DNA of 64,000 nt. It comes from Halorussus ruber. GTDB lineage: Archaea > Halobacteriota > Halobacteria > Halobacteriales > Haladaptataceae. Position 1 is the stretch's first letter; every line of letters starts with the position of its first letter. The position numbers and the translations under genes are program-made. Location: positions 124,001 to 188,000 of the forward strand of contig NZ_SBIT01000010.1 in the NCBI RefSeq assembly GCF_004765785.1, in the 5' to 3' direction. Shown here in pieces: positions 1 to 64,000 of this stretch. The notes beneath the pieces were generated by a model. The model did not search any database. It was not told where the DNA came from and saw only the letters and a program-made list of their open reading frames with translations.

Positions 1-817
1 CGCCATCTTGCACGGCGGCGGTGGGAACATCTTCGACGGCAACCGGTTCTCCTACGTGGACAACCTGCGGTATCTCGACGTGAGACAGTTTCTACGGGAC
101 CTGAAAGCCGACCCGATGTCCACCTCGTCGCTGCTCCAGTGGTACGTCGTCCTGCCGTCGATGCCCGAGGTCGCAACGACGCTGCTCCGCCACTACTGGG
201 GCGAAGACGTCAACGAGGTACCCGACTGGCTGACCGACCGGTTCGCGGCCGAGGTGGGGTTAGACGACCGACTCTCGCAGGACAGGCCCGCGACGGACCT
301 GACTCGCCAGTCGATGCAGTTGACCCACGACCTGTTCTTCCGCCCGGGAAAGCAGTACCTGCTGGACGTCGAGCGTCGCCTCGCGCTCCGGTCGGGCGTC
401 GAGGTGCGCTATCCCTACCGCGACGCTCGGGTCGTGGAGTTCGTCTTCTCGCTCCCGCCGGGCTATCGAACCACCGAAGGGCAGGTCAAGTACCTGTTCA
501 AGGAGGCGATGGACGGCCGACTGCCCGACGCGATTCTCGACCAGTCGGAGTCGGCGAGTTTCGACCCGCTCGTGGCGAAGGGCCTGAAACGCGAGGAGCG
601 CGAGACGGTGGCGGCGATACTCGACGACTCGGCGCTCGTGGCCCAGGGAATCGTCGACGAAGACGGGTTGGAGGACGTCCGGAACGCGTACGTCTCCGGC
701 GACGAACCGTATCCGAACCAGTTGTGGCGGGTCCTCAGCGCCGAACTGTGGCTGACAGCGGTCGTCGGCGAGGAGACGGACAGAACCGTCAGTCCGGAGT
801 CGCCAACAGTCACGTGA
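1..817 (+). CDS. Asparagine-synthase-like protein, C-terminal part (lasso-cyclase-like), 5' truncated
   Basis: The frame is already open at the window edge (first full codon at base 2), so the N-terminal glutaminase and the ATP-pyrophosphatase loop lie outside. What is visible is the C-terminal synthetase half: a run matching the asparagine synthase B region VRYPYRDARVVEFVFSLP followed by the QVKYLFKEAM helix. The Lys-Gly-Phe segment usual near the end of housekeeping AsnB is replaced by SESASFDPL, a divergence also seen in lasso-peptide macrolactam synthetases. Such enzymes adenylate a carboxylate and form an amide. A short peptide frame with a lasso-leader-like YxxP motif lies 110 bases downstream. 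The substrate is inferred, and an ordinary amidotransferase remains possible. Confidence 0.8.
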   Translation, partial: AILHGGGGNIFDGNRFSYVDNLRYLDVRQFLRDLKADPMSTSSLLQWYVVLPSMPEVATTLLRHYWGEDVNEVPDWLTDRFAAEVGLDDRLSQDRPATDLTRQSMQLTHDLFFRPGKQYLLDVERRLALRSGVEVRYPYRDARVVEFVFSLPPGYRTTEGQVKYLFKEAMDGRLPDAILDQSESASFDPLVAKGLKREERETVAAILDDSALVAQGIVDEDGLEDVRNAYVSGDEPYPNQLWRVLSAELWLTAVVGEETDRTVSPESPTVT

Positions 818-927
818 CAGGGCTGTAGACTGAACGACGACGAGACGGGGGACACGCCTGAGTTCGAGACCGAACCGAGATACCCGCCCGACATATTATA
901 CGACAAGTTAGATATAAAAAATTAATT

Positions 928-969
928 ATGAAGGGAAAATACAATTCACCGGAGGTGAACAAGACGTGA
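928..969 (+). CDS. 13-codon peptide MKGKYNSPEVNKT with lasso-leader-like YxxP motif
   Basis: An ATG at 928 opens a 13-codon frame ending in TGA. A TATTATA box at 894-900 lies about 30 bases upstream, the spacing expected for a leaderless haloarchaeal transcript starting at this ATG. The peptide resembles the start of many lasso precursors, which carry a Lys-Tyr-x-x-Pro-x-(Leu/Val) recognition motif bound by the leader-binding B1 protein. No core peptide follows in frame: after the TGA come 15 more codons without lasso features. It may be a truncated precursor, a frameshifted one, or chance. Confidence 0.35.
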   Translation: MKGKYNSPEVNKT

Positions 970-1010
970 TTCTTCCCCCATGTACGCCGTACACGTGGTG
1001 TCCCTTCTAA
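951..1010 (+). CDS. Possible 14-codon GTG-start peptide MILPPCTPYTWCPF with perfect Shine-Dalgarno
   Basis: GGAGGTGA at 951-958 is a full complement to the archaeal 16S 3' end. It stands seven bases before GTG at 966, which opens a 14-codon frame ending in TAA at 1008-1010. The product has two cysteines and four prolines. It overlaps the end of the 13-codon frame starting at 928 in a different phase, an arrangement that would allow translational coupling. Nothing here matches a known family. Perfect Shine-Dalgarno sites are uncommon in haloarchaea, which is why this is listed. Confidence 0.25.
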   Translation, partial: GGEQDVILPPCTPYTWCPF

Positions 1011-1039
1011 CGGGTGACCCGGCCGCGAGAACGAACTGA

Positions 1040-1280
1040 CAACCAACGCAGCATCTCTTTCTGGACGGCGAGTCGGGTGGCCACTCGCGTCGTTGTTCTG
1101 GACGAGCGTACCGCGCGTCTCGACCGGTTCCGAGGGCGTCGAGACAGTGTCGTCGTCCATAGTGGTCTCTACAGTCTCGGTCGGAGTGGTCGCTTCGATT
1201 TCGTCGGAGGAGGTAGTGCAACCAGCTACGAGGCTACTGGCGAACAGCGCACTCGTCGTGAGGAGCGTTCGGCGGAACAC
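1040..1280 (-). pseudogene. Remnant of a secreted lipoprotein gene (signal peptide and lipobox only)
   Basis: The ATG at 1280 starts MFRRTLLTTSALFASSLVAGC, a haloarchaeal lipoprotein signal with an Arg pair, a hydrophobic stretch and an LVAGC lipobox. A Thr/Glu/Asp-rich linker typical of mature halophilic surface lipoproteins follows. After roughly 60-80 residues the frame loses that character: it becomes basic and then runs through the AT-rich promoter zone at 890-960. The open frame formally continues to 810, but that part is unlikely to be protein. I read it as the 5' end of a gene whose body was lost; a very short lipoprotein is the alternative. Confidence 0.4.
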
Positions 1281-1453
1281 GGGGCAGACACACGTTTAAA
1301 TTGTAATTTCACGACAGAATGGTTCTGTTGAGCAACCGATGTGACTCTCCGTTCGGACTCGGCCCTCTGGAATCGGTCTGCTGACCCTGACGGCGAGTGT
1401 CCGACGGAACACGCGTCCCCCAAAAGAGACGGACCGTAGCGTTTCGCCTCCGG

Positions 1454-2143
1454 CTACGGCGTATTCGACATCGAACCGGAGGCGTCGATGTTCAACATGT
1501 ACTCCATCGGCAAGATGTCGAGTCTCTCGAACTTTCGAACGAGGACTTTGAGCGACTGCGAGCGTTCGTTTCGCTCCATGCTGGCGTAGGACTCTCGTCC
1601 CTTGACGACCGCCAGCGTCGCTGCGATGAAGAGCTTGAACGCCTCCTCGATGTCGTCGTCGGTGTGCGTGTAGACGCCGAGTCCGTCGCTACAGATATTT
1701 CGGAGTTCCTTCTGGGACGCGTCTCCGATACCGGCGATAGCGAAGTAACACCGGTTTCGCGGCGTAAAACCGGTTTCCCGAATCACTTGCCGGACGTCTT
1801 CGAGGTCGGCTTCGCTCTCGTTCTCCTTCCCGTCGGTGAACGTCAGGAGGAGAGCGGGCATCCTCGACCGGCGGCCCTTTGCCTGCGCGTGTTTGAGGGT
1901 GAGGACCGACTTGATGATGGAGTCGTAGAGCGCGGTTCCGCCGCCGGACGACAGGGATTCGATGTCCGTCGTTACCTCGTTGGCCCGTTTTCGGGGCGTC
2001 CCCACATCGTAGGAGTTATCGAAGTGGGACACGGCACCGAAGTGCCGCCCTTCCTTGTGAAGCTTCTCGACGAACGACGTCGAGTTCTCCTTGACCAGTT
2101 TCATCTTGCTGCTGCCTGACGAGCCGAAGAGCCATCCACACAT
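1454..2143 (-). CDS. von Willebrand factor A domain protein with permuted MIDAS motif
   Basis: The 229-aa product has all three metal-site (MIDAS) segments of a vWA domain but in circularly shifted order. The GGGT loop is at residues 67-70, the TDG loop at 103-105, and the DxSGSxS loop (Asp220, Ser222, Ser224) only five residues from the C-terminus. In normal vWA domains DxSGS comes first. The N-terminus begins where helix 1 should (SSKMKLVKENSTSF). vWA domains bind partners through a chelated Mg ion. It lies 49 bases downstream of, and on the same strand as, the basic protein at 2193-2615, so the two probably form one transcript. Function unknown. The protein is much less acidic than its neighbours, hinting at transfer. 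Confidence 0.75.
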   Translation of the reverse strand: MCGWLFGSSGSSKMKLVKENSTSFVEKLHKEGRHFGAVSHFDNSYDVGTPRKRANEVTTDIESLSSGGGTALYDSIIKSVLTLKHAQAKGRRSRMPALLLTFTDGKENESEADLEDVRQVIRETGFTPRNRCYFAIAGIGDASQKELRNICSDGLGVYTHTDDDIEEAFKLFIAATLAVVKGRESYASMERNERSQSLKVLVRKFERLDILPMEYMLNIDASGSMSNTP

Positions 2144-2192
2144 TGTTGTTGAGGTGTCGCGTTTGAAGCCGCCGCGACGGGCGGGGTATCGG

Positions 2193-2615
2193 TTACAGTC
2201 GGTTCCGCCGCTTGGCCTTCTTGAAATCCCTCACGACCGTCTTCATCACGTGGCGGCGATCTCCGTGTCGTCGTGACAGCGCATCCCGAAACACCTTCTT
2301 CATGCTTCGAGACGAGTACATTTTGTTCGCCGCGAGGAGCGTCTTTATCGCGAACTTCGTACACCGCCGACGAGAGGCTCGCGGGTGGTCACGCTGGCAC
2401 GTCACCGCCAGATTCGCCGTCGCCTGTTTGAGAATTTTCTCTTCCATCCCTGAGACTCCTGAGGTGTTCCGCTTGACCGGCTTTCGCGCCGCGCTGGACG
2501 AATCGTCTGCTGTCTTCGCAAGTAGCGTACTCGCGAGCGTGACGGTCCCCGGCGGTAACCCGGTTATCGTCCCTAGCACCTCCTCGGACACGCCCTCCAG
2601 AACGGTGTCCAACAT
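2193..2615 (-). CDS. Basic protein of unknown function upstream of the vWA gene
   Basis: 140 aa, no family recognised. The first 35 residues are mildly hydrophobic and Gly/Thr-rich. The rest carries many Lys and Arg, and the last 35 residues form a basic helix-like tail ending in KKAKRRNRL, which suggests nucleic-acid or membrane-surface contact. Strong basicity is unusual in a salt-in haloarchaeon and supports a foreign origin. It precedes the permuted vWA gene by 49 bases on the same strand and is the first gene of the unit. On the coding strand, AT-rich TATA-like sequence lies about 45 bases upstream (2656-2669). Confidence 0.5.
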   Translation of the reverse strand: MLDTVLEGVSEEVLGTITGLPPGTVTLASTLLAKTADDSSSAARKPVKRNTSGVSGMEEKILKQATANLAVTCQRDHPRASRRRCTKFAIKTLLAANKMYSSRSMKKVFRDALSRRHGDRRHVMKTVVRDFKKAKRRNRL

Positions 2616-2745
2616 ATCCAGTACTTGGTAACCAATCGCACTTAATACTAGGATAGGTTATATATGAAATAGTCTGGCATGGTGTTAGTGACGATATCTC
2701 TCACTTCGGGTACGAGACAAAAATGTGCGGCGAACCCCTGCGGAC

Positions 2746-4965
2746 CTACGTCTCCCGCTTCACCCGCTCCACCGTCGCGGCCTCGTCGTTGCGCAAGTCC
2801 GCGAGGAACTCGAACAACTCGTCGAAGTCGTTCATTCCCTCTTGGGCCATGTACTGGACGTACTGGTGCTTGCGCTGGAACTCGGCTTCGACCTCCGCGA
2901 CGGTCCGGTCGGTCCGCTCGGCCAATCGGTCGAAGAACCGGAACCGAATGTTTTCATTTCCTTCACCCAACTCTGAATTGCCGTAAGCAACGTGGAAATT
3001 TCCTTTCGTATCTCGCCACGCGATCGTGTTCCAGTAGACGGTCGTCTCGTCCTTCTCGACCTCGCCACAGCGCGCCCTCGCAGTATCCAGTTCGGCGTAC
3101 TCCGATTCGGTCAGCAGTTCCACGACTTCGCCGACGTAGCGGTCGCCCTCGACCTTCCGGGGGAAGACAACGAGGTCCAACTCCCGGAGGAGGTACGGCG
3201 GCAGGCCCTGCTCGACCACGCGATTGACCAGTTTCTCCACGTCCTCGGCGTGGGTGGTGCCGATGATGCCGTGGCCGGTGTTCAGACTCTCGGCGAAGGT
3301 CTGGAAACTCGCGGGCGTGTTGATTTCGGCGATGACCTCCACGTCGGGGTTCAGATAGTTGCACTCGGTCATGAGGTCCGCCATCGTCACGCGCTTGTAG
3401 TCGCTCTCGTGGTCCCGCGTCGTCAGCGAGACGCCCGTCTCGTGGGGAAGTCTGACCTCGCGGGACCCCTCGTCTATCGAAATCGGCCGGTCGCGGTAGG
3501 GGATAAACGGCATGTGCGAATTCATCAGCGTCGTCTTCCCGGCCCCGGTTTGCCCGGAGAACAGCACGACGCCGTGATGCTCGTACACCTGCCAGAGGAG
3601 CGTCACGATTTCCGTCGAGAGGCTCCCCGAATCCAGCAAGTCCACGGGCGTCATCGCCTCGGGGGCCTGCTTGCGGATGGAGATGTGCGGGCCGTCCTCG
3701 CTGATGACCCCGAGCGCGACGGCGGCCCGAATCGTGACCTCCTCGGGGACGCCCTCCGGCTGGAGGTTCACCTTCGCGCTCGGGTTCGAGGCGTTCAGCT
3801 CGGTGCCGTCCGACGCCGCCATCTGCGTGACGACGTTGGCGAACTCGGATTCGTCCTCGAATCGGAGATTCGTGGGGGCGCGCTCCCCGTGGCCGATTTC
3901 CCGGCCCCGCGGCACGACTTTGATGCGCTCGCCGACTCGGTTCGCCTCGATGTCCTCGAGCAGGTCGTCCCGAATCGGCACCGTCAGCTTGCCGTGCCCG
4001 ACGAAATCGCGCATCACGTAGTAGACCAAGTCCGAGAGCCGGTCGGTCGAGAACCGGTGGTCCACGGGCGGCACCGCCAGGTCGTACTCCGCCAGCGCGG
4101 TCCGGACCCGGTACCGCGCGGCGTCGAGCCACGCCCGGGTGTTGCGCGCCGTCAATCGCCGCGAGAGGAAGGTCCGGGCGCGCTCGCGGACGAATCCGGC
4201 CCGGTCCTCGACCACGCCGTCCACGTTGGTCTCCCAGATTCTGTCTTTGCACTCCTGAATTAGCTCCTCGTCGCCCGGCAGGAGGTCCGGCTCCTGCACG
4301 GCGTACTTCGTCGTGAACGAGTCGTTGGCCAGCAGATGCTCGCGGTAGACGACGACCGGCACCTGAAACTCGCGGAAATCGACGGTGTGGGTCTCGACGC
4401 GCTCGCTGGCGAATCGCTCCAGAAAGTCGGCGTCGGCGGGGAGACTCGTGTCGGCGGGGGCGTAGTCGTCGGTGTGGACCACTAACTTCTGGCCCGCCGT
4501 GTCGGCCACCTCGATGTCGCCGTCGAGCGCGAGCGGCGTCAACTCGCCGAGACACCGCAGGTTCCGGAGCGCGTAGTACTCGACGCGCCGCCGGGCCTCG
4601 GGCGGCAGGTCGGTCAGCCGGTCCACGATGCGCCGATACTTCGGGTCGAACCCGGCGGTCATGCGCTCGTCGGCCCCCTCGCGGGTCAGCGGCCGGGCGA
4701 GGTTGGCGTCCGAGAAGTGATTTTCGACGCGGGCCAGCGCCGCCTCGCCAGCGGGCGACAGCGATGGCTCTCGGATGCGGTAGTCGAACTCCTCGCCGGT
4801 CTCGGCGAGGGTGGCGACCACGCCGGGGTGGAGTTCGTACTGCGCTCGGACCTCCGGCGCGTACCACGCCTCGGGGTCGTCGGGCGGTTTCGGCGACGGG
4901 ACGTGGCCGGACGGGGGAGTGTCGGCGTCCGAGTCGGACGCCGACGTGACGGGTTCCATACTCAC
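2746..4965 (-). CDS. Type II/IV secretion system ATPase (archaeal TadA/VirB11 family)
   Basis: 739 aa. The C-terminal half is a hexameric secretion-type ATPase: Walker A GQTGAGKTT near residue 460, an Asp-box region (ISIDEGSREVRLPHE), a Walker B region (NPDVEVIAEI) and a HIS box (GHGIIGTTHAED). The long acidic N-terminal part is the extended domain of archaeal pilus-assembly ATPases. In pilus systems this cytoplasmic ATPase works with a TadC/PilC membrane platform and pilins, but no platform gene is next to it here, so it looks like an orphan. Its gene is divergent from the ABC transporter at 5143. Which filament or secretion system it serves cannot be told. Confidence 0.9.
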   Translation of the reverse strand: MSMEPVTSASDSDADTPPSGHVPSPKPPDDPEAWYAPEVRAQYELHPGVVATLAETGEEFDYRIREPSLSPAGEAALARVENHFSDANLARPLTREGADERMTAGFDPKYRRIVDRLTDLPPEARRRVEYYALRNLRCLGELTPLALDGDIEVADTAGQKLVVHTDDYAPADTSLPADADFLERFASERVETHTVDFREFQVPVVVYREHLLANDSFTTKYAVQEPDLLPGDEELIQECKDRIWETNVDGVVEDRAGFVRERARTFLSRRLTARNTRAWLDAARYRVRTALAEYDLAVPPVDHRFSTDRLSDLVYYVMRDFVGHGKLTVPIRDDLLEDIEANRVGERIKVVPRGREIGHGERAPTNLRFEDESEFANVVTQMAASDGTELNASNPSAKVNLQPEGVPEEVTIRAAVALGVISEDGPHISIRKQAPEAMTPVDLLDSGSLSTEIVTLLWQVYEHHGVVLFSGQTGAGKTTLMNSHMPFIPYRDRPISIDEGSREVRLPHETGVSLTTRDHESDYKRVTMADLMTECNYLNPDVEVIAEINTPASFQTFAESLNTGHGIIGTTHAEDVEKLVNRVVEQGLPPYLLRELDLVVFPRKVEGDRYVGEVVELLTESEYAELDTARARCGEVEKDETTVYWNTIAWRDTKGNFHVAYGNSELGEGNENIRFRFFDRLAERTDRTVAEVEAEFQRKHQYVQYMAQEGMNDFDELFEFLADLRNDEAATVERVKRET

Positions 4966-5142
4966 CGTTGGTCCCCTACCTTAATTTAAAGTTTGAGTTT
5001 CGACTATCAGAAATCGAAAGCGGCGGTCGAAAGCGTCGTTCTCACCGAACAGCGACCGCGGAAGGCGCTACTACCAAAATCTCGCGGAGGAGTATAAGAA
5101 AACCGAAGGGAAGTTTGAAGCGAAACACGTTGAAATAGGGAC
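4966..5142. promoter_or_regulatory. Divergent promoter region between secretion ATPase and ABC exporter
   Basis: This 177-base gap separates two divergent start codons and should hold promoters for both. AT-rich stretches occur at 4980-4995 (on the side of the ATPase gene) and at 5090-5105 (about 40-50 bases before the ABC gene). No specific operator was recognised. Confidence 0.4.
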
Positions 5143-6060
5143 ATGGCCGCTATCCAGACCGAAGGCCTCACGAAGCGGTTCGGCGACGAGGTCGTCGCGG
5201 TCGAGGACCTCGACCTGACCGTCCACGAGGGCGAGGTGTTCGGCTACCTCGGACCCAACGGCGCGGGCAAGTCCACGACCATCAACGTCCTGCTGGACTA
5301 CCTAAGACCGACCGAGGGGACCGCGAGGGTCCTCGGACACGACGCCCAAGACGAGACTCAGCGGATTCACGAGCGAATCGGGATTCTGCCCGAGGGCTTC
5401 GACCTCTACGACCGACTCACCGGGCGCAAGCACGTCCAGTTCGCGGTCGATTCGAAGGAGACCGACGACGACCCGGCCGAGATTTTAGACCGGGTCGGCC
5501 TCTCGCCGGAGGCCGCAGACCGGAAGGCAGGCGGGTACTCTACCGGGATGGCTCAGCGCCTCGCGCTCGGGATGGCACTCGTCGGCGACCCGGATCTGCT
5601 GATTCTGGACGAACCCTCGTCGGGACTCGACCCCAACGGCGCGCGCCAGATGCGTCAACTCGTCCGCGACGAGGCGAGTCGCGGCACGACCGTCTTCTTC
5701 TCCAGTCACATTTTGGGGCAGGTCGAGGCGGTCTGCGACCGGGTGGGAATCATGAGCGAGGGCCGCCTCGTCGCCGAGGACACAATCGAGGGCCTGCGCG
5801 AGTCGATGGGGTCCGGTTCGACGCTGGAGTTGCGCGTCGACCGAGTGCCCGAGAATCTCACCCTCGACGGCATCGAGGCAGTCAGCGACGTGACGGCGGG
5901 CGGCGACGTGATTCGAGTGACGGTCACCGACCCGACAGTCAAATCGCAGGTCATCAATCGCGTCGAGGAGCAGGGCGCGGTCGTCACCGACATCTCGACT
6001 CAGCAGGCCTCGCTGGAGGACCTGTTCGCGGCCTACACCACCGAGGAGGTCACCGCATGA
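5143..6060 (+). CDS. ABC-2 type exporter, ATP-binding subunit
   Basis: 305 aa. Walker A GPNGAGKST around residue 40, signature YSTGMAQRL, Walker B LLILDEPSSGLDP and the H-loop SSHILGQ are all present. A CcmA/NatA-like C-terminal extension of about 80 residues ends in the LEDLFAAYT motif usual in these ATPases. It powers export through the membrane subunit encoded next; the two genes overlap by four bases (ATGA), so they are translationally coupled. The substrate is not predictable; homologues move sodium, drugs, lipids or peptides. Confidence 0.93.
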   Translation: MAAIQTEGLTKRFGDEVVAVEDLDLTVHEGEVFGYLGPNGAGKSTTINVLLDYLRPTEGTARVLGHDAQDETQRIHERIGILPEGFDLYDRLTGRKHVQFAVDSKETDDDPAEILDRVGLSPEAADRKAGGYSTGMAQRLALGMALVGDPDLLILDEPSSGLDPNGARQMRQLVRDEASRGTTVFFSSHILGQVEAVCDRVGIMSEGRLVAEDTIEGLRESMGSGSTLELRVDRVPENLTLDGIEAVSDVTAGGDVIRVTVTDPTVKSQVINRVEEQGAVVTDISTQQASLEDLFAAYTTEEVTA

Positions 6061-6899
6061 GCTGGCTGGTCGTCGCGCGCAAGGACTTCGAGGACGCGGT
6101 GCGCTCGCGGATGCTCTGGGTCATCACCGCGGTGTTCCTGATTTTCACCGCGGGCGCGGTCTACGTCCGGAAGGCGGTCCTCGGCGGCACGCCGGGTCTC
6201 CCCGACGCCACGCAGTTCCTGACCGCGCCCTCGGGCCTCATCATCCCGCTGACGGCGCTCGTGGTCGCGTATCTCGCCATCGCCGGGGAGCGCGAGTCGG
6301 GGAGCATCAAGATTCTGCTCGGCCTGCCCCACACCCGCTGGGACGTGGTGTTCGGCAAGTTGGTCGGGCGCACGCTGGTCGTGACCGCGGGCATCCTCGT
6401 GGCGTTCGCTGGCGCGGCCCTCACCCTCCTCGCGCTGTTCGGCGAACTCCCGATCGTGGACTTCCTCCTGCTGACGCTCGTGACGGTGTTGTTCGGCCTG
6501 ACCTTCGTCGGCATCGCCATCGGCGCGTCGGCGTTCACCGCGACTCGCTCGCGGGCCATGGCGCTGGCCATCGGCGCGTTCTTCCTGTTTCAGGTCATCT
6601 GGGACTTCGTCCCGCTCGGGGTCTACTACCTCGTGGAGGGGAGTCTGCCGGGGCCGACGACTGCCCAACTCCCGGCGTGGTACTACCTCGTGCAGGTCCT
6701 GAATCCCAAAAACGCCTACTCGCAGGGCGCGGACATCGTCTTCTCGGGTGCCGGTCCCGTCGTCCCGGCGGAGATGCTGGTCGGGTCGTCGGTGCCGTTC
6801 TACGTCCAGAACTGGTTCGGCCTCGTAATTTTGGTGGTCTGGCTGGTCGTGCCGGTTGCGCTCGGTTACTGGCGATTCGAGCGGGCCGACATCGGGTGA
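6057..6899 (+). CDS. ABC-2 type exporter, permease subunit
   Basis: 280 aa with about six hydrophobic segments. It begins MSWLVVARKDFEDAVRSRMLWV, the usual cytoplasmic N-terminus of ABC-2 permeases, followed by the segment GERESGSIKILLGLPHTRWDVVFGK, the conserved loop of the NosY/ABC-2 permease group. It forms the membrane pore for the ATPase encoded by the overlapping upstream gene. A large predicted outside loop lies around residues 185-235. Confidence 0.9.
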   Translation: MSWLVVARKDFEDAVRSRMLWVITAVFLIFTAGAVYVRKAVLGGTPGLPDATQFLTAPSGLIIPLTALVVAYLAIAGERESGSIKILLGLPHTRWDVVFGKLVGRTLVVTAGILVAFAGAALTLLALFGELPIVDFLLLTLVTVLFGLTFVGIAIGASAFTATRSRAMALAIGAFFLFQVIWDFVPLGVYYLVEGSLPGPTTAQLPAWYYLVQVLNPKNAYSQGADIVFSGAGPVVPAEMLVGSSVPFYVQNWFGLVILVVWLVVPVALGYWRFERADIG

Positions 6900-7022
6900 G
6901 GCGAGCGGTTTCTCTCGACAACAGCGGATTTCCGCAAGCGCCAACTATTACCCCACTTAGTGAAATCGCGTATCCATGAGCCATCTTCGCAACGTCAGTG
7001 CTTCCGCGGGAGGACCTCGACC

Positions 7023-9053
7023 GTGAGCAACGACGCCGCTGAGAAAACCCACCGAATCCGCGTCGGCGCGGACGTCGGCGGCACCTTCACCGACGTCGTA
7101 CTCCTGACCGAGGAGGACCGCCTCGTCACCGCGAAGGTCCCCTCGACCGACGACCAGAGCGAGGGCGTCCTCGACGGCATCCGAAAGGCCTGCGAGAAGG
7201 CCGACGTCGACCCTCGAGACGTCGACGCCTTCTCCCACGCGATGACGGTCTCCACGAACGCGCTCCTCGAAGAAGACGGCGCGAGGACCGCGCTCGTGAC
7301 GACCGAGGGGTTTTGCGACGTGCTGGAAATCGGCCGACAGGACCGGCCTTCGCTCTACGACCTGAACGCCGAGAAGCCGGACCCCCTCGTCCCTCGGCGC
7401 AGGCGCTTCGAGGTCGAGGAGCGCGCGACGCCGGACGGAATCGAGACTCCTCCCGACCCGGATTCGGTCCGCGAAATCGCGGGTCGAATCCGCGAAACCG
7501 AGGCCGAGAGCGTGGCCGTCTCGCTGTTGCACGCCTACGCCGACCCCGGAAACGAGGAGACCGTCGCCGAGATTCTGCGCGAGGAGTTGGACGCGCCCGT
7601 CTCGGCGTCCCACGAGGTGCTGGCCGCCTTCCGAGAGTACGAGCGCTCCTCCACGACTGCGGTGGACGCCTACGTGACGCCGAAAATCGACGCCTATCTG
7701 GGCCGACTCGTCGAGCGCGCCGAGGAGGCCGGAGTTCCGGCCCCGCTCGTCATGCAGTCGAACGGCGGCATCGCCGACGCTGGAACGGTCCGCGAACACG
7801 CCGTCACGACCTGTCTCTCGGGTCCCGCGGCGGGCGTGGTCGGTGCGGATGCCACGGCCGAATCGGCGACCGACGCCGCTGGCCTCGTCACCTTCGACAT
7901 GGGCGGGACCTCCAGCGACGTGAGTCTCGTCCGAGACGGCGAGGTCGAGCGCACCACCGAGGCCGAAATCGGCGGGCGGCCGGTCGGCACGCCGATGGTG
8001 GACGTGACGACGGTCGGCGCGGGCGGCGGGAGCCTCGCCTACGTCGATTCGGGCGGCGCGCTCCGCGTCGGTCCCGAGTCGGCGGGCGCGAATCCCGGCC
8101 CGGCGTGCTACGGGAAGGGCGGTTCCGAACCCACCGTGACAGACGCGAACGTCGTGCTGGGCTACCTCGGCGGCGACACGGCCTTGGGCGGCGAACTCTC
8201 GCTGGACGCCGAGGCGGCCCGCGAGGCCCTCGCGGACCTCGCCGACGAGGCCGACCTGTCGGGACCAGTCGAGGCCGCCCGCGGGGTCTACAGGGTAGCC
8301 AACGCCAGCATGACCAGGGCGGTCAGGGCCGTGACGGTCGAGCGCGGCCACGACCCCCGGAACTTCGCGCTGGCGGCGTTCGGCGGCGCGGGACCGATGC
8401 ACGCCGCCGCGCTGGCCGACCGCCTCGACGTGGGCCGGGTCGTGATTCCCCGCGCCTGCGGCGTCCTCTCGGCGTTCGGCCTGCTGGCGGCCGACGAGAC
8501 CCGCGACGCGGTTCGGACCTATCGCTCCTCGCTCGACGCGGCAGATTCCGCGGACATCGAATCGGTCCTCGCCGAGTTGGCCGACGAGGCGAAGGCGGAC
8601 CTCCGGAATCCAGACGCCGCATCGGTCACTCGGCACGCCGACCTCCGGTACTCGGGCCAGAGCTTCGAGCTACCGGTCGAGGTCGGCGAGTCGTTCGACC
8701 CCCGAGCCGTCGCCGAGCGGTTCCACGCGGCCCACGAGACGGCCCACGGCTACCGGATGGACGAGGCGGTCGAACTCGTCGGTCTCCGGGCGCGGGCGAC
8801 CATCGAGCGCGAGACGCCCGACGTGGCCTACAGCGCCGAGGGCGACCCCCGAGTCGGCTCGCGCGAGGCCAACTTCGGCGAGGAGGTCCGCGAGACGCCG
8901 GTCTACCGCCGGGAGGCGCTCCCGGCGGGCGAGGAGGTCGCGGGACCGGCCGTCTGCGAGCAGGCCGACAGCACGGTGGTTGTCCCGCCGGAGTGGCGGG
9001 CCGAGGTGCAGGCCGACGGGACGCTGGTGCTGAAACAGGAGGGCGAGAGATGA
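7023..9053 (+). CDS. hyuA: Hydantoinase/oxoprolinase family protein, subunit A
   Basis: 676 aa from a GTG at 7023. I prefer this start because upstream in-frame codons back to 6960 lack acidic, halophile-like composition. The N-terminal HyuA nucleotide-binding motif VGADVGGTFTDVV comes at about residue 13, and the actin-like second motif TFDMGGTSSDVSLV near residue 290. The family couples ATP hydrolysis to opening of hydantoin, oxoproline or related rings, or to ketone carboxylation, together with a HyuB partner, whose gene overlaps its stop codon. Substrate unknown. The two genes alone form the unit; no dedicated transporter or racemase is beside them. Confidence 0.9.
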   Translation: MSNDAAEKTHRIRVGADVGGTFTDVVLLTEEDRLVTAKVPSTDDQSEGVLDGIRKACEKADVDPRDVDAFSHAMTVSTNALLEEDGARTALVTTEGFCDVLEIGRQDRPSLYDLNAEKPDPLVPRRRRFEVEERATPDGIETPPDPDSVREIAGRIRETEAESVAVSLLHAYADPGNEETVAEILREELDAPVSASHEVLAAFREYERSSTTAVDAYVTPKIDAYLGRLVERAEEAGVPAPLVMQSNGGIADAGTVREHAVTTCLSGPAAGVVGADATAESATDAAGLVTFDMGGTSSDVSLVRDGEVERTTEAEIGGRPVGTPMVDVTTVGAGGGSLAYVDSGGALRVGPESAGANPGPACYGKGGSEPTVTDANVVLGYLGGDTALGGELSLDAEAAREALADLADEADLSGPVEAARGVYRVANASMTRAVRAVTVERGHDPRNFALAAFGGAGPMHAAALADRLDVGRVVIPRACGVLSAFGLLAADETRDAVRTYRSSLDAADSADIESVLAELADEAKADLRNPDAASVTRHADLRYSGQSFELPVEVGESFDPRAVAERFHAAHETAHGYRMDEAVELVGLRARATIERETPDVAYSAEGDPRVGSREANFGEEVRETPVYRREALPAGEEVAGPAVCEQADSTVVVPPEWRAEVQADGTLVLKQEGER

Positions 9054-10660
9054 CCGACACCACCGACGACGCCGACATCGACTCCGTCGAACTCGAAATC
9101 CTCCGGAATCAACTGGAGAGCGTGGCCGAGGAGATGGGCCAAGTCCTGATTCGGGGCGCGTATTCGCCGAACATCAAGGAGCGCCAGGACTGCTCGACCG
9201 CGCTGTTCGACGCCGAGGGCCGGATGATTGCGCAGGCCGAACACATCCCGGTCCACCTCGGCGCGATGCCCGAAGCGGTCGCGGCGGTCCGGGAGTTGGA
9301 CCCCGAGCCCGGCGACACGTTCGTCGTCAACGACCCCTTCGAGGGCGGGACCCACCTGCCGGACGTGACGCTGGTCTCGCCGCTCGCGCCCGACGAGGCC
9401 GATGCAGAAATCGTCGGCTACGCGGTCTCTCGCGCCCACCACGCCGACGTCGGCGGGATGAGTCCGGGGAGCATGCCAGCGGGAGCGCGCGAGATTTATC
9501 AGGAGGGCCTGCGCCTGCCGCCGGTCCGCCTCGCGGCGGGCGGCGAGGTCTGCGAGGACGTGCTGGCGCTCCTGCTGGCGAACGTCCGGACGCCCGACGA
9601 GCGCCGGGCGGACCTCCGCGCCCAGATGGCGGCCAACGACCGCGCCGAGGAGCGCGTCGGCGAACTGCTGGCCGACCACGGCGACCGCCTGCTTTCGGCG
9701 TTCGACGCGGTCGTGGACTACTCTCGGGAACGAATGGAGTCGGAACTGGCCGCCCTGCCCGACGGCGAGTACCGCGCTCAGGACGTGCTGGAGGGCGACG
9801 GAGTCACTGACGACGACATCCCGATTTCGGTCGCGGTCGAGATAGACGGCTCGTCGCTCTCGGTCGATTTCGCGGGCACCGCCGACCAACTGGCGGGCAA
9901 CCTCAACGCGCCGCTGTCGGTGGCCAAGAGCGCGGTCTACTTCGCGGTCCGGTGCGCGACCGACCCCGAGATTCCGCCGAATCAGGGTTGCTACGCGCCA
10001 ATTTCTGTCAGCGCGCCCGAGGGGTGCCTGCTGAATCCCGCGCCGCCCGCCGCGGTCGTCGGCGGCAACGTCGAGACCAGCCAGCGCGTGACCGACGCGG
10101 TGTTCCGGGCGCTGGCGGAGGCCGCACCCGACCGCGTCCCCGCCGAGGGGCAGGGGACGATGAACAACCTCATCGTCGGAAGCCGAGCGGGAGGATTCAC
10201 CTACTACGAGACCATCGGCGGCGGGTTCGGTGCGAGAGCGGCGAAGGACGGCATGGACGGCGTGCAGGTCGGGATGACCAACACGCTGAACACGCCGGTC
10301 GAGGCCCTCGAAGCCGAGTACCCCCTTCGGGTCGAACGCTACGCGCTCCGGCCCGACAGCGGCGGCGCGGGCGAGTTCCGCGGCGGCCTCGGACTGGAGC
10401 GCGCGGTCACGGTTCAGGAGGACGCCACGGTGTCGCTCCTCACCGAGCGCCGCCGTCACGCGCCGCAGGGCCGCGAGGGCGGACAAGCGGGCGCGCTCGG
10501 CCAGAACCGCATCGACGGCGAGCGCGTCGGCGCGAAGACGACCGAGGAGGTCGAGGCCGGAACCACCGTCACGGTGCTGACGCCCGGCGGCGGCGGGTAC
10601 GGCGATTCGCGCGACAGGGACGGCGAGGCCCGCGAGCGCGACCGGGAGGACGGGAAATAA
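9050..10660 (+). CDS. hyuB: Hydantoinase/oxoprolinase family protein, subunit B
   Basis: 536 aa. Its ATG lies within the hyuA stop (ATGA), so the two are coupled. Recognisable HyuB segments are DSVELEILRNQLESVAEEMGQ at the start, FVVNDPFEGGTHLPDV, AHHADVGGMSPGSMP with the candidate metal-binding His pair, and the Gly-rich C-terminal TPGGGGYGD. It forms the B half of the ATP-dependent hydantoinase/oxoprolinase complex. The last 20 residues are a charged Asp/Arg/Glu tail, a common halophile extension. A different reading phase is also open over this stretch, but its composition is not protein-like. Confidence 0.9.
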   Translation: MTDTTDDADIDSVELEILRNQLESVAEEMGQVLIRGAYSPNIKERQDCSTALFDAEGRMIAQAEHIPVHLGAMPEAVAAVRELDPEPGDTFVVNDPFEGGTHLPDVTLVSPLAPDEADAEIVGYAVSRAHHADVGGMSPGSMPAGAREIYQEGLRLPPVRLAAGGEVCEDVLALLLANVRTPDERRADLRAQMAANDRAEERVGELLADHGDRLLSAFDAVVDYSRERMESELAALPDGEYRAQDVLEGDGVTDDDIPISVAVEIDGSSLSVDFAGTADQLAGNLNAPLSVAKSAVYFAVRCATDPEIPPNQGCYAPISVSAPEGCLLNPAPPAAVVGGNVETSQRVTDAVFRALAEAAPDRVPAEGQGTMNNLIVGSRAGGFTYYETIGGGFGARAAKDGMDGVQVGMTNTLNTPVEALEAEYPLRVERYALRPDSGGAGEFRGGLGLERAVTVQEDATVSLLTERRRHAPQGREGGQAGALGQNRIDGERVGAKTTEEVEAGTTVTVLTPGGGGYGDSRDRDGEARERDREDGK

Positions 10661-10705
10661 GCAATACGTAGTGGGTTTCTAACCCACCTGTTGATCGGTT
10701 ATATT

Positions 10706-10960
10706 TCAGTTAGAGGCCACTAATCCTTTAACAACCGGAACACAAGACGCAAATAAGAGAATAACGAGAATGGGAATAAGGATAAAAAAAGCGGTTATCT
10801 GAAGACCTTCCGAGAAAGGTACACTAATTCCCGATGCAGAGAATTGCAACAGTTTAGGAATTTTCGCGGAAACTCGATCAGGATTAGAAAAGAAAACAAG
10901 AAATGCCATAATCAAAATTTCCATAGCGAACTCATACGGTAGGAACTTTTTAGCGGACAT
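10706..10960 (-). CDS. Small two-helix membrane protein, third gene of AT-rich operon
   Basis: 84 aa with two strongly hydrophobic stretches (residues about 12-26 and 53-80) separated by a short polar loop. No family recognised. It starts 11 bases inside the end of the preceding gene, so translation is probably coupled. AT content and codon use (many Ile, Lys, Asn and A/T third positions) differ sharply from the surrounding genes, as for the two genes before it. Membrane location is clear; the role is unknown. Confidence 0.55.
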   Translation of the reverse strand: MSAKKFLPYEFAMEILIMAFLVFFSNPDRVSAKIPKLLQFSASGISVPFSEGLQITAFFILIPILVILLFASCVPVVKGLVASN

Positions 10961-11651
10961 TTATCTCTTTAGCACCTCTATTAAATGCAATAATGAAGAA
11001 ACCGGTCGTGAGAACCAATAAAACTGCTAATGGTAGAAACGGCTGAACAAACCCGAAAATAAAGGACCCAAATATAGAAAGAATCGCCCCAACCATCATT
11101 GTTGACTTGTAAATAACCTCTAGTGTCTCATTGTCAATATTTGGTTGGTTGTTGGTAGTTTCCTCTATCATGGACGATTCTTCTCTACGAGATTCCCTCC
11201 TGTCTTCTTGAGGAGTGTGTCCTACTTTGTTATCAACCTCTTGGCGAACATTCTGGCCTTCCTTATCCGTCCTCTGTTGAGTTTCAGGTGTTGCCTGAAT
11301 CGTTGATATGCAACCACGGTCGGGAGGTGAAGACTGAGTAGGTGATATCTCCTCATCATGGTCCTTCTCTTTGGTAACTCCTACCGGATCTTTTTTGAAA
11401 TTTTGGGCTGATGGTCCCTCATATTCGATATCATCTGGATCCTCCTCATGGTCTACAGACTTTTCGTATTCTATCTCTTGCTGTTCTGTAGGATTCGTAG
11501 GGTAGGGATTCGGATCAGTTAATGCTGAGCGAGCAAGTTCAAATCGTTGTGTTCGCTCTATCAACTCGTGATACTTTTCTTGAGATACTTCAACCGTTTT
11601 CTCCTCCTTTGTATCATTTGGATTTTTTGAACTATTCATGCTGGCTTTCAT
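10950..11651 (-). CDS. Acidic coiled protein with C-terminal two-helix membrane anchor
   Basis: 233 aa, family not recognised. Residues 1-165 are hydrophilic, rich in Glu, Asp, Gln, Ser and Thr, probably extended or coiled. Residues about 180-225 form two membrane helices with a short turn (VGAILSIFGSFIFGFVQPFLPLAVLLVLTTGFF). It overlaps the upstream gene by 20 bases and the downstream gene by 11. The ATG at 11639 is an alternative start that would shorten the overlap. AT-rich, in line with horizontal transfer of the whole trio. The long cytoplasmic region could present a partner-binding tail at the membrane. Confidence 0.6.
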   Translation of the reverse strand: MKASMNSSKNPNDTKEEKTVEVSQEKYHELIERTQRFELARSALTDPNPYPTNPTEQQEIEYEKSVDHEEDPDDIEYEGPSAQNFKKDPVGVTKEKDHDEEISPTQSSPPDRGCISTIQATPETQQRTDKEGQNVRQEVDNKVGHTPQEDRRESRREESSMIEETTNNQPNIDNETLEVIYKSTMMVGAILSIFGSFIFGFVQPFLPLAVLLVLTTGFFIIAFNRGAKEINVR

Positions 11652-12342
11652 TTGTAGAGTCTGTTTTCTCTGAAAGCGATTCTGATTCTAAACTGTCTAA
11701 TTCATCAAGCAATTCGTTCAAGTCATCAAGATGCCGCTGGATATGTTGAGACTCATTGGCGAGTGCTTCTGCTTCTTCTTCAGTAATAGTGACTGAAGAA
11801 TGTCGGTTTTCGATTCTCTTCCTGACGTGATTGACAACTACTGCCGAAAAATTCAGAAGACCAGATGGGAGTTCTTGGGTTTTTAGGACGGGGGTATTGC
11901 CAGAGTACGCAGTAAAAGTAACTACTGGGTTTCCCTCATGTGTGCGCTGGTCAACACTAGAATCATAATTATTTAATCGATTATAATACGGATAGTATGA
12001 TTCAGAATAAACTTTCTTAAATTCATCTTCTAAACTTGAGTATTCCTGAGAAAAACTTTTTATCTTTTCTTCTACACCTTCACCATAATTCTCGGAAACG
12101 TCTTGGAAAAATCCTTCCTGAGAAATAAGTGCCATATAAATTCCAATAAAGGCATCTTTAAACCGAGATTCCTGAGCAAAGGAGCGTAGTCGGCTACGGG
12201 CCTGATTTGCGTCATAAAGATAAAGTTGCTGAATCTCATCAAGAAATTCTCGAATTGACTCCTCGTTTTCAATTATGGGATCTACCCATCGCTCTGGTGG
12301 CGAGGGTTTATCTATCCCCTCTTCCTTATCGTGATTATCCAT
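11632..12342 (-). CDS. Unknown soluble helical protein, first gene of AT-rich operon
   Basis: 236 aa, no family recognised. No signal peptide or membrane helix is seen. It is mostly helical and acidic: residues 25-120 are predicted helices with many Tyr and Phe (SYYPYYNRLNNY), and the C-terminal 60 residues are a Glu/Asp/Ser-rich coil. Promoter-like sequence (TTATATAG on the coding strand, about 12377-12386) lies roughly 35-45 bases upstream. The next gene starts before this one ends. AT-rich compared with both flanks. Such compact trios of one soluble and two membrane proteins occur in phage-defence and toxin loci, but nothing in the sequence proves this. Confidence 0.6.
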   Translation of the reverse strand: MDNHDKEEGIDKPSPPERWVDPIIENEESIREFLDEIQQLYLYDANQARSRLRSFAQESRFKDAFIGIYMALISQEGFFQDVSENYGEGVEEKIKSFSQEYSSLEDEFKKVYSESYYPYYNRLNNYDSSVDQRTHEGNPVVTFTAYSGNTPVLKTQELPSGLLNFSAVVVNHVRKRIENRHSSVTITEEEAEALANESQHIQRHLDDLNELLDELDSLESESLSEKTDSTNESQHE

Positions 12343-12513
12343 AGTTTCGCATTGAAATTTCCCCTACTTCAAATTTTCTATATAATAAGTATTCAGTAGT
12401 AACCTAGTCTATGGTTGATAATCCACCATATACACATAATAATTAACGTAGGGGGCGCAGATATATAAGTCAAAGGCAGAACCACTAAGTTATCAATCCT
12501 GCTACCTACCTCC
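12343..12513. promoter_or_regulatory. AT-rich divergent promoter region
   Basis: A TATA-like run TTCTATATAATAAG at about 12376-12390 can serve the minus-strand trio. ATATATAAG at 12461-12469 lies about 45 bases before the GTG at 12514 and can serve the plus-strand MoxR-associated genes. The AT-rich block ends here, marking the edge of the low-GC insert. Confidence 0.5.
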
Positions 12514-13461
12514 GTGGACCGTGATACCGCACGCCCCGTCGCGCTCGCGCTGTTGGCAGTCGTCGCGCTCGGCGTCGCCGCCGCGACGCTCGACACGGCG
12601 GTGACGACCGACTCGTCCGGCGGATTCGGCGTCGGACCGCCCGCGTCGAGTCCGGGCGTCCAGAACGGCAGTCAGCCGAGCTTCGAACTCGGCAACCAAT
12701 CGACGAACGCGACCGGGGTGCTAGGGATGGACTTCCCCTGCTACGCGTTTCTGGACACGTGGTGGGCCATCACGGCCATCCTCGGCGTCTTCACCCTCGG
12801 GGGCTACGTCGCGTACCGACGCCTCGGCGGCATCGGCGTCGTGGCCTACGCCGGGCCGGTGGGCATCCCTCTGCTGTTCGCCCACGCGCTTCTCACCATG
12901 TGTAGCGAACCGGCCGAGGAGACCCGCGACTCGCTGTTCAAGTCGGGCAACGTCTCGCTCCTGCCCGAAGGCGGCAGCGGCTCGCCCGGCGGAGCCACCG
13001 GCACGACGCTGACCGACCCCTCCTTCCTGCTGATGGCCGGACTCGGAGTCGCGCTCCTCGCGGCGGTCGCGCTCCTGTTCGTCTCCTCCAGCGGAGACGA
13101 CCCCGAACCAGACGAGGAGTTCGCCGAACCCGGCGACTCGACCGACGTGCAGGCGGTCGGTCGGGCCGCGGGCGAGGCCGCGGACCGCATCGAGACCACG
13201 ACCGACGTGGACAACGAGGTCTTCCGGGCGTGGCGCGAGATGACAGACCACCTCGACGTGTCGAACCCCCAGTCCAGCACGCCCGCCGAGTTCGCTGGCG
13301 CGGCGGTCGAGGCCGGGATGGCCCGCGAGGACGTCGACCGCCTGACCTCGCTGTTCGAGGAGGTGCGCTACGGCGGCGAGTCGCCGACCGACGAGCGCGA
13401 AGAGCAGGCGCTCGACGCCCTCCGCCGCATCGAGGACGAGTACGCGGGTGGTCGCCGATGA
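12514..13461 (+). CDS. DUF4129 membrane protein of the MoxR/DUF58 module
   Basis: 315 aa from GTG. An N-terminal hydrophobic segment is followed by a Ser/Gly/Thr-rich outer region, two central membrane helices (residues about 78-96 and 110-130) and a fourth near 170-190. The cytoplasmic C-terminal 90 residues (FRAWREMTDHL, TPAEFAGAAVEAG, LTSLFEEVRYGG) match the DUF4129 domain, which accompanies transglutaminase-like and DUF58 proteins in MoxR gene sets. Its stop overlaps the next start (ATGA). The role is inferred to be assembly or signalling at the membrane together with MoxR; the exact activity is unknown. Confidence 0.75.
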   Translation: MDRDTARPVALALLAVVALGVAAATLDTAVTTDSSGGFGVGPPASSPGVQNGSQPSFELGNQSTNATGVLGMDFPCYAFLDTWWAITAILGVFTLGGYVAYRRLGGIGVVAYAGPVGIPLLFAHALLTMCSEPAEETRDSLFKSGNVSLLPEGGSGSPGGATGTTLTDPSFLLMAGLGVALLAAVALLFVSSSGDDPEPDEEFAEPGDSTDVQAVGRAAGEAADRIETTTDVDNEVFRAWREMTDHLDVSNPQSSTPAEFAGAAVEAGMAREDVDRLTSLFEEVRYGGESPTDEREEQALDALRRIEDEYAGGRR

Positions 13462-14240
13462 GCCGGAACGACCACCCGATTCTGACGGCCGCGGGAGTCC
13501 TCGCGGTCGCCGTGGGCCTGCTGTTCGTCTTCGTCCCCGGACTCGCCAGCGCCATCGGCACCGGCTACGCCGCGGTCACCATGGTCGGCCTGCTGGCGCT
13601 GGTGCAGGCGATTCGGGTCGTGCGCTCCCGGCAGGCCACCGACTTGGAAGCCACCGAGACGCCCGACGTGGAGACGGTCGAGTCGATGCCCACGCCCGGC
13701 GACGAGTTCGACGAGACGGTCGCCGAAATCCGGTCGGGGCCGCGCCGGGTCCTCATCCGCGAGCGGGCCGACCTCCGCGAGGCGCTGGAGGAGGCCGCGC
13801 TGACCGCCGTCGCCGACCGGGAGAACTGCTCGCGCGAGCAGGCCGCCGACCTCCTCGACGCCGGGACGTGGACCGACGACGCTCACGCCGCGGCCTTCCT
13901 CGGCGGGGCAGACGCCCCCTCGCCGCCCCTCCTCGACCGAGTGAAAATCGCCGCAAGCGGCGAGTCGCCCTTCCAGTTCCGGATTCGCCGGACCGCCGAC
14001 GCGGTCGCCCGGACCGCCGATGTCGTGGACGACACGAACGACACAGACGACGAGGACGGAGGAATCGCCGGAAACGGAATCGGAGAGAGCGCGACCGACT
14101 CTGGTCGGGTCGAGAGCCACGGGACGAACGCCGAGGCCACCGACCGGGGCGACGACGCGGACCGAGGCGACGACGCAGACCGAGGCGACGACGCAGACCG
14201 AGGCGACGACGCGGACCGGACGACGGAGGTCGAAGCATGA
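13458..14240 (+). CDS. Membrane protein of the MoxR/DUF58 module with DRGDDA tail repeats
   Basis: 260 aa. The start ATG at 13458 overlaps the preceding stop, and the frame gives two N-terminal membrane helices (residues about 8-28 and 33-50). A cytoplasmic acidic domain of about 150 residues follows, then a C-terminal tail holding four tandem DRGDDA units. Homologues are known to me only as haloarchaeal proteins of unknown function that travel with DUF58 genes. The next gene overlaps by four bases. The tail is low-complexity and likely disordered. Confidence 0.7.
   Translation: MSRNDHPILTAAGVLAVAVGLLFVFVPGLASAIGTGYAAVTMVGLLALVQAIRVVRSRQATDLEATETPDVETVESMPTPGDEFDETVAEIRSGPRRVLIRERADLREALEEAALTAVADRENCSREQAADLLDAGTWTDDAHAAAFLGGADAPSPPLLDRVKIAASGESPFQFRIRRTADAVARTADVVDDTNDTDDEDGGIAGNGIGESATDSGRVESHGTNAEATDRGDDADRGDDADRGDDADRGDDADRTTEVEA
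14142..14213 (+). repeat. Four tandem 18-bp units encoding DRGDDA
   Basis: Four consecutive in-frame 18-base copies, nearly identical in DNA with only third-position changes, encode the acidic tail of the protein ending at 14240. This suggests recent slippage expansion. Confidence 0.85.
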
Positions 14241-15514
14241 AGTCGATTCGGGAGACTAATCGCTGGCGCGGCGTCAGCGCGGTCGCGCTGCTCGCGGGGT
14301 CGCTCGGCGTCCTGTTCAGTCGGCCGCTGGTCCTGCTGTCGGGCGTCGTCGGCGTCGCGTTCGCGGCCTACGCCCGGACCGCAGGGACGCCCGAACCCCG
14401 ACTCGACGTGACCCGGACCATCAGCGACGACGAACCCCTGCCGGGCGACGAGGTGGAGGTCCGACTCACCGTCGAGAACGTCGGCGATTCGACGCTCGCT
14501 GACCTCCGAATCGTTGACGGGGTGCCCGACGCCCTGCCCGTGACTGGCGGGTCCGCCCGGCTCGGAACCGCGCTTCGACCGGGGAAGACGGCCAGCCTGA
14601 CCTACACCGTCGAGGCCGAGCGCGGGGAACACGAGTTCGACCCCGTGATTGCGATTACCAGGGACTTCAGCGGCGCAATCGAAGTCGAGACCGAAGTCGA
14701 GGTCGAGACCGCAATCGAGTGCGTGCCGAAACTCGGGACGACCGTGGACGTGCCGCTCCGCGCTCAGACCACCCAGTACACCGGCCGGGTCACCACCGAC
14801 ACCGGCGGGTCGGGCGTCGAGTTCCACGCGACTCGGGAGTACCGACCGGGCGACCCCCTCTCGCGGGTGGACTGGAACCGGCTCGCTCGGACCGGCGAGT
14901 TGACCACCGTCGACTTCCGCGAGGAGCGCGCGGCCAGCGTGGTGGTCCTCGTGGACACCCGCGAGAAGGCGTATCTCGCCTCGGGCGACGACGAGCGCAA
15001 CGCGGTCCAGTTCGGCGTGGACGCCGCGGGCAAAATCGTCACGAAGCTGCTGGACGCGGGCGACCGAGTCGGTCTGGCCTCGCTCGGCCCCGAATCCTGC
15101 TGGCTCGCCCCCGGCGCTGGCCACGACCATCAGGCCCGCGCTCGGAACCTGCTGGCGACCCATCCCGCGTTCTCGCCGGTCCCCTCCGAGGAGATGTTCT
15201 ACCCGACGACTCGGCTCAAGCAGATTCGCAAGCGACTCCCGGCCTCCTCGCAAGTACTCTTCGTCACGCCGCTGTGCGACGACTTCGGCCCGGAGGTCGC
15301 CCGGCGACTCGACGCCGAGGGCCACCTCGTGACGGTGGTGAGTCCGGACCTGACCGCGACCGCGACCTCGGGTCAGCGATTCGCCCGGACCCGGCGCAAA
15401 CACCGGGTCTCGAAGCTCAGGCAGGCCGGAATCAGGGTCGTGGACTGGGACACCGACGAGACCTTCGGCGTCGCGCTGGCTCGGATGGCCCGCGTCACGG
15501 GGGGTCCGGCGTGA
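14237..15514 (+). CDS. DUF58 domain protein
   Basis: 425 aa. Two N-terminal membrane helices (about 13-50) are followed by an immunoglobulin-like region carrying LPGDEVEVRLTVENVGDSTL. Then comes the DUF58 hallmark EYRPGDPLSRVDWNRLARTGEL and, after about 15 residues, VVVLVDTRE, the start of a vWA-like fold. DUF58 proteins work with MoxR AAA ATPases, thought to be chaperones that load metal or cofactors or mature vWA-type partners. The start overlaps the previous gene by four bases and the stop overlaps the next. Confidence 0.88.
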   Translation: MKSIRETNRWRGVSAVALLAGSLGVLFSRPLVLLSGVVGVAFAAYARTAGTPEPRLDVTRTISDDEPLPGDEVEVRLTVENVGDSTLADLRIVDGVPDALPVTGGSARLGTALRPGKTASLTYTVEAERGEHEFDPVIAITRDFSGAIEVETEVEVETAIECVPKLGTTVDVPLRAQTTQYTGRVTTDTGGSGVEFHATREYRPGDPLSRVDWNRLARTGELTTVDFREERAASVVVLVDTREKAYLASGDDERNAVQFGVDAAGKIVTKLLDAGDRVGLASLGPESCWLAPGAGHDHQARARNLLATHPAFSPVPSEEMFYPTTRLKQIRKRLPASSQVLFVTPLCDDFGPEVARRLDAEGHLVTVVSPDLTATATSGQRFARTRRKHRVSKLRQAGIRVVDWDTDETFGVALARMARVTGGPA

Positions 15515-16011
15515 CCCGCGAAATCGACCGGTCGCCCGCTCGCCTCTCGTCGGCGCTGGCGATAAGCGCGGCGGCGCTCGCGGCGGGGACGAGCGCGCTC
15601 TCCGCGACCGTCGCGCTCGCCGGGTCGCTCGGCGGCCTCGCGCTCTTCGCGGTCGGCGTGGTCGTGGGGTCCCGGCGCGGCCTCACCCTCGGCGCGGGCG
15701 TCCTGCTCCTCTCGGCGCTCGTCGGCGGCCTGCTCTCGGGGGCGGCCTACCTCCTCCTGCCGGGGGTCATCGCCACGGTGCTGGCGTGGGACTTCGGCGA
15801 GCAGGCCGTCAACGTCGGCGAGCAACTGGGCCGAGGAGCCGACACGACCCAACTGGAGGTCACTCACGCCGCCGGAAGCACGGTGGTCGGCGTCGGCGCT
15901 GGCGCGCTGGGCTACGGGGTCTATCTGGTCTCCTCGGGCGGCCAGCCGGTGACCGCGCTGGTGTTCCTGCTGTTGGCCGCGGTGGTGCTGACCTCGGCGC
16001 TCAGGAACTGA
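15511..16011 (+). CDS. Small polytopic membrane protein, last gene of the DUF58 operon
   Basis: 166 aa from a GTG that overlaps the DUF58 stop by four bases. It has about five Ala/Leu/Gly/Val-rich membrane helices and a short acidic loop in the middle (EQAVNVGEQLGRGADTTQLEV). No catalytic motif is visible. Its consistent coupling to the DUF58 gene suggests it is a membrane component of the same module. Function unknown. Confidence 0.65.
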   Translation: MTREIDRSPARLSSALAISAAALAAGTSALSATVALAGSLGGLALFAVGVVVGSRRGLTLGAGVLLLSALVGGLLSGAAYLLLPGVIATVLAWDFGEQAVNVGEQLGRGADTTQLEVTHAAGSTVVGVGAGALGYGVYLVSSGGQPVTALVFLLLAAVVLTSALRN

Positions 16012-16073
16012 GAGTGGGTATCTTGGGGTTTTGGGTTATTCTCCGGCGAGTTTGTACTCGGTGGTGTTTCCGA

Positions 16074-16205
16074 ATCGGCGCGCGTTGGCGCGACCTCGTG
16101 TCGCGCCATCGGCGTGCGAGGGATGAGGACCGCAGGCCGTCAGGCCGAGGACCGCAATCGGTTGGGGAGGCGTGAGGTCCGCGGTTGCGGGGCGGTGCGG
16201 AGACG
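16074..16205 (+). repeat. Dispersed structured repeat family B, copy B1
   Basis: The 314-base stretch 16012-16325 has no gene; this repeat fills its middle. It shares with the minus strand of 30541-30672 a common order of blocks: TCGGCGCGCG, a hairpin with loop CCTC..GTG, GCGAGGGATGAG, GCAGG and finally CAATCGGTTGGGGAGGCG. The hairpin here is GGCGCGA/TCGCGCC (about 16087-16107). At the other copy it is GGTGCGG paired to CCGCACT, so the stem is kept while the bases differ. This could be a mobile non-coding element or a structured RNA. Confidence 0.6.
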
Positions 16206-16325
16206 GCTTTGCTCAAGCCTGAAGTTCGCTCCTCGTCGTTCACGCTCCCTCGTCTCGATATATACGAACACGCCTAAAGCAACGAGCTACAATTTCTAAA
16301 TAAACAATTACAATTCTAAAACCGA

Positions 16326-16484
16326 CTATCCCCGCATCTCGCGCTGGAGTCGTCGCAGTTGGCGCTCGACTTTCCGGGCCTGCTCCTCGGCGTTCGGGTC
16401 GAGGTCCGCGAGTTCTGTCCCGTCGTCTGTCACCTCTCGGTCCTCGGACTCTCCCGTCTCCTCCCCGTCTGCGTTACTGTCCAT
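16326..16484 (-). CDS. Small acidic coiled-coil protein, 52 aa
   Basis: A short gene on the strand opposite the DUF58 operon, between that operon and moxR. It starts MDSNADGEETGESEDREV and ends with an amphipathic helix QARKVERQLRRLQREMRG. The acidic head and basic coiled tail look like a real haloarchaeal mini-protein. No family recognised. It lies 135 bases downstream of moxR on the same strand, so it may be cotranscribed with it. Confidence 0.5.
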   Translation of the reverse strand: MDSNADGEETGESEDREVTDDGTELADLDPNAEEQARKVERQLRRLQREMRG

Positions 16485-16619
16485 GCCCGCAGGTGGTCGG
16501 GGAGCTGATATAAAGCCGAGCCAAGCGGAGTGAAAGTGAAACGAGCGAAAGCGAAACGGGTGAACCAGAAACGGGGGAACCGAACGAAAATCGAGGACGA
16601 CCGACGGCGAAATCCGTCG

Positions 16620-17570
16620 TTACTCGACGGTCGGTACCGGCACGTCGTCCAGCACCCTGTCTACGATAGCCGACTTGTCCACGTTGTTGACCTGCGCGTC
16701 GGGCGTCAGGACCACCCTGTGCGCCAGCACCGGTTGGGCCACGCGCTTCACGTCGTCGGGGGTGACGAACTCCCGGCCGCACATCGCGGCGTAGGCCCGG
16801 GCGGCCTCGAACAGGCGCTGAGTCCCGCGCGGGGAGACCCCCACTTGGACGCGCCGGTCCTCGCGGGTCTCGCGGGCCACGTTCGCCATGTACTCCAGTA
16901 GGTCGTCGTCCACGCGGACCTCCTCGGGGACCTCGCGGAGGTCGGTCACGAGCTGCTGGTCGAGGACCGTCCCCACCGAGGGACTCTGGGCGGAGCGACC
17001 GGCGCGCCGCCGGAGGAGTTCGTACTCGCCTTCTACGTCAGGGTAGCCGATGGAGGACTTGACGGCGAAGCGGTCGACTTGGGCCTCGGGCAGGGGGAAG
17101 GTCCCCTCCTGCTCGACGGGGTTCTGGGTGGCGATAACGAAGAAGGGCTTGGGGAGTTCGTGGGTGTCGCCGTCCACCGTGACCTGCCCCTCCTCCATGG
17201 CTTCCAGCAGGGCGGCTTGGGTCTTCGGCGGCGCGCGGTTGATTTCGTCGGCGAGAACGACGTTGGCGAAGATGGGCCCCTCGTTGAACTCGAAGGTTCG
17301 GTCCTGCTCGTTGAACACGTGGGTCCCGGTCACGTCCGCCGGGAGGAGGTCCGGCGTGAACTGGACCCGCGAGAACGACAGTCCGAGCGCCGACGCGAAG
17401 CTCCGGGCCGTGAGAGTCTTGCCCGTGCCGGGCACGTCTTCGAGGAGAGCGTGGCCCCCTGCCATCACGCCCAAGAGTACGGTTTCGAGAAACTCCCTGT
17501 CGGCGATGACGGCGTTTCCGATAGCGTCGAGGACCGATTCACACCGCTCGTTGGCCTCGGTTACGTCCAT
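16620..17570 (-). CDS. moxR: MoxR family AAA ATPase
   Basis: 316 aa. Walker A DVPGTGKTLTA near residue 45, Walker B VVLADEINRAPPKTQAALLEAMEEGQVTVDG, sensor I FFVIATQNPVEQEGTFPLPEAQVDRF and the C-terminal AAA lid are complete. MoxR ATPases act as chaperones for vWA or DUF58 partners, here probably the products of 12514-16011. Unusually, moxR is on the opposite strand and converges with that operon instead of leading it. Its start lies about 100 bases from tRNA-Ser on the other side. Confidence 0.93.
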   Translation of the reverse strand: MDVTEANERCESVLDAIGNAVIADREFLETVLLGVMAGGHALLEDVPGTGKTLTARSFASALGLSFSRVQFTPDLLPADVTGTHVFNEQDRTFEFNEGPIFANVVLADEINRAPPKTQAALLEAMEEGQVTVDGDTHELPKPFFVIATQNPVEQEGTFPLPEAQVDRFAVKSSIGYPDVEGEYELLRRRAGRSAQSPSVGTVLDQQLVTDLREVPEEVRVDDDLLEYMANVARETREDRRVQVGVSPRGTQRLFEAARAYAAMCGREFVTPDDVKRVAQPVLAHRVVLTPDAQVNNVDKSAIVDRVLDDVPVPTVE

Positions 17571-17672
17571 ACCCTACCCCGAGTGGTGGCACCCGCTTGA
17601 ATTTGACGGTCGTCTGAACTCTGCGTATCGAATCGAAATCACTAAGTCGGAGAGGGCAGTAGGATGGGGTGA

Positions 17673-17757
17673 GCCGAGGTAGCCTAGCCCGGCCAAGGCG
17701 GTTGCTTCGAGAGCAACTGTCCTCACGGACTCAGGCGTTCAAATCGCCTCCTCGGCG
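17673..17757 (+). tRNA. tRNA-Ser (anticodon CGA)
   Basis: The acceptor stem is GCCGAGG (17673-17679) with CCTCGGC (17750-17756) and discriminator G. The anticodon stem is GTTGC/GCAAC around the loop TTCGAGA, which gives anticodon CGA and reads UCG. A long class II variable arm (TGTCCTCACGGACTC) and the T arm AGGCG-TTCAAAT-CGCCT are present. No intron is seen. CCA is not encoded. Confidence 0.95.
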
Positions 17758-17863
17758 CTTTTCCAACTTCAACGCTTCTTAGCCGCGTTTACGGCGTTTT
17801 AGATTCCATCTTCACCGCCGGGTTTCTGAATCACTGACCACGAGAGCAAATTCGGAGCGTCCG

Positions 17864-18184
17864 TTATCGCTTCGTGACGACGACTTCCCCCGCGGCAGTT
17901 ACGGTAACCTCGTACTCGGAGTAGGTGAACGTGACCGTCTTCGTCGCCTCTGCATCGCCGTAGACAGACCGGAAGAGCGCGTCGAGGGCGTCGAGGTCGA
18001 CACTCCGGAAGATCGGGCCGAGGAGTTCGCCGCCCCCGTCGCCGACCTGCCCCGGCGACGCCGTCCGACCGGTAGCCGCTCGTAGCGCCTCGATGACCGC
18101 TTCGCTCGGGAGTTCGTCTTCGGCCGCGGTGTAACTGACTATCTCCTGGTTGGCCTCCTCGACTTGTTGGGACTTCGTCGCCAT
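17864..18184 (-). CDS. HalOD1 output-domain protein
   Basis: 106 aa from the ATG at 18184. The frame is open further upstream to 18235, but those 17 codons encode basic residues that do not fit. The N-terminal SEAVIEALRAATGR and the closing strand pattern VTFTYSEYEVTVTAAGEVVVTKR match HalOD1, a small domain found alone or fused to receivers and PAS domains in haloarchaea and thought to be a signalling output. It is followed 60 bases away by a Bat-type regulator on the same strand. The partner is unknown. Confidence 0.75.
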   Translation of the reverse strand: MATKSQQVEEANQEIVSYTAAEDELPSEAVIEALRAATGRTASPGQVGDGGGELLGPIFRSVDLDALDALFRSVYGDAEATKTVTFTYSEYEVTVTAAGEVVVTKR

Positions 18185-18244
18185 CGATGTACTGTATCGG
18201 AAACAGTCTCGGTGGGAATTTGGGCGGGTTCGCAAATCAACGTT

Positions 18245-18904
18245 TTAAATATCCCTGTCCTCGGCGATGGTACTCCGCAGGAGTGCCTCGTGGCCGCGCC
18301 GGAGGAGCGCGGAGAGCGCCTGACTCGAAATCCCGAACTCGTCGGCCAGTGCTTTCGTCGAGGTCTCGCGCGGTACCTCGTAGTAGCCCCGTTCTAACGC
18401 CCGGAACAACACTTCTCGCTGGCGAGGAGTCACGCCGTAGCCCGCCGCCTCGTCGTCCTCGCCTCGGTAGAGTCGCCGGAGTTTGAACGACAGTTCGCGC
18501 TCCTCGCACCGCCTGCGGTAGTTCGACAGCGCCTCGCGGTTCGGAAACTGGGCGCGGTACTCGACGCCGTGGTCGTTCAGTTCGATGCTGAGGAGCGTGA
18601 TTCCGAACTCCATGGCGTCGACGTAGGTCAGGCCGCGTTCGCCCTCCGACGAGAGGGCGACGCGGAGGAGACGGCGTTCCGGCACGTCCGAGAGGACCTC
18701 GAAGTCCGTGAGCGACGGGTCGTCCGGCAGTACTCGAAAGACCCGTTCGAGGGACTCCTCGGCTCCTCTCGCCCAGAAGATGAGCCGCGAGGGGTCGCCG
18801 GAGACGGGTTGCTCGTCTTCCACCTCGAACGTGACGTCGGGGACTCGCCGCCGGGTCTCCTGTAGAATCGGATTCGACAGTGTGTACTCGGCGATGAAAC
18901 CCAT
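18245..18904 (-). CDS. Bacterioopsin-activator (Bat)-type HTH transcriptional regulator
   Basis: 219 aa from the ATG at 18904 (MGFIAEYTLSNPILQETRR); the longer frame to 18979 is less likely. The N-terminal GAF-like Bat sensing region is followed by the HTH-10 domain in the last 55 residues (YGVTPRQREVLFRALERGYYEVPRE, then LADEFGISSQALSALLRRGHEALL). These proteins control single operons in response to light, oxygen or other cues; the target here is unknown. It is transcribed toward the HalOD1 gene. Confidence 0.88.
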   Translation of the reverse strand: MGFIAEYTLSNPILQETRRRVPDVTFEVEDEQPVSGDPSRLIFWARGAEESLERVFRVLPDDPSLTDFEVLSDVPERRLLRVALSSEGERGLTYVDAMEFGITLLSIELNDHGVEYRAQFPNREALSNYRRRCEERELSFKLRRLYRGEDDEAAGYGVTPRQREVLFRALERGYYEVPRETSTKALADEFGISSQALSALLRRGHEALLRSTIAEDRDI

Positions 18905-19001
18905 TGTCGTAGACACTCGTCTGAGAGATAAGGGGGTTTCGCCACCGGGAGCGGGGTCTTTCAACCCGTCGCTGGCCAACTCCCGAGTGGGTTCCGCCCG
19001 C

Positions 19002-19469
19002 TCAAAACAGGAACAGGAAGTTGTGAACCCCGAGCGCCCCGTACCACACGGCCGCCGAGGAGTACGTGATCACCCGGAACGCGGTGGGATACTCGTCGGG
19101 TGCCCACTCGTCGGGAGCCAGTCGGGCGACGAGTTCGCCGCTCTCGGCCAGCAGCGCCACTCCGGCGACCGCGAGGACGACGGTGACGAGGACGCCCGTG
19201 ACCATCCCGAGTTCCCGCATCAGCGTTCGGGTGAGCCACATCGACTCGTAGACGTCCTCGCGGAGCGAGAGGACGGTCACGGTGCTGATGGCGTCGAGGG
19301 CTTTGCCCGCGAACACCACCGCGAAGAGCGTGGCTCGGTCCGCGCCGACCCCGAAGCGCCCGCCGCCGATGGCGTAGGAACTGGGAACCGAACTGTTCGA
19401 CACGAACCGTGAGACGCCGGACGCGTCCTTTGTTATGGCCTCCCAAAATCGGCCGTAACTGCGGTCCAA
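19002..19469 (-). CDS. Haloarchaeal membrane protein, DUF5658-like
   Basis: 155 aa with three clear membrane helices: about residues 47-68 (ATLFAVVFAGKALDAISTVTVL), 88-110 and 135-155. The segment GKALDAISTVTVL..ESMWLTRTLM resembles the Asp-Thr motif and N/W-P-(L/T)-R loop of small DUF5658 membrane proteins. No catalytic function is known. The start may lie further in. It stands alone between the Bat regulator and tspO. Confidence 0.55.
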   Translation of the reverse strand: MDRSYGRFWEAITKDASGVSRFVSNSSVPSSYAIGGGRFGVGADRATLFAVVFAGKALDAISTVTVLSLREDVYESMWLTRTLMRELGMVTGVLVTVVLAVAGVALLAESGELVARLAPDEWAPDEYPTAFRVITYSSAAVWYGALGVHNFLFLF

Positions 19470-19579
19470 TCAGTCGAAGGCGCTCGTTGTCGGGAGTAAC
19501 GAGGGGATACTCCGGTGGGACGGTATTCGTCGCCGTTTGGCTCACCCGCCAAAGTTGTCGGTTTCCCCGCCAGAGCCGG

Positions 19580-20089
19580 TCAGTTCAGCCGCCAAAGCTC
19601 GTAGTTGAGCGCGGTGGCGAACCCGACCCAGAGGAGGTAGGGCACGAGCAGGAGGGCCGCCCGACGGTCGATGCGGGCGAACGCCGCCATCGTGACCAGA
19701 ATCGCCGCCAGCAGGACAAGGATGACGACCAGCCCGCCGAAGATGGCCCGCGACCCGAAGAACACCAGCGTCCACGCCGCGTTCAGCACCAGTTGGACGC
19801 CGAAGGCGGCGAGCGCGACCTGTCGGATTCGACCGCGGTCGCTCCGCCAGACCAGATACAGCGCCACGCCCATCAGGAGGTAGAGCGTGGTCCAGACCGG
19901 GCCGAACACCCAGCTCGGCGGCGTGAACCCGGGTTTGGCGAGCGTCGGGTACCACGTCGCCACCTCCTCGGCGGTGAGGAGCGAGGGGACGATTCCGGCG
20001 AGTTCGCAGACGACGATGGCCCCGAAGAGGGCAGGCCAGTTGGTGCCTGTTCCGTCCCGGGAGTCGCGGATGTTGTCGAGAACGCTCAT
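19580..20089 (-). CDS. tspO: TspO/MBR family tryptophan-rich sensory protein
   Basis: 169 aa from the ATG at 20089; the frame upstream of it crosses the repeat and is not coding. Five membrane helices are seen, with the TspO hallmarks WYPTLAKPGFTPPSWVFGPVWTTLYLLMG near residues 45-75 and LNAAWTLVFFG near 110. TspO binds porphyrins and cholesterol-like ligands and modulates oxygen- or light-linked gene expression in bacteria; in haloarchaea its ligand is not established. Confidence 0.92.
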   Translation of the reverse strand: MSVLDNIRDSRDGTGTNWPALFGAIVVCELAGIVPSLLTAEEVATWYPTLAKPGFTPPSWVFGPVWTTLYLLMGVALYLVWRSDRGRIRQVALAAFGVQLVLNAAWTLVFFGSRAIFGGLVVILVLLAAILVTMAAFARIDRRAALLLVPYLLWVGFATALNYELWRLN

Positions 20090-20212
20090 AGGAGCTTGTA
20101 GGTCGGGGAGAGGGAAAGAGATGGAGGGTCGAAAGGTAGTGTTCTGTGGCGGTTGGGTCGGAGACTGAAGAGCAACTGGGAGAACCGAGAGGGTAACGAT
20201 TAGGAGGACTGT

Positions 20213-20408
20213 TTTTGAAGCCCTCGGTCGCTTCGAACTATCACAAGCCACGAGAACAGCGTCGTAGCGATGAATGCCTTTTGAAGCCCCCGGTCGCTCG
20301 CGGTCGCTCCGTCGGATATTCGCGGACCTCTCCGCACCGCCCGGTCCGCGAATAGAACCGCCGGAGACGACCACGGCCTTCGGCCGCGAGCGACCGGCCC
20401 CTTCATCC
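20213..20408 (+). repeat. Structured repeat family A, copy A4
   Basis: The gap 20090-20530 is filled by this element. The motif TTGAAGCCC occurs at 20215 and again at 20281, 66 bases apart. From the second motif a long hairpin is built. CCGGTCGCTCGCG (about 20290) pairs with CGCGAGCGACCGG (near 20386-20398). Inside it, CTCCGTCGGATATTCGCGGACC region 20307-20328 pairs with 20343-20366. The loop is TCTCCGCACCGCCC. The element closes with GGCCCCTTCATCC. The same order is seen at 26804, 51030 and 60144. Confidence 0.75.
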
Positions 20409-20530
20409 CGCCCTGTCAATGGTTCGCCGAGTGCTCGCTGGCGGCTGGCCAGCCGTCGTTCGCAGACATAACTCTACAATTCGTAAAGAAATGAAGAAGA
20501 TTCCGTACTGATGCAGGACGTTTGCCTCGG

Positions 20531-22132
20531 TCAGTCGTCGGCGGTCGCGGGTTCGGGTTCGTCGGCCACGAGGAGGCGGTCGAGCGCGTCCACCATCGCG
20601 GTGACGCTCGCGCTGGTGATGTCGCCGTCGCTGGCGGCGACGGTCACCGAGCGGTCGCCACGGGTCATCTCGACCTCGACCGTCACGACCGCGTCGGTGC
20701 CGCCCGTAATCGCGTCCACGTGGTAGGATTCTAGAACCGCGTCGGCCGCGACCGAGGGCGAGTCCGGCGACCCGGAGACGGCCTCGCGGACCGCAGTAAC
20801 CGCGGCGTCCACCGGACCGTCGCCGGTCCCGCTGGCGACGCGCCGGTCGCCGTCCACTTCGAGTTCCACGCTCGCTGTCGGGATGGCTCCGCCGCTGGTG
20901 GCGGTGAGTTCCCGCAGTTCGATGCGCCGGTCGCGCTCGCGGCCCTGCACGTCCTCGGCGATGGCGAGCAGGTCGGCGTCGGTCACGCGCTTGTTCCGCT
21001 CGGCGAGGTCCTGCACGCGGGCGACCACCTCGCGGAGTTCGTCGTCGCTGACCTCGACGCCGTGTTCTTGCAGGGCGGCCTTCGCGCCCGCTCTGCCGGT
21101 GTGCTTGCCGAGGACGAGGCGGCGCTCCCGGCCCACCTTCTCGGGCGGGTAGGGTTCGTACATCCGCTCGTCCTTGAGCGTGCCGTCGGTGTGGATGCCC
21201 GACTCGTGGGCGAAGGCGTTCTCGCCGACGACGGCCTTGTTCGGCGCGAGCGGGACGTCGGTCGCCTCGGCGACGACCCGCGCGAGGTCGTAGAGTTCGG
21301 TCGTCTCGACCGTCTCGACGCCGTAGGCGTGGTCGAGCGCGATGGCGACCTCCTCCAGCGCGACGTTGCCCGCTCGCTCGCCGACGCCGTTGACCGTGGC
21401 GTGGACCAAATCGGCCCCGCCAGCGACGCTGGCGAGGGCGTTGGTCATCCCGAGTCCCAAGTCGTCGTGGGTGTGGGTGCTGGTCGGCCCGTACTCGGCG
21501 AGGAGCGAGACGGCCTCGTAGGCCCGTTCCGGTCCGGCGTGACCCACCGTGTCGGCGAAGCAGAACCGGTCCGCTCCGGCGTCGTGAGACTCCTCGGCGA
21601 GGCGTTCGAGGAAGTCGAGACTCGCCCGAGAGCCGTCCTCGCCGATGACCTCGACCCAGAGGCCGTGGTCTTTGGCGTAGGCCACCAACTCGGCGGTCTT
21701 CTCGACGACCTCGTCGCGCGAGGAGCCGACTTTCTGCTCGACGTGGCGGTCGCTGGCGGGGACGACGAGGTTCACCCCGTCCACCCCGCAGTCGAGCGCG
21801 AGGTCCACGTCGCGCTGGACGCCGCGGGCGAAACTCGTCACGCGAGCGTCCAACCCGAGGTCGGCCACTCGCTCGATGGTCGCGCGCTCGCCGTCGCCGG
21901 TGCAGGCGCTCCCGGCCTCGATTACCGAGACGCCCGCCCGGTCGAGCGCGGTAGCTATCTCGGCCTTCTCGTCGGGCGACATCGAGACGCCCGGCGCTTG
22001 CTCGCCGTCCCGAAGCGTGGTGTCGAGGAGTCGAACGTCGCGGTCCGAGCCGCTGTCGTCGTGTTCTGCGTCCTGTACGTCCGGATTCGATGGAGATGTG
22101 TTATCGGGGAAGCCCCCGAATAAATCGTTCAC
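20531..22132 (-). CDS. 2-isopropylmalate synthase or (R)-citramalate synthase
   Basis: 533 aa, full length for the LeuA/CimA family. The catalytic TIM barrel begins VRLLDTTLRDGEQAPGVSMSP near residue 33. Metal ligands lie in STHTHDDLGLGMTNALASV and the linker holds AFAHESGIHTDG. The C-terminal 140 residues form the LeuA dimer regulatory domain that binds leucine or isoleucine. The enzyme condenses acetyl-CoA with either 2-oxoisovalerate (leucine) or pyruvate (isoleucine via citramalate). Sequence alone does not separate the two here. No leuBCD partner genes lie beside it. Confidence 0.88.
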   Translation of the reverse strand: MNDLFGGFPDNTSPSNPDVQDAEHDDSGSDRDVRLLDTTLRDGEQAPGVSMSPDEKAEIATALDRAGVSVIEAGSACTGDGERATIERVADLGLDARVTSFARGVQRDVDLALDCGVDGVNLVVPASDRHVEQKVGSSRDEVVEKTAELVAYAKDHGLWVEVIGEDGSRASLDFLERLAEESHDAGADRFCFADTVGHAGPERAYEAVSLLAEYGPTSTHTHDDLGLGMTNALASVAGGADLVHATVNGVGERAGNVALEEVAIALDHAYGVETVETTELYDLARVVAEATDVPLAPNKAVVGENAFAHESGIHTDGTLKDERMYEPYPPEKVGRERRLVLGKHTGRAGAKAALQEHGVEVSDDELREVVARVQDLAERNKRVTDADLLAIAEDVQGRERDRRIELRELTATSGGAIPTASVELEVDGDRRVASGTGDGPVDAAVTAVREAVSGSPDSPSVAADAVLESYHVDAITGGTDAVVTVEVEMTRGDRSVTVAASDGDITSASVTAMVDALDRLLVADEPEPATADD

Positions 22133-22241
22133 TGGCCATGCTTGACCACGCAGTCGCTTTCACGAGCGGAGAGTTAAGGAGGGCCTTGTGACAGACCGGA
22201 CTGTCGGACCGACTCATTCGCTCCGCCTCGGCGGCCTTACC

Positions 22242-23486
22242 TCACTCGCCGACTTCGCTCGCACCTGCATCCGCGGCCACCGGAACCTCCCAGACCAGCA
22301 CCGAAAGCGACCCGACTATCAGGACTCCTCCGGCGATCGCCAGCGCGAGCAGCGGCGACGAGAGGTCCGACACCGCGCCGCTTCCCAACTGGAAGGGAAT
22401 CACGGTCAGGCCGCTGACCATCGCCATCGCGCTCAGGACCGTCGCCCGGCCGACCGACTCGATGCGGTCGTTGACGTACTGGCTGGCCAGCGCCCGCGTG
22501 GTGTCGGCGATGCCCCGCGCCAGAAGCAGGACCGGGAGCGCCAGCACCGGGACGAGGTACATCCCGACCAGCGCCGCGCCGACCGCGAACGGGAGGACGA
22601 GGAACCACGTCCGGAGGCCGATTCGGTCCTTGATGGCCCCGGCGTAGTAGCTGAATCCGGCCCCGACGAGGCTGATTCCGGCGTAGTACCACCCGATGAG
22701 CGACTCGACGCGCGACGGGTCGACGCCGAGGTCCACGACCACCGTCTCGAAGATCGGCTGGACGAACATGAACACCAGATAGAGGACCGCCGCGAACAGG
22801 ACGTAGTAGTAGATCACGAACGCCCGAATCCGGCGGTTGGTCACCGCGTCGCGGACGATGCCGAGGCTCCGCCGGAGCGAGAGGTCGTCGGAATCGGTCT
22901 GCTCGTAGGTGTCGGGTTCCGAGAACGACAGCAGGGCGAGGAGACCGAGCGCGGTGACGCCCGCCGCGACGAAGAAGGGGTACGAGAGGTCGATGTCGCC
23001 CAGATAGCCGCCGATGACCGCGGCGACCACGCCGGTAAGGAGCGAGACCGATTCGCCGCGTCCCCGGACTCGGGAGAACTGGTCCTCCGAGAGGTCGTCG
23101 GTGAGCGTGTCGTAGAGCCACGCGTCCTCGCTCCCCGACCGGAAGTTGTACCCCATCGACCAGCAGACGTAGAGTCCGAGCAGAGCGAGGAACGACCCCG
23201 CGAGACCGATAGCGACGAGCGTGACCGCGATGAGGCCGGTCCCGACCAGCAGGCTGTTCCGGCGGCCGATGCGGTCGCCGACGTAGCCTGTCGGCACCTC
23301 GCCGAGGACGGTCGTCACGTTGTACGCGGCCTCCAGCAGCGCGATTTGGGTGAACGACAGCCCCTGCGCGAGGAAGTACAGGTACATCACGGGCCGGTAG
23401 AACTCGACCGCCTTCGTCGCCTTGTAGGCGTAGTACTTGAGGACCGCGGCGGTCGGGATGCGACGCGACTCGTCGTGGCGTGCCAT
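22242..23486 (-). CDS. MFS transporter
   Basis: 414 aa from the ATG at 23486 (MARHDESRRIPTAAVLKYYAYK). About 12 membrane helices are seen, with the MFS loop 2-3 motif GYVGDRIGRRNSLLVG near residue 65 and its weaker half-way repeat. YNFRSGSEDAWLYDTLTDDL around residues 110-130 is typical of a group of archaeal and bacterial carriers of unknown substrate. Drug or sugar export is possible but unproven. A single-gene unit. Confidence 0.9.
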   Translation of the reverse strand: MARHDESRRIPTAAVLKYYAYKATKAVEFYRPVMYLYFLAQGLSFTQIALLEAAYNVTTVLGEVPTGYVGDRIGRRNSLLVGTGLIAVTLVAIGLAGSFLALLGLYVCWSMGYNFRSGSEDAWLYDTLTDDLSEDQFSRVRGRGESVSLLTGVVAAVIGGYLGDIDLSYPFFVAAGVTALGLLALLSFSEPDTYEQTDSDDLSLRRSLGIVRDAVTNRRIRAFVIYYYVLFAAVLYLVFMFVQPIFETVVVDLGVDPSRVESLIGWYYAGISLVGAGFSYYAGAIKDRIGLRTWFLVLPFAVGAALVGMYLVPVLALPVLLLARGIADTTRALASQYVNDRIESVGRATVLSAMAMVSGLTVIPFQLGSGAVSDLSSPLLALAIAGGVLIVGSLSVLVWEVPVAADAGASEVGE

Positions 23487-23605
23487 CACGCGAGACGACG
23501 TGTGCCGATTTAGAAACCAGTTGTTATGACCGAATCGGGGGAATCGTAATACGGCGGGACCGAACCGCCGGAACCGAACTGCCGAACCCACCGACGCCGG
23601 GCGAG

Positions 23606-23953
23606 TTATCCCTTCAGACGCACCGTGTCGCCGACCGAAACGCCGTCCGCGCTCCCCGCCGGAAGTTCCACGAGTCGGTCGGCCTCGGCCTTCGCCAGCC
23701 CGGTCCACGCCGAGAGGCGCTCTTTGTGCTGGACCTCGTCGTCTCGAAGCCACAGCACGTCGAGCGGGAAGGGGACGAAAACCATGTGAACGTCACGCAT
23801 CCCGGCCTCCTCGAACTCGAAGACCAGCGCGTAGTCGTCGGGAATCGACCGCCGGAACATCAGGCCGCGGGCCCGCGAGAGGAACGAATCCGCGGTCTCG
23901 ACCTCGGTGGCGAGAACTTGCTCGGTCCGGCCGTCGTCGCGTACCAGTCGCAC
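23606..23953 (-). CDS. DUF192 family protein
   Basis: 115 aa taken from a GTG at 23953, just before the conserved region; the upstream frame is non-coding in character. DUF192 landmarks are SRARGLMFRRSIPDDYALVFEF, the VHMVFVPFPLDVLWL strand and the closing VELPAGSADGVSVGDTVRL. The family is a small beta-barrel, sometimes exported; its role is unknown. A different start would change only a few residues. Confidence 0.8.
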   Translation of the reverse strand: MRLVRDDGRTEQVLATEVETADSFLSRARGLMFRRSIPDDYALVFEFEEAGMRDVHMVFVPFPLDVLWLRDDEVQHKERLSAWTGLAKAEADRLVELPAGSADGVSVGDTVRLKG

Positions 23954-24085
23954 GCTCGGAGGTGTTCGCGGCGGCGAGAAAAGCGTTTCCGTCCAGTTTC
24001 TAATCCGGTTCGTCACTACCGTCCTTTCTCTGCTACCCACTCCATCGCCGTATGCTTTTAACCCAAGACGAACAACTCCCTCCCG

Positions 24086-24616
24086 ATGAAGGAGACGCCC
24101 TCCGGAACCCCCGTCGGCGTGGACGACCCCTACGACCACGCCGGGGTCTGCGACCGTCTCACCGACGAGGGCAAGTGCCGGTACGCCTTCGAGTACCCCG
24201 AACACGACCCCGAGTTCGCCCGCGAGCGCCGCGAGGAGGACCTCCGATGCCCCGCCGCGGACCCCGATGGAGACTGGAACTGGGAGGACTGCCCGCACTA
24301 CCGGTGCCGGAACCGCCACCGGGAGTGCATCCGGTGCGGACTGGAGGAGCGCCGGATGGCCCACTCCGACGAGCGCCCGCTCCTCGAAGAACACCACCTC
24401 TCGTACGCGGGAGAGGGCGAGACCCTGAGCCACGAGATTACGGTCTACCTCTGTCGGTGGTGCCACGCCAAGGTCCACAAGTCGTGGGCGCGCATCGACG
24501 ACGACGTGAACCCCGACCCGGAAGCCATCGCCGAGAAGGAGGGCAGACGGTCGCGCGAGCAGTCGGAGGCGAGTTTCGAGTCCGCGGCGGAGCGGTTCGA
24601 TTTAGATGACGGGTAG
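24086..24616 (+). CDS. HNH-endonuclease-like zinc protein
   Basis: 176 aa, very rich in Cys, His, Asp and Glu. After a Cys-containing N-terminal region comes CIRCGLEERR, then EEHHLSYAG, then VYLCRWCHAKVHKSW. That is the CxxC..HH..CxxCH..VH layout of HNH endonuclease folds, with two zinc-binding Cys pairs and candidate catalytic His residues. It could cut DNA or be a zinc protein that has lost nuclease action. It is convergent with the DUF2070 gene. No restriction or mobile genes are adjacent. Confidence 0.6.
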   Translation: MKETPSGTPVGVDDPYDHAGVCDRLTDEGKCRYAFEYPEHDPEFARERREEDLRCPAADPDGDWNWEDCPHYRCRNRHRECIRCGLEERRMAHSDERPLLEEHHLSYAGEGETLSHEITVYLCRWCHAKVHKSWARIDDDVNPDPEAIAEKEGRRSREQSEASFESAAERFDLDDG

Positions 24617-24683
24617 TGGATTCGGGTCGCCCACCAAACGACGCCCTGAACAAAGAAAACCCTGTCCCAAAGGACTATTTTCC

Positions 24684-24696
24684 TTTCCTTAGGAAA
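24684..24696. terminator. Palindrome TTTCCTTAGGAAA in a convergent intergenic gap
   Basis: A 13-base palindrome followed by TAAAAAC lies in the 101-base gap between convergent genes ending at 24616 (+) and 24718 (-). The same TTTCCTAAGGA word recurs in the convergent gap at 37794-37823. A transcription stop signal or a protein site are both possible. Confidence 0.35.
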
Positions 24697-24717
24697 TAAA
24701 AACACTTCTCTCTGGCG

Positions 24718-26607
24718 TTACGACGACGCGAGGAAGAAGATGAGGAGGCTCACGGCCATCGCGGCCATGATGACCGTCGCGGCCAGCGCCGCGCCCATCG
24801 ACATGACCGCATTGGCGTGGCTGGCGAGCGTCTCGGTGCGGTCGTTACCGAACACCGTGACCTCGGCGCGCTCGCTGGCCATGCCCGCCTCGACCGGTTC
24901 CACGTCGTCGGCCGCCTCGGCGACCAGTCGCTGAACGACGTCGAGGAGTTCGTCGCCGTCGATGGCTTCGCCGACCTGATTCGAGGCCTCGACCTGATTC
25001 ACGACGTGGGTGTCGGTGGTCATGACCTCGGCTTCGTCGGCGGCGGCGCCGGAATCGGGCGCGGTCAGCGCCGCCACGATGCGGTCGCGCAGGCCGGGTT
25101 CCATGTTGTTGCCGTCCACGAGGACGTAGATAGTGCGGTGGTCGCCGATTTCCAGAATCGTGACCCGGACCCCGAGCGGCCCGATGCCGTCGAGGGGTTC
25201 CCACTCGGTCTCGTCCCACGCGACGCCCATCCGGATGGGGGCCTGCTCGGACTCGGCGAGTCGGTCGCCCGCCTCGCCAGCGGCCTGCATCATGTCGAAC
25301 GAGCGCTCGCTTCCGGGGTAGACGTGGCCGAGGTCCGGTCCCTCCAACCCGTTGTTGCAGTTGTGGGCGTCCACGAGCATCACGTCCTCGACGCCCGCCG
25401 AGCGGGCCTCTGCGGCCGCCGAGAGGCCGACCGCGTACTCCACGTCGTCGGCGAACTCCGGCGAGTAGGTCGCCACCAGCAGGGCGTCGTCGCCGAACGC
25501 CTGCCCGACGATTTTGGCGTCGCCCTCTTGGACTCGGACCGCCGGGGTCGCGGTGTCGTGGTACTCGATGTCCGCGAACGCCTCGTTGGCCGTCTCGACC
25601 AGCGTCTCGACCTCGCGCTCGGTGACGAGGTTGAAGTCGTGGCCCGCGGTGGCGTGGGGCGGGAAGGCGACGCCTTCCGCCGACTCCGCGACGCGCTGGG
25701 GCAGGTTGCCCCCGCCGATTTCGCCCATCGGACCGGGGTGAATCATCGGCAGGACGAACCGGGCCTTCTCCGAACCGTCGCCGGGTCTGCGGAAGGCCAG
25801 CACCGTGACGGGCACGACGGCCTCCTCGCCGATGTCCTCGAAGAAGTCTTCGAGTTCGGTGGTCCCCTCGGCGATGTGGCCGATGAACCCCCGGAGGAAG
25901 TCCAGCACGCTCACGCCGAGGCTTCGCTTCCACGGCCGGTCGATGAACTTGACGAACGCCCAGACCGCGAAGCCGTAGATGAAACACATCAGCGCCAGCA
26001 GCGCGAAGTCCTGTAGCTCAATGACGTTCAGGGCGCGCGGGGCCTCCTCGACCCGGTTGAAGAACACCTCGACTATCGGCCCGCCGCCGACGTGGAGATA
26101 CTTCATCGTCCCGCTGTAGATGAAAAACAGGACGGCGGCCGCGCCGGTCTGGAGGCTGGCGGGGACCGCCGCGACGAGGACGGAGCGGCCCGAGACCGCC
26201 ATCACGACCAGCAGGCGGAGCGCGAACACGGAGGCCAGTCCGACGATGAGCGCGTCGAAGACGAACTGCTGGCCGAGTCGCTGCGAGAGGACTGCCACGG
26301 CTCCCGCGCCCGCCATAATCGCCACGATGATGCCCTCGCAGGTCAGCGCCAGCAGCGACGACCGGTTGTAGGTCAGTTGGCCGCCGAGTCGGCGGTCTAC
26401 CGGGGTAGTCAGAAGGCTGGCGACGACGGTCGGTACGCCGATGAAGAACACGCCCTGCCACGCGTCCTCCAGTACGAACCCCGCGTCGAACGCCCCGACG
26501 CCCGCGACGGCCGCAACGAGGAGCGCGAACGTCACGCTGGCGTACCACCGCGGCGCGCGGAAGATGTACCGCGAGAGGCTTGCGAGGTCGCCCTGCGTCG
26601 CTGTCAT
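24718..26607 (-). CDS. DUF2070 family membrane protein
   Basis: 629 aa from the ATG at 26607. About six to seven membrane helices occupy the first 240 residues. A large cytoplasmic domain follows (VLPMIHPGPMGEIGGGNLPQRVAE, DAHNCNNG, YVLVDGNNMEPGLRDRI), which is the archaea-wide DUF2070 signature, and a last membrane helix closes the C-terminus. The conserved His, Asp and Asn residues suggest a metal-dependent hydrolase, possibly on lipid or peptide substrates at the membrane, but no activity is established. Confidence 0.85.
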   Translation of the reverse strand: MTATQGDLASLSRYIFRAPRWYASVTFALLVAAVAGVGAFDAGFVLEDAWQGVFFIGVPTVVASLLTTPVDRRLGGQLTYNRSSLLALTCEGIIVAIMAGAGAVAVLSQRLGQQFVFDALIVGLASVFALRLLVVMAVSGRSVLVAAVPASLQTGAAAVLFFIYSGTMKYLHVGGGPIVEVFFNRVEEAPRALNVIELQDFALLALMCFIYGFAVWAFVKFIDRPWKRSLGVSVLDFLRGFIGHIAEGTTELEDFFEDIGEEAVVPVTVLAFRRPGDGSEKARFVLPMIHPGPMGEIGGGNLPQRVAESAEGVAFPPHATAGHDFNLVTEREVETLVETANEAFADIEYHDTATPAVRVQEGDAKIVGQAFGDDALLVATYSPEFADDVEYAVGLSAAAEARSAGVEDVMLVDAHNCNNGLEGPDLGHVYPGSERSFDMMQAAGEAGDRLAESEQAPIRMGVAWDETEWEPLDGIGPLGVRVTILEIGDHRTIYVLVDGNNMEPGLRDRIVAALTAPDSGAAADEAEVMTTDTHVVNQVEASNQVGEAIDGDELLDVVQRLVAEAADDVEPVEAGMASERAEVTVFGNDRTETLASHANAVMSMGAALAATVIMAAMAVSLLIFFLASS

Positions 26608-26803
26608 ACTCGGGACTTTCGGCGGGGAAGGATAAAAGGTGGCACTCCGCGCCCGTCGTAACTCGTCGTTATCTACCACCAATCGGCAGAGGGCGGGGGG
26701 TCGGTGACACCCGCGACGGCGTGCGCTCGGTGGAACAGACCACGAGGATGCGCTCGGCCGACCAACCGACAGGACGCGCTCGGTGAGACAGTCCAACAGG
26801 GTG

Positions 26804-26979
26804 GGATGAAGGGGCCGGTCGGTCGCGTCCAGTTTAGTCGCCTGAGGGACCTCTATCTGCGCCGGGCGGTGTCTTGCCGAACGAAGTGAGGCAATGGCTC
26901 GGAAGACGCGGTTTGTCTTCCGGCGCGGAGAGGCGCAGATATGTCCCTCAGCGACCGCGACCGAGCGGGGGCTTCAAGA
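26804..26979 (-). repeat. Structured repeat family A, copy A1
   Basis: The gap 26608-27074 holds no gene; this element is its main content. Read on the minus strand it starts CTTGAAGCCCCCGCTCGGTC (26979 down) and ends GGCCCCTTCATCC. The inner stem CTGAGGGAC (26842-26850) pairs with GTCCCTCAG (26943-26951) and extends through the TCTGCGCC/GGCGCAGA arms. The terminal part contains an inserted sub-hairpin GGAAGAC..GTCTTCC and a GCC..TTGCCTCAC..GGCAAGAC region shared with copy A2. A degenerate second motif lies about 50 bases beyond the 5' end, near 27021. Confidence 0.75.
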
Positions 26980-27074
26980 AGACATAGCCACATCTGCACT
27001 GCTGTTCGCGCTCACGCTCTCCAAGGCTCACTAAACAGAAAACCCACGATTACCGAACCACGAGAGAAGAACGC

Positions 27075-27626
27075 CTACGCCTCGCAGATTGCCCGGAAGT
27101 TCTCGAAGACCTCCTCGCCCTCCTCGGTGTGGGCCACCTCGGGGTGCCACTGGACGCCGTAGAGGTCTCGCTCGGGGTCGGCCATCGCCTCGACGCCGCA
27201 GACGTCGCTGGTCGCGGTCCGGGCGAAGCCCTCGGGGACTTCCTTGACCTCGTCGGCGTGGCTGGCCCAGACGCGAGTCTCGGGGGCGAGCGAACCGACG
27301 AGGGGGTCCTCCTCGTCGAGAATCTCGACGTTCACGTCGGCGTAGCCGCCGTACTCGCCGCCGCCGACCCGACCGCCGAGTTCGTCGGCGATGACCTGCA
27401 TGCCGAGACAGATGCCCAGCACCGGCACGTCGAGTTCCAGATAGTCGGCGCAGTTGCCGATGTCTTCGATGTCGGGACCGCCCGAGAGGACGAGTCCGTC
27501 TGCCTCTATCTCCTCCGGCGGCGTGGTGTTGTCGATGATTTCGGTCTCGACGCCCATGTCGCGCAATGCCCGGTGTTCGAGGTGCGTGAACTGCCCGTGG
27601 TTGTCGACCACGACGATACGAGTCAT
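27075..27626 (-). CDS. guaAA: GMP synthase, glutamine amidotransferase subunit
   Basis: 183 aa, the usual size of the separate archaeal glutaminase subunit. Class I triad: the nucleophile Cys in LGICLGMQ near residue 76, and the His and Glu in YGVQWHPEVAHTEEG near residue 165. It supplies ammonia to the ATP-pyrophosphatase subunit (encoded elsewhere) for conversion of XMP to GMP. Single gene, divergent from neighbours. Confidence 0.95.
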   Translation of the reverse strand: MTRIVVVDNHGQFTHLEHRALRDMGVETEIIDNTTPPEEIEADGLVLSGGPDIEDIGNCADYLELDVPVLGICLGMQVIADELGGRVGGGEYGGYADVNVEILDEEDPLVGSLAPETRVWASHADEVKEVPEGFARTATSDVCGVEAMADPERDLYGVQWHPEVAHTEEGEEVFENFRAICEA

Positions 27627-27704
27627 TGGCGAATCGTAGTTAGCACCGCTACTAAAGGCGTTCGATGACGGGAGACGGAGAACTGGCTACCGCCGTGAAC
27701 GACT

Positions 27705-28235
27705 TTACGGCGGATTCGTCGCCGAGTTGAGTGCGTCGAGCGACTCGCGGTGGTACGCCGTTCGCCACAACTTGAGGATTGCTCACGTGACCAACTTCTC
27801 CGGAGATTGTTCGATGCAAGAGGTCTCGACCACTTCCGGGTCCGAGGAGGCGTCCGGCGGCGGATGGTAGTGTTCAGTCCCGGCAACCCGAACGTAATCG
27901 CCGTCGTGGGGATGATTTCCCCAGCGAAGGTTCCGGCCGGTCGGGTCGGTGTAGTGAAACTTGTAGTCGTCCTTGGTGGTCCATCGCACGTCGATTCGCG
28001 CGCTATCCGCGCTGAGGAGTCCGTCGTCGAGGCCGACCTCCAGCACGGTCGGATTCACGAAATCGTCCAAAGCGGGCGTCGAGAGCGGTTCTCTCGACTC
28101 GAGCTCGTCCCGAATCGTGATGAGCGCAGCTCTGTCGACCGGCCCGCGGAGGGTGTGGGACTCCTGCTGGTCGTGCTCGCCTCCTCCTGCATTGTCAATC
28201 TCGACTTCGCCGTCTTGCAGTCCGTTCCCTCTCAT
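27705..28235 (-). pseudogene. TumE-type toxin (DUF6516-like) interrupted by in-frame TGA
   Basis: The open frame from 28235 runs 150 codons to a TGA at 27783-27785. In the same phase it then continues AILKLWRTAYHRESLDALNSATNPP to a TAA at 27705-27707. That tail and the body (ARIDVRWTTKDDYKFHYTDPTGRNLRWGNHPHDGDYVRVAGTEHYHPP, in parts) fit the haloarchaeal TumE/DUF6516 family, whose proteins normally run through this point with an Arg after LVT. A single CGA to TGA change would explain the stop. The gene overlaps the stop of the HTH gene upstream, the usual partner. The truncated product lacks its last 25 residues and may be inactive. Confidence 0.65.
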
Positions 28236-28831
28236 CAGTCACCGTGCGAGATGGCTCCTCGGCCCGAGCGAGAACCGTCGTCAGTCACGAACTTCCGAGC
28301 GTTTGCGATGGAGAGCGCGGCGTTCACGAGCGCGAGATTTCGGCGCGTCGTTCGCCACTCGGTGATCTCTTCCGAGTCGGGTTCGTCGCGTGATGGCGAC
28401 TCACCGAGCGTCTCGTTCGTCAGGTCGATGGACAAGTCGTCCGGGGATTGGGCGTCGTACCGATTTTGAAAGTCCTGAAGCGTACAGCGCATCTCCGACG
28501 CTCGCGCCTGCAGTTCGTCCACGGACACCTCCGAGAGAAGGTCTGTCGCTTGTTCCAGGACGAGCGAGTCGGGTGCACGTCGGTACCGCGTTCCGCCGGT
28601 TTCGCTCGCTGTCGTCGCAACGAATCCGTCGCTGGCTAACGTTTCGAGATGCTTGCGTGCCGTTTTGGGGGACGTGAGCGCGTCGTCTGCGACCTCCTCT
28701 GCGGATGCTGGTTCGTAGGTTCGACTGACGACCTCTCTGACGCGCTCGTACGGCGTCGTCTGGTCTTTCCACTCGTCTGCGACCGCCGCGTCGACGTCTT
28801 CGACCGAGTCGGGCGGTGTCTTCTCGGTCAT
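28235..28831 (-). CDS. HTH-domain antitoxin/regulator, partner of the TumE-like gene (DUF7342-like)
   Basis: 198 aa from the ATG at 28831. A winged helix occupies residues 25-80 (PYERVREVVSRTYEPASAEEVADDALTSPKTARKHLETLASDGFV), followed by a coiled dimerisation stretch and a C-terminal helical tail. On the coding strand a TATA-like ACTATACTA lies about 25 bases upstream, so the transcript is probably leaderless. Its stop overlaps the start of the toxin-like gene. The frame remains open upstream to 29275, but that part belongs to a different gene remnant. Confidence 0.7.
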   Translation of the reverse strand: MTEKTPPDSVEDVDAAVADEWKDQTTPYERVREVVSRTYEPASAEEVADDALTSPKTARKHLETLASDGFVATTASETGGTRYRRAPDSLVLEQATDLLSEVSVDELQARASEMRCTLQDFQNRYDAQSPDDLSIDLTNETLGESPSRDEPDSEEITEWRTTRRNLALVNAALSIANARKFVTDDGSRSGRGAISHGD

Positions 28832-28889
28832 ACCGATGCATTCACGCCAGAGTAGTATAGTTCTTTGCCGAAGGGCTATATTCCTACCT

Positions 28890-29182
28890 CGTTCACACCG
28901 CCACGGGGTCGTCTCGTACCCCTCGCCGACTCTCACCCGGAGCGCCCCCGGCCGAGCGTCGAGCGTCACGCGCTCGAACTCCCGAATCTCGCCGTCGAGG
29001 CTGAACGTGACCGGCTCGCCGTCGAGGCTCTCGAAGTCGTCGTCCGCGGCCCAGAAGTACGGGGTCACGTCGTCCTCGACCGCCACGCGCTCGATTTCGA
29101 TGCGCATCTCGGAGACGCTCTCGAGCGTCCACTCTAAGAGGAAGTCCTCGCCCGGCACGGTGAACCCGGTCAAAACGCTCAT
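28890..29182 (-). pseudogene. N-terminal fragment of a Bat-type regulator
   Basis: From the ATG at 29182 the frame gives MSVLTGFTVPGEDFLLEW followed by MRIEIERVAVEDDVTPYFWA, the typical opening of Bat-type HTH-10 regulators. After about 50 residues the match fades and no C-terminal HTH follows before the next gene's promoter. I read it as a gene fragment left after deletion. Confidence 0.45.
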
Positions 29183-29399
29183 CAGTAGGTTGTGGGTCGC
29201 TCGGATGTTAACTGTTCGTTCCCACCAGTTTTCCGAGCGATGCGACTGTCGGTTGGCGTCGAAAGAACACCGCAAGGTACCCCTACCCGCGGTGTTTCAT
29301 CGCAATTCAGGGACGGGTAAAATGTCTTGTGGTGTTTGTTCGGCCCGCGCTCAGCCGAGGCGGTCCCGAATTCGCAGGACTGCGTAGAGGCCGCCGAAG

Positions 29400-29520
29400 C
29401 CCGCGACCGCGAGCGGGCGGGGCTTCAAGAAGCGTTCACGACTACGGTGTCTGTCGATTCGGCACTGAGACAACGCAAGTAGACGGAGGCTTCGAGAAAC
29501 GTTCACCCCTCTTCCGTTCG
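29400..29520 (-). repeat. Remnant of structured repeat family A
   Basis: The gap 29183-29656 has no gene. GGGGCTTCAAGAAGCGTTCACG at about 29420-29441 and AGGCTTCGAGAAACGTTCACC at 29488-29508 are two copies of the family A end motif (reverse orientation) about 65 bases apart, the same spacing as at 20215/20281. The long central hairpin is degraded. The remaining 100 bases are AT-rich with nothing recognised. Confidence 0.5.
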
Positions 29521-29656
29521 TCTTCGATAGAAGCCACTACCCCTCTGTTTGACATTTATTATATCTCTAACAAATATAATTGTGTCTCTAACGCCGCACA
29601 ACCGCCAAAGCCACACCTACCGAACTAACGAATAAGAAAGCCGGACCGAGGAGTAC

Positions 29657-29899
29657 TCAGTCCTCGGCGTCGGCGAATAGTTCGTCGACCGCCGAGCGCG
29701 CCGCGAGGGCGGCGTCCTCGGCGATTTGCTCCTCGTCGTCGGCCTCGGGCGCGTTGAGGTACACGTCCACGTCGAGGATGCCCTCCTCGAACGAGACCGT
29801 CACGTCGAGGTCCTTGACCGCCGAGTTGGGGAGCCGAGAGAGGATGAGGCCTTCCGCGGCCTCGGCGGCCGTCTGAACGACTTCGTCGTCAGTCGGCAT
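29657..29899 (-). CDS. DUF3194 family protein next to prefoldin beta
   Basis: 80 aa, acidic, with the family pattern AAEGLILSRLPNSAVKDLDVTVSFEEGILDVDVYLNAP. DUF3194 genes commonly follow the prefoldin beta gene in Euryarchaeota; here it starts one base after that gene ends. Small alpha/beta protein, function unknown. Confidence 0.85.
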   Translation of the reverse strand: MPTDDEVVQTAAEAAEGLILSRLPNSAVKDLDVTVSFEEGILDVDVYLNAPEADDEEQIAEDAALAARSAVDELFADAED

Positions 29900-30304
29900 T
29901 TATGCGCCGCCAGCGCCGCCGCCCATGCCGGGACCCTGCGGGCCGCCGGGGCCGCCACCGCCGCCGCCGAGCATGTTCTGCAGCTCGGACTGGAGGCTCT
30001 CGAACTGCTCTTGGACGCGCTCCTCCTGCTTTTCGAGGGTTTCGACGCGGATTTCGAGGCTGTCGACCTTCTCCTCGAGGTCGTCCTGGGCCTCGTCGTA
30101 GCCGGTCTTGACGAGGAGTTCGCCGACCTCGCGGTACATCGTGGTGTCCTCGTCGATGTCGTCGAGCTCGTCGAGCGCCGTCTCGGCCTCGTTGAGCTGG
30201 GTCTCGGCCTGGTTCTTCTGGGCGGCGACCTGCTGTGCGGTCTCCTGTAGGTCCTGAAGCTCTTCGAGTTTCTCTTGTGCTTCCGGTGGCAGATTACCCT
30301 GCAT
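29900..30304 (-). CDS. pfdB: Prefoldin subunit beta
   Basis: 134 aa. Two long coiled-coil helices flank the central hairpin around [23 protein letters not shown], the conserved prefoldin beta core. The C-terminus is a Gly/Pro-rich tail ([12 protein letters not shown]), longer than usual and common in haloarchaea. The hexameric alpha2-beta4 complex hands unfolded proteins to the thermosome. Transcribed with the DUF3194 gene. Confidence 0.95.
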
Positions 30305-30331
30305 ACCTACGGGAATGCGGCCCGGACAGAA

Positions 30332-30348
30332 AAACCCCCGCTTTCGGG
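30332..30348 (-). terminator. Hairpin CCCG-AAAG-CGGG with T run upstream of pfdB
   Basis: On the minus strand a four-base stem with an AAAG loop (30337-30348) is followed by GGTTTTT. It lies about 30 bases before the pfdB start and could end transcripts arriving from the pcc1/rpo12 side. The rest of the 30305-30707 gap holds repeat B2 and no gene. Confidence 0.35.
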
Positions 30349-30540
30349 TTTCGGCCGACTTTGGTGCGTTTCTGTGGCTCTCGATGGTGGTAAGGAGGTA
30401 ACTGCTTTCGAGGGCGATGGACTGTCTCCTCGGTGTTTCAGAGACGGCGTCGGAAGTGGGTCCATCGGTGGAGGAAGAAGGGAGGTTGTGAGGAAGAAAG
30501 ATGAACGGAGCTAGCTACTCCCGAAGCCGAGGAGTCACCG

Positions 30541-30672
30541 CACAGCACCGCGACGGCCACACGCCTCCCCAACCGATTGCGTTGCTCAGTCTCCGCTTCG
30601 CTCCGACCTGCGCTACTCATCCCTCGCGCGACGAGAGTGCGGCCACGAGAGGCCGCACCAGCGCGCGCCGAC
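30541..30672 (-). repeat. Dispersed structured repeat family B, copy B2
   Basis: Reverse-oriented copy of the element at 16074-16205. Conserved blocks include TCGGCGCGCG at its 5' end, GCGAGGGATGAG in the middle and CAATCGGTTGGGGAGGCG near the 3' end. The first hairpin pairs GTGCGGCC with GGCCGCAC where copy B1 has GGCGCGA/TCGCGCC, so both sides of the stem changed together. Confidence 0.6.
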
Positions 30673-30707
30673 CGCAGGGGAAAGTAACGTCGAACGAACC
30701 CGCCGAT

Positions 30708-30986
30708 TCACGCCAACTCCGAAGTTCGCTCCGCCACTTCGACCAGCGACCCCCACGTGTTACACCCGGCGCGGAGGGCCACAAGGTCGTCGGCGACGAC
30801 GCGGACCACGACAGATTCGTCCTCGCGCTCGACCGTCGCGGCCGAGCGGTCGCCGTCGATTTCGCCGACTTCCTGTGCGACGGCGTTGGCCACGGTCTTC
30901 GCGCGCGTAGGCGAGTCGTATTCGAATCGAAGCGTCGCGTCGTGGGGGCGATGGGAGCGAGCCTGTCGGGTCGGTCCGTCGCCCAT
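30708..30986 (-). CDS. pcc1: KEOPS complex subunit Pcc1
   Basis: 92 aa. After a basic N-terminus comes the Pcc1 core ATLRFEYDSPTRAKTVANAVAQEVGEIDGDRSAATVEREDESVVVRVVADDLVALRAGCNTWGSLVEVAER (given here as its start and end segments: FEYDSPTRAKTVANAV and DDLVALRAGCNTWGSLVEVA). Pcc1 dimerises the KEOPS complex that makes t6A37 on tRNAs reading ANN codons. It lies 15 bases downstream of rpo12 on the same strand, the usual archaeal order rpl37ae-rpo12-pcc1. Confidence 0.93.
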   Translation of the reverse strand: MGDGPTRQARSHRPHDATLRFEYDSPTRAKTVANAVAQEVGEIDGDRSAATVEREDESVVVRVVADDLVALRAGCNTWGSLVEVAERTSELA

Positions 30987-31001
30987 AGAGAGCAGGATGA
31001 G

Positions 31002-31136
31002 TTACTGTACTTCGATTTCCTTCACGTCGCGGCTCCGCTCTTTCAGGAGGACGCGGTGCCCGCAGTACGGGCAGCGAACGCCGCCGTACTCGTCGAGTTC
31101 CACGTCGCGCTTACACCGCGAACACTTGTAGCTCAT
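31002..31136 (-). CDS. rpo12: DNA-directed RNA polymerase subunit Rpo12 (RpoP)
   Basis: 44 aa from the ATG at 31136, which overlaps the rpl37ae stop by four bases. One zinc ribbon: [10 protein letters not shown] and [15 protein letters not shown]. It is the small zinc subunit of archaeal RNA polymerase, related to eukaryotic Rpb12. The longer open frame upstream overlaps rpl37ae and is not used. Confidence 0.95.
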
Positions 31137-31414
31137 TCTTCGTCTTCGCCGAGCGCGGCGCGGATGGAGCGTTTGACCGTCCGACCCGCGGGCGTCTCGG
31201 GGCGGTAGGTACCGCCCGCGTACTTGTAGCCACACCGGCCACACTGCCAGATGCCCGTGCCCTGACGGTCCACGGCGTCCGAGCCACAGTCGGGACAGGT
31301 GTGGTCGTCGTTCATGTCGCTCTCGATGTCGGCGACGCGCTTGCGGGCGACCCGCCCGTATCGCGCACCGAATCGACCGGCACTACCGGTTCGACTTTTG
31401 GTGCCTTCGGCCAT
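31133..31414 (-). CDS. rpl37ae: 50S ribosomal protein L37Ae
   Basis: 93 aa with the conserved basic N-terminus [20 protein letters not shown] and a C4 zinc ribbon ([24 protein letters not shown]). First gene of the rpl37ae-rpo12-pcc1 unit. A structural protein of the large ribosomal subunit. Confidence 0.96.
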
Positions 31415-31474
31415 AGTACTGCGAATTTAATCCGGCGCGCTGATAAAGCCTTTGAGTCGAGTCGGTCGCGTCGG

Positions 31475-31642
31475 TCACCCGTCGTCGCGGAAGGGCGGGT
31501 TGAACAGTTCGTGGCCGATGACCGCGAGCGAGGCCGCGAACCCCGCAATCGCGCCCGGCAGTCCCGTGAGTTGGCCGACCAGCACCCCCACACCCGAGAG
31601 GAGCGGAATGGCCGCGAGGACCGCGTCGTAGTGGCTGACCAT
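31475..31642 (-). CDS. Small membrane protein, 55 aa
   Basis: From the ATG at 31642 (MVSHYDAVLAAIPLLSGVG) the product has two Ala/Leu/Gly-rich helices and a short charged tail NPPFRDDG. The AT-rich sequence just upstream suits a promoter, so the longer frame starting at 31672 is less likely. Haloarchaea often have such mini membrane proteins of unknown function. Confidence 0.55.
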   Translation of the reverse strand: MVSHYDAVLAAIPLLSGVGVLVGQLTGLPGAIAGFAASLAVIGHELFNPPFRDDG

Positions 31643-31800
31643 TGCGTAATTAAATATAATTACCACCGCCAAGAAGCTTGGGGCTTCGAGCTGGCAGACC
31701 TCGTGGCCCCGACAGCGATTTCGACGCCGATAGTCATAGCTACGCGGTGCCTAAGTCGGGCTACGGTCGGCTTTCCGGCGGTCGAACCGGCGCTCGTTTT

Positions 31801-31905
31801 ACTGTGAGGCGGCCTCGGCCCTACCCGGCCGCCCTACTGTGAGGCGGCCTCGGCCCTGCCCGGCCGCCCTACTGTGAGGCGGCCTCGGCCCTGCCCGGCC
31901 GCCCT
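31801..31905. repeat. Three tandem 35-bp GC-rich units with internal hairpins
   Basis: Three copies of a 35-base unit (31801-31835, 31836-31870, 31871-31905) differ at one position only. Each contains GGCGGCC and GGCCGCC inverted with respect to each other, giving a stable hairpin. The array sits directly downstream of the DUF2103 gene on the minus strand and overlaps its stop codon by two bases. Confidence 0.85.
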
Positions 31906-32635
31906 ACTGCAACTCCGCCTCGGCCAGCGCGTCGTTGAGGTCGGCCCGGACGCGCTCGCCGCGCTCGCGGTCCATCGCGGTCGTGACGACGCGGTTCTCC
32001 TGCACGCTCGAACCGTCCCGAAGAAGCAGTCGGACGTTGCCGTTCTCGTCGGCGCGGGTCGCCTTCGCCCGGACGCCGGTCCGGCTTCCCGACCCGCCAG
32101 CGTCGATGGGACCCGGAATAATCTTCTTGACGTGGGGGTGCCCGGCGACGGTCTGAATCGCCGTCCGGCCCGCCCGGTCGCCGATGAGCGTCGAGTGGCT
32201 CCCGCCGAGTTTCTCGGCTGGCGAGGCCTCCACGACTTCGAGCGCCCGGTCGCCCCGGCGCGCGAGGACGGCCTCGACGGGGTCCTCGGCCTCGTCGCCG
32301 TCACCGACGCGGTAGAACGAGTGGTGGAGCTGGTCGCGGGCGGCCCGGAGGACCTCGCGGTCGCCCGCGGCGTAAATCTCCTCGGGGCGCTTGCGCCGGA
32401 CCTCGTCGGCGACCCGGCCCGCGAAGTTCCGGAGTTCGACCACGCCCGCCTCGCCGCCCTCCTCGGGCGTGGTACTCACGTCGGTCTTGCCGACGACCTC
32501 CTCGTCGTCTAACATCGTCAGGGTCGCGTGGTCGCGGTCGAGTTCCAGCACTACGGCGTCGGCGTTGGGCGTCCGACAGACCAGACAGTAGTCGCCCGGT
32601 CGTTCGAGGGGGGACGCGCATTGCCGACAGTCCAT
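31904..32635 (-). CDS. DUF2103 family protein
   Basis: 243 aa from the ATG at 32635. An N-terminal zinc ribbon (MDCRQCASPLERPGDYCLVCRTPNAD) is followed by an acidic alpha/beta domain and a long conserved region with VVEASPAEKLGGSHSTLIGDRAGR and VAGHPHVKKIIPGPIDAGG, the DUF2103 core. The basic PHVKKIIPGPI segment suggests binding to a nucleic acid or nucleotide; the function is not established. The stop runs into the tandem hairpin array. Confidence 0.82.
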   Translation of the reverse strand: MDCRQCASPLERPGDYCLVCRTPNADAVVLELDRDHATLTMLDDEEVVGKTDVSTTPEEGGEAGVVELRNFAGRVADEVRRKRPEEIYAAGDREVLRAARDQLHHSFYRVGDGDEAEDPVEAVLARRGDRALEVVEASPAEKLGGSHSTLIGDRAGRTAIQTVAGHPHVKKIIPGPIDAGGSGSRTGVRAKATRADENGNVRLLLRDGSSVQENRVVTTAMDRERGERVRADLNDALAEAELQ

Positions 32636-32688
32636 GGTCGGGGGTAACTCGCCGCCGAATTTAACCTCGGTGCTTTGGTTCGGGGGCC

Positions 32689-33063
32689 TCACTCCGTCCG
32701 CGTGGTCTCGGTTCCAGTCGCTGTCGCGGCGTCCGCTTCGAATCCGGGGAGGTCGGTCCCGCAGTTCTGGCAGTAGCTCGCGCCCGGCGCGACCGAGACG
32801 CCGCACTCGGGGCAGGCCTCGCCGTCGCGGAGGACCCGACGTCGGGAGTCGTTCAGATACTTGTACGCGCCGTAGACGAGGTTGACGACGCCGAACGACC
32901 ACCAGCCGGTCAGGACCGCCAGAATCAGGTGGACGCCGATGCTCCCGAGGTTTCGCTTGACGAGGACGACCCGGTCGGGCGTCTCGGACTCGATTCGCCA
33001 CCCGTCGGCGATGGCGTCGTCGATTTCGCGCTGGAGGCGCTCGCTTCTGTTGCTGTAGCTCAT
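32689..33063 (-). CDS. Zinc-ribbon membrane protein
   Basis: 124 aa. A cytoplasmic N-terminus with an amphipathic helix is followed by one or two membrane helices (residues about 43-70, IGVHLILAVLTGWWSFGVVNLVYG). A C-terminal zinc ribbon (CPECGV and CQNCGT) ends in an Ala/Thr-rich tail. This is a widespread haloarchaeal architecture, probably a membrane sensor or assembly factor, without assigned function. It reads toward the DUF2103 gene on the same strand. Confidence 0.7.
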   Translation of the reverse strand: MSYSNRSERLQREIDDAIADGWRIESETPDRVVLVKRNLGSIGVHLILAVLTGWWSFGVVNLVYGAYKYLNDSRRRVLRDGEACPECGVSVAPGASYCQNCGTDLPGFEADAATATGTETTRTE

Positions 33064-33244
33064 TCGAAGTCGGGTACGACGGCTTCGGGGAAATGGTTTG
33101 AGGCTCCCCGAGAAGCGAAGCTAAGAAATGAAAACAATTCTTTATACTTTCTACAGTAGTGTCAAACAAATGAATAACTGTGTCTAGTGACGAAACCGAT
33201 TCACCTCTGGATGGTCACTTGGGACGGTCATAGACCACGGGACG

Positions 33245-33278
33245 CGCCCGCCGCGCGCGGAACTGCGCGCGGCGGGCG
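33245..33278. terminator. Perfect 14-bp GC hairpin downstream of truD
   Basis: CGCCCGCCGCGCGC at 33245-33258 is an exact inverted match to 33265-33278, around a six-base loop. It lies in the 310-base gap between the truD 3' end and the start of the zinc-ribbon gene, both on the minus strand. Without a T run it is not a classical archaeal terminator, but a stem this strong would fold in RNA. Confidence 0.5.
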
Positions 33279-33294
33279 GGGAGGTACGGGGCGC

Positions 33295-33360
33295 GGTGCG
33301 GTAGTGGAGTGGTGGCGGTGCGGTAGTGGAGTGGTGGCGGTGCGGTGGCGGAGTGGTCGC
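33295..33360. repeat. Three tandem 22-bp units
   Basis: Two identical 22-base units (33295-33316, 33317-33338) and a third diverged one (33339-33360), G-rich on the plus strand, lie next to the GC hairpin. No coding sense was found. Confidence 0.8.
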
Positions 33361-33373
33361 GTAGTGGACGACA

Positions 33374-34702
33374 TCACTCGTCTGCGGGGTCTGCCTTCAT
33401 GAACTCCCGCAGGACGACAGTCGCGTACGACCCCTTCGGGAGCGCGAAGTCGAACGTCAGCGGATTCTGCTCGATTTCGAGGTCAGTCCTGACAAGAATC
33501 GCCCGCCGGGTCCCCGTCGAGTGGAACTCGCCCGGCAGGTCGAAGTCCTCGGGGGCCAAGTCCAACTCCTCGAACACCTCGCGCTCGATTTCGCCCGGTT
33601 CGCCCCCCGCCAACTCTGTCTCGGTGCCGACCAGCGGCGCGGTCACGAACGCCCGACCTCGCTCGCAATGGCGGGCGACCGTCTCGACGCGGCGCTCGGT
33701 GACGCGCTGTTCGCGGTCGGGGTCCGGAATCGTCACGCCGTCTACCTCCTCGGCGAAGCAGGCCACGTCGCCCGCGACCGGACGGTCGAAGGGAAGCCCG
33801 CGAGCGAGTCGCTCGCTCAGGATTCGATTGAAGGCGAACGACTGGGCGGCGTTGACGAAGAGTCGCTGGAGGTTCGAGGGCACGGCCTCCAGCGCCGCAC
33901 GGAAGTCCGCTGGCGAGTCGCCGCCGGACTCGACCAGCGCGTTCAGCATCGAACGCTCGAATCCGAGCCGCGGGGGGACGGCCTCCAGCGCGGCCTGCCA
34001 GTCGCGCTCCGCGAAGGCCTCCTCGACTTCGCGGCGGGCCTGCTGGCTCCCCTCGGGTTCGGTGTCGTAGGGATTGCCGACGTAGGCCCGGACGGCCTCC
34101 TCCCACTCGCCGCGGACGACGTGGAGGCCGACCTCGTGGGTGACCGGCCGCCGACTGCCGAATCGCTGCTGACCGAAGAAGTTGGGGACGCCGAGTGGTT
34201 CTCCTGCCCAGTCTTCGAGTTCGCTCCGAATCTCCTCGGCGTTCTCCGGGTTCTCGGGGTCGCTGACGACGATTTCGAACTCGTTGCCAGCCAAATCGCC
34301 GAACTCCAGTCCGCGCCCGGACCGACCCAGCACCTCGACGTCGGCGTCGTAGATGGACACGTCCGCGAGGTCCGACTCGTCTATCTTCCGGAGGGTGAAC
34401 AACTGAGTCGTGACGGCGTACTTGTCCTTGGTTCCGGCCCACGAGACGCGCTCGCGGCTGATTCCCAGCGCGTCCGACAGGCGCTTGGCGAAGTCGTTGG
34501 TGTCCCACTCCCGCAGGGTCGCCCGGATTACGAGGTGAGGGTACGCCCCCGCGTCGGCGTCGGCGGGTTCGGCCTCGAACCGCTCGACCTCGCGGACCCG
34601 GAAGTCCTCGGGAGCGGCCCGGAGTCGCCCGCCGGTACCGTCGCTGTCGCTGACGAAGTGTTCGATGCCGACCGCCTCCTCGACTGGGTACGCCTCGCGC
34701 AT
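33374..34702 (-). CDS. truD: tRNA pseudouridine synthase D
   Basis: 442 aa from the ATG at 34702. TruD motifs: [19 protein letters not shown] near the start, [14 protein letters not shown] (catalytic Asp in the TKDK loop) near residue 95, [22 protein letters not shown] near 185, and [13 protein letters not shown] near 290. It isomerises U13 (or U35) in tRNAs. Full length for archaeal TruD. Transcribed after pth2 on the same strand, with a 200-base gap that contains a repeat remnant. Confidence 0.95.
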
Positions 34703-34840
34703 TCGTGTTCGACGGTGCTTGGTGGTCGGGGTGCTTGTATCTGGCTTCCTGCGATGGACCTTCGAATTTGGATTTGTAGATACGATTGAGTACGCCGAGA
34801 TGGTAGAGTCGGACGACGGGATAGCCAAGAAGAAGACTCC

Positions 34841-34870
34841 TTGAAGCCCCCGCCCGGTCATCCACCCAGA
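34841..34870 (+). repeat. Collapsed remnant of structured repeat family A
   Basis: TTGAAGCCCCCGCCCGGTC is joined directly to ATCCACCC. In copy A2 (60144-60312) the same first block and ATCCACCCC are the two outer ends of the element, separated by about 145 bases of hairpin. The central part is therefore cleanly missing here. Confidence 0.6.
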
Positions 34871-34909
34871 CTGTCGGCTGGTTCGTCAGCGCGCCCTCTC
34901 GTCGGGAGT

Positions 34910-35248
34910 TCAGTACAGCGAGAGGTGGCCGGTCACTTGGTCCACGAGGTCGTCGTCTGCCGGGCCGACCGCCAGCGCCGTGACCGTGCCCGAATCGAGT
35001 TGCGTGTGGCCGGCGTCCCGGATGACCGCGTTGGGGAGGCCCTCGGCGCGGGCCTTCTCGGCGAGTTCGAAGATTTCGGTCTCGCCGTCTGCCTTCAGGA
35101 CGACCTTCTTTTGGCCCTCGCCCTTCCACTGCTTGCGGGCCTTGGTTCCGGTGTCCTCGTAGGCCGACAGCGAGGCGTGCGCGACCTGCGCGGCGAGTTT
35201 TCCCTGCCCCATGCCGATGTCCGTGCGGGCGACGATAGCCTGTTTCAT
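34910..35248 (-). CDS. pth2: Peptidyl-tRNA hydrolase, Pth2 family
   Basis: 112 aa. Family landmarks are [30 protein letters not shown], the catalytic region [32 protein letters not shown] and the closing [11 protein letters not shown] (given as partial segments: [37 protein letters not shown]). It recycles peptidyl-tRNA released from stalled ribosomes. Divergent from dcd. Confidence 0.96.
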
Positions 35249-35331
35249 GCGACGAAATCCGAGTTGACATCGTATAGATGTACTGCTCGCGGACCGCCAC
35301 GCTTTACCTCCCTCCCGCCTCTGCTACGAGT

Positions 35332-35937
35332 ATGATACTCTCCGACGCCGACATCCTCGACCGGATGGAGGCTGGCGACCTCGTAGTCGAACCGCTAGAC
35401 GACCCGGACCTGCAGATTCAGCCCGCGAGCGTGGACCTCCGCCTCGGCCGGGAGTTCTTGGAGTTCAAGCGCACCAACATCCCCTGCATCCACCCCGACA
35501 GCGAGCAGGAGGTCTCCGAATACGTCACCGAGACGAAAGTCGAGGAGGACGAGGAGTTCATCCTCCACCCCGGCGACTTCGTGCTGGGCACGACCAAAGA
35601 GCGCGTCGAGATTCCAGCAGACCTCATCGCTCACGTCGAGGGTCGGTCGTCGTTCGGCCGCCTCGCGGTCGTGGTCCACGCCACGGCGGGCGTGGTAGAC
35701 CCCGGATACAACGGCCAAATAACGCTCGAACTCTCGAATCTCGGGACCGCGCCGGTCGCGCTCAAGCCCGACACTCGCATCTCACAGCTCATCTTCACCG
35801 AGTTGCGGCAGGCCGCCGAGCGACCCTACGGTTCCGAGCGCGGGTCGAAGTATCAAGAACAGTCCGGGCCGCAGGCCTCCCGCATCGGCGGCGACGAGGA
35901 GTTCGGCGGCGACCAGAAATCGGGTGCAGAGAGATGA
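35332..35937 (+). CDS. dcd: dCTP deaminase
   Basis: 201 aa from the ATG at 35332 ([15 protein letters not shown]). Trimeric dUTPase-like fold motifs: [40 protein letters not shown] with the catalytic Glu after the conserved Gly-rich loop (ITLELSN), and LIFTELRQ. It converts dCTP to dUTP for thymidylate synthesis. Its stop overlaps the start of the ThiN-domain regulator by four bases. Confidence 0.95.
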
Positions 35938-36833
35938 GGTTCGCCGAGGAGATCGTCGTCGAGGAGTTTCTCCCCACCGTGCGCTCGATGCTGGCCGAGG
36001 AACTCCGCAGTCGCGGCCTGACCCAGAGCGAGGTCGCCGACCTGCTGGGCATCAGCCAGAGCGCGGTCTCGAAGTACGCTAACGGCGAGGTCGAGCGAAA
36101 CGACCGGTTCCTCGAAGACGAGCGCGTCCGGAACCTCGTCGCGCGAATCAGCGAGGGACTGGCCGAGGAGACGATGAGTCCGGTCGAGGCGCTCATCGAA
36201 ATCGAGATTCTCGTCCGGCAACTCGAAGACCGGGACCTCATCGCCGAGATTCACGAGTTGGAGATGCCCGAACTCTCGGGTCACGGCGGCGACTTCAACG
36301 TCCACGACCCAGACAGCGAACTCCGGGTGACAGAGCGCGTCCGGTCGTCGCTCCGGCGGGGCCTGACCATCGTGGAAAGCGCCAGCGGGTTCGCCTCGCT
36401 CATCCCGGCGGTCGGGTCGAACCTCTGTGAGTGTACGCCCGACGCCGACGGTATCGACGACGTGGCGGGCGTGCCCGGCCGAATCTTCGACGTGAAGGGG
36501 CAGGCCACCATCCCCTCGGAACCCGAGTTCGGCGTGAGCGAACACGTCGCCTCGCTCCTGCTGGCCGCCAGACGGAGCGGACTGGACGCCCGCGCCGCGC
36601 TGAACATTCGCTACGACCCCGACATCGTTGCGGCGCTGGAAGAAGCGGGCCACGGGACCGCCGAGTTCGACGCCGAGTACGACGACCTCGACGCGGTGGT
36701 CGGCGCGGCCCTCCGAGAGAACCCGGACGCGACCGTCCTCTACCACACCGGCGGCTACGGCGTCGAACCCATCGTCTACATTCTCGGCGAGGACGCCGAG
36801 GCGGTCGCCGAAATCGCTCGCGGACTACTCTGA
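35934..36833 (+). CDS. HTH-ThiN regulator of thiamine genes (ThiR-like)
   Basis: 299 aa. The N-terminal HTH ([34 protein letters not shown]) is fused to a C-terminal ThiN-type domain ([40 protein letters not shown]). In archaea this fusion senses thiamine phosphate and represses thiamine genes (ThiR). Thi4 at 40068 is a plausible target. The start is coupled to dcd by an ATGA overlap, an arrangement without obvious metabolic link. Confidence 0.85.
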
Positions 36834-36836
36834 GTT

Positions 36837-37085
36837 TTACTCCTGCGGCCGAGTCCGCAGCAGAATCTCGCCGTCCTCGACTTCGTCTATCCAGTTCGAC
36901 TCGAGCGCGTAGGCGTCCTCGTCGGCCTCGTGGCTCCCCCAGTCGAGTTTGGCCTTGAGTTCCTCGGCCAGGCTGGGTTCCGGTTCGACGTAGGCCTCGC
37001 CGTCGCGGACCTCGACGACCACGCCGATCTTCTCGCGGTCGGCGTCGAACACGGACGCGCCCTCGTCGGCTTCGGTGAACTCCAT
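36837..37085 (-). CDS. Small acidic PRC-barrel-like protein (first of two paralogues)
   Basis: 82 aa: ASVFDADREKIGVVVEVRDGEAYVEPE at the start is the PRC-barrel beta pattern, followed by an acidic helical half and IDEVEDGEILLRTRP. It is a paralogue of the protein at 37884-38126, which has the same order of elements. PRC-barrels bind RNA-processing or division partners; the role is not known here. Confidence 0.65.
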   Translation of the reverse strand: MEFTEADEGASVFDADREKIGVVVEVRDGEAYVEPEPSLAEELKAKLDWGSHEADEDAYALESNWIDEVEDGEILLRTRPQE

Positions 37086-37164
37086 GCCACCTGTTCGACG
37101 CCTGCGGTCATGACGGCTACGGCCCCGCGAAATATTAATAATTAATTATAATGTTTACTGTGGC

Positions 37165-37764
37165 ATGTCGCTTCGAGAACGACTGGAGAACCTCGGCGAC
37201 GTGCCGCTGAAAGGACTCCGATACTCGATGTGGTGGATTCGGAAGACGTTCTTCGTGAAACCGCCGACGCCGGGGCCGTCGGTGGTCGTGAGTCGGTCTG
37301 CCGACGGGGCCACGCGACTGCTCGGTCGGAACTACTTCGACCCGGGATGGGAGCTGTCGTACTACTTCCACGGCGAGGTGCTGAACCTCCGGCGGGTCGA
37401 GTACGTCGAGGACCACCCGACCGGCATCGAGTGGTGGCAGGTCCACGTCCGCGGATACGACCACCCCGACGGCGTGGCGCTGACCGCCCACTTCGAACCC
37501 GAACCGAGCGAGCATCCCAACGCCCACGTCGAGCAAGTCGGTCTCGACGTGCCGCGCGGGATGACCGCGCTCACGGACCTGCTGGACCGCGAGGAGGTTT
37601 CCTACGAGCGTGACCGAATTCCGCGGTCGGCCTCGTCGGTCCCGTCCTCCTCGACGCCCGCGTCGGCCCCTCAGAACTCCGACCGGGCGGTCACGGGCAG
37701 GTGTCCGAGACGCCGCTCTCCGAGGACTTCTCGAATCGCCGGGGACAACCGACCGAGGTGGTAA
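37165..37764 (+). CDS. Haloarchaeal protein of unknown function, C-terminus possibly frameshifted
   Basis: 199 aa as read. Residues 1-150 are halophile-like (SLRERLENLGDVPLKGLRYSM, then a beta-rich part with YYFHGEVLNLRRVEYVEDHP). After about residue 152 (near 37618) the frame turns into Ser/Pro/Arg-rich sequence. A neighbouring phase from there reads SAVGLVGPVLLDARVG and SETPLSEDFSNRRGQPTEVV up to about 37790, which looks more natural. Either one indel has occurred near 37618 or the tail is simply odd. Family not recognised. Confidence 0.55.
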   Translation: MSLRERLENLGDVPLKGLRYSMWWIRKTFFVKPPTPGPSVVVSRSADGATRLLGRNYFDPGWELSYYFHGEVLNLRRVEYVEDHPTGIEWWQVHVRGYDHPDGVALTAHFEPEPSEHPNAHVEQVGLDVPRGMTALTDLLDREEVSYERDRIPRSASSVPSSSTPASAPQNSDRAVTGRCPRRRSPRTSRIAGDNRPRW

Positions 37765-37793
37765 CGCGAATTAGAAAAGAACAGAGATAGATG

Positions 37794-37853
37794 TTCCTAA
37801 GGAGTATTTAGATTTCCTAAGGATATATTTCTATTTCTTTCCTGAAGAAATAG
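37794..37853. terminator. Paired TTCCTAAGGA words and an inverted repeat between convergent genes
   Basis: TTCCTAAGGA stands at 37794-37803 and 37814-37823 (20-base period). CTATTTCTT at 37831-37839 is an exact inverted match to AAGAAATAG at 37845-37853. They fill the AT-rich gap between the + gene ending 37764 and the - gene ending 37884. A two-way terminator is the simplest reading; an operator is the alternative. Confidence 0.4.
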
Positions 37854-37883
37854 AATCCTTCCGCGGCGACCGACTCCCACGCC

Positions 37884-38126
37884 CTACTCGTCGGCGTCCA
37901 GCACGATTCGGTCGTCGGTGATGTCGGCGATGCTCTCGTCGCCGACCGCGTAGGTGTTCTCGTCGTTGCCGCCCTCTGGGAGTCGAGTCTGCATCTCCTC
38001 GACGGTCTCCTCGTCGGCGCTGACGTGGGCCGCGCCGTGGCGGACCTCGACCACGGTCCCGACTTCGGTCCCGTCGGCGTCTACGACCGCTTTGTCCACC
38101 TCGTCCTCTGTGATTGCGACCGTCAT
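37884..38126 (-). CDS. Small acidic PRC-barrel-like protein (second paralogue)
   Basis: 80 aa: KAVVDADGTEVGTVVEVRHGAAHVSAD matches the beta pattern of the paralogue at 36837, followed by MQTRLPEGGNDENTYAVGDESIADITDDRIVL. Very acidic. No enzymatic motif. The two paralogues flank the unknown gene at 37165. Confidence 0.65.
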   Translation of the reverse strand: MTVAITEDEVDKAVVDADGTEVGTVVEVRHGAAHVSADEETVEEMQTRLPEGGNDENTYAVGDESIADITDDRIVLDADE

Positions 38127-38210
38127 GCGGCGTAGGTACGGCTTCGCGGTTCTTCAGGTCGGTGGCCGCGATGAGAAACCGTACTCGGTGAAAGCGTCGG
38201 GATAGGAACG

Positions 38211-38300
38211 GGGACCTCGAAAGCCCTCGCGCTCAGCACGCAGGAAGAGACGAGACAACAACATCCTCGAAAGCCCTCGCGCGGTTCGGTCACGAAGCGG
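38211..38300 (+). repeat. Remnant of structured repeat family A (two end motifs, 63 bases apart)
   Basis: CCTCGAAAGCCCTCGCGC occurs at about 38215 and again at 38271. The sequence between carries GACAACAACATCC, related to the inter-motif spacers of other copies. The central hairpin of full copies is absent. Confidence 0.6.
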
Positions 38301-38356
38301 CGTCAGTTCCGCCCTCCCGCCCCATCCATTTTGGTCCCGGGCGTCGTCGTCCCGGC

Positions 38357-39052
38357 ATGGCGACCGACGCGACGACGGCGGCGCAGCAGTTCTACGGGCG
38401 GTGGGCAGACCTCTACGACGCGCTGGCACGTTCGACGCCCGGCTTGGGCTATCTGCGGAGTCGGGCCGCCGACACGCTCGCACTCGACCCCGGCGACACG
38501 GTGGTCGAGATGGGATGTGGCACGGGCGCGAACCTGCCCTACCTCCGAGAGCGAGTCGGCTCCGAGGGCCGGGTCGTCGGCGTGGACTTCACGCAGGGGA
38601 TGCTGGCACGCGCTCGGGAGCGAATCGACCGCGAGGAGCGAGAGGGCCGCGAGGAGTGGCGGAACGTCCACCTCGTGCGAGGAGACGCCACCGAAATCGA
38701 GTTCCGAGAGCCACCGGACGCCATCCTCGCCACCTTCGTCGTCGGGATGCTCGCCGACCCCGAGGCGGCCGTGAACCGGTGGGCCGACCAACTCGCGCCC
38801 GGCGGTCGCCTCGCGCTCCTCGACGCGGCCCAGACGACGCGGTGGTTCGGGTGGCCGGTGAATCAGGCGTTTCGGGGGCTGGTCGTGGCCTCGTCGCCGA
38901 CCGGCATGAAGGGCTACGAGCGCGCGCCGTGGTCGGTGCTGGACGACCGAGTGGCCGCGGCCCGGCGTGTGCTCAGAGCGCGCGCCGACGAGACGACCCA
39001 CAGCGAACACGCCCTCGGCGTGGTTCGGATTACCGGGGGGCGAATCGACTGA
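38357..39052 (+). CDS. SAM-dependent methyltransferase, class I
   Basis: 231 aa. Motif I VVEMGCGTGANLPYLRERVGSEG with the acidic post-I Asp in VVGVDFTQGMLARAR, motif II AILATFVVGMLADPEAAV and motif III LAPGGRLALLDAA (UbiE/type-11 fold). The substrate is unknown; small-molecule or quinone methylation is typical of the group. Single-gene unit preceded by a family A remnant. Confidence 0.88.
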   Translation: MATDATTAAQQFYGRWADLYDALARSTPGLGYLRSRAADTLALDPGDTVVEMGCGTGANLPYLRERVGSEGRVVGVDFTQGMLARARERIDREEREGREEWRNVHLVRGDATEIEFREPPDAILATFVVGMLADPEAAVNRWADQLAPGGRLALLDAAQTTRWFGWPVNQAFRGLVVASSPTGMKGYERAPWSVLDDRVAAARRVLRARADETTHSEHALGVVRITGGRID

Positions 39053-39225
39053 GAGCGGCGATTTCGGGAGAATCCAGTTTGGGTAGTGGTTGGGGATACC
39101 AGCCCCCGACGACCGGTCTCTTGCCAGAGTCGCTATGTCGCCGTTTTGGGGGTCGCAGGCAAAAATGGTAAACGGCGGCCATCGAACAGACTCGCCTGTC
39201 AGAAAGCGCGTCGGAGGAGTAGCTG

Positions 39226-40050
39226 TCACCCGTACAACTCGGCGTGGGCCTCGCAGAACTCCGGTTCGCGCAACTGGGCCTCGACCACGCCCGGCTGTCG
39301 ATGCGGGTTCGAGAGCCGACAGCCCGACTCCTCGCAGAAGCCCTCGCCGGTCCGCCAGCAGTGGACCGCTTGCAGGACGTAGCCCTTCAGGGCCTCGGTC
39401 GTCCGGGGGTCCGACTCGACCAGAAACTCACCCTCGACTTCGTTTTCGAGGACCTCGCGGGGCGGCGCGTCGCCGGAGAGCATGGCGTGCTTCTGTTTTG
39501 CTTTATAATACTGCTCGGGCTTGGCGGGCGCTTCGGAGAGGCCCGGCACCGAGACCAGCGCGGGCTGGCCGAGGACGTTGACGCGCTTGTGCCACCGACC
39601 GTCGTGGTCACCCCACGTGCCGATAGCCCGGTCCAGCAGCGCGACGTGGAGGTGGTCGAGGTCGCGCTCGCTCTCGGGAATCGCTGCATTCAGCGCGCGC
39701 TGGACCGCAACGCCGTCGTAGAGGACGCCGCCCTCGCGCTCGGGGTGGTCGAGGGCGCGCTCCTCGTACCGGACGATGCCGAGCATCGTGTTGCCCGTCT
39801 CGCGCTCGTAGGGCGAGAGGACGCGGGCCTCGGCGAACTGCTCGGCGAGGTCGTCGGTTCGATGCTCGTCCAAAAACCGGTCGCGGACCGCGACCTCGAT
39901 GTCCTCCTCGTCGTTGCTCTCGCCGAGGAGGTCGCGGAGCCAGTCCGCGATTTCGTCGGCGTCCGCGACGGTGGTCGGCGTCTCGGACTCGCAGTCCGAG
40001 GCTCGTCGAGCTTCGCTCGACGGCGCGCGATACAGCGTGACCTTGGTCAT
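39226..40050 (-). CDS. Haloarchaeal protein of unknown function with C-terminal Cys/His cluster
   Basis: 274 aa from the ATG at 40050 (MTKVTLYRAPSSEARRAS). The upstream frame overlaps thi4 and is not used. It has an acidic N-terminal region, a middle alpha/beta part (GVLYDGVAVQRALNAAIPESERDLDHLHVALLDRAIGTWGDHDGRWHKRV, in segments) and a C-terminal cluster AVHCWRTGEGFCEESGCRLSN plus EFCEAHAELYG, which could bind zinc or an iron-sulphur cluster. The DHLHVALLDRAIGTW stretch recalls metal-dependent peptidase-like archaeal proteins, but the family is not certain. Confidence 0.65.
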   Translation of the reverse strand: MTKVTLYRAPSSEARRASDCESETPTTVADADEIADWLRDLLGESNDEEDIEVAVRDRFLDEHRTDDLAEQFAEARVLSPYERETGNTMLGIVRYEERALDHPEREGGVLYDGVAVQRALNAAIPESERDLDHLHVALLDRAIGTWGDHDGRWHKRVNVLGQPALVSVPGLSEAPAKPEQYYKAKQKHAMLSGDAPPREVLENEVEGEFLVESDPRTTEALKGYVLQAVHCWRTGEGFCEESGCRLSNPHRQPGVVEAQLREPEFCEAHAELYG

Positions 40051-40067
40051 GTCTGACTGGATGGTCC

Positions 40068-41123
<1,056 letters not shown>

Positions 41124-41140
41124 TCAACTTGGTGTTGGAC

Positions 41141-41150
41141 CTAATTATCT
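41141..41150 (+). promoter_or_regulatory. Candidate TATA box of the lanthipeptide precursor gene
   Basis: CTAATTATCT lies 41 bases before the ATG at 41191 in an AT-rich stretch, giving a probable 5' leader of about 15 bases. An overlapping short frame MLSTTMW (41164-41187) sits between and may affect translation. Confidence 0.35.
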
Positions 41151-41190
41151 AGTGAGAAGAGTTATGTTATCAACTACCATGTGGTAATGT

Positions 41191-41343
41191 ATGTCGGTGC
41201 TTGATACTGACAACGCGGCAGAATCGGCAAAGCAATCGTACGACGCGGAGTTCGACGCGGTAGACACGGGGTCGCGCGACTCGCCGGACGGCATGAAGGG
41301 CGAGGAGTGCGCGTGGTCCTGCGCCAGTTCGACGCTGTGCTAG
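41191..41343 (+). CDS. lanA: Class II lanthipeptide precursor peptide (LanA)
   Basis: 50 aa. A 39-residue acidic leader (MSVLDTDNAAESAKQ, FDAVDTGSRDSPDGMKGEE) is followed by a short C-terminal core CAWSCASSTLC with three Cys and four Ser/Thr, exactly the residues that LanM enzymes dehydrate and join into (methyl)lanthionine rings. It lies 157 bases upstream of lanM on the same strand. No double-Gly cleavage site is seen; removal near Glu-Glu/Cys or Gly-Glu would be needed. The core would allow at most three rings. Evidence is context plus composition; no known class II precursor is matched over its full length. Confidence 0.75.
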   Translation: MSVLDTDNAAESAKQSYDAEFDAVDTGSRDSPDGMKGEECAWSCASSTLC

Positions 41344-41462
41344 CAGGCTGAACCGGCGCAATTCTCGGTCGGCGCGTCCGCGGGTCGGCGATAGAACCTC
41401 GGACACGCCTGATTTACTTCCGTCACTGACCGACCAGAGAGTGACGACAGTCGATGTGACTC

Positions 41463-41476
41463 GCTGACTCGTCAGC
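41463..41476 (+). other. Perfect inverted repeat GCTGAC-TC-GTCAGC before lanM
   Basis: A six-base perfect stem with a two-base centre lies 25 bases before the lanM start, inside the lanA-lanM gap. It could be a regulator site or an RNA hairpin that sets the precursor to enzyme ratio. Confidence 0.35.
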
Positions 41477-41500
41477 ACCGACACCGACAACGCACCAGAG

Positions 41501-44500
41501 ATGCCACGACTACTCACCCGACAGGAACGGCGAGAGGTCGCCGGGCGCGCCCGGACCCTCCACGAACGGTTGGACGGACCGCCGAACGAACCGGGCGACG
41601 ACTCGCCCGACGGAGACCGACTGCTCGAAGCGTGGAGCGACGTCTTCCCGGACGAGCAATCGTTCGCCGACCGCCTCGCCCACGCCGGACTGTCCGAGGC
41701 CGAGGTCCGCGAGCGAGCGGCGGCGACTCGCTGGCCCGCCGACGAACCGCTTCCGGACTGGCTCGCCGAACTCGAGTCGCTCCTCGGCCACGTCGTCGCC
41801 GCCGAGTTCGGCGACGACTACCCCTTCGACGTCCCCGACGAGACGCCGTTCGGCGACCTCCTCGCGCCGGTCGCGGAGTACGCTCACGAGCGACTGGCCG
41901 ATTCGCTGTCTGCGGGCGTCTCGAAGAACGCGCTCGGGACGACCGACACGCTCGGCGCGACGGACGCGCTGGACCCGGCGGTCGAGTGGCTGTTCGACCG
42001 CCTCGAACTCCTGACCGTGCGCGTCCTCTACGTCGAGTTCCAGAGCTACCTCGACTCGCGCAGTCCCGAACTGGTCGAGGCCGACCCCGAGGAGTTCGCC
42101 GACCCGCCGACCGAGAACTACCGGGCGTTCGTCGAGGCCATGCTCGACGGCGGCGTCACGAACCTCTGTCTGGAGTACCCGGTCCTCGCGCGCCGACTGA
42201 CGCTGGTCGTCGGCCAGTGGGTCGCCGCCGTGACGGAACTGTGCCAGCGACTCGACCGGGACCGCTCGGCGCTGGCCTCGCGCTTCGACGTGGACGGGTC
42301 GGTGACCGCGCTCCGACCGCTCGCCGACGACACCCACGCCGGGGGTCGCGCGCCGGTCCGGGTCGAGTTCGAGTCCGGGTCCGCAATCTACAAGCCCAGA
42401 GACGTGGGCGGCGGAGCGAGCTTCTACACCGTCCTCGACCGATTGGACGAGCAGCTCGAAACTCCGTCCTTCCGGACGCCGAGTTTTCTGCGCCGCGAGG
42501 AGTACGGGTGGATGGAACCGGTTTCGTACGCCGACCCCGAGGACGAGGCCGCGCTCCGGCGCTACTACGAGCGCGCCGGGGTGCTGTTGGGACTGGGCTA
42601 CGCGCTCGGTCTCGGCGACTGCCAGTTCGAGAACGTAATCGCCGCCGGGGAGCAGCCGACCGTCGTGGACGGCGAGACCGTCTTCACGCCCGAAATCGGC
42701 CCCGGCGCGTCGCTGTTCTCGGAGGGAATCAGCCGGACCGTCTTCGAGTCCGTGCTGAGTACCGCGTTGCTCCCCTACTCGTCGGGGGACGCGGACACCG
42801 ACCGGCAGGTGAACATCGCCGGGTTCGGCGAGGTCAGCGGCCAACAGACGCTCTCGGGCCGGACGCGCCCGACCATCGAGGCGGCCAACACCGACGTGAT
42901 GACGGTCGCGCCGGAGTCGCCCACGGTGGACGGGAGCCACAACACGCCGACCCTCGACGGCGAGGACCGACCGCCGGGCGACTACGCCGAGGCAATCTGT
43001 GCGGGGTTCGAGCAGACCTACGAGGCGATTCGCCGACTCCACGACGAGGGCCGGTTCTTCTCGGAAACCGCCGACGAGGAGTTACTCGACGGCGTTGAGA
43101 CGCGGGTCATCTTCCGGCCGACGAACGTCTACCACGCCATCCTCCGGTCGAGCGTGGCGCGCGACCCGCTTCGGGACGGGGCGTGGCTCACCGTCGAGAT
43201 GGACGAACTGGCCTTCCCCTTCTTCGACGGGTGGACCGACTCGAAGGACCTCTGGCCGCTCTGTGGGGCCGAGCGGCGCGCGCTCCGGCGGTTCGACGTG
43301 CCGCGAATCGCCTCGACGCCGGACGGCGAGACCGCCTTCCACGACGGAGAGGAGTTGGACCTCTCGCTGGCGTCCTCGGGCTACGAGCGCGCTCGCCGCC
43401 GGGTGGCGTCGTTCGACGCGACCGACCGGGAGCGCCAGACGTGGATGATTCGCCGGGCGCTGACGACCGCCGACGACGAGCGACCGCCCGCCGAACCGGC
43501 GTCCGTGACCGACGACCGACTCCGGCGCGAGGCGGTCGAGTCGTTCGACGGCGTCATCGAGGCCGTCACCGGCGCGCCGGTCGAAGACTGGATGGTGATG
43601 GCGGGGACCGACGCCGACCTCACTCTGAACCCGGCAGACGAGTCGATGTATCTCGGTCGGAGCGGAGTCGCGCTCACCGCGGCGGCGCTCCACGAGACGA
43701 CCGGCGAGTCGCGCTACCGGCGGTTCACCGCCGACCTGCTCGGCCCGGTGGCCGACGAAATCGAGGCGGGCGTCGAGGGCGGCGGGTCGTCGTTCTCGCT
43801 CGGGGGCACGATGGGCGTCGGGTCGGTCATCTACGCCCTCTCGGTGGTCGCGGACCTCCTCGGTGAGGCGCGCTACCGCCGACTGGCCGACGAGGCGGTC
43901 CGGACCGTGACCGACGACCGCATCGCGGCCGACGACGCCTTCGACGTGATGGACGGGAGCGCCGGGGCGATTCTCGGACTGCTGGCTCACTACGACCGGG
44001 GCGGCGACTCGGCGGCGCTCGACCGCGCCGTCGCCTGCGGGGACCGACTCCTCGACGGGCGCGTCTCGGTCGGCGGCCACCGCGTCTGGGAGACCAACGA
44101 CGAGACGCCGCTGACGGGGTTCTCCCACGGGTCGGCGGGCATCGCCTACGCGCTGGCCGAACTGGGGGCCGCGACCGGCGAGTCGCGCTACGTCGAGGCG
44201 GTCCGCGAGGCGCTCGCGTTCGAGGAGGCCCTCTACGACCCCGACAGGTCCAACTGGAAGCACGGGTGGGCCTCCGACCGGTTCATGGACCGGTGGTGTC
44301 ACGGTCGGTCGGGCATCGCGCTGGCCCGGATGGGCATCGCCGACGCGCTCGGCGAGGAGATACTCCCGGCCCGGCGCGAGTCGGCGCTGTCGGCGACGGT
44401 CGAGTCCGACCCGAAGGGCGTGGACGACCTCTGCTGTGGCAACCTCGGCCGAGTCGAGGCGTTGCTGGAGGCGGCCCGCCGGGGCGACCGACCGCAGTCC

Positions 44501-44683
44501 GACGCGGCCGAACTGGCGGGTCGGTGCCTCGCGCGGACGGACCGCGACGGGACGCTCGCACTCCGCGGGCGGACGTGGGTCGGCCCCAATCCGGGGTTCT
44601 ACAAGGGCCTCTCCGGGGCGGCATACACCCTCCTGCGGGTCCGAGACCCCGAGCGACTCCCGTGTGCGCTGTTGTTCGAATAA
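41501..44683 (+). CDS. lanM: Class II lanthipeptide synthetase LanM
   Basis: 1060 aa. The N-terminal kinase-like dehydratase (DUF4135) carries SAIYKPRDVGGGASFYTVL near residue 295, RRYYERAGVLLGLGYALGLGDCQFENVIAAGEQPTVVDGETVFTP near 350-400 (the usual DxHxEN appears as DCQFEN) and VIFRPTNVYHAILRSS near 535. The C-terminal LanC cyclase has HG in GFSHGSAGIAYALAEL (near 873), zinc ligands in WCHGRSGIALARM (near 932) and CCGNLGRVEALLEAAR (near 978). It phosphorylates and eliminates Ser/Thr of the precursor, then adds Cys thiols. No LanT transporter-protease or immunity gene is beside it. Acidic composition shows adaptation to the host. Confidence 0.95.
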   Translation: MPRLLTRQERREVAGRARTLHERLDGPPNEPGDDSPDGDRLLEAWSDVFPDEQSFADRLAHAGLSEAEVRERAAATRWPADEPLPDWLAELESLLGHVVAAEFGDDYPFDVPDETPFGDLLAPVAEYAHERLADSLSAGVSKNALGTTDTLGATDALDPAVEWLFDRLELLTVRVLYVEFQSYLDSRSPELVEADPEEFADPPTENYRAFVEAMLDGGVTNLCLEYPVLARRLTLVVGQWVAAVTELCQRLDRDRSALASRFDVDGSVTALRPLADDTHAGGRAPVRVEFESGSAIYKPRDVGGGASFYTVLDRLDEQLETPSFRTPSFLRREEYGWMEPVSYADPEDEAALRRYYERAGVLLGLGYALGLGDCQFENVIAAGEQPTVVDGETVFTPEIGPGASLFSEGISRTVFESVLSTALLPYSSGDADTDRQVNIAGFGEVSGQQTLSGRTRPTIEAANTDVMTVAPESPTVDGSHNTPTLDGEDRPPGDYAEAICAGFEQTYEAIRRLHDEGRFFSETADEELLDGVETRVIFRPTNVYHAILRSSVARDPLRDGAWLTVEMDELAFPFFDGWTDSKDLWPLCGAERRALRRFDVPRIASTPDGETAFHDGEELDLSLASSGYERARRRVASFDATDRERQTWMIRRALTTADDERPPAEPASVTDDRLRREAVESFDGVIEAVTGAPVEDWMVMAGTDADLTLNPADESMYLGRSGVALTAAALHETTGESRYRRFTADLLGPVADEIEAGVEGGGSSFSLGGTMGVGSVIYALSVVADLLGEARYRRLADEAVRTVTDDRIAADDAFDVMDGSAGAILGLLAHYDRGGDSAALDRAVACGDRLLDGRVSVGGHRVWETNDETPLTGFSHGSAGIAYALAELGAATGESRYVEAVREALAFEEALYDPDRSNWKHGWASDRFMDRWCHGRSGIALARMGIADALGEEILPARRESALSATVESDPKGVDDLCCGNLGRVEALLEAARRGDRPQSDAAELAGRCLARTDRDGTLALRGRTWVGPNPGFYKGLSGAAYTLLRVRDPERLPCALLFE

Positions 44684-44791
44684 CCACTTGCGACCACTTT
44701 GACGGCGATTTTCCGGCGCAGAATCGACGGGGTCCGTGATACCGCGACCCTCGGAAGTGTTATCCGTGGACGGGTCCTGTGTATAATTGTA

Positions 44792-44986
44792 ATGGCAAAC
44801 GGTACTGTTGATTTCTTCAACGACACTGGCGGCTACGGTTTCATCTCGACTGACGACGCGGACGACGACGTGTTCTTCCACATGGAGGACGTTGGCGGCC
44901 CCGACCTCGAAGAGGGAACTGACATCGAATTCGACATCGAAGACGCCCCCAAGGGCCCCCGCGCGACGAACGTCGTCCGCGCGTAA
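44792..44986 (+). CDS. cspA: Cold-shock domain protein
   Basis: 64 aa from the ATG at 44792. RNP1-like GGYGFISTDD and RNP2-like DVFFHMEDV on a five-strand OB fold, with the acidic surface usual in haloarchaeal Csp (EEGTDIEFDIEDAPKGPRATNVV). Binds single-stranded RNA/DNA as a chaperone. It follows lanM by 108 bases and probably has its own promoter (AT-rich sequence before the start). Confidence 0.94.
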   Translation: MANGTVDFFNDTGGYGFISTDDADDDVFFHMEDVGGPDLEEGTDIEFDIEDAPKGPRATNVVRA

Positions 44987-45160
44987 GTCGAAAACTACTC
45001 GCTTTCGAGCGACACTTTAACTTCGCTTTTTACGACGCTACTTCCCGCCGAGCGCAAGCGCCGGAATCGCAATACTGAGCGAAAGAATTCAGATTAATTT
45101 TCAAACACAATAAAATATTGCTAAAAGTTGTCTATAGAATTCTTTTCCGCCCTGCCGAAG

Positions 45161-45910
45161 TCAGTCCAACTCGCCCTGCCGAATCGCCCGCTCCGCCTCC
45201 TCCAGCGCCGCCTCGCGGTCGAACGCCGCGACGATTGCCTCCAACTCCTCGCGCGAGGAGTCCTGCTCTCGCAACTCCCGGGCGTGTCTCGTCACGTTCG
45301 GCACCGCTCGCACGATGTTGTCCACGATCGGAATCGCGGCGGTCTGGGCCGACCGGGACATCGGATTCAGGTCCACGACGATTTCGGTCTTGCCCATCTC
45401 GGCCAGCGCCTCCGCGCGGTCGCCGTCCTCCAGCGGGACCACAACCACGTCGGCGTCGTAGATTCCGTCCTCGTCGACCTTGGCGCGCTCGTGTTCCAAC
45501 CCCGGAATCCGGGCGTCGGCCGCGAGGCCCTTCACGTCCGTCGCGCCGTGTTCCCGCAGGTGGTCGGCGATGGCCGCCATTCGCTCCTCGGTCCGGTTGA
45601 ACAGGTTCACTTCGATATCGGCGTCCACGGCCTCGGCCAACTCGACCATCTCGGCGGGGACGAGCGCGGCGACGTTGCCGTTGACCGAGAGGACGGGGTG
45701 GTCGGCCAGAAGCAGTTGCGCGGCAGCCGCCCTCTCTGCTCGCTCGGCGCTCGGAGTCGTCTGCTCCCCGAGGAGGTAGTCGTAGGCCTCGCCGCGGCCC
45801 TGTGCGATGAGGCCCTGCTTGCTGGTGATACCCTTCTCGACGCCCTCCTCGATTCGGTGGCGGGTCCGAAGCGACTGGGCTCGGGGGTGGTCGTCGGGAA
45901 TCTCGGTCAT
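45161..45910 (-). CDS. 4-phosphopantoate--beta-alanine ligase (archaeal phosphopantothenate synthetase)
   Basis: 249 aa. The opening IPDDHPRAQSLRTRHRIEEGVEKGITSKQGLIAQGRGEAYDYLLGE (seen as the segments HPRAQSLRTRHRIEEG and SKQGLIAQGRGEAYDYL) and the closing VDLNPMSRSAQTAAIPIVDNIVRA belong to this archaea-specific family. With pantoate kinase, encoded just upstream on the same strand, it replaces the bacterial PanC/PanK order in CoA synthesis. Confidence 0.93.
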   Translation of the reverse strand: MTEIPDDHPRAQSLRTRHRIEEGVEKGITSKQGLIAQGRGEAYDYLLGEQTTPSAERAERAAAAQLLLADHPVLSVNGNVAALVPAEMVELAEAVDADIEVNLFNRTEERMAAIADHLREHGATDVKGLAADARIPGLEHERAKVDEDGIYDADVVVVPLEDGDRAEALAEMGKTEIVVDLNPMSRSAQTAAIPIVDNIVRAVPNVTRHARELREQDSSREELEAIVAAFDREAALEEAERAIRQGELD

Positions 45911-45940
45911 GGGGGTTACTCCGCGGGGGGCCGGGAAAAA

Positions 45941-46777
45941 TCAGTCCATCTCCAGCGTCGCGCCCGCCGAGTGGACCTCGCAGGTCTCGGCGTCGTAGCC
46001 CGCCCGCGACAGGCCGTTGCCGAGCGCGAAGACGGTCTCGCCGAGCATCGCCATCGCGGCCTCGCCGCCCGCCTCGTCAACGTCTTCGAGGACCGCCTCG
46101 ACTTCGGGCGTCAGCAAGTCGGCCTCGCGGGCGAACTTCCGCGAGGAGTCCATCAGCGTCGATAAGGTCGGCTCCTCTACGAGGCGGACCAGCATGTCCA
46201 CGCCGACCTCCGAGAGGCGGTCGGTGTTGCCCGCGAGGACCTCCTCGGTCGAGCGCTCGCCCAGCGTCAGATACTCCACGCGGCTCTGGGCAGCCACCCC
46301 GTCCATCCGGCCGTACTCCGGCGCGCCGGGGTCGAGTCGAATCGGGACGCCGCCGCGGGCCTGTGCCACCACGTCGCCGAGTCCGGTCCCGGCGTCGACC
46401 TCCGCGGCGTGGGCGATGGTCACGAGTTCGTTCTCCGAGCGCCCGCAGTCGAAGGTCCGGTTGGCCGCCAAGGCGGTCCCGAGCGCGGCGGCACCCGAGA
46501 CGCCGAAGCCAGCGCCCACGGGCAGGTCGGTCGTGGCGGTCACTCGCGCCTCGACGCCGAGGTCCGAAAGCACTCGGGTCACCGCCTCGACGGCGGCGGG
46601 TTCGTCGTTCAACTGCATCGAGGTCTCGGCGGCGGGTTCGACCTCGACGGTCACGCCCTCCGAGAGGGTCAGGCCCGCGCCGCGCGAACCGGCCTGCTCG
46701 GGGTCGTCGGCCTCGTGGACGCTGAAGAAGCCGGTGACGTGGCCCGGCACGAACGCCCGCGACGAGTCGTCGGTCAT
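45941..46777 (-). CDS. Pantoate kinase (GHMP family)
   Basis: 278 aa. GHMP kinase motifs: FVPGHVTGFFSVH at the N-terminus, the ATP loop LPVGAGFGVSGAAALGTALAAN near residue 95, and the third motif near the C-terminus (YDAETCEVHSAGATLEMD). It phosphorylates pantoate, the archaeal-specific CoA step. Placed 30 bases upstream of the phosphopantothenate synthetase gene, forming a two-gene CoA operon. Confidence 0.93.
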   Translation of the reverse strand: MTDDSSRAFVPGHVTGFFSVHEADDPEQAGSRGAGLTLSEGVTVEVEPAAETSMQLNDEPAAVEAVTRVLSDLGVEARVTATTDLPVGAGFGVSGAAALGTALAANRTFDCGRSENELVTIAHAAEVDAGTGLGDVVAQARGGVPIRLDPGAPEYGRMDGVAAQSRVEYLTLGERSTEEVLAGNTDRLSEVGVDMLVRLVEEPTLSTLMDSSRKFAREADLLTPEVEAVLEDVDEAGGEAAMAMLGETVFALGNGLSRAGYDAETCEVHSAGATLEMD

Positions 46778-46884
46778 ACTCTGGCCTTTCGAGTCACGCC
46801 GTATAACCTTTATAATCTGGGCCGAGCGCCGACGCCGCTACACGTTCGGAGGAGACTCGAAACTGCAAACGAATCGAATCGGCG

Positions 46885-47050
46885 AGGCGTCAGCTTACGG
46901 CGAGAGACGCTGACGGTCTCGCGGGAACACCGGAAGACGGTCCGGGATGCTCACTACGTTGCGCTTCCGGGCCTGCGACTTCCGAGCGCCCGCGCGAGAC
47001 AGGGACGCCGTCGCCTACGGCGAGAGACGCTGACGGTCCCGCGGGAACAG
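46885..47050. repeat. Direct repeat of the aspS 3' end (two copies 120 bp apart)
   Basis: TACGGCGAGAGACGCTGACG is part of a stretch of more than 30 bases present at 46896-46929 and again at 47016-47049 with one mismatch. The second copy is the true end of aspS. The first encodes on the minus strand the same C-terminal residues [11 protein letters not shown] followed by its own stop (TAA instead of TAG). The 85 bases between contain no gene. It looks like an attachment-site or insertion scar at the 3' end of a tRNA-synthetase gene. Confidence 0.6.
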
Positions 47051-48316
47051 CACGGCCTCGCGGATGTTCTCCAGTCCGAGCATCGTCATGATGAGGCGCT
47101 CGCCGCCGAGGCCCCATCCGGCGTGGGGCGGCATGCCGTACTTGAACATCTTGGTGTAGTACTCGAAGGCGTCGGGGTCCAGACCCTGCTGTTCGAAGCC
47201 TTCGACAAGCTTGTCGTAGCGGTGTTCACGCTGGCCGCCGGAGACGAGTTCCATGTTCGGGTGCATCATGTCGAACCCGGTCGAGAGCTGCTCGTCGTCG
47301 TCGTGGTCCTTGATGTAGAAGGGCTTGATTTCGCTGGGCCAGTCGGTGATGAAGTAGTGGGAACCGACGTCCTCGCCGAGGGCCTTCTCGCCCTCGGTGG
47401 GCAGGTCGTCGCCCCAGACCAACTGCTCGTCGAGTTCGCCCGTGGCGTTGATGCGCTCGATGGCCTCCTCGTAGCTCAGTCGCGGGAAGTCGCCGTCCGG
47501 GACCTCGAAGTCGTCGTAGCCGAGTGCCTCCAGCTCCTCCTGACAGTTCTCGGCGACGCCCTCGTAGGCCGCCTTGACGACGTGTTCGCAGGCGTCCATC
47601 GCGTCCTGATGGTCGTAGAAGGCGCTCTCGAAGTCGATAGAGGTCGCCTCGTTGAGGTGACGGGGCGTGTTGTGCTCCTCGGCGCGGAAAATCGGACCGA
47701 TTTCGAAGACCCGCTCCAGACCGGAGCCGACCATCAGCTGTTTGAACAGCTGGGGCGACTGGTTCATGAACGCTTCCTGACCGAAGTACGTGATGGGGAA
47801 CAGTTCGGTGCCGCCCTCGGTGCCCGTCGCAACGATTTTCGGCGTGTTGATTTCGGTCGAGCCGAGTTCGCGGAAGGCCTCGCGGACCGAGCGCAGGACC
47901 TCGGCGCGAATCTCGAAGATGGCCTTGGTCTCGTCCTTCCGGAGGTCGAGGGTGCGGTTGTCGAGGCGCGTCGAGAGGTCGGCGTCCACCTTGCCCGAGG
48001 GGTCCAGCGGGAGTTCGGGGTCGGCGTCGGCGATGACCTCGACCGACTCGGGGACGATTTCGACGCCGGTCGGGGCGCGCTCCTCTTCCTCTACGTCGCC
48101 CGTGACCTTCACGACGCTTTCGCGGTTGACGTTGATGCCGGTCTCCACGAGGTCGTCGTCCATCTCGTCCTTCTCGAACTTGACCTGAATCTTGCCGGTC
48201 GTGTCGCGGACGATGAGGAATGCGATGCCACCGAGGTCTCGAATCTCGTGGGCCCAACCCGCGACCGTCGCGGTCTCGCCGGGTTCGGCGTCGGCCGTGT
48301 ACGTTCGGTCTTCCAT
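47015..48316 (-). CDS. aspS: Aspartyl-tRNA synthetase, archaeal type (probably non-discriminating)
   Basis: 433 aa from the ATG at 48316 ([21 protein letters not shown]). An OB-fold anticodon domain is followed by the class II core: motif 2 [27 protein letters not shown] and motif 3 [28 protein letters not shown]. Haloarchaea usually lack AsnRS and use a relaxed AspRS plus GatCAB to make Asn-tRNA; gatB lies at 61043 in this window. The 3' end is duplicated nearby. Confidence 0.95.
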
Positions 48317-48443
48317 GGGTCTGAGTTTCTGCGGCGTTCTCTTAAACGCCGTCATTTCGTCGGAAGGAAATCGCTCGCAAACCCACGTATGCTTTCCGGA
48401 AGTGTGCGGAGGAGTCTCACTCGCTCCCCACCCGTTCGCTCTC

Positions 48444-49070
48444 TCACCCTTTCCGGGTCGTCAGTCCCGCCGCCACCGCCTCGATGAGCACGTCTCGGAC
48501 CGCCCGATAGAACTCGTCGTCGCCGAAGTCGTCCTTCCGGTAGGCGACGAACTTCACGACGCCCATCGCGGCCGCGAGGACCTCGGGGTCGCCCTCGCGG
48601 AGTCGGCCCTCGGCCTGCCAGCGCTCGACGTAGGGCACGACGTAGCTCAGCGACTCGGCGCGCTCGGCTTCCAACTCCTCGTCGCTGAACTGGGCCATCA
48701 GGCGCGAGCGGTCGTCGTCCGCGACCAGTCGGCGGACCAGCGGGTTAGTCTCGATTTCTTCACAGAGGAGGGTGAGGAAGGCGACGATGGCCTCCTCGGG
48801 GTCGAGTTCTTCTTTACCATCCCCGACACGCTCGAAGGACTCGGCGAGGAGGTCGGTGGCGATTCGTTCGCCCTCCTCGCGGAGAATCTCGAAGTAGAGC
48901 TGTTCTTTCGAGTCGTAGAACCGGTAGAAGGTCCCGTTGGCGATGCCCGCGGGAGTAGTGAGGTCGCCGATGGTGGTCTTGTCGAGGCCGTAGCGCGCGA
49001 ACAGGTCCCGGCCGGTCTCTCGAAGTTGTCGGCGGATGCGCTCGCGCTCGGCGTCGTCGAACCCGGCCAT
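48444..49070 (-). CDS. TetR family transcriptional regulator
   Basis: 208 aa from the ATG at 49070. [46 protein letters not shown] (segments [20 protein letters not shown]) plus an all-helical ligand domain. It overlaps the stop of the permease gene, so it is the third gene of the ABC exporter operon and probably represses it. A candidate operator is the CGTGAA..TTCACG inverted pair at 50818-50852. Confidence 0.88.
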
Positions 49071-49867
49071 CAGATGTCCTTCCTCCGGAACCACGCGGCG
49101 CTGACCGCGACCAGCGCGACTGTCGCCGCGAGGAGGACGACCGCACCCGACCAGTCGTACTCGCCGGAGACGAGAATCGCGGTCGGGTCGTAGTACCGGG
49201 TCGGGCTAATCGCGCCCAGCCAGTTCAGGTCGGCCGACTCGCTGACCGTATCCAGCAGGAACAGGCCGAAGATGGCCCCGAGACCGGCGCGCTTGGCCGC
49301 GTCGGACTCGGAGAACGCGACCGACAGCAGGAGACCGATTGCTCCGCAGGCGAGCAGGTAGGGCACGGACAGCAGGTGGACCACCGCGAGGTCGGCCAGC
49401 GAGATGGACTCGCCGATGGCGAGGACGGTGGCGAAGACTGCTATCCCCACCACGAGGTTGACCGCGAGGACGACCGGGACGAGCGAGGCGAACTTCTCGA
49501 CCACGACCCGCGCTCGGGAGACCGGCGCGGCCAGCAACACGTCCATCCGACCGCGCTCCACGTCGCCAGCAATCAGGCCGCCCGAGAGGTAGGCGGCGTA
49601 GATGCCGAGCAGGAGCAACCAGAAGAACTGGTAGAGTTCGACCGCCAGAAAGCCCTCGATGGTAGTGATGGAGAAGGTCCCGGACGCGCCGAACGCCGCC
49701 TGCACCGCGGGCGGAAGACTCTCCATGTAGGCGTCCAAGTCCGCCCCCGAGTTCGAAATCGAGGGGAACAGCGCGACGAACAGCAGGGACATCGCGGCCA
49801 GCAGGACGGACAGGACGAGCGCGCCCCGAATCCGGCGCTCGGACTCGTAGGTGGCGATGTCAAGCAT
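49070..49867 (-). CDS. ABC-2 type exporter, permease subunit
   Basis: 265 aa with six hydrophobic helices. RRIRGALVLSVLLAAMSLLFVALFPS at the start, GDVERGRMDVLLAAPVSRARVVVEKFA as the cytoplasmic loop, and a final helix AVVLLAATVALVAVSAAWF. The start overlaps the ATPase stop by eight bases and the end overlaps the TetR start by one base. It forms the membrane part of an exporter likely involved in drug or metabolite efflux. Confidence 0.88.
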   Translation of the reverse strand: MLDIATYESERRIRGALVLSVLLAAMSLLFVALFPSISNSGADLDAYMESLPPAVQAAFGASGTFSITTIEGFLAVELYQFFWLLLLGIYAAYLSGGLIAGDVERGRMDVLLAAPVSRARVVVEKFASLVPVVLAVNLVVGIAVFATVLAIGESISLADLAVVHLLSVPYLLACGAIGLLLSVAFSESDAAKRAGLGAIFGLFLLDTVSESADLNWLGAISPTRYYDPTAILVSGEYDWSGAVVLLAATVALVAVSAAWFRRKDI

Positions 49868-50801
49868 CGGACTCGCCTCCGGCGGTCGCCGCCGCGGTCT
49901 CGGGCGGCGGGGACTCGCTCTCCGGCCCGTCGTCGTAGAACTTCATGAACACGTCCTCGAGCGGGGCCTCCTCGATTTCGAGGTCCCGAACGCGGTAGTT
50001 CCGGAGGTGGTCGAGCAGGTCGTCGTACTCGCCGGTGAACATGAACGAGGCGTCGCCGTCGCCCGCGTCGAGGTCGTGGACGCCAGCGAGGGCGAAGTCC
50101 GCCGGGTCGAGCGTCTCCTCGACGCTGACGTGGACGCGCTTGCCGCTCCGGTCGAGCAACTCCTCGACGCCCTCCATCGCCACGAGTTCGCCGTTCCGGA
50201 TGATGCCCACGCGGTCGCAGACCTTCCGGACCTCGCTCAGGACGTGGCTGGAGAAGAAGAAGGTGGTCCCGCGGGCCTGCTCGTCCTCGATGAACTCGTA
50301 GAGCCGTTCCTGCATCAGGGGGTCCAACCCGGAGGTCGGTTCGTCCATAATCACGAGGTCCGGGTCGTGCATGAACGAAAGCACCAGCGCCAGCTTCTGC
50401 TTGTTGCCCGTCGAGTACTCGCCGATTTCGCGGTCGATTGGCGGGTCGAACGCTTCGAGGAGTTCGTCGGACCGCTCGTCGCCCTTGAGCGCGGCGTGGT
50501 AGCGAATCAGCCGTCGCCCGGTGGTGCCCTCGTCGAGGCCGGGGTTGCTCGGCAGGTAGCCGACCCGCCGCTTGGCCTCGATGAGCGCCGCCTCGTCGGT
50601 CACGTCCCGGCCGAGGAGGGTCGCCGACCCGCCGGTCGGGGAGATGAACCCCAGCAGGGTCCGGATGGCCGTGGTCTTGCCCGCGCCGTTGGGGCCGAGG
50701 AAGCCGAAGACCTCGCCCTCTCGCACCGTCAGCGAGAGGTCCTCGACTCCTCGGGTGTCCCCGTAGTACTTCGTCAGGCCGGTCGTCTCGATTGCGCTCA
50801 T
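49860..50801 (-). CDS. ABC-2 type exporter, ATP-binding subunit
   Basis: 313 aa. Walker A FLGPNGAGKTTAIRTLLG near residue 38, signature EYSTGNKQKLALVLSF, Walker B DLVIMDEPTSGLDPLMQ and H-loop FFSSHVLSEVRKV. First gene of the ABC-permease-TetR operon. The C-terminal 70 residues hold an acidic domain and an Ala/Pro-rich tail. Confidence 0.93.
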   Translation of the reverse strand: MSAIETTGLTKYYGDTRGVEDLSLTVREGEVFGFLGPNGAGKTTAIRTLLGFISPTGGSATLLGRDVTDEAALIEAKRRVGYLPSNPGLDEGTTGRRLIRYHAALKGDERSDELLEAFDPPIDREIGEYSTGNKQKLALVLSFMHDPDLVIMDEPTSGLDPLMQERLYEFIEDEQARGTTFFFSSHVLSEVRKVCDRVGIIRNGELVAMEGVEELLDRSGKRVHVSVEETLDPADFALAGVHDLDAGDGDASFMFTGEYDDLLDHLRNYRVRDLEIEEAPLEDVFMKFYDDGPESESPPPETAAATAGGESDA

Positions 50802-50816
50802 TCCTAAATGTTCGTT

Positions 50817-50852
50817 CCGTGAATAGATGAATAGTTCGGTTATCCGTTCACG
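50817..50852. promoter_or_regulatory. Candidate TetR operator upstream of the ABC exporter operon
   Basis: CGTGAA at 50818-50823 and TTCACG at 50847-50852 are an inverted pair 23 bases apart, within 50 bases of the first start codon. AATAG occurs twice between them (GAATAGATGAATAG). Placement fits autoregulation by the TetR gene of this operon. Confidence 0.35.
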
Positions 50853-51029
50853 AGACGCGGAATCGCACAGGAGAGTCGTTGGAATCGGCGAAACCGGCCG
50901 AAGGTGTCAGAACCGAGAGGGGCGCTTACTGTCCACCGTCGAGAACGCTTGCTGGAACTGCCGAGGTTTCGTGCAGGTCATCCACCGACAGATTTCGGCC
51001 GGTGAAACAGACCACCTGCGGTCCTCGGC

Positions 51030-51212
51030 GGACTGAAAGGGCGAGCGCGGTTCGCGCACCGCGTGGTCGTCTCAGCGACCCCTATCCGAAGTCGGGCGGT
51101 GCGGAGAGACTTCGGATATGTCGCTGAACGACCGCGAACCGCGCGAGGGCTTTCGAGGACACTGCTGTCTCACCTGCTTCTACGGTTTCGAGTACGAGGA
51201 CTTTCGAGGTCG
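51030..51212 (-). repeat. Structured repeat family A, copy A3
   Basis: The gap 50802-51326 carries no gene. On the minus strand the core runs from CCTCGAAAGCCCTCGCGCGG (51159 down) to GCCCTTTCAGTCC (51030). The inner stem CAGCGACATATCCGAAGTC pairs with GACTTCGGATAGGGGTCGCTG (51072-51094 against 51109-51127) around the loop TCTCCGCACCGCCC shared with copy A4. A second end motif ACTTTCGAGG lies about 50 bases further, at 51199-51209. Confidence 0.75.
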
Positions 51213-51326
51213 AAGTCACGGCCTCGTCGGTCCCCTCTCGAACAGACAAACGAAAACAATGCTAAAACTGATTCAAATGATGCTTAAATGCAGAAAGAGT
51301 TGGTTTTGTCCGGAGAAAAAAGCGTC

Positions 51327-52052
51327 TCAGACCGATTCGGGCGCGGCCGCTTTCGCGTCCTGTGCGGCCTCGACGGTCTCGCGCACCGCCTCGACGCCCT
51401 CGTCGTGGACGAGGTCGCCGACGATGATGGTGTCGGCGCGCTCGGCCATCGTCCGGGCCGAGTCGTAGTCGTGGATGCCGCCGCCGTAGAATAGCGTCGC
51501 CTCCTCCAGCGCGTCCGCGGCGGCCTCGACCGCGTCGGGGTCGCCGTACATCCCCGAATACTCGACGTAGACGATTTCCTGGCCGTACATCTGCTCGGCG
51601 ACCTCGGCGTAGGCCGCCACGTCCTCGGGCGACTGGTCGCAGTCGGCGCTGGTGAGTTCGGCCACGCTGGCGTCGGGGTTCATGATGATGTAGGCCTCGG
51701 TGGTGGTCCGGTCCCAGTTCACGTCGCTCGATTTGACCCACTCCTTGTGGAATCCGGTGGCCCACGCGATGTCCCCGGCGTTGAGGACGACCGGCACGAG
51801 GTAGCCGTCGAGGTCGTCGTCGTCCACCACGACCGCGGGGTTGCTCGGTTCCTGATACAGCGGCACGTCGTACTTCGCGCAGGCGTCGATGACCCGCTGC
51901 ATCTTCTCTTGGGTCATGTCGAGCGTCCCGCCGATTTCGAGCGCGTCGGTGCCGGTCTCGCAAACGTCCTCGAAGGTCTCGCCCTCCGCGAGCGTCTTGT
52001 CCGGGTCCAACTTGACGATGTGGTCCCAGTCGGTCCAGGGTGAGGTAGTCAT
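51327..52052 (-). CDS. Geranylgeranylglyceryl phosphate synthase
   Basis: 241 aa from the ATG at 52052 ([19 protein letters not shown]). GGGP synthase/PcrB motifs: KLDPDKTL near the start, [34 protein letters not shown] and [33 protein letters not shown] (as segments). It joins sn-glycerol-1-phosphate with geranylgeranyl diphosphate, the first ether bond of archaeal lipids. Full length. Confidence 0.95.
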
Positions 52053-52202
52053 TATGCGTGTAAACCCGAGGATGCGGTTTAACATCTTCGAATCCACCTT
52101 TTATTACGGCTGCGAGTGCCAGCGGCGCTCATTCTCCGATGAACTGGGCCGAAAGCCACGGCCATGGAAACAAATACGGTTCTGTATGCACAATGTATAC
52201 GC

Positions 52203-52400
52203 ATGAGTACCAGTATCCGGGTCTCCAACGAGACGAAGGACAAACTCTCCCGGTTGAAACGGGACGATGAGACGTGGGACGAGTTCCTGAACCGACTGAC
52301 GAACGAGGAGGAGCCTATCAATATCGGCGCGTGGTCGGACGACGTGGCTGACCGTGCCCGTGAAGCCGTCGAAAGTTCCCGAGAGAGTTTCGAGCGATGA
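52203..52400 (+). CDS. vapB: VapB-type antitoxin
   Basis: 65 aa from the ATG at 52203. A ribbon-helix-helix-like opening STSIRVSNETKDKLSRLKRDDETWDEFLNRLT is followed by an acidic flexible tail that would wrap the toxin. It overlaps the PIN-domain gene by four bases, the classic order of a type II toxin-antitoxin pair. Confidence 0.85.
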   Translation: MSTSIRVSNETKDKLSRLKRDDETWDEFLNRLTNEEEPINIGAWSDDVADRAREAVESSRESFER

Positions 52401-52789
52401 CCTTTCTCGATTCGTCGGTTATCATCGACATGCTCAGCGGGGTTGATTCGACTGTCGAGTTCGTTCAGGAGCAGGGGGAACCCTACTTCACCTCCTCTCT
52501 CTGCGTCTTCGAAATCCTGGACGGGGTACTCGGGAGTGGTTCGACCGACGTCGTTGCGGCCCGCCAAGACTTCGATGGGGTCCACGCTCTCGACCTCACC
52601 GACGACATCGCTCTGGAGGCCGCACGTCTTCAGGACCAACTCCTCGACGACGGCCAGCGAATGCCCACCCGCGACCTACTCATCGCCGCGACCGCTCGTT
52701 CGACAGGCGACCATCTCGTCGTCGCTGACAGCGATTTCGAAACGGCCATCCTTCAGTCTCACATTCAAGTGACTAACCTTTCGAAGTGA
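52397..52789 (+). CDS. vapC: VapC-type PIN-domain toxin
   Basis: 130 aa. The PIN acidic residues are seen at Asp5 (FLDSSVIID), Glu39 (CVFEILDG), Asp93 (PTRDLLIAATA) and Asp111/113 (VADSDFE). VapC toxins are ribonucleases, often cutting tRNA or rRNA. The catalytic set is intact, so the pair may be active. It marks the left edge of the accessory stretch 52.2-54.4 kb. Confidence 0.88.
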   Translation: MTFLDSSVIIDMLSGVDSTVEFVQEQGEPYFTSSLCVFEILDGVLGSGSTDVVAARQDFDGVHALDLTDDIALEAARLQDQLLDDGQRMPTRDLLIAATARSTGDHLVVADSDFETAILQSHIQVTNLSK

Positions 52790-52900
52790 TGGTGTTTTCA
52801 GTCGGGGGAGGGTAGTCTGCTGGACTATGGCAGTCCGGAGCTACATGTAGAGGCCAGCAGTTCACGAACATATTTGTAATCCCGTTTTGTTGGGGCTAAT

Positions 52901-53668
52901 ATGAGTGAAAAGGAGTTTATTGAGTTCATCCCCGGTATTATATCTTCTACAACCGAAGACCGTCATGGTCACGAAATCTCGAAATCAACTTTGGAGAAAT
53001 GGGCGAAGGAACTTCGGGACGAAAAAAAGACTATTCCATTCACTTTCAATCATTCCTCTGAACCAGTAGGTGAATGGTTAGATGCTCAGGTATTAAGTCA
53101 TGGAGATTCTGCTTTTCTTGCTGGCATGGTAGGTATTTATTCGGGTAATCAAGATGCAGTAGAGAGACTAAATGATGGAGAGTTTGGTGGCTTAAGTATT
53201 CAGGGTACTACATATCGGAATATCACAGAGAACCAGTTTACTTCAGCAGATGAAGTAATATCGCTATCAGTAGAACCTTCATGGTCAGAATCTATTGGCG
53301 GTATAATCGACCAACAGGGGGCAGGTTATCGCTTTGAAATTCAGAAGTCAGAAGTCGGTCTTGCGTTATTTGAGATTGTAATTGGGAATATTGATGGCAT
53401 TATTCAGGCACTCATTATGATTCATGCCTACTGTACGTATCAGAGAAAAGTTTTTGAGGAGGAGAATCAAACCGAGGAGTCATCTACTCGGGCAAATATT
53501 CAACTTCCTGATGGCACAGAAGTTAACCTTGTAGAGAATAACGCAAAGGAGGTCATAGTGCAGTTAGAAGAGTCGGGTTATGAAGTCCAAATTAATCCTG
53601 AAGAAGCAGAACAGCTCTCCGACACGTATCAAAAGGCCATCAAAGAAAAAGACGCTGAAGACGATTAA
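52901..53668 (+). CDS. Prohead-protease-like protein (S78-like) with C-terminal extension
   Basis: 255 aa, AT-rich. Residues 5-125 resemble HK97-type prohead proteases: IPGIISSTTEDRHGHEISKSTL, then candidate catalytic His in PFTFNHSSEPVGEW, and candidate Ser in EFGGLSIQGTTYR. Residues 160-190 are hydrophobic (LALFEIVIGNIDGIIQALIMIHAY). The last 60 residues form a separate small domain (IQLPDGTEVNLVENNAKEVIVQLEESGYEVQ). No capsid, portal or terminase gene is near, so it is an orphan: a phage remnant or a recruited defence protease. Its AT content suggests recent acquisition. Confidence 0.55.
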   Translation: MSEKEFIEFIPGIISSTTEDRHGHEISKSTLEKWAKELRDEKKTIPFTFNHSSEPVGEWLDAQVLSHGDSAFLAGMVGIYSGNQDAVERLNDGEFGGLSIQGTTYRNITENQFTSADEVISLSVEPSWSESIGGIIDQQGAGYRFEIQKSEVGLALFEIVIGNIDGIIQALIMIHAYCTYQRKVFEEENQTEESSTRANIQLPDGTEVNLVENNAKEVIVQLEESGYEVQINPEEAEQLSDTYQKAIKEKDAEDD

Positions 53669-53671
53669 ACT

Positions 53672-53872
53672 TCACATCCTCCAAACCCAAAGCCGGTAGA
53701 TATTCTCTCGATACAACTCCTCGATGTCCTCGATGCCCGCGTCCGAGAGCTTCTCGGCTGTCTTCGCGCCGATGCCGTCGAGCGATTCGGGGTCGCTTCC
53801 CGAGTCGCTCTCGCGGGCCTTATGCGGCAATACGCCGCAATTCACCGCGAGTGAACGATACTGTCGGCTCAC
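53672..53872 (-). pseudogene. Displaced fragment of a topA 3' end
   Basis: The segment KARESDSGSDPESLDGIGAKTAEKLSDAGIEDIEEL (about 53716-53820) is a near copy of the C-terminal helix-hairpin-helix of the intact topA 3' end (54515-54610), about 80% alike in DNA. It is cut off on both sides from any topoisomerase frame. The open frame joined to it gives MSRQYRSLAVNCGVLPH at the start and an unrelated last 12 residues. It is a duplicated or displaced end, the mark of an insertion at topA. Confidence 0.7.
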
Positions 53873-54114
53873 TTCTCTTCATCGTCTGTCCGAGCGAGAC
53901 CTTCCCAGATGGCCATGAAACTAGACAGAATCACTACTGTTTGTTTAATCGGCCGAATGTCTATCCCGGCAAGTAACAGACAGAGACAGACGACCGTAAC
54001 CGCTACCAAACCTATCAGGCGTCGCTGATTTCGTTTGCAGAGACGGCTCCAGAGGTGAATTGCAAGCGCGATTGCGAGGCGATACAGGGCGTAGGCCGGT
54101 CCGGGTGTATACAT
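53869..54114 (-). CDS. Small membrane protein inside the topA insertion
   Basis: 81 aa with two hydrophobic helices (LYRLAIALAIHLW and LIGLVAVTVVCLCLLLAGI) linked by a basic turn, and a hydrophobic stretch near the C-terminus. No family recognised. Its stop overlaps the start of the displaced topA fragment. It could be the cargo of the small insertion between the two topA ends. Could also be chance. Confidence 0.4.
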   Translation of the reverse strand: MYTPGPAYALYRLAIALAIHLWSRLCKRNQRRLIGLVAVTVVCLCLLLAGIDIRPIKQTVVILSSFMAIWEGLARTDDEEK

Positions 54115-54416
54115 TTCTCGTGGGGGTCAGTTGGACCCACTTCGCGAGGTCCAGACGTAGCTGTCGAATCATTGCGATGAAGCAAGTGGATTCAGACAGC
54201 ATACCGGGACCCAAAGGGTGAGAGGGCACGGGGGAAGCCTTGACTCGTTTGCTCGTGTTACGGAGCCCCTCGTCCGGGTGGACTGGCCATCGCCTCTCGT
54301 CCGCAGGATGCTGACCTACTCACGCGGGAACGCCAGAACGGGGTTTCATACGAATTACACTGTCGCACTCATACATAAAACCTTCCCAGAAATCGACACG
54401 AATCAGGCGAAGGCTA
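54115..54416. other. Gene-poor stretch downstream of topA
   Basis: 302 bases between topA and the small membrane gene. Inverted GGGTC..GACCC pairs occur near 54129. The plus strand encodes LTYSRGNARTGFHTNYTVAL in an open frame that then runs into topA and is probably not expressed. No firm feature; likely remains of the inserted segment. Confidence 0.3.
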
Positions 54417-56918
54417 TCAGTCGGCTTTCGCCTTCCAGCCCCGAAGCCTATCCTCGCTCACGCCCTGCACCTGAGAGGCCACCGTCTCGACTTCGGCCTC
54501 CTTCAGGTCCTCGATGCTCTCGATACCGGCCTCAGAGAGCTTCTCGGCGGTCTTCGAGCCGATGCCGTCGAGCGTTTCGAGGTCGCTTCCGGACTCGCTC
54601 TCGCGGGCCTTGAACTCCCGGTAGTTGCAGATGGGACAGCCCAGTTCCCACGGGTCGTCGCCGCTGTGGATGACGAGTTCGGGCAGGTCGTGTTCCTCGC
54701 AGCGCTCGTCGGTGATTTCGATGTCGCCCCGGCGCGGGAGCGGGAGCGAGTAGTCACAGTCGGGGTAGCGAGTGCACCCGACCAGCCGCGAGCCGTTTTT
54801 GAGGTGCTTGATTGCCAGCTCGCCGCCCTCCTCCTCGCCGCACTCGGGACAGACCCCGATGACTTCGTCCTCTTCCTCGTCGGCCTCCTCGGCCTTGCAG
54901 AGTGGGCACCCGTGGACGAACGTCTGGCGGCCCGCCAGCATTTTGACGTGGCGTAGGTCGTGTTTCTCGCACGTCTCGTCCAAGATGAGGGGCTTGCCCG
55001 TGTTCGGGAGCGGCAGGGTGTACTCGCAGTCGGGGTAGCCGTCACACCCGACGAAGTACGAGCCGTTCCGGCTCTGGCGGACCAGCAGCTCGTGGTCCGA
55101 CTCGGGGCAGGGGCCGAGTTTCTTGTCTGCCTTCAGCGATTCTTGCAGGAGGTCGCCGACCTCCTCGCGGGAGTCGCGCAACTCGTCGAACACCTGCTGG
55201 AGGTACTCGCGGGACTCGTCGGCGACCTCGCTCAGGTCGGCCTCGCCCTCCGCGATGGCGGTCATGTCCTCTTCGAGTTCGGCGGTCATCTCCTCGCTGA
55301 CCACGAGGTCCGCGAACTTTTCGGCGGCCGTGACCACGGCCTTCGCCAACTGAGTCGGCCGCGGCGGGTCGCCCTCGACGTAGCCCCGGTCGTAGAGCTT
55401 CTCGACGGTATTGTGGCGGGTCGACTTCGTCCCGACCCCCATCTTCTCCATGGTCTCGATGAGCCGTGACTGGCCGTATCTGCGGGGCGGCTGGGTCTGC
55501 TTGTCCTCGATGCGGGCGTCGGTGACCGCCAACTCGTCGCCCTCTTCGACGTCGGGGACGTAGTTCTCGGAGGTGTTGAAGTAGGGGTAGACCGCGTGGT
55601 AGCCCTCTTCGAGGAGGCGCTTGCCGTTGGCCTTGAGCTTGTGTTCGTCCACGCCAGCGACGACTTTGAGGTGTTCCCACGTCGCCGAGTCGGCCACGGT
55701 GGCGAAGAACCGCCGGACGACCAACTCGTAGATCTCCCACTCGTCGTCCGAGAGGTCGCCCTTCGTCGGTACGTCCTCGGTCGGGTGAATCGGCGGGTGG
55801 TCGGTGGTCTCCTCGTCGCCCTCGGTGGGTTCGAGGTCGTCCAGTTCGAGCAGGTCGTCGGCGTCGTCGCCGAAGTGGTAGTTGCCCGAGAACGTATCGA
55901 GTAGCTCCTCGGGGTCCAAATCGTCGGGATAGACCGTGTTGTCGGTCCGGGGGTAAGTCATGTACCCCGCGGTGTAGAGGTCCTCGGCGATGCTCATGGC
56001 CTGCTGGGCCGAGTAGCCCAGACTCCCTGCCGCGCGGATGAACTGCGTGGTGTTGAACGGCGCGGGCGGGTCGTCGGTCCGAGTGCGCCGGGAGACGCGC
56101 TCGACCTCGGCCGCGCTCGCCGAATCGAGCGCCTCGAAGACGCCCTCTGCGGTCTCCTCGTCCCAGACGCGCTCGGCCTCGTTGTCGTCCTCGTCGCGGT
56201 AGAAGTACTGGGCCTCGAACTCCGCGGTCTCCTCGTCGGTGTCCTTCAGCAGGTCCGCGAACAGTTCCCAGTAGTCCTCGGGGTCGAAGGCCTCGATTTC
56301 GCGCTCGCGGTCCACGATGAGTTTGAGCGTCGGCGACTGCACCCGGCCGACCGAGATGAAGTCGTCGCCCAGCTGGCGGGCCGACAGCGAGAGGAATCGC
56401 GTGAGGGCCGCGCCCCAAATCAGGTCGATTTCCTGTCGGGCCTCGCCCGCCGCCGCGAGGTCGAAGTCCAACTCGTCGGGGTTCTCGAAGGCCTCGGTGA
56501 CCTCGTTTTCCGTGATGGAGGAGAACCGGACCCGGCGAATCGGCACGTCGTCGTTGACCTCGCGGACGAGTTCCCACGCCTCCTTGCCGATGAGTTCGCC
56601 CTCGCGGTCGTAGTCGGTCGCAATCGTCACTTGGTCGGCCTTCCGGGCCAGCACGCGCAGGGTGGAGACGATGTTCTCTTTCGTGGCCTTCTTCTCGATG
56701 GGTGCGTCGATGAGTTCGACCGGTTCCACGTCGCGCCAGTCGTTGTACTCGTCGGGGAAGTCCACGCCGACCACGTGGCCCGACAGGCCGATACACCGCC
56801 TGCCGCCCCACTTGTAGACGTTGACGCCGTTCTTTCGCTCGGCTTCGGCGGACTCGCCGCTCAGGATGTCGGCGATTCGACGGGCGGCGTTGTCCTTCTC
56901 GGTGATTATCAGTTCCAT
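54417..56918 (-). CDS. topA: DNA topoisomerase I (type IA)
   Basis: 833 aa. A TOPRIM domain opens the protein (ELIITEKDNAARRIADIL, ATDYDREGELIG). The active-site region AGYMTYPRTDNTVYPDDL holds the catalytic Tyr near residue 320. Three to four C-terminal zinc ribbons follow (CPESDHELLVR..CDGYPDC, CEKHDLRH..CPLC, CPECGEEEGG..CTRYPDC, CEEHDLPE..CPIC), and a final helix-hairpin-helix (LDGIGSKTAEKLSEAGIESIEDL). It relaxes negatively supercoiled DNA. A second copy of the last domain lies at 53716-53820. Confidence 0.96.
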   Translation of the reverse strand: MELIITEKDNAARRIADILSGESAEAERKNGVNVYKWGGRRCIGLSGHVVGVDFPDEYNDWRDVEPVELIDAPIEKKATKENIVSTLRVLARKADQVTIATDYDREGELIGKEAWELVREVNDDVPIRRVRFSSITENEVTEAFENPDELDFDLAAAGEARQEIDLIWGAALTRFLSLSARQLGDDFISVGRVQSPTLKLIVDREREIEAFDPEDYWELFADLLKDTDEETAEFEAQYFYRDEDDNEAERVWDEETAEGVFEALDSASAAEVERVSRRTRTDDPPAPFNTTQFIRAAGSLGYSAQQAMSIAEDLYTAGYMTYPRTDNTVYPDDLDPEELLDTFSGNYHFGDDADDLLELDDLEPTEGDEETTDHPPIHPTEDVPTKGDLSDDEWEIYELVVRRFFATVADSATWEHLKVVAGVDEHKLKANGKRLLEEGYHAVYPYFNTSENYVPDVEEGDELAVTDARIEDKQTQPPRRYGQSRLIETMEKMGVGTKSTRHNTVEKLYDRGYVEGDPPRPTQLAKAVVTAAEKFADLVVSEEMTAELEEDMTAIAEGEADLSEVADESREYLQQVFDELRDSREEVGDLLQESLKADKKLGPCPESDHELLVRQSRNGSYFVGCDGYPDCEYTLPLPNTGKPLILDETCEKHDLRHVKMLAGRQTFVHGCPLCKAEEADEEEDEVIGVCPECGEEEGGELAIKHLKNGSRLVGCTRYPDCDYSLPLPRRGDIEITDERCEEHDLPELVIHSGDDPWELGCPICNYREFKARESESGSDLETLDGIGSKTAEKLSEAGIESIEDLKEAEVETVASQVQGVSEDRLRGWKAKAD

Positions 56919-57187
56919 GCCTCACCTCCGGCGGCCGGTTCACGTCCGAACCGGGCGGCTACTCGGGGGTCGGGGAGTCGCTGGTCGCTCATTCGTGTTT
57001 CCGGTAGGACAACTGCGGGCGTAAAGCTTTCGCCGCCGAAAATCGCCAGAGGGCGGCGGTCCAAGGCGCGTGCGCGAAGGACGATAGCCGACTGACGACG
57101 ACTCACGACCCCGCCGCGGAGTCTCCGGCAGACCCGGCCGGGAAAGAATGCGTTTAAGAACCACACGCACGACCTTCCACCGAGACC

Positions 57188-58615
57188 GTGTCGGGCGAAC
57201 AGGAGAGCCGAGTAGACATGACCACCGGGGCGATTACGCCGAAACTCGTCAGCCTCGCGTGGCCCCTCGTGGCGGGCAACCTCCTCCAGACGTTCTACAA
57301 CTTAGCTGACATGTTCTGGGTCGGTCGCGTCGGGCCGAAAGCGGTCGCGGCCGTCTCGCTGATGTTCCCGACCGCGTGGATGTTCGTCTCGGTGGCGATG
57401 GGCCTGACCGCGGCGTCGGTCGCGCTGGTGTCCCAGCACGTCGGCGCGGGCGACGACCGGAAGGCCGACAACGTGGTCGCCCAGATTACGATGCTGACCG
57501 TCGCGGTGGCGCTGGCCCTCTCGGCGTTCGGCTACGTCTTTCGCCACCCCTTGCTGGACCTCGTCGGCGCGCAGGGACAGGTCTACGCCTTCTCGCTCCA
57601 GTACATCGAGGTCCTGTTCGTCTCGATTCCGTTCACCTTCCTCTTTTTCGTCTTCCGGGCGGTCCTGCGCGGGGCGGGCGACACTCGGACCGCGATGTGG
57701 CTGATGATGCTCTCGGCGGGCGTCAACGTGGTCCTCGACCCCTTCTTCATCCTCGGCTGGTGGGAGTTCCCGGCGTGGGGCGTCCGCGGGGCGGCCGTCG
57801 CCACGCTGATTTCGCGGGTCCTCGCGGCGGTCATCGGGGTCGCGCTCCTCGTGAAGGGCGACTGGGGCGTCCAGCTTCGACTGGCGGACCTCCGACCCGA
57901 CTGGCCGGTGCTGAAGCAACTCGTGGACGTGGGCTACCCCGGAACTATCGACGGCCTCGCGCGAAGTTTCGCCGCGGTGGCGATGGCCGCCCTCGTGGCG
58001 CGATTCGGCCCGATTCCGACCGCCGCCTACGGCGTCGGTCTCCGACTGATGTCGGTGTCGTGGACCGTCTCGGGCGCGGTCGGGCAGGCCACCGCGACCG
58101 GGGTCGGGCAGAACCTCGGCGCGGACACCCCCGACCGGGCCGCCGAGGTCACGTGGAAGGCGACCGGGGGCACGCTGGCGGTGCTGTTCGGCGCTGGCGC
58201 GCTGATGGTCGCCTTCCCAGACGAGGCCATGCGCGTGTTCATCGCCGACCCCGCGGTCGTCGCGGCGGGCGTGGACTTCCTGCGCATCATCGCGCCCTTC
58301 CTCGCGTTCTTCGGCGGCCTGATGGTCGTGCAGGGCGGGTTCCGCGGGGCGGGCGACACCCGGACCGCGATGGCGCTGTCCTTTCTCTCGCGGTGGGTTC
58401 TGCGCATCCCCGCCGCGCTGGTGCTGGCCTACTCGTGGTCGATTTCGGCGTTCGGCGTCCCGCTGGCCGGGTGGGCGTGGGGCGTCGAGGGCCTCTGGTG
58501 GGCGTGGTCGTTCTCGGCGGTCGGGTCGTTCGTCGTCGGCGCGGCGTGGTTCAGTCTGGGCCGCTGGCGCGAGGGCGTCGTCGAGAAGGAACCGACGGCG
58601 ACGCCGGGGGACTGA
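57188..58615 (+). CDS. MATE family efflux transporter
   Basis: 475 aa from GTG. Twelve membrane helices in two related halves: KLVSLAWPLVAGNLLQTFYNLADMFWVGRVGPKAVAAVSL in the first and DVGYPGTIDGLARSFAAVAMAALVARFG in the second, each with the GAGDTRTAM loop (FRAVLRGAGDTRTAMWL, FRGAGDTRTAMALSF). Proton- or sodium-coupled export of cations or drugs. Single gene. Confidence 0.93.
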   Translation: MSGEQESRVDMTTGAITPKLVSLAWPLVAGNLLQTFYNLADMFWVGRVGPKAVAAVSLMFPTAWMFVSVAMGLTAASVALVSQHVGAGDDRKADNVVAQITMLTVAVALALSAFGYVFRHPLLDLVGAQGQVYAFSLQYIEVLFVSIPFTFLFFVFRAVLRGAGDTRTAMWLMMLSAGVNVVLDPFFILGWWEFPAWGVRGAAVATLISRVLAAVIGVALLVKGDWGVQLRLADLRPDWPVLKQLVDVGYPGTIDGLARSFAAVAMAALVARFGPIPTAAYGVGLRLMSVSWTVSGAVGQATATGVGQNLGADTPDRAAEVTWKATGGTLAVLFGAGALMVAFPDEAMRVFIADPAVVAAGVDFLRIIAPFLAFFGGLMVVQGGFRGAGDTRTAMALSFLSRWVLRIPAALVLAYSWSISAFGVPLAGWAWGVEGLWWAWSFSAVGSFVVGAAWFSLGRWREGVVEKEPTATPGD

Positions 58616-58866
58616 AATTCGGTTCGGGGGACCGACGCCCACGGGGTGCCCCGCCGCGTTTCCGGCGAACGATTTTCGGAGAAAGCCGCCACCTCGGCGA
58701 AACAGATAGAAACAATCCCCTAACACAATATAAAATTGTTTAAGTATTTATTTTAGTTGCTCTGAGCACGACGCCAAACCCTCGACTCCCGTTCGAAACC
58801 TCTACGCCGTCAGGGCTTTCTCCGCTTTCAACAGTATATTATGCCGTCTCGCCCAGTTGTCGAAAC

Positions 58867-58983
58867 ATGGAAGCAGACACGGCAGGCACGCGACTTCGTC
58901 GGTGGTGGACCGAACTCGACCGCGGGTGGCAGGCGGTCGCCCTCGGCTATCTCGTGGTCGGCGTCGTCGTTCTCACGGTCTGA
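58867..58983 (+). CDS. 38-aa single-helix membrane protein coupled to the YeiH-type exporter
   Basis: MEADTAGTRLRRWWTELDRG is followed by a single membrane helix (WQAVALGYLVVGVVVLTV). The stop lies three bases before the ATG of the exporter gene, and the promoter-like AT-rich stretch is upstream of this mini-gene, so both are on one transcript. It could be a small subunit or stabiliser of the exporter. Very short, but composition and placement are convincing. Confidence 0.55.
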   Translation: MEADTAGTRLRRWWTELDRGWQAVALGYLVVGVVVLTV

Positions 58984-58986
58984 GCG

Positions 58987-60018
58987 ATGGCAGGGATTCG
59001 TCGCCTCCTCCCCGGTCTCGCGCTCTTGATACTCGTCGGTGCCGTCGGCGAGGCGGTCGGCGCGATTACGCCGCTGAATCCGCTGGTCGTAGCAATCGCG
59101 CTCGGCCTCGTCGTCGCCAACGTCGCCGACGTGCCACAGACGTTCCGGCCGGGCATCGCCACCCAGAAGCTCTGGCTCGAAGTCGGCATCGTGTTGATGG
59201 GCGCTCGCATCGCGCTCGACTCGGTGCTTTCGGCGGGACTGCCGCTCCTGCTGTCGGTCCTCGGAATCGTCGCGTTCACCATCGGCGTCGCCGAGGTCCT
59301 CTCGCGCCGACTGTTCGGCCTCCAGCGACGCCTCGGCTCGCTGCTCGCGGCGGGCGCGAGCATCTGCGGCGTCTCGGCGGTCGTCGCCACCGCCGGGACC
59401 GTCCGGGCCGACGAGGAGCAAATCGCCTACGCCACCAGCGCCATCCTGCTGTTCGACGCGCTCACGCTCTTCGCGTACCCCGTCGCGGGGCAACTGCTGG
59501 ACCTCTCCGGGCAGGTGTTCGGCATCTGGGCCGGACTGAGCATGTTCAGCACCGGCCCGGTGACGGCTGCGGGGTTCGCCTACTCCGAGACGGCAGGCCA
59601 GTGGGCCACGCTGACGAAACTCACGCGCAACGTCCTCCTCGGCGCGGTCGTCCTCGCGTACTCGGTGGTCTACACGGGGACTGACGAGGAAACGGTCGAG
59701 AGTGACTCGGACGCCACGGACACCGACGGGACGGATTCCGACGGGACGCTCCGACGACTCTGGCAGGGGTTCCCGAAATTCGTCCTCGGGTTCGTCTCGG
59801 TGATGCTACTGGCCTCCAGCGGGGCGCTGACCGGGGCCGAAATCGACGCCCTCACGCGCGCCTATCATTACTTGTTCCTCGCCGCGTTCGCTGGCCTCGG
59901 CCTCGACATCGAAGTCGAGGGCCTGCGTCGGACTGGCGTGGGACCGGTCGCGCTGCTGTTCGTGACGCTCGTCATCGTCAGTGTGGTGTCGCTGGTCGGA
60001 GTTCAGTCCCTGTTCTGA
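58987..60018 (+). CDS. YeiH/UPF0324 family putative sulfate exporter
   Basis: 343 aa, about ten membrane helices. Family signatures are NPLVVAIALGLVVANV, GIATQKLWLEVGIVLMGARIAL, GASICGVSAVVATAGTVRADEEQIAYATSAILLFDAL and YHYLFLAAFAGLGLDI. An acidic Asp/Thr loop (EETVESDSDATDTDGTDSDGT) of halophile type sits between helices near residue 235. The family is annotated as sulfate or sulfite exporters; the substrate is unproven. Confidence 0.9.
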   Translation: MAGIRRLLPGLALLILVGAVGEAVGAITPLNPLVVAIALGLVVANVADVPQTFRPGIATQKLWLEVGIVLMGARIALDSVLSAGLPLLLSVLGIVAFTIGVAEVLSRRLFGLQRRLGSLLAAGASICGVSAVVATAGTVRADEEQIAYATSAILLFDALTLFAYPVAGQLLDLSGQVFGIWAGLSMFSTGPVTAAGFAYSETAGQWATLTKLTRNVLLGAVVLAYSVVYTGTDEETVESDSDATDTDGTDSDGTLRRLWQGFPKFVLGFVSVMLLASSGALTGAEIDALTRAYHYLFLAAFAGLGLDIEVEGLRRTGVGPVALLFVTLVIVSVVSLVGVQSLF

Positions 60019-60143
60019 TTTTCGAGGATTTTCGATGTGGCTGCGAGCGTGAACAACAGAACTGAGATATTGTTGTTTTCTGAAGCTCCGGGCTCATCCC
60101 GGGTTGCTATCGATGGCGAGAGCGAAGTCGTAGGATGAACACC

Positions 60144-60312
60144 TTTGAAGCCCCCGCCCGGTCGCTGACCGACATATCTGCTCCTCTCCGCGCCGGAAGA
60201 CAAACCGCGTCTTCCGAGCCATTGCCTCACTTCGTTCGGCAAGACACCGCCCGTCGCAGATAGGGGTCGGTCAGACGACTAAATTGTACGCGACCGGGCG
60301 TCCCCTTCATCC
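60144..60312 (+). repeat. Structured repeat family A, copy A2
   Basis: Main content of the gene-free gap 60019-60531. It starts TTTGAAGCCCCCGCCCGGTC and ends CCCCTTCATCCACCCC. Inner stem CTGACCGAC (60165-60173) pairs with GTCGGTCAG (60266-60274); copy A1 has CTGAGGGAC/GTCCCTCAG at the same place. The top of the hairpin holds the GGAAGAC..GTCTTCC insertion and TTGCCTCACTTCGTTCGGCAAG, almost identical to A1. Confidence 0.75.
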
Positions 60313-60531
60313 ACCCCATGGCAGGTAGTTGGTCGAGCGCGCCTCGGTGGTTTGGTCGTCCTCCAATCGCCTCTCGAACTTCCCGCCGAGTCGCGCGAGG
60401 GTTTAAATCCGAGGAGGGGACGAACCCCCTGCGTGACCTGAGACCTGCCCCGAGGAGTCGAGGCGGGAGCGCGGCGCGCTCCTCGGGGTCCAATCACGCG
60501 CCGCCTGTTCGCCCTCGCCCGCCCGGACTCG

Positions 60532-61014
60532 TCACTTCGATTCCGATTCGTCGTCCAACAGTCGGTCGTGTATCGAAATCACGTCGAGGTCCTCGTCCGA
60601 AAACCGTCTTTCCGCGAATCTGGCGGCGGACTCGGTATCGAGACCTCTCGACTCGAGTTCGAGGAAGGCTTCTCGAACGAGTTCCGCTATCGCGTCACGC
60701 ATCTCGTCGCGCGGTCCGACGAGCTTCGGTCTGGTGTGTATCGCCACTCGGTCGTCGGACTGCTCGACTCGAACCAAACCAGTTCCCGAGAGGATAGTGT
60801 CGGAGCGACCGCTCTCGATTTGGTCGAGCAGAAGCAAGAGGTGTTCGAGACACGTCCACGTCAGTCGCATGACGTCCGTCCCGTCCTCGGTCGGTCGCCG
60901 TATCGAGAGAGTCATCTCGTCCGGAACCCAGACAAACGACTCGGGTTCGAGCGCGTACTCCGAGAAGTCGAGCTGAAGTTCGACCGACTCGAGTGGAACG
61001 CCGTCTGCTACCAT
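60532..61014 (-). CDS. Haloarchaeal protein of unknown function
   Basis: 160 aa, acidic, soluble. Beta-rich first half (SVELQLDFSEYALEPESFVWVPDEMTLSIRR, in part) with TWTCLEHLLLLLDQI, and a helical second half (EMRDAIAELVREAFLELESRGL, ERRFSDEDLDVISIHDRLL). No family recognised. It starts 28 bases downstream of gatB on the same strand, so it may be cotranscribed with it. Confidence 0.6.
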   Translation of the reverse strand: MVADGVPLESVELQLDFSEYALEPESFVWVPDEMTLSIRRPTEDGTDVMRLTWTCLEHLLLLLDQIESGRSDTILSGTGLVRVEQSDDRVAIHTRPKLVGPRDEMRDAIAELVREAFLELESRGLDTESAARFAERRFSDEDLDVISIHDRLLDDESESK

Positions 61015-61042
61015 GGGAATCCGAGCGAGAAGTTGTGGGTCT

Positions 61043-62530
61043 CTACTCGTCCAGTCGCTCCCGAAGCATCTGGTTCACCGAACCAGGGTCGGCGCTCCCG
61101 CCGGTCTTCTGCATGACCTGCCCGACGAGGAAGTTGAGCGCGCCGCCCTCGCCAGCGTGGTAGTCCTCGACAGCGTCGGGGTTCTCCTCGATGGCCTCGG
61201 TGACCGCGCCCTCGACTTCGCCCTCGTCTGCCTTGCCCAGCCCCTCGCGGTCGATGACCGTCTCGGGGTCGTCGCCCTCGTCGAGCATCTCGCGGAGGAC
61301 GACCTCCTCGGCGTTCTTCGTGGTAATCTCCTCTTGGGCCACGAGTTCGATGAGGTGCTTGAACTCGCCGAGGCGGTCTTCCACGTCGGTAATCTCCATG
61401 TCGCGGTAGTTGAGTTCGCCCAGCAGGTTGTCGGCGACCCACGTCGCGGCGAGGTCCGGGTCGTACTCGCTGGCGACGTCCTCGTAGAAGTCCGCGACCT
61501 GCTTCGTGGAGGTGAGTTTGCTCGCGGCCTCCTCGCTCAGGCCGTACTCGTCGCCGAATCGCTCGCGGCGGGCGTCCGGTAGCTCGGGAATGTCGAGCTT
61601 CTGCTTCCAGTCGCTGACTTGCAGGGGCGGCAGGTCGGCCTCGCGGAAGTACCGATAGTCCTTCTCCTCTTCCTTCGAGCGCATCGAGACCGTGATGCCC
61701 CGGGACTCGTCCCAGTGGCGGGTCTCCTGCTCGACTTCCCGGCCGCGCTGGACCGCGTTCTTCTGGCGCTGCGCCTCGTAAGAGAGGGCCTTCTCCGCGC
61801 CCTTGTGACTGGAGATGTTCTTGACCTCGGTCCGGTTGGCGGCTTCGAGCGCCTCGTCGCTAATCCCGCCGTCGTCGCCGATTTCGTCGGCGTCCACGAC
61901 GCTGAGGTTGGCGTCGATGCGCAGGCTCCCGTCGCGCTGGCTGTCGAACACGCCGAGGTATTCGAGGACCTCCTCGAGTTTGGCGAGGAAGGCTCGGACC
62001 TCCTCCGCGCCGCGGAAGTCGGGTTCGGTCACGATTTCCATCAGCGGGACGCCCGCGCGGTTGTAGTTGACCAGCGTGTACTCGGCGGTGTCGATGCTCC
62101 CGCCCGCGTGCTGGAGACTGCCGGGGTCCTCTTCGAGGTGGGCGCGCTGGATGCCGACCGTCCGGCGCTCGCCCTCGACTTCGACCGCCAGTTCGCCGTC
62201 CTGACAGATGGGGGCGTCGTACTGGGTAATCTGGAACCCCTTGGGCAGGTCGGGGTAGAAGTAGTTCTTCCGGTGGAAGGTCGTCTCCTCGGGGATGTCG
62301 GCGTCGATGGCCTTGCCGACCTTGACGGCCGATTCGACCGCGCCCTCGTTCAGCACCGGGAGCGCGCCGGGCAGACCGAGACACACCGGGCAGGTGTGGG
62401 TGTTTGGCTCGGCGTCGGCCACGTCGGTCGAACACCCGCAGAAGATCTTCGTGTCCGTCTCGAGTTGCACGTGGACCTCCAGACCGATGACGACGGCGAG
62501 GTCCGATTGCTGGACAGCCTGTGCAGTCAT
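61043..62530 (-). CDS. gatB: Aspartyl/glutamyl-tRNA amidotransferase subunit B
   Basis: 495 aa. GatB hallmarks are VVIGLEVHVQLETDTKIFCGCSTD (with zinc Cys residues and CPVCLGLPGALPVLNE), FHRKNYFYPDLPKGFQITQYD, and the C-terminal tail domain with ALNFLVGQVMQKTGGSADPGSVNQML. GatB phosphorylates and amidates Asp on tRNA-Asn using ammonia from GatA. Complements the relaxed AspRS in this window. gatA and gatC are not nearby. Confidence 0.96.
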   Translation of the reverse strand: MTAQAVQQSDLAVVIGLEVHVQLETDTKIFCGCSTDVADAEPNTHTCPVCLGLPGALPVLNEGAVESAVKVGKAIDADIPEETTFHRKNYFYPDLPKGFQITQYDAPICQDGELAVEVEGERRTVGIQRAHLEEDPGSLQHAGGSIDTAEYTLVNYNRAGVPLMEIVTEPDFRGAEEVRAFLAKLEEVLEYLGVFDSQRDGSLRIDANLSVVDADEIGDDGGISDEALEAANRTEVKNISSHKGAEKALSYEAQRQKNAVQRGREVEQETRHWDESRGITVSMRSKEEEKDYRYFREADLPPLQVSDWKQKLDIPELPDARRERFGDEYGLSEEAASKLTSTKQVADFYEDVASEYDPDLAATWVADNLLGELNYRDMEITDVEDRLGEFKHLIELVAQEEITTKNAEEVVLREMLDEGDDPETVIDREGLGKADEGEVEGAVTEAIEENPDAVEDYHAGEGGALNFLVGQVMQKTGGSADPGSVNQMLRERLDE

Positions 62531-62619
62531 TACCCGCCAGTTTGCGGTCGGGGCGCTAAAGACTAACGAACGACGGTTCAGCAGGGTTCATTACCTCCGA
62601 GTGTTCAGGTGGTGAAAAC

Positions 62620-64000
62620 GTGAAGGTCCGGACGAAGTTCGCGGTGCTGATGGTAGTCGTCACGCTCGTCCTCAGCGGCGTCGTCTACGGCCAACTGGAA
62701 CTGGCCAAAGACCGGTCGATTTCGAGCATGGAACAGAACGTCGACCAGACGGCGACCCAGACCGCCGAGCAAATCGACGCCGAGATTCGCCAGGAGAAGA
62801 ACTACGTCGGTTTCTACGCCTCGCGCCCGGAAGCCAGCAACTTCAGCCAGTCGAGCGAGTTCTTGGACCGGTTTCTCACGAACCCGCATCTCTTCGCCGG
62901 GCAGGTCGTCGCGGCCAACGGCACCGTGATAGACTTCCGCGGCGACATCGCGCCCGAGGTGCGCCGCGAGACCATCGGCGAGGACCTCGGCAACCGGACC
63001 TACGTCAGCAAGACCGCCAGAACCGGCGAAATCCACGTCACCGACCCCGAGCGAGTCGAAGGGACCGACCAACACATCGTCATCATCAGCGCGCCCATCT
63101 TCGAGGAGGGCGAGATATCCGGCGTCCTCGCCGCGGCGCTTCCCGTCAACGAGTTCACCTTCCTCACGATGGTCAAGCCGCTGGAGACCGGCGTCCGGAC
63201 CGTCTCGGTCCGGGCCGACGACAAGGTCCTCCACGAGTCGCAGGCTTCCTTCGAGGAGAGCGTCTCCAGCACCGCCACCGTCTCCTCGACCGGGTGGACG
63301 ATCCGGGTAAGCCGGGACCGCTCGACGCTGGACGCTCGACTGCGAGAGGTCGCTATCATGCAGGTCGCAAGTCTGGCGCTGGTGCTGTCGTTGGTCATCG
63401 CGCTGGCGATCTGGGAGTACAACGCCAACATCCGGCAGGCCGAGAAGCTGCTGGACGGGTTCAACGCGCTCCGAGACGGCGACTACGATCAGTCGCCCCA
63501 ACTCGCCTCGGGCGAGGAGTGGCACCAGATTCGGGAAGGGTTCGAGGACCTCGCCGACGCGCTGGCCGAGCGCGAGGCCGGACTGAAGGAGCGCGAACAG
63601 CGGCTACAGGTGTTCAACCGCGTCCTGCGTCACAACCTGCGAAACGACATGACCGTCGTGGTCAACTACGCCGAGTTCGTCGCCGACGAGTCCGACGACC
63701 CGCAGGTTCGGCAGGCGGCCGAGAAAATCTCCTCGCGCGGCTGGGACCTCGTGGACCTGAGCGAGAAGGCCCGCCGGGTCGGCGACGCGATGGAGGGCGA
63801 CGACGCTGCCCCGGTCGAAATCGACCCGGAATCGGTCGCGGCCGACGCCGCAGACGCGGTCCGCGCCGAGTATCCCGACGCCGACATCGCAGTCGAGTCC
63901 GGCGACACGCCGCCAGCGAACGCAATCCCCGCGCTCGATGCCGCAGTCGAGAACCTGTGTGAGAACGCGGTCGAACACAACGAGAATCCCTCGGTGACAG
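62620..64000 (+). CDS. Membrane sensor histidine kinase, 3' end outside window
   Basis: The GTG at 62620 follows a Shine-Dalgarno-like AGGTGGTGA. The 460 visible codons give an N-terminal membrane helix (FAVLMVVVTLVLSGVVYG), an extracellular Cache-like sensing domain (residues 35-245), a second membrane helix (MQVASLALVLSLVIALAIW), a HAMP-like linker, and the dimerisation/phosphoacceptor box NRVLRHNLRNDMTVVVNYAEF with the acceptor His near residue 338. The frame reaches the N box (ENLCENAVEHNENP) when the window ends, so the ATPase half is cut. Ligand unknown. Confidence 0.9.
   Translation, partial: MKVRTKFAVLMVVVTLVLSGVVYGQLELAKDRSISSMEQNVDQTATQTAEQIDAEIRQEKNYVGFYASRPEASNFSQSSEFLDRFLTNPHLFAGQVVAANGTVIDFRGDIAPEVRRETIGEDLGNRTYVSKTARTGEIHVTDPERVEGTDQHIVIISAPIFEEGEISGVLAAALPVNEFTFLTMVKPLETGVRTVSVRADDKVLHESQASFEESVSSTATVSSTGWTIRVSRDRSTLDARLREVAIMQVASLALVLSLVIALAIWEYNANIRQAEKLLDGFNALRDGDYDQSPQLASGEEWHQIREGFEDLADALAEREAGLKEREQRLQVFNRVLRHNLRNDMTVVVNYAEFVADESDDPQVRQAAEKISSRGWDLVDLSEKARRVGDAMEGDDAAPVEIDPESVAADAADAVRAEYPDADIAVESGDTPPANAIPALDAAVENLCENAVEHNENPSVT

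Follow-up and report, generated by a model that had tools for sequence, protein, structure and literature searches.

A putative class II lanthipeptide cassette between thi4 and a cold-shock gene in Halorussus ruber

Does a 50-aa open reading frame upstream of a class II lanthipeptide synthetase (LanM) gene encode that enzyme's substrate and, if so, what would a haloarchaeon make from it? The question was raised by an earlier note on the window (the whole 64,000-nucleotide stretch of Halorussus ruber DNA analysed here), which proposed a compact lanthipeptide locus from a peptide ending CAWSCASSTLC and a neighbouring LanM. Both reading frames are present, lanA lying 157 nt upstream of lanM (Table 1). 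The 11 C-terminal residues do contain three Cys and four Ser/Thr (three Ser, one Thr), and the precursor is acidic, with acidic residues outnumbering basic ones by 8. A class II lanthipeptide is favoured by the enzyme family, by the residues at catalytic positions, by a leader that recurs beside related LanMs, and by phylogenetic placement beside enzymes with published products. Our overall reading, to which we assign a probability of roughly 0.8, is that of an acquired two-gene cassette whose product would carry archalan-alpha-like rings, be exported in trans, and act as a narrow-spectrum anti-haloarchaeal peptide.

The locus adds another member to a natural-product family whose existence in haloarchaea has already been proven; it does not represent a new type of system. 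The earlier note regarded haloarchaeal examples as few, which the literature contradicts: class II lanthipeptides are well documented in this group, most abundantly in Halorussus (PMC10105419, PMC12144867, PMC10027976). A count on 2019 data gave 33 class II clusters in archaea (PMC7268733), and the published archaeal totals stand at 110 LanMs, 353 putative precursors and 24 products, again led by Halorussus (PMC12144867). The exact core string is absent from the open text of papers; the supplementary lists of PMC10105419 and PMC12144867 may hold the precursor. What the locus offers is a distinct core, which extends the short list of proven archaeal peptide natural products.

Table 1. Features discussed in the text (window positions, unless preceded by a locus handle)
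Feature	Position	Strand	Basis
thi4 (Thi4), flanking gene	40068-40994	-	
Inserted block, ~3.67 kb, with lanA and lanM	41042..44711	.	absent from thi4-csp intergenic site in congeners
Possible BRE/TATA-like element	41152..41171	+	by eye, ~20-40 nt before lanA, weak match
lanA, class II lanthipeptide precursor, 50 aa	41191..41343	+	ATG start, ends CAWSCASSTLC
Predicted core ECAWSCASSTLC	41305..41340	+	register match to archalan alpha core GCGFTCSPFSSW of L048/L049
lanM, class II lanthipeptide synthetase, 1060 aa	41501..44683	+	family searches, alignment, tree
Dehydratase domain (lipid-kinase-like, DUF4135)	42176..43306	+	Pfam; catalytic columns aligned
Gln375 codon, replacing conserved kinase His (CylM His349)	42623..42625	+	alignment
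LanC-like cyclase domain	43631..44674	+	Pfam LANC_like
Cys933 codon, zinc ligand 1 (WCHG)	44297..44299	+	alignment
Cys978-Cys979 codons, zinc ligands 2 and 3 (CCG motif)	44432..44437	+	alignment
Cold-shock gene (csp), flanking gene	44792-44986	+	
Archalan-alpha-type neighbour genes	L048:6488-7630, 12744-15155; L049:2795-3973, 5569-7854		

The precursor gene and its leader

Searches of lanA against Pfam and NCBIfam gave no family match. LanM loci were therefore compared directly: gathered from the same family and order, plus named haloarchaeal genomes, they show that the precursors adjoining related LanMs have a common leader (MSVAI......K..YD.EF) and variable, Cys/Ser/Thr-rich ends. A leader profile built from 13 LanM-linked precursors of other genomes, with the window's lanA left out, has a single match at E<=10 in the whole 4.3 Mb genome, and that match is lanA (E=4e-4). 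Since the profile is independent of lanA, a chance reading frame is ruled out; the idea of several precursors in the same genome was likewise rejected, none other being found genome-wide. Used as a single-sequence query, lanA retrieved from a related genus a precursor linked to LanM (45% identity, E=7.9e-4), and the GC content of lanA by codon position (0.56/0.54/0.82) is gene-like. These results speak against the refuting case named in the earlier note, that related LanM genes have no conserved Cys/Ser/Thr-rich peptide beside them. No orthologous copy of the window's lanA was found.

The earlier note also suspected that such short precursors escape gene calling. This holds in part: precursor-like reading frames beside the LanM of Halocatena salina are missing from the PLSDB gene table (itself incomplete), while a homologous 59-aa precursor in Haloferax gibbonsii is annotated, as 'hypothetical protein'.

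In relatives, lanA is preceded by an A-rich stretch and a TTTAATAT element; the window's possible BRE/TATA-like element was seen by eye at equal spacing. Rfam gave no structured RNA match over 40000-46000, and a structured RNA in the lanA-lanM spacer was rejected (fold z = -1.57, not notable). A sigma-70 and terminator scan found nothing in sense orientation, its models being bacterial and not relevant to an archaeon.

The LanM enzyme and its clade

The lanM frame runs without a frameshift, and its product matches both expected Pfam families, DUF4135 (301 bits, residues 226-602) and LANC_like (168 bits, residues 711-1058), and the NCBIfam type 2 LanM model TIGR03897 (661 bits against a cut-off of 304). 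The nearest solved structures are LicM2 and CylM, and no other LanC-like match occurs in the 4.3 Mb genome. The claim that both motif sets are complete stands for the cyclase, where all three zinc ligands (C933, C978 and C979) are present, albeit as a Cys-Cys-Gly rather than a Cys-His-Gly site; CCG-type LanMs have previously been recorded in Halorussus (PMC10027976). It falls one residue short for the dehydratase. Measured against the published CylM positions (D252, H254, K274, D347, H349, N352, D364, R506 and T512; PMC4550811), eight of nine are retained, as D277, H279, K298, D373, N378, D390, R535 and T541. The exception lies in the kinase DxH motif, which here reads D373-C-Q375, with Gln375 equivalent to His349.

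This His is described as conserved in LanMs (PMC4550811). When 47 haloarchaeal LanMs are aligned, its column holds His in 27, Gln in 18, Ser in one and Thr in one; that is, 20 of the 47 depart from His, some of them adjoining precursors with published products. The remaining dehydratase columns are invariant, except that the T541 position is Ser in two enzymes. Gln is found in enzymes adjoining ciblan-type and LarA-like precursors, and Ser in the SalA-linked enzyme; the ciblan, larlan and sallan clusters all gave products in Haloferax volcanii (PMC12144867). CylM H349A is slow, yet reaches nearly full modification after long incubation (PMC4550811). Taken with the published products of clade enzymes carrying Gln or Ser, this indicates that Gln375 is probably tolerated. 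The change being common to clade members with published products, the role of the His in class II dehydratases becomes directly testable.

Phylogenetic analysis of 45 haloarchaeal LanMs places the window enzyme in a 20-member clade (SH-aLRT 99; a quick tree, internal order not resolved). Using published cores (PMC10105419, PMC12144867), we infer the published cluster to which several loci correspond. Archalan alpha precursors appear to adjoin four clade enzymes (L046, L048, L049 and L133), the core GCGFTCSPFSSW occurring beside L048 and L049. CTRYSF, as in SalA, is found in the precursor adjoining clade member L050; the Haloferax denitrificans precursor at L075 contains SKLPCCDTT, compatible with the published ring positions of ciblan A2; and the precursor at L141, with STCTY and CPTCDF, is LarA-like. 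One congener (G024) carries archalan alpha, archalan beta and SalA sequences as published for H. salinus YJ-37-H, and another (G020, locus L037) the pellan core STGCYISDKPVCI.

Two side observations concern other loci. In a sister genus, one LanM is accompanied by four precursors with one common leader and differing C-x-x-[S/T]-C cores (L047:6281-11089), which suggests a diversifying set for a single enzyme. At L035 (8162-11281, 11392-11565), L146 (5597-8899, 2533-2966) and L147 (5800-9042, 2652-3088), the LanMs keep all dehydratase residues and have lost all three cyclase zinc ligands. Among 44 loci scanned, these three alone have acidic-leader small reading frames with poly-Thr ends; five were found, three of them Cys-free (e.g., HLTTPTTVTTVTTTTVFL and VQLTTWTTVTTTTTTGTAD). 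The combination suggests dehydration-only LanMs producing Dhb-rich linear peptides, the novelty of which may exceed that of the lanA-lanM cassette.

The insertion site and partner functions

In 11 congeners, thi4 and csp lie on one stretch about 0.16-1.05 kb apart, with no lanA or LanM match between them. One of these sites (L113) aligns with window positions 40014-41041 and 44712-44990, the two aligned parts being only 84 nt apart there; this junction alignment marks ~3.67 kb as extra in the window. As the site is empty in all 11 congeners, lanA-lanM is read as a ~3.7 kb insertion, whose gene content is these two genes alone. Elsewhere in the window, two patches (10000-13000 and 52000-55000) have a GC content of about 0.48-0.54, against about 0.66, and are probably acquired DNA; the latter contains a PIN-domain protein gene (52397-52789) and a 255-aa reading frame (52901-53668).

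No transporter, protease or immunity gene lies inside the insert. The ABC-2 pair at 49070-50801 was considered as a lanthipeptide transporter and rejected: 17 of 18 genomes in the genus carry it, and the permease does not match lan-linked ones. Candidates occur on other contigs, namely (i) a sal-type ABC pair, unlinked, on contig C4 (permease 66% identical), and (ii) on a third contig, a sequence matching the matrixin-like lipoprotein found at archalan alpha loci (41%), its matched stretch interrupted by one stop codon. With no partner genes in the insert and these candidates elsewhere, export and leader removal would take place in trans. Among relatives, an ABC transporter pair adjoins the cluster at L047, at L050, and in Haloferax gibbonsii, Halocatena and Halobiforma; none was seen at the archalan alpha loci examined. 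At the archalan-alpha-type loci of two congeners (L048 and L049), a matrixin-like (Peptidase_M10) lipoprotein is encoded near lanM and is a candidate leader protease; a binding protein and a methyl-accepting chemoreceptor are encoded there too.

The predicted product, rival readings and known systems

If the pair is transcribed, LanM would bind the 50-aa precursor through its acidic leader (MS...K..YDAEF...) and phosphorylate Ser/Thr residues of the core, phosphate elimination then giving Dha and Dhb; its CCG-type zinc cyclase would add Cys thiols onto these, and unlinked proteins, in trans, would remove the leader and export the product. The predicted core, ECAWSCASSTLC, and the archalan alpha core, GCGFTCSPFSSW, are of equal length, and in both, positions 2 and 6 are Cys while 5 and 10 are Ser/Thr. 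The archalan alpha rings are proven as C2-T5 and C6-S10 (PMC10105419). Such a register is reached by 0.6% of random core permutations (frequency 0.006) and, as the comparison was made post hoc against one among the clade's several core types, counts as moderate evidence. From the shared register we predict the archalan alpha bicycle, with one further Cys at the C-terminus: most likely a Cys40-Ser43 lanthionine and a Cys44-Thr48 methyllanthionine. The motif C-x-x-[S/T]-C also occurs in precursors adjoining L047 and L081, although 14% of permutations give it somewhere. Cys50, at the position of archalan alpha's Trp/Phe, may be free, in a disulfide, or in a third ring with Ser46/Ser47. The ring-pattern and mass prediction is precise, and cheaply testable in the existing Haloferax volcanii expression system. 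Calculated [M+2H]2+ values are 630.738 for linear ECAWSCASSTLC, 612.728, 603.722 and 594.717 for its forms with two, three and four dehydrations, and 548.206 for CAWSCASSTLC dehydrated twice.

One rival reading concerns the third Cys. With three Cys and four Ser/Thr, the core could give a tricyclic product (Cys50 onto Dha46 or Dha47) or rings intertwined as in archalan beta or pellan; intertwined rings and rings between adjacent residues are both known among published haloarchaeal lanthipeptides, and core types differ widely within the LanM clade. This is a tentative alternative, since the first two Cys sit in exact archalan-alpha register and archalan gamma keeps two Cys as a disulfide, so that a thioether is not obligatory for an extra Cys. 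A more specific version—a mobile, self-contained lanA-lanM cassette encoding a tricyclic relative of archalan alpha, with Cys50 forming the third ring on Dha46/47, a Gln-kinase LanM, and export and proteolysis left to the host—appears unlikely. It is also unlikely that the cassette is decaying or silent, with a less efficient LanM (His to Gln), missing partner genes and no mature product. Gln375 and the bare insert are compatible with decay, and the published sallans, pellan and litlans went unseen in wild-type cultures (PMC12144867). Against this, Gln is shared by 18 of the 47 LanMs, including ciblan-type and LarA-like enzymes, and even the Ser-bearing SalA-linked enzyme belongs to a cluster with a published product; the other catalytic residues and the reading frame are intact, and archalan alpha loci likewise do without an ABC pair.

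The remaining rivals concern substrate and role. That the cognate substrate is another precursor, encoded elsewhere, and the 50-aa frame incidental, is highly improbable: CCG-type LanMs such as ProcM do act on genome-scattered precursors (PMC10027976), but the leader profile finds no second candidate at E<=10 genome-wide, and the lanA leader resembles those adjoining related LanMs. As to role, the product is most likely a narrow-spectrum anti-haloarchaeal peptide, by analogy with archalan alpha. A main role in controlling the motility or shape of the producing cells, instead of killing rivals, is a less likely alternative, despite the increased motility and archaellin expression conferred by the cib2 and pel clusters in Haloferax volcanii (PMC12144867), the chemoreceptor near archalan alpha loci, and the unchanged antagonism of Haloferax mediterranei after loss of its medM genes (PMC9953058); archalan alpha, the closest core type, is anti-haloarchaeal, and its motility drop arises via growth inhibition (PMC12144867).

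Among known systems, archalan alpha (aln-alpha, Halorussus salinus YJ-37-H) and its analogue medlan B share the LanM clade, the leader type, and a 12-residue register (C2, S/T5, C6, S/T10, aromatic at position 4) with the window locus. The window and archalan alpha cores are nevertheless identical at only two of twelve residues, both Cys, and the window core ends in an extra Cys where archalan alpha has Trp/Phe. Gene order differs too, lanA lying downstream of lanM at archalan alpha loci and upstream here; the window insert is adjoined by no matrixin-like lipoprotein, binding protein or chemoreceptor gene; and the kinase motif has Gln rather than the His of the archalan alpha LanM.

The sallan, ciblan and larlan clusters (PMC12144867) share the clade, the MSVAI..K..YD.EF-type leader and the compact lanA-lanM layout, and their kinase His is also altered (to Ser, Gln and Gln, respectively). 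Their cores are unrelated in sequence to the window core and, unlike the window insert, sal-type and Haloferax gibbonsii ciblan-type loci have an ABC pair adjoining lanM or lanA. ProcM-type LanMs have a three-Cys zinc site in common with the window enzyme, and differ in that the window leader is not of the Nif11 type and a single linked precursor takes the place of a scattered set.
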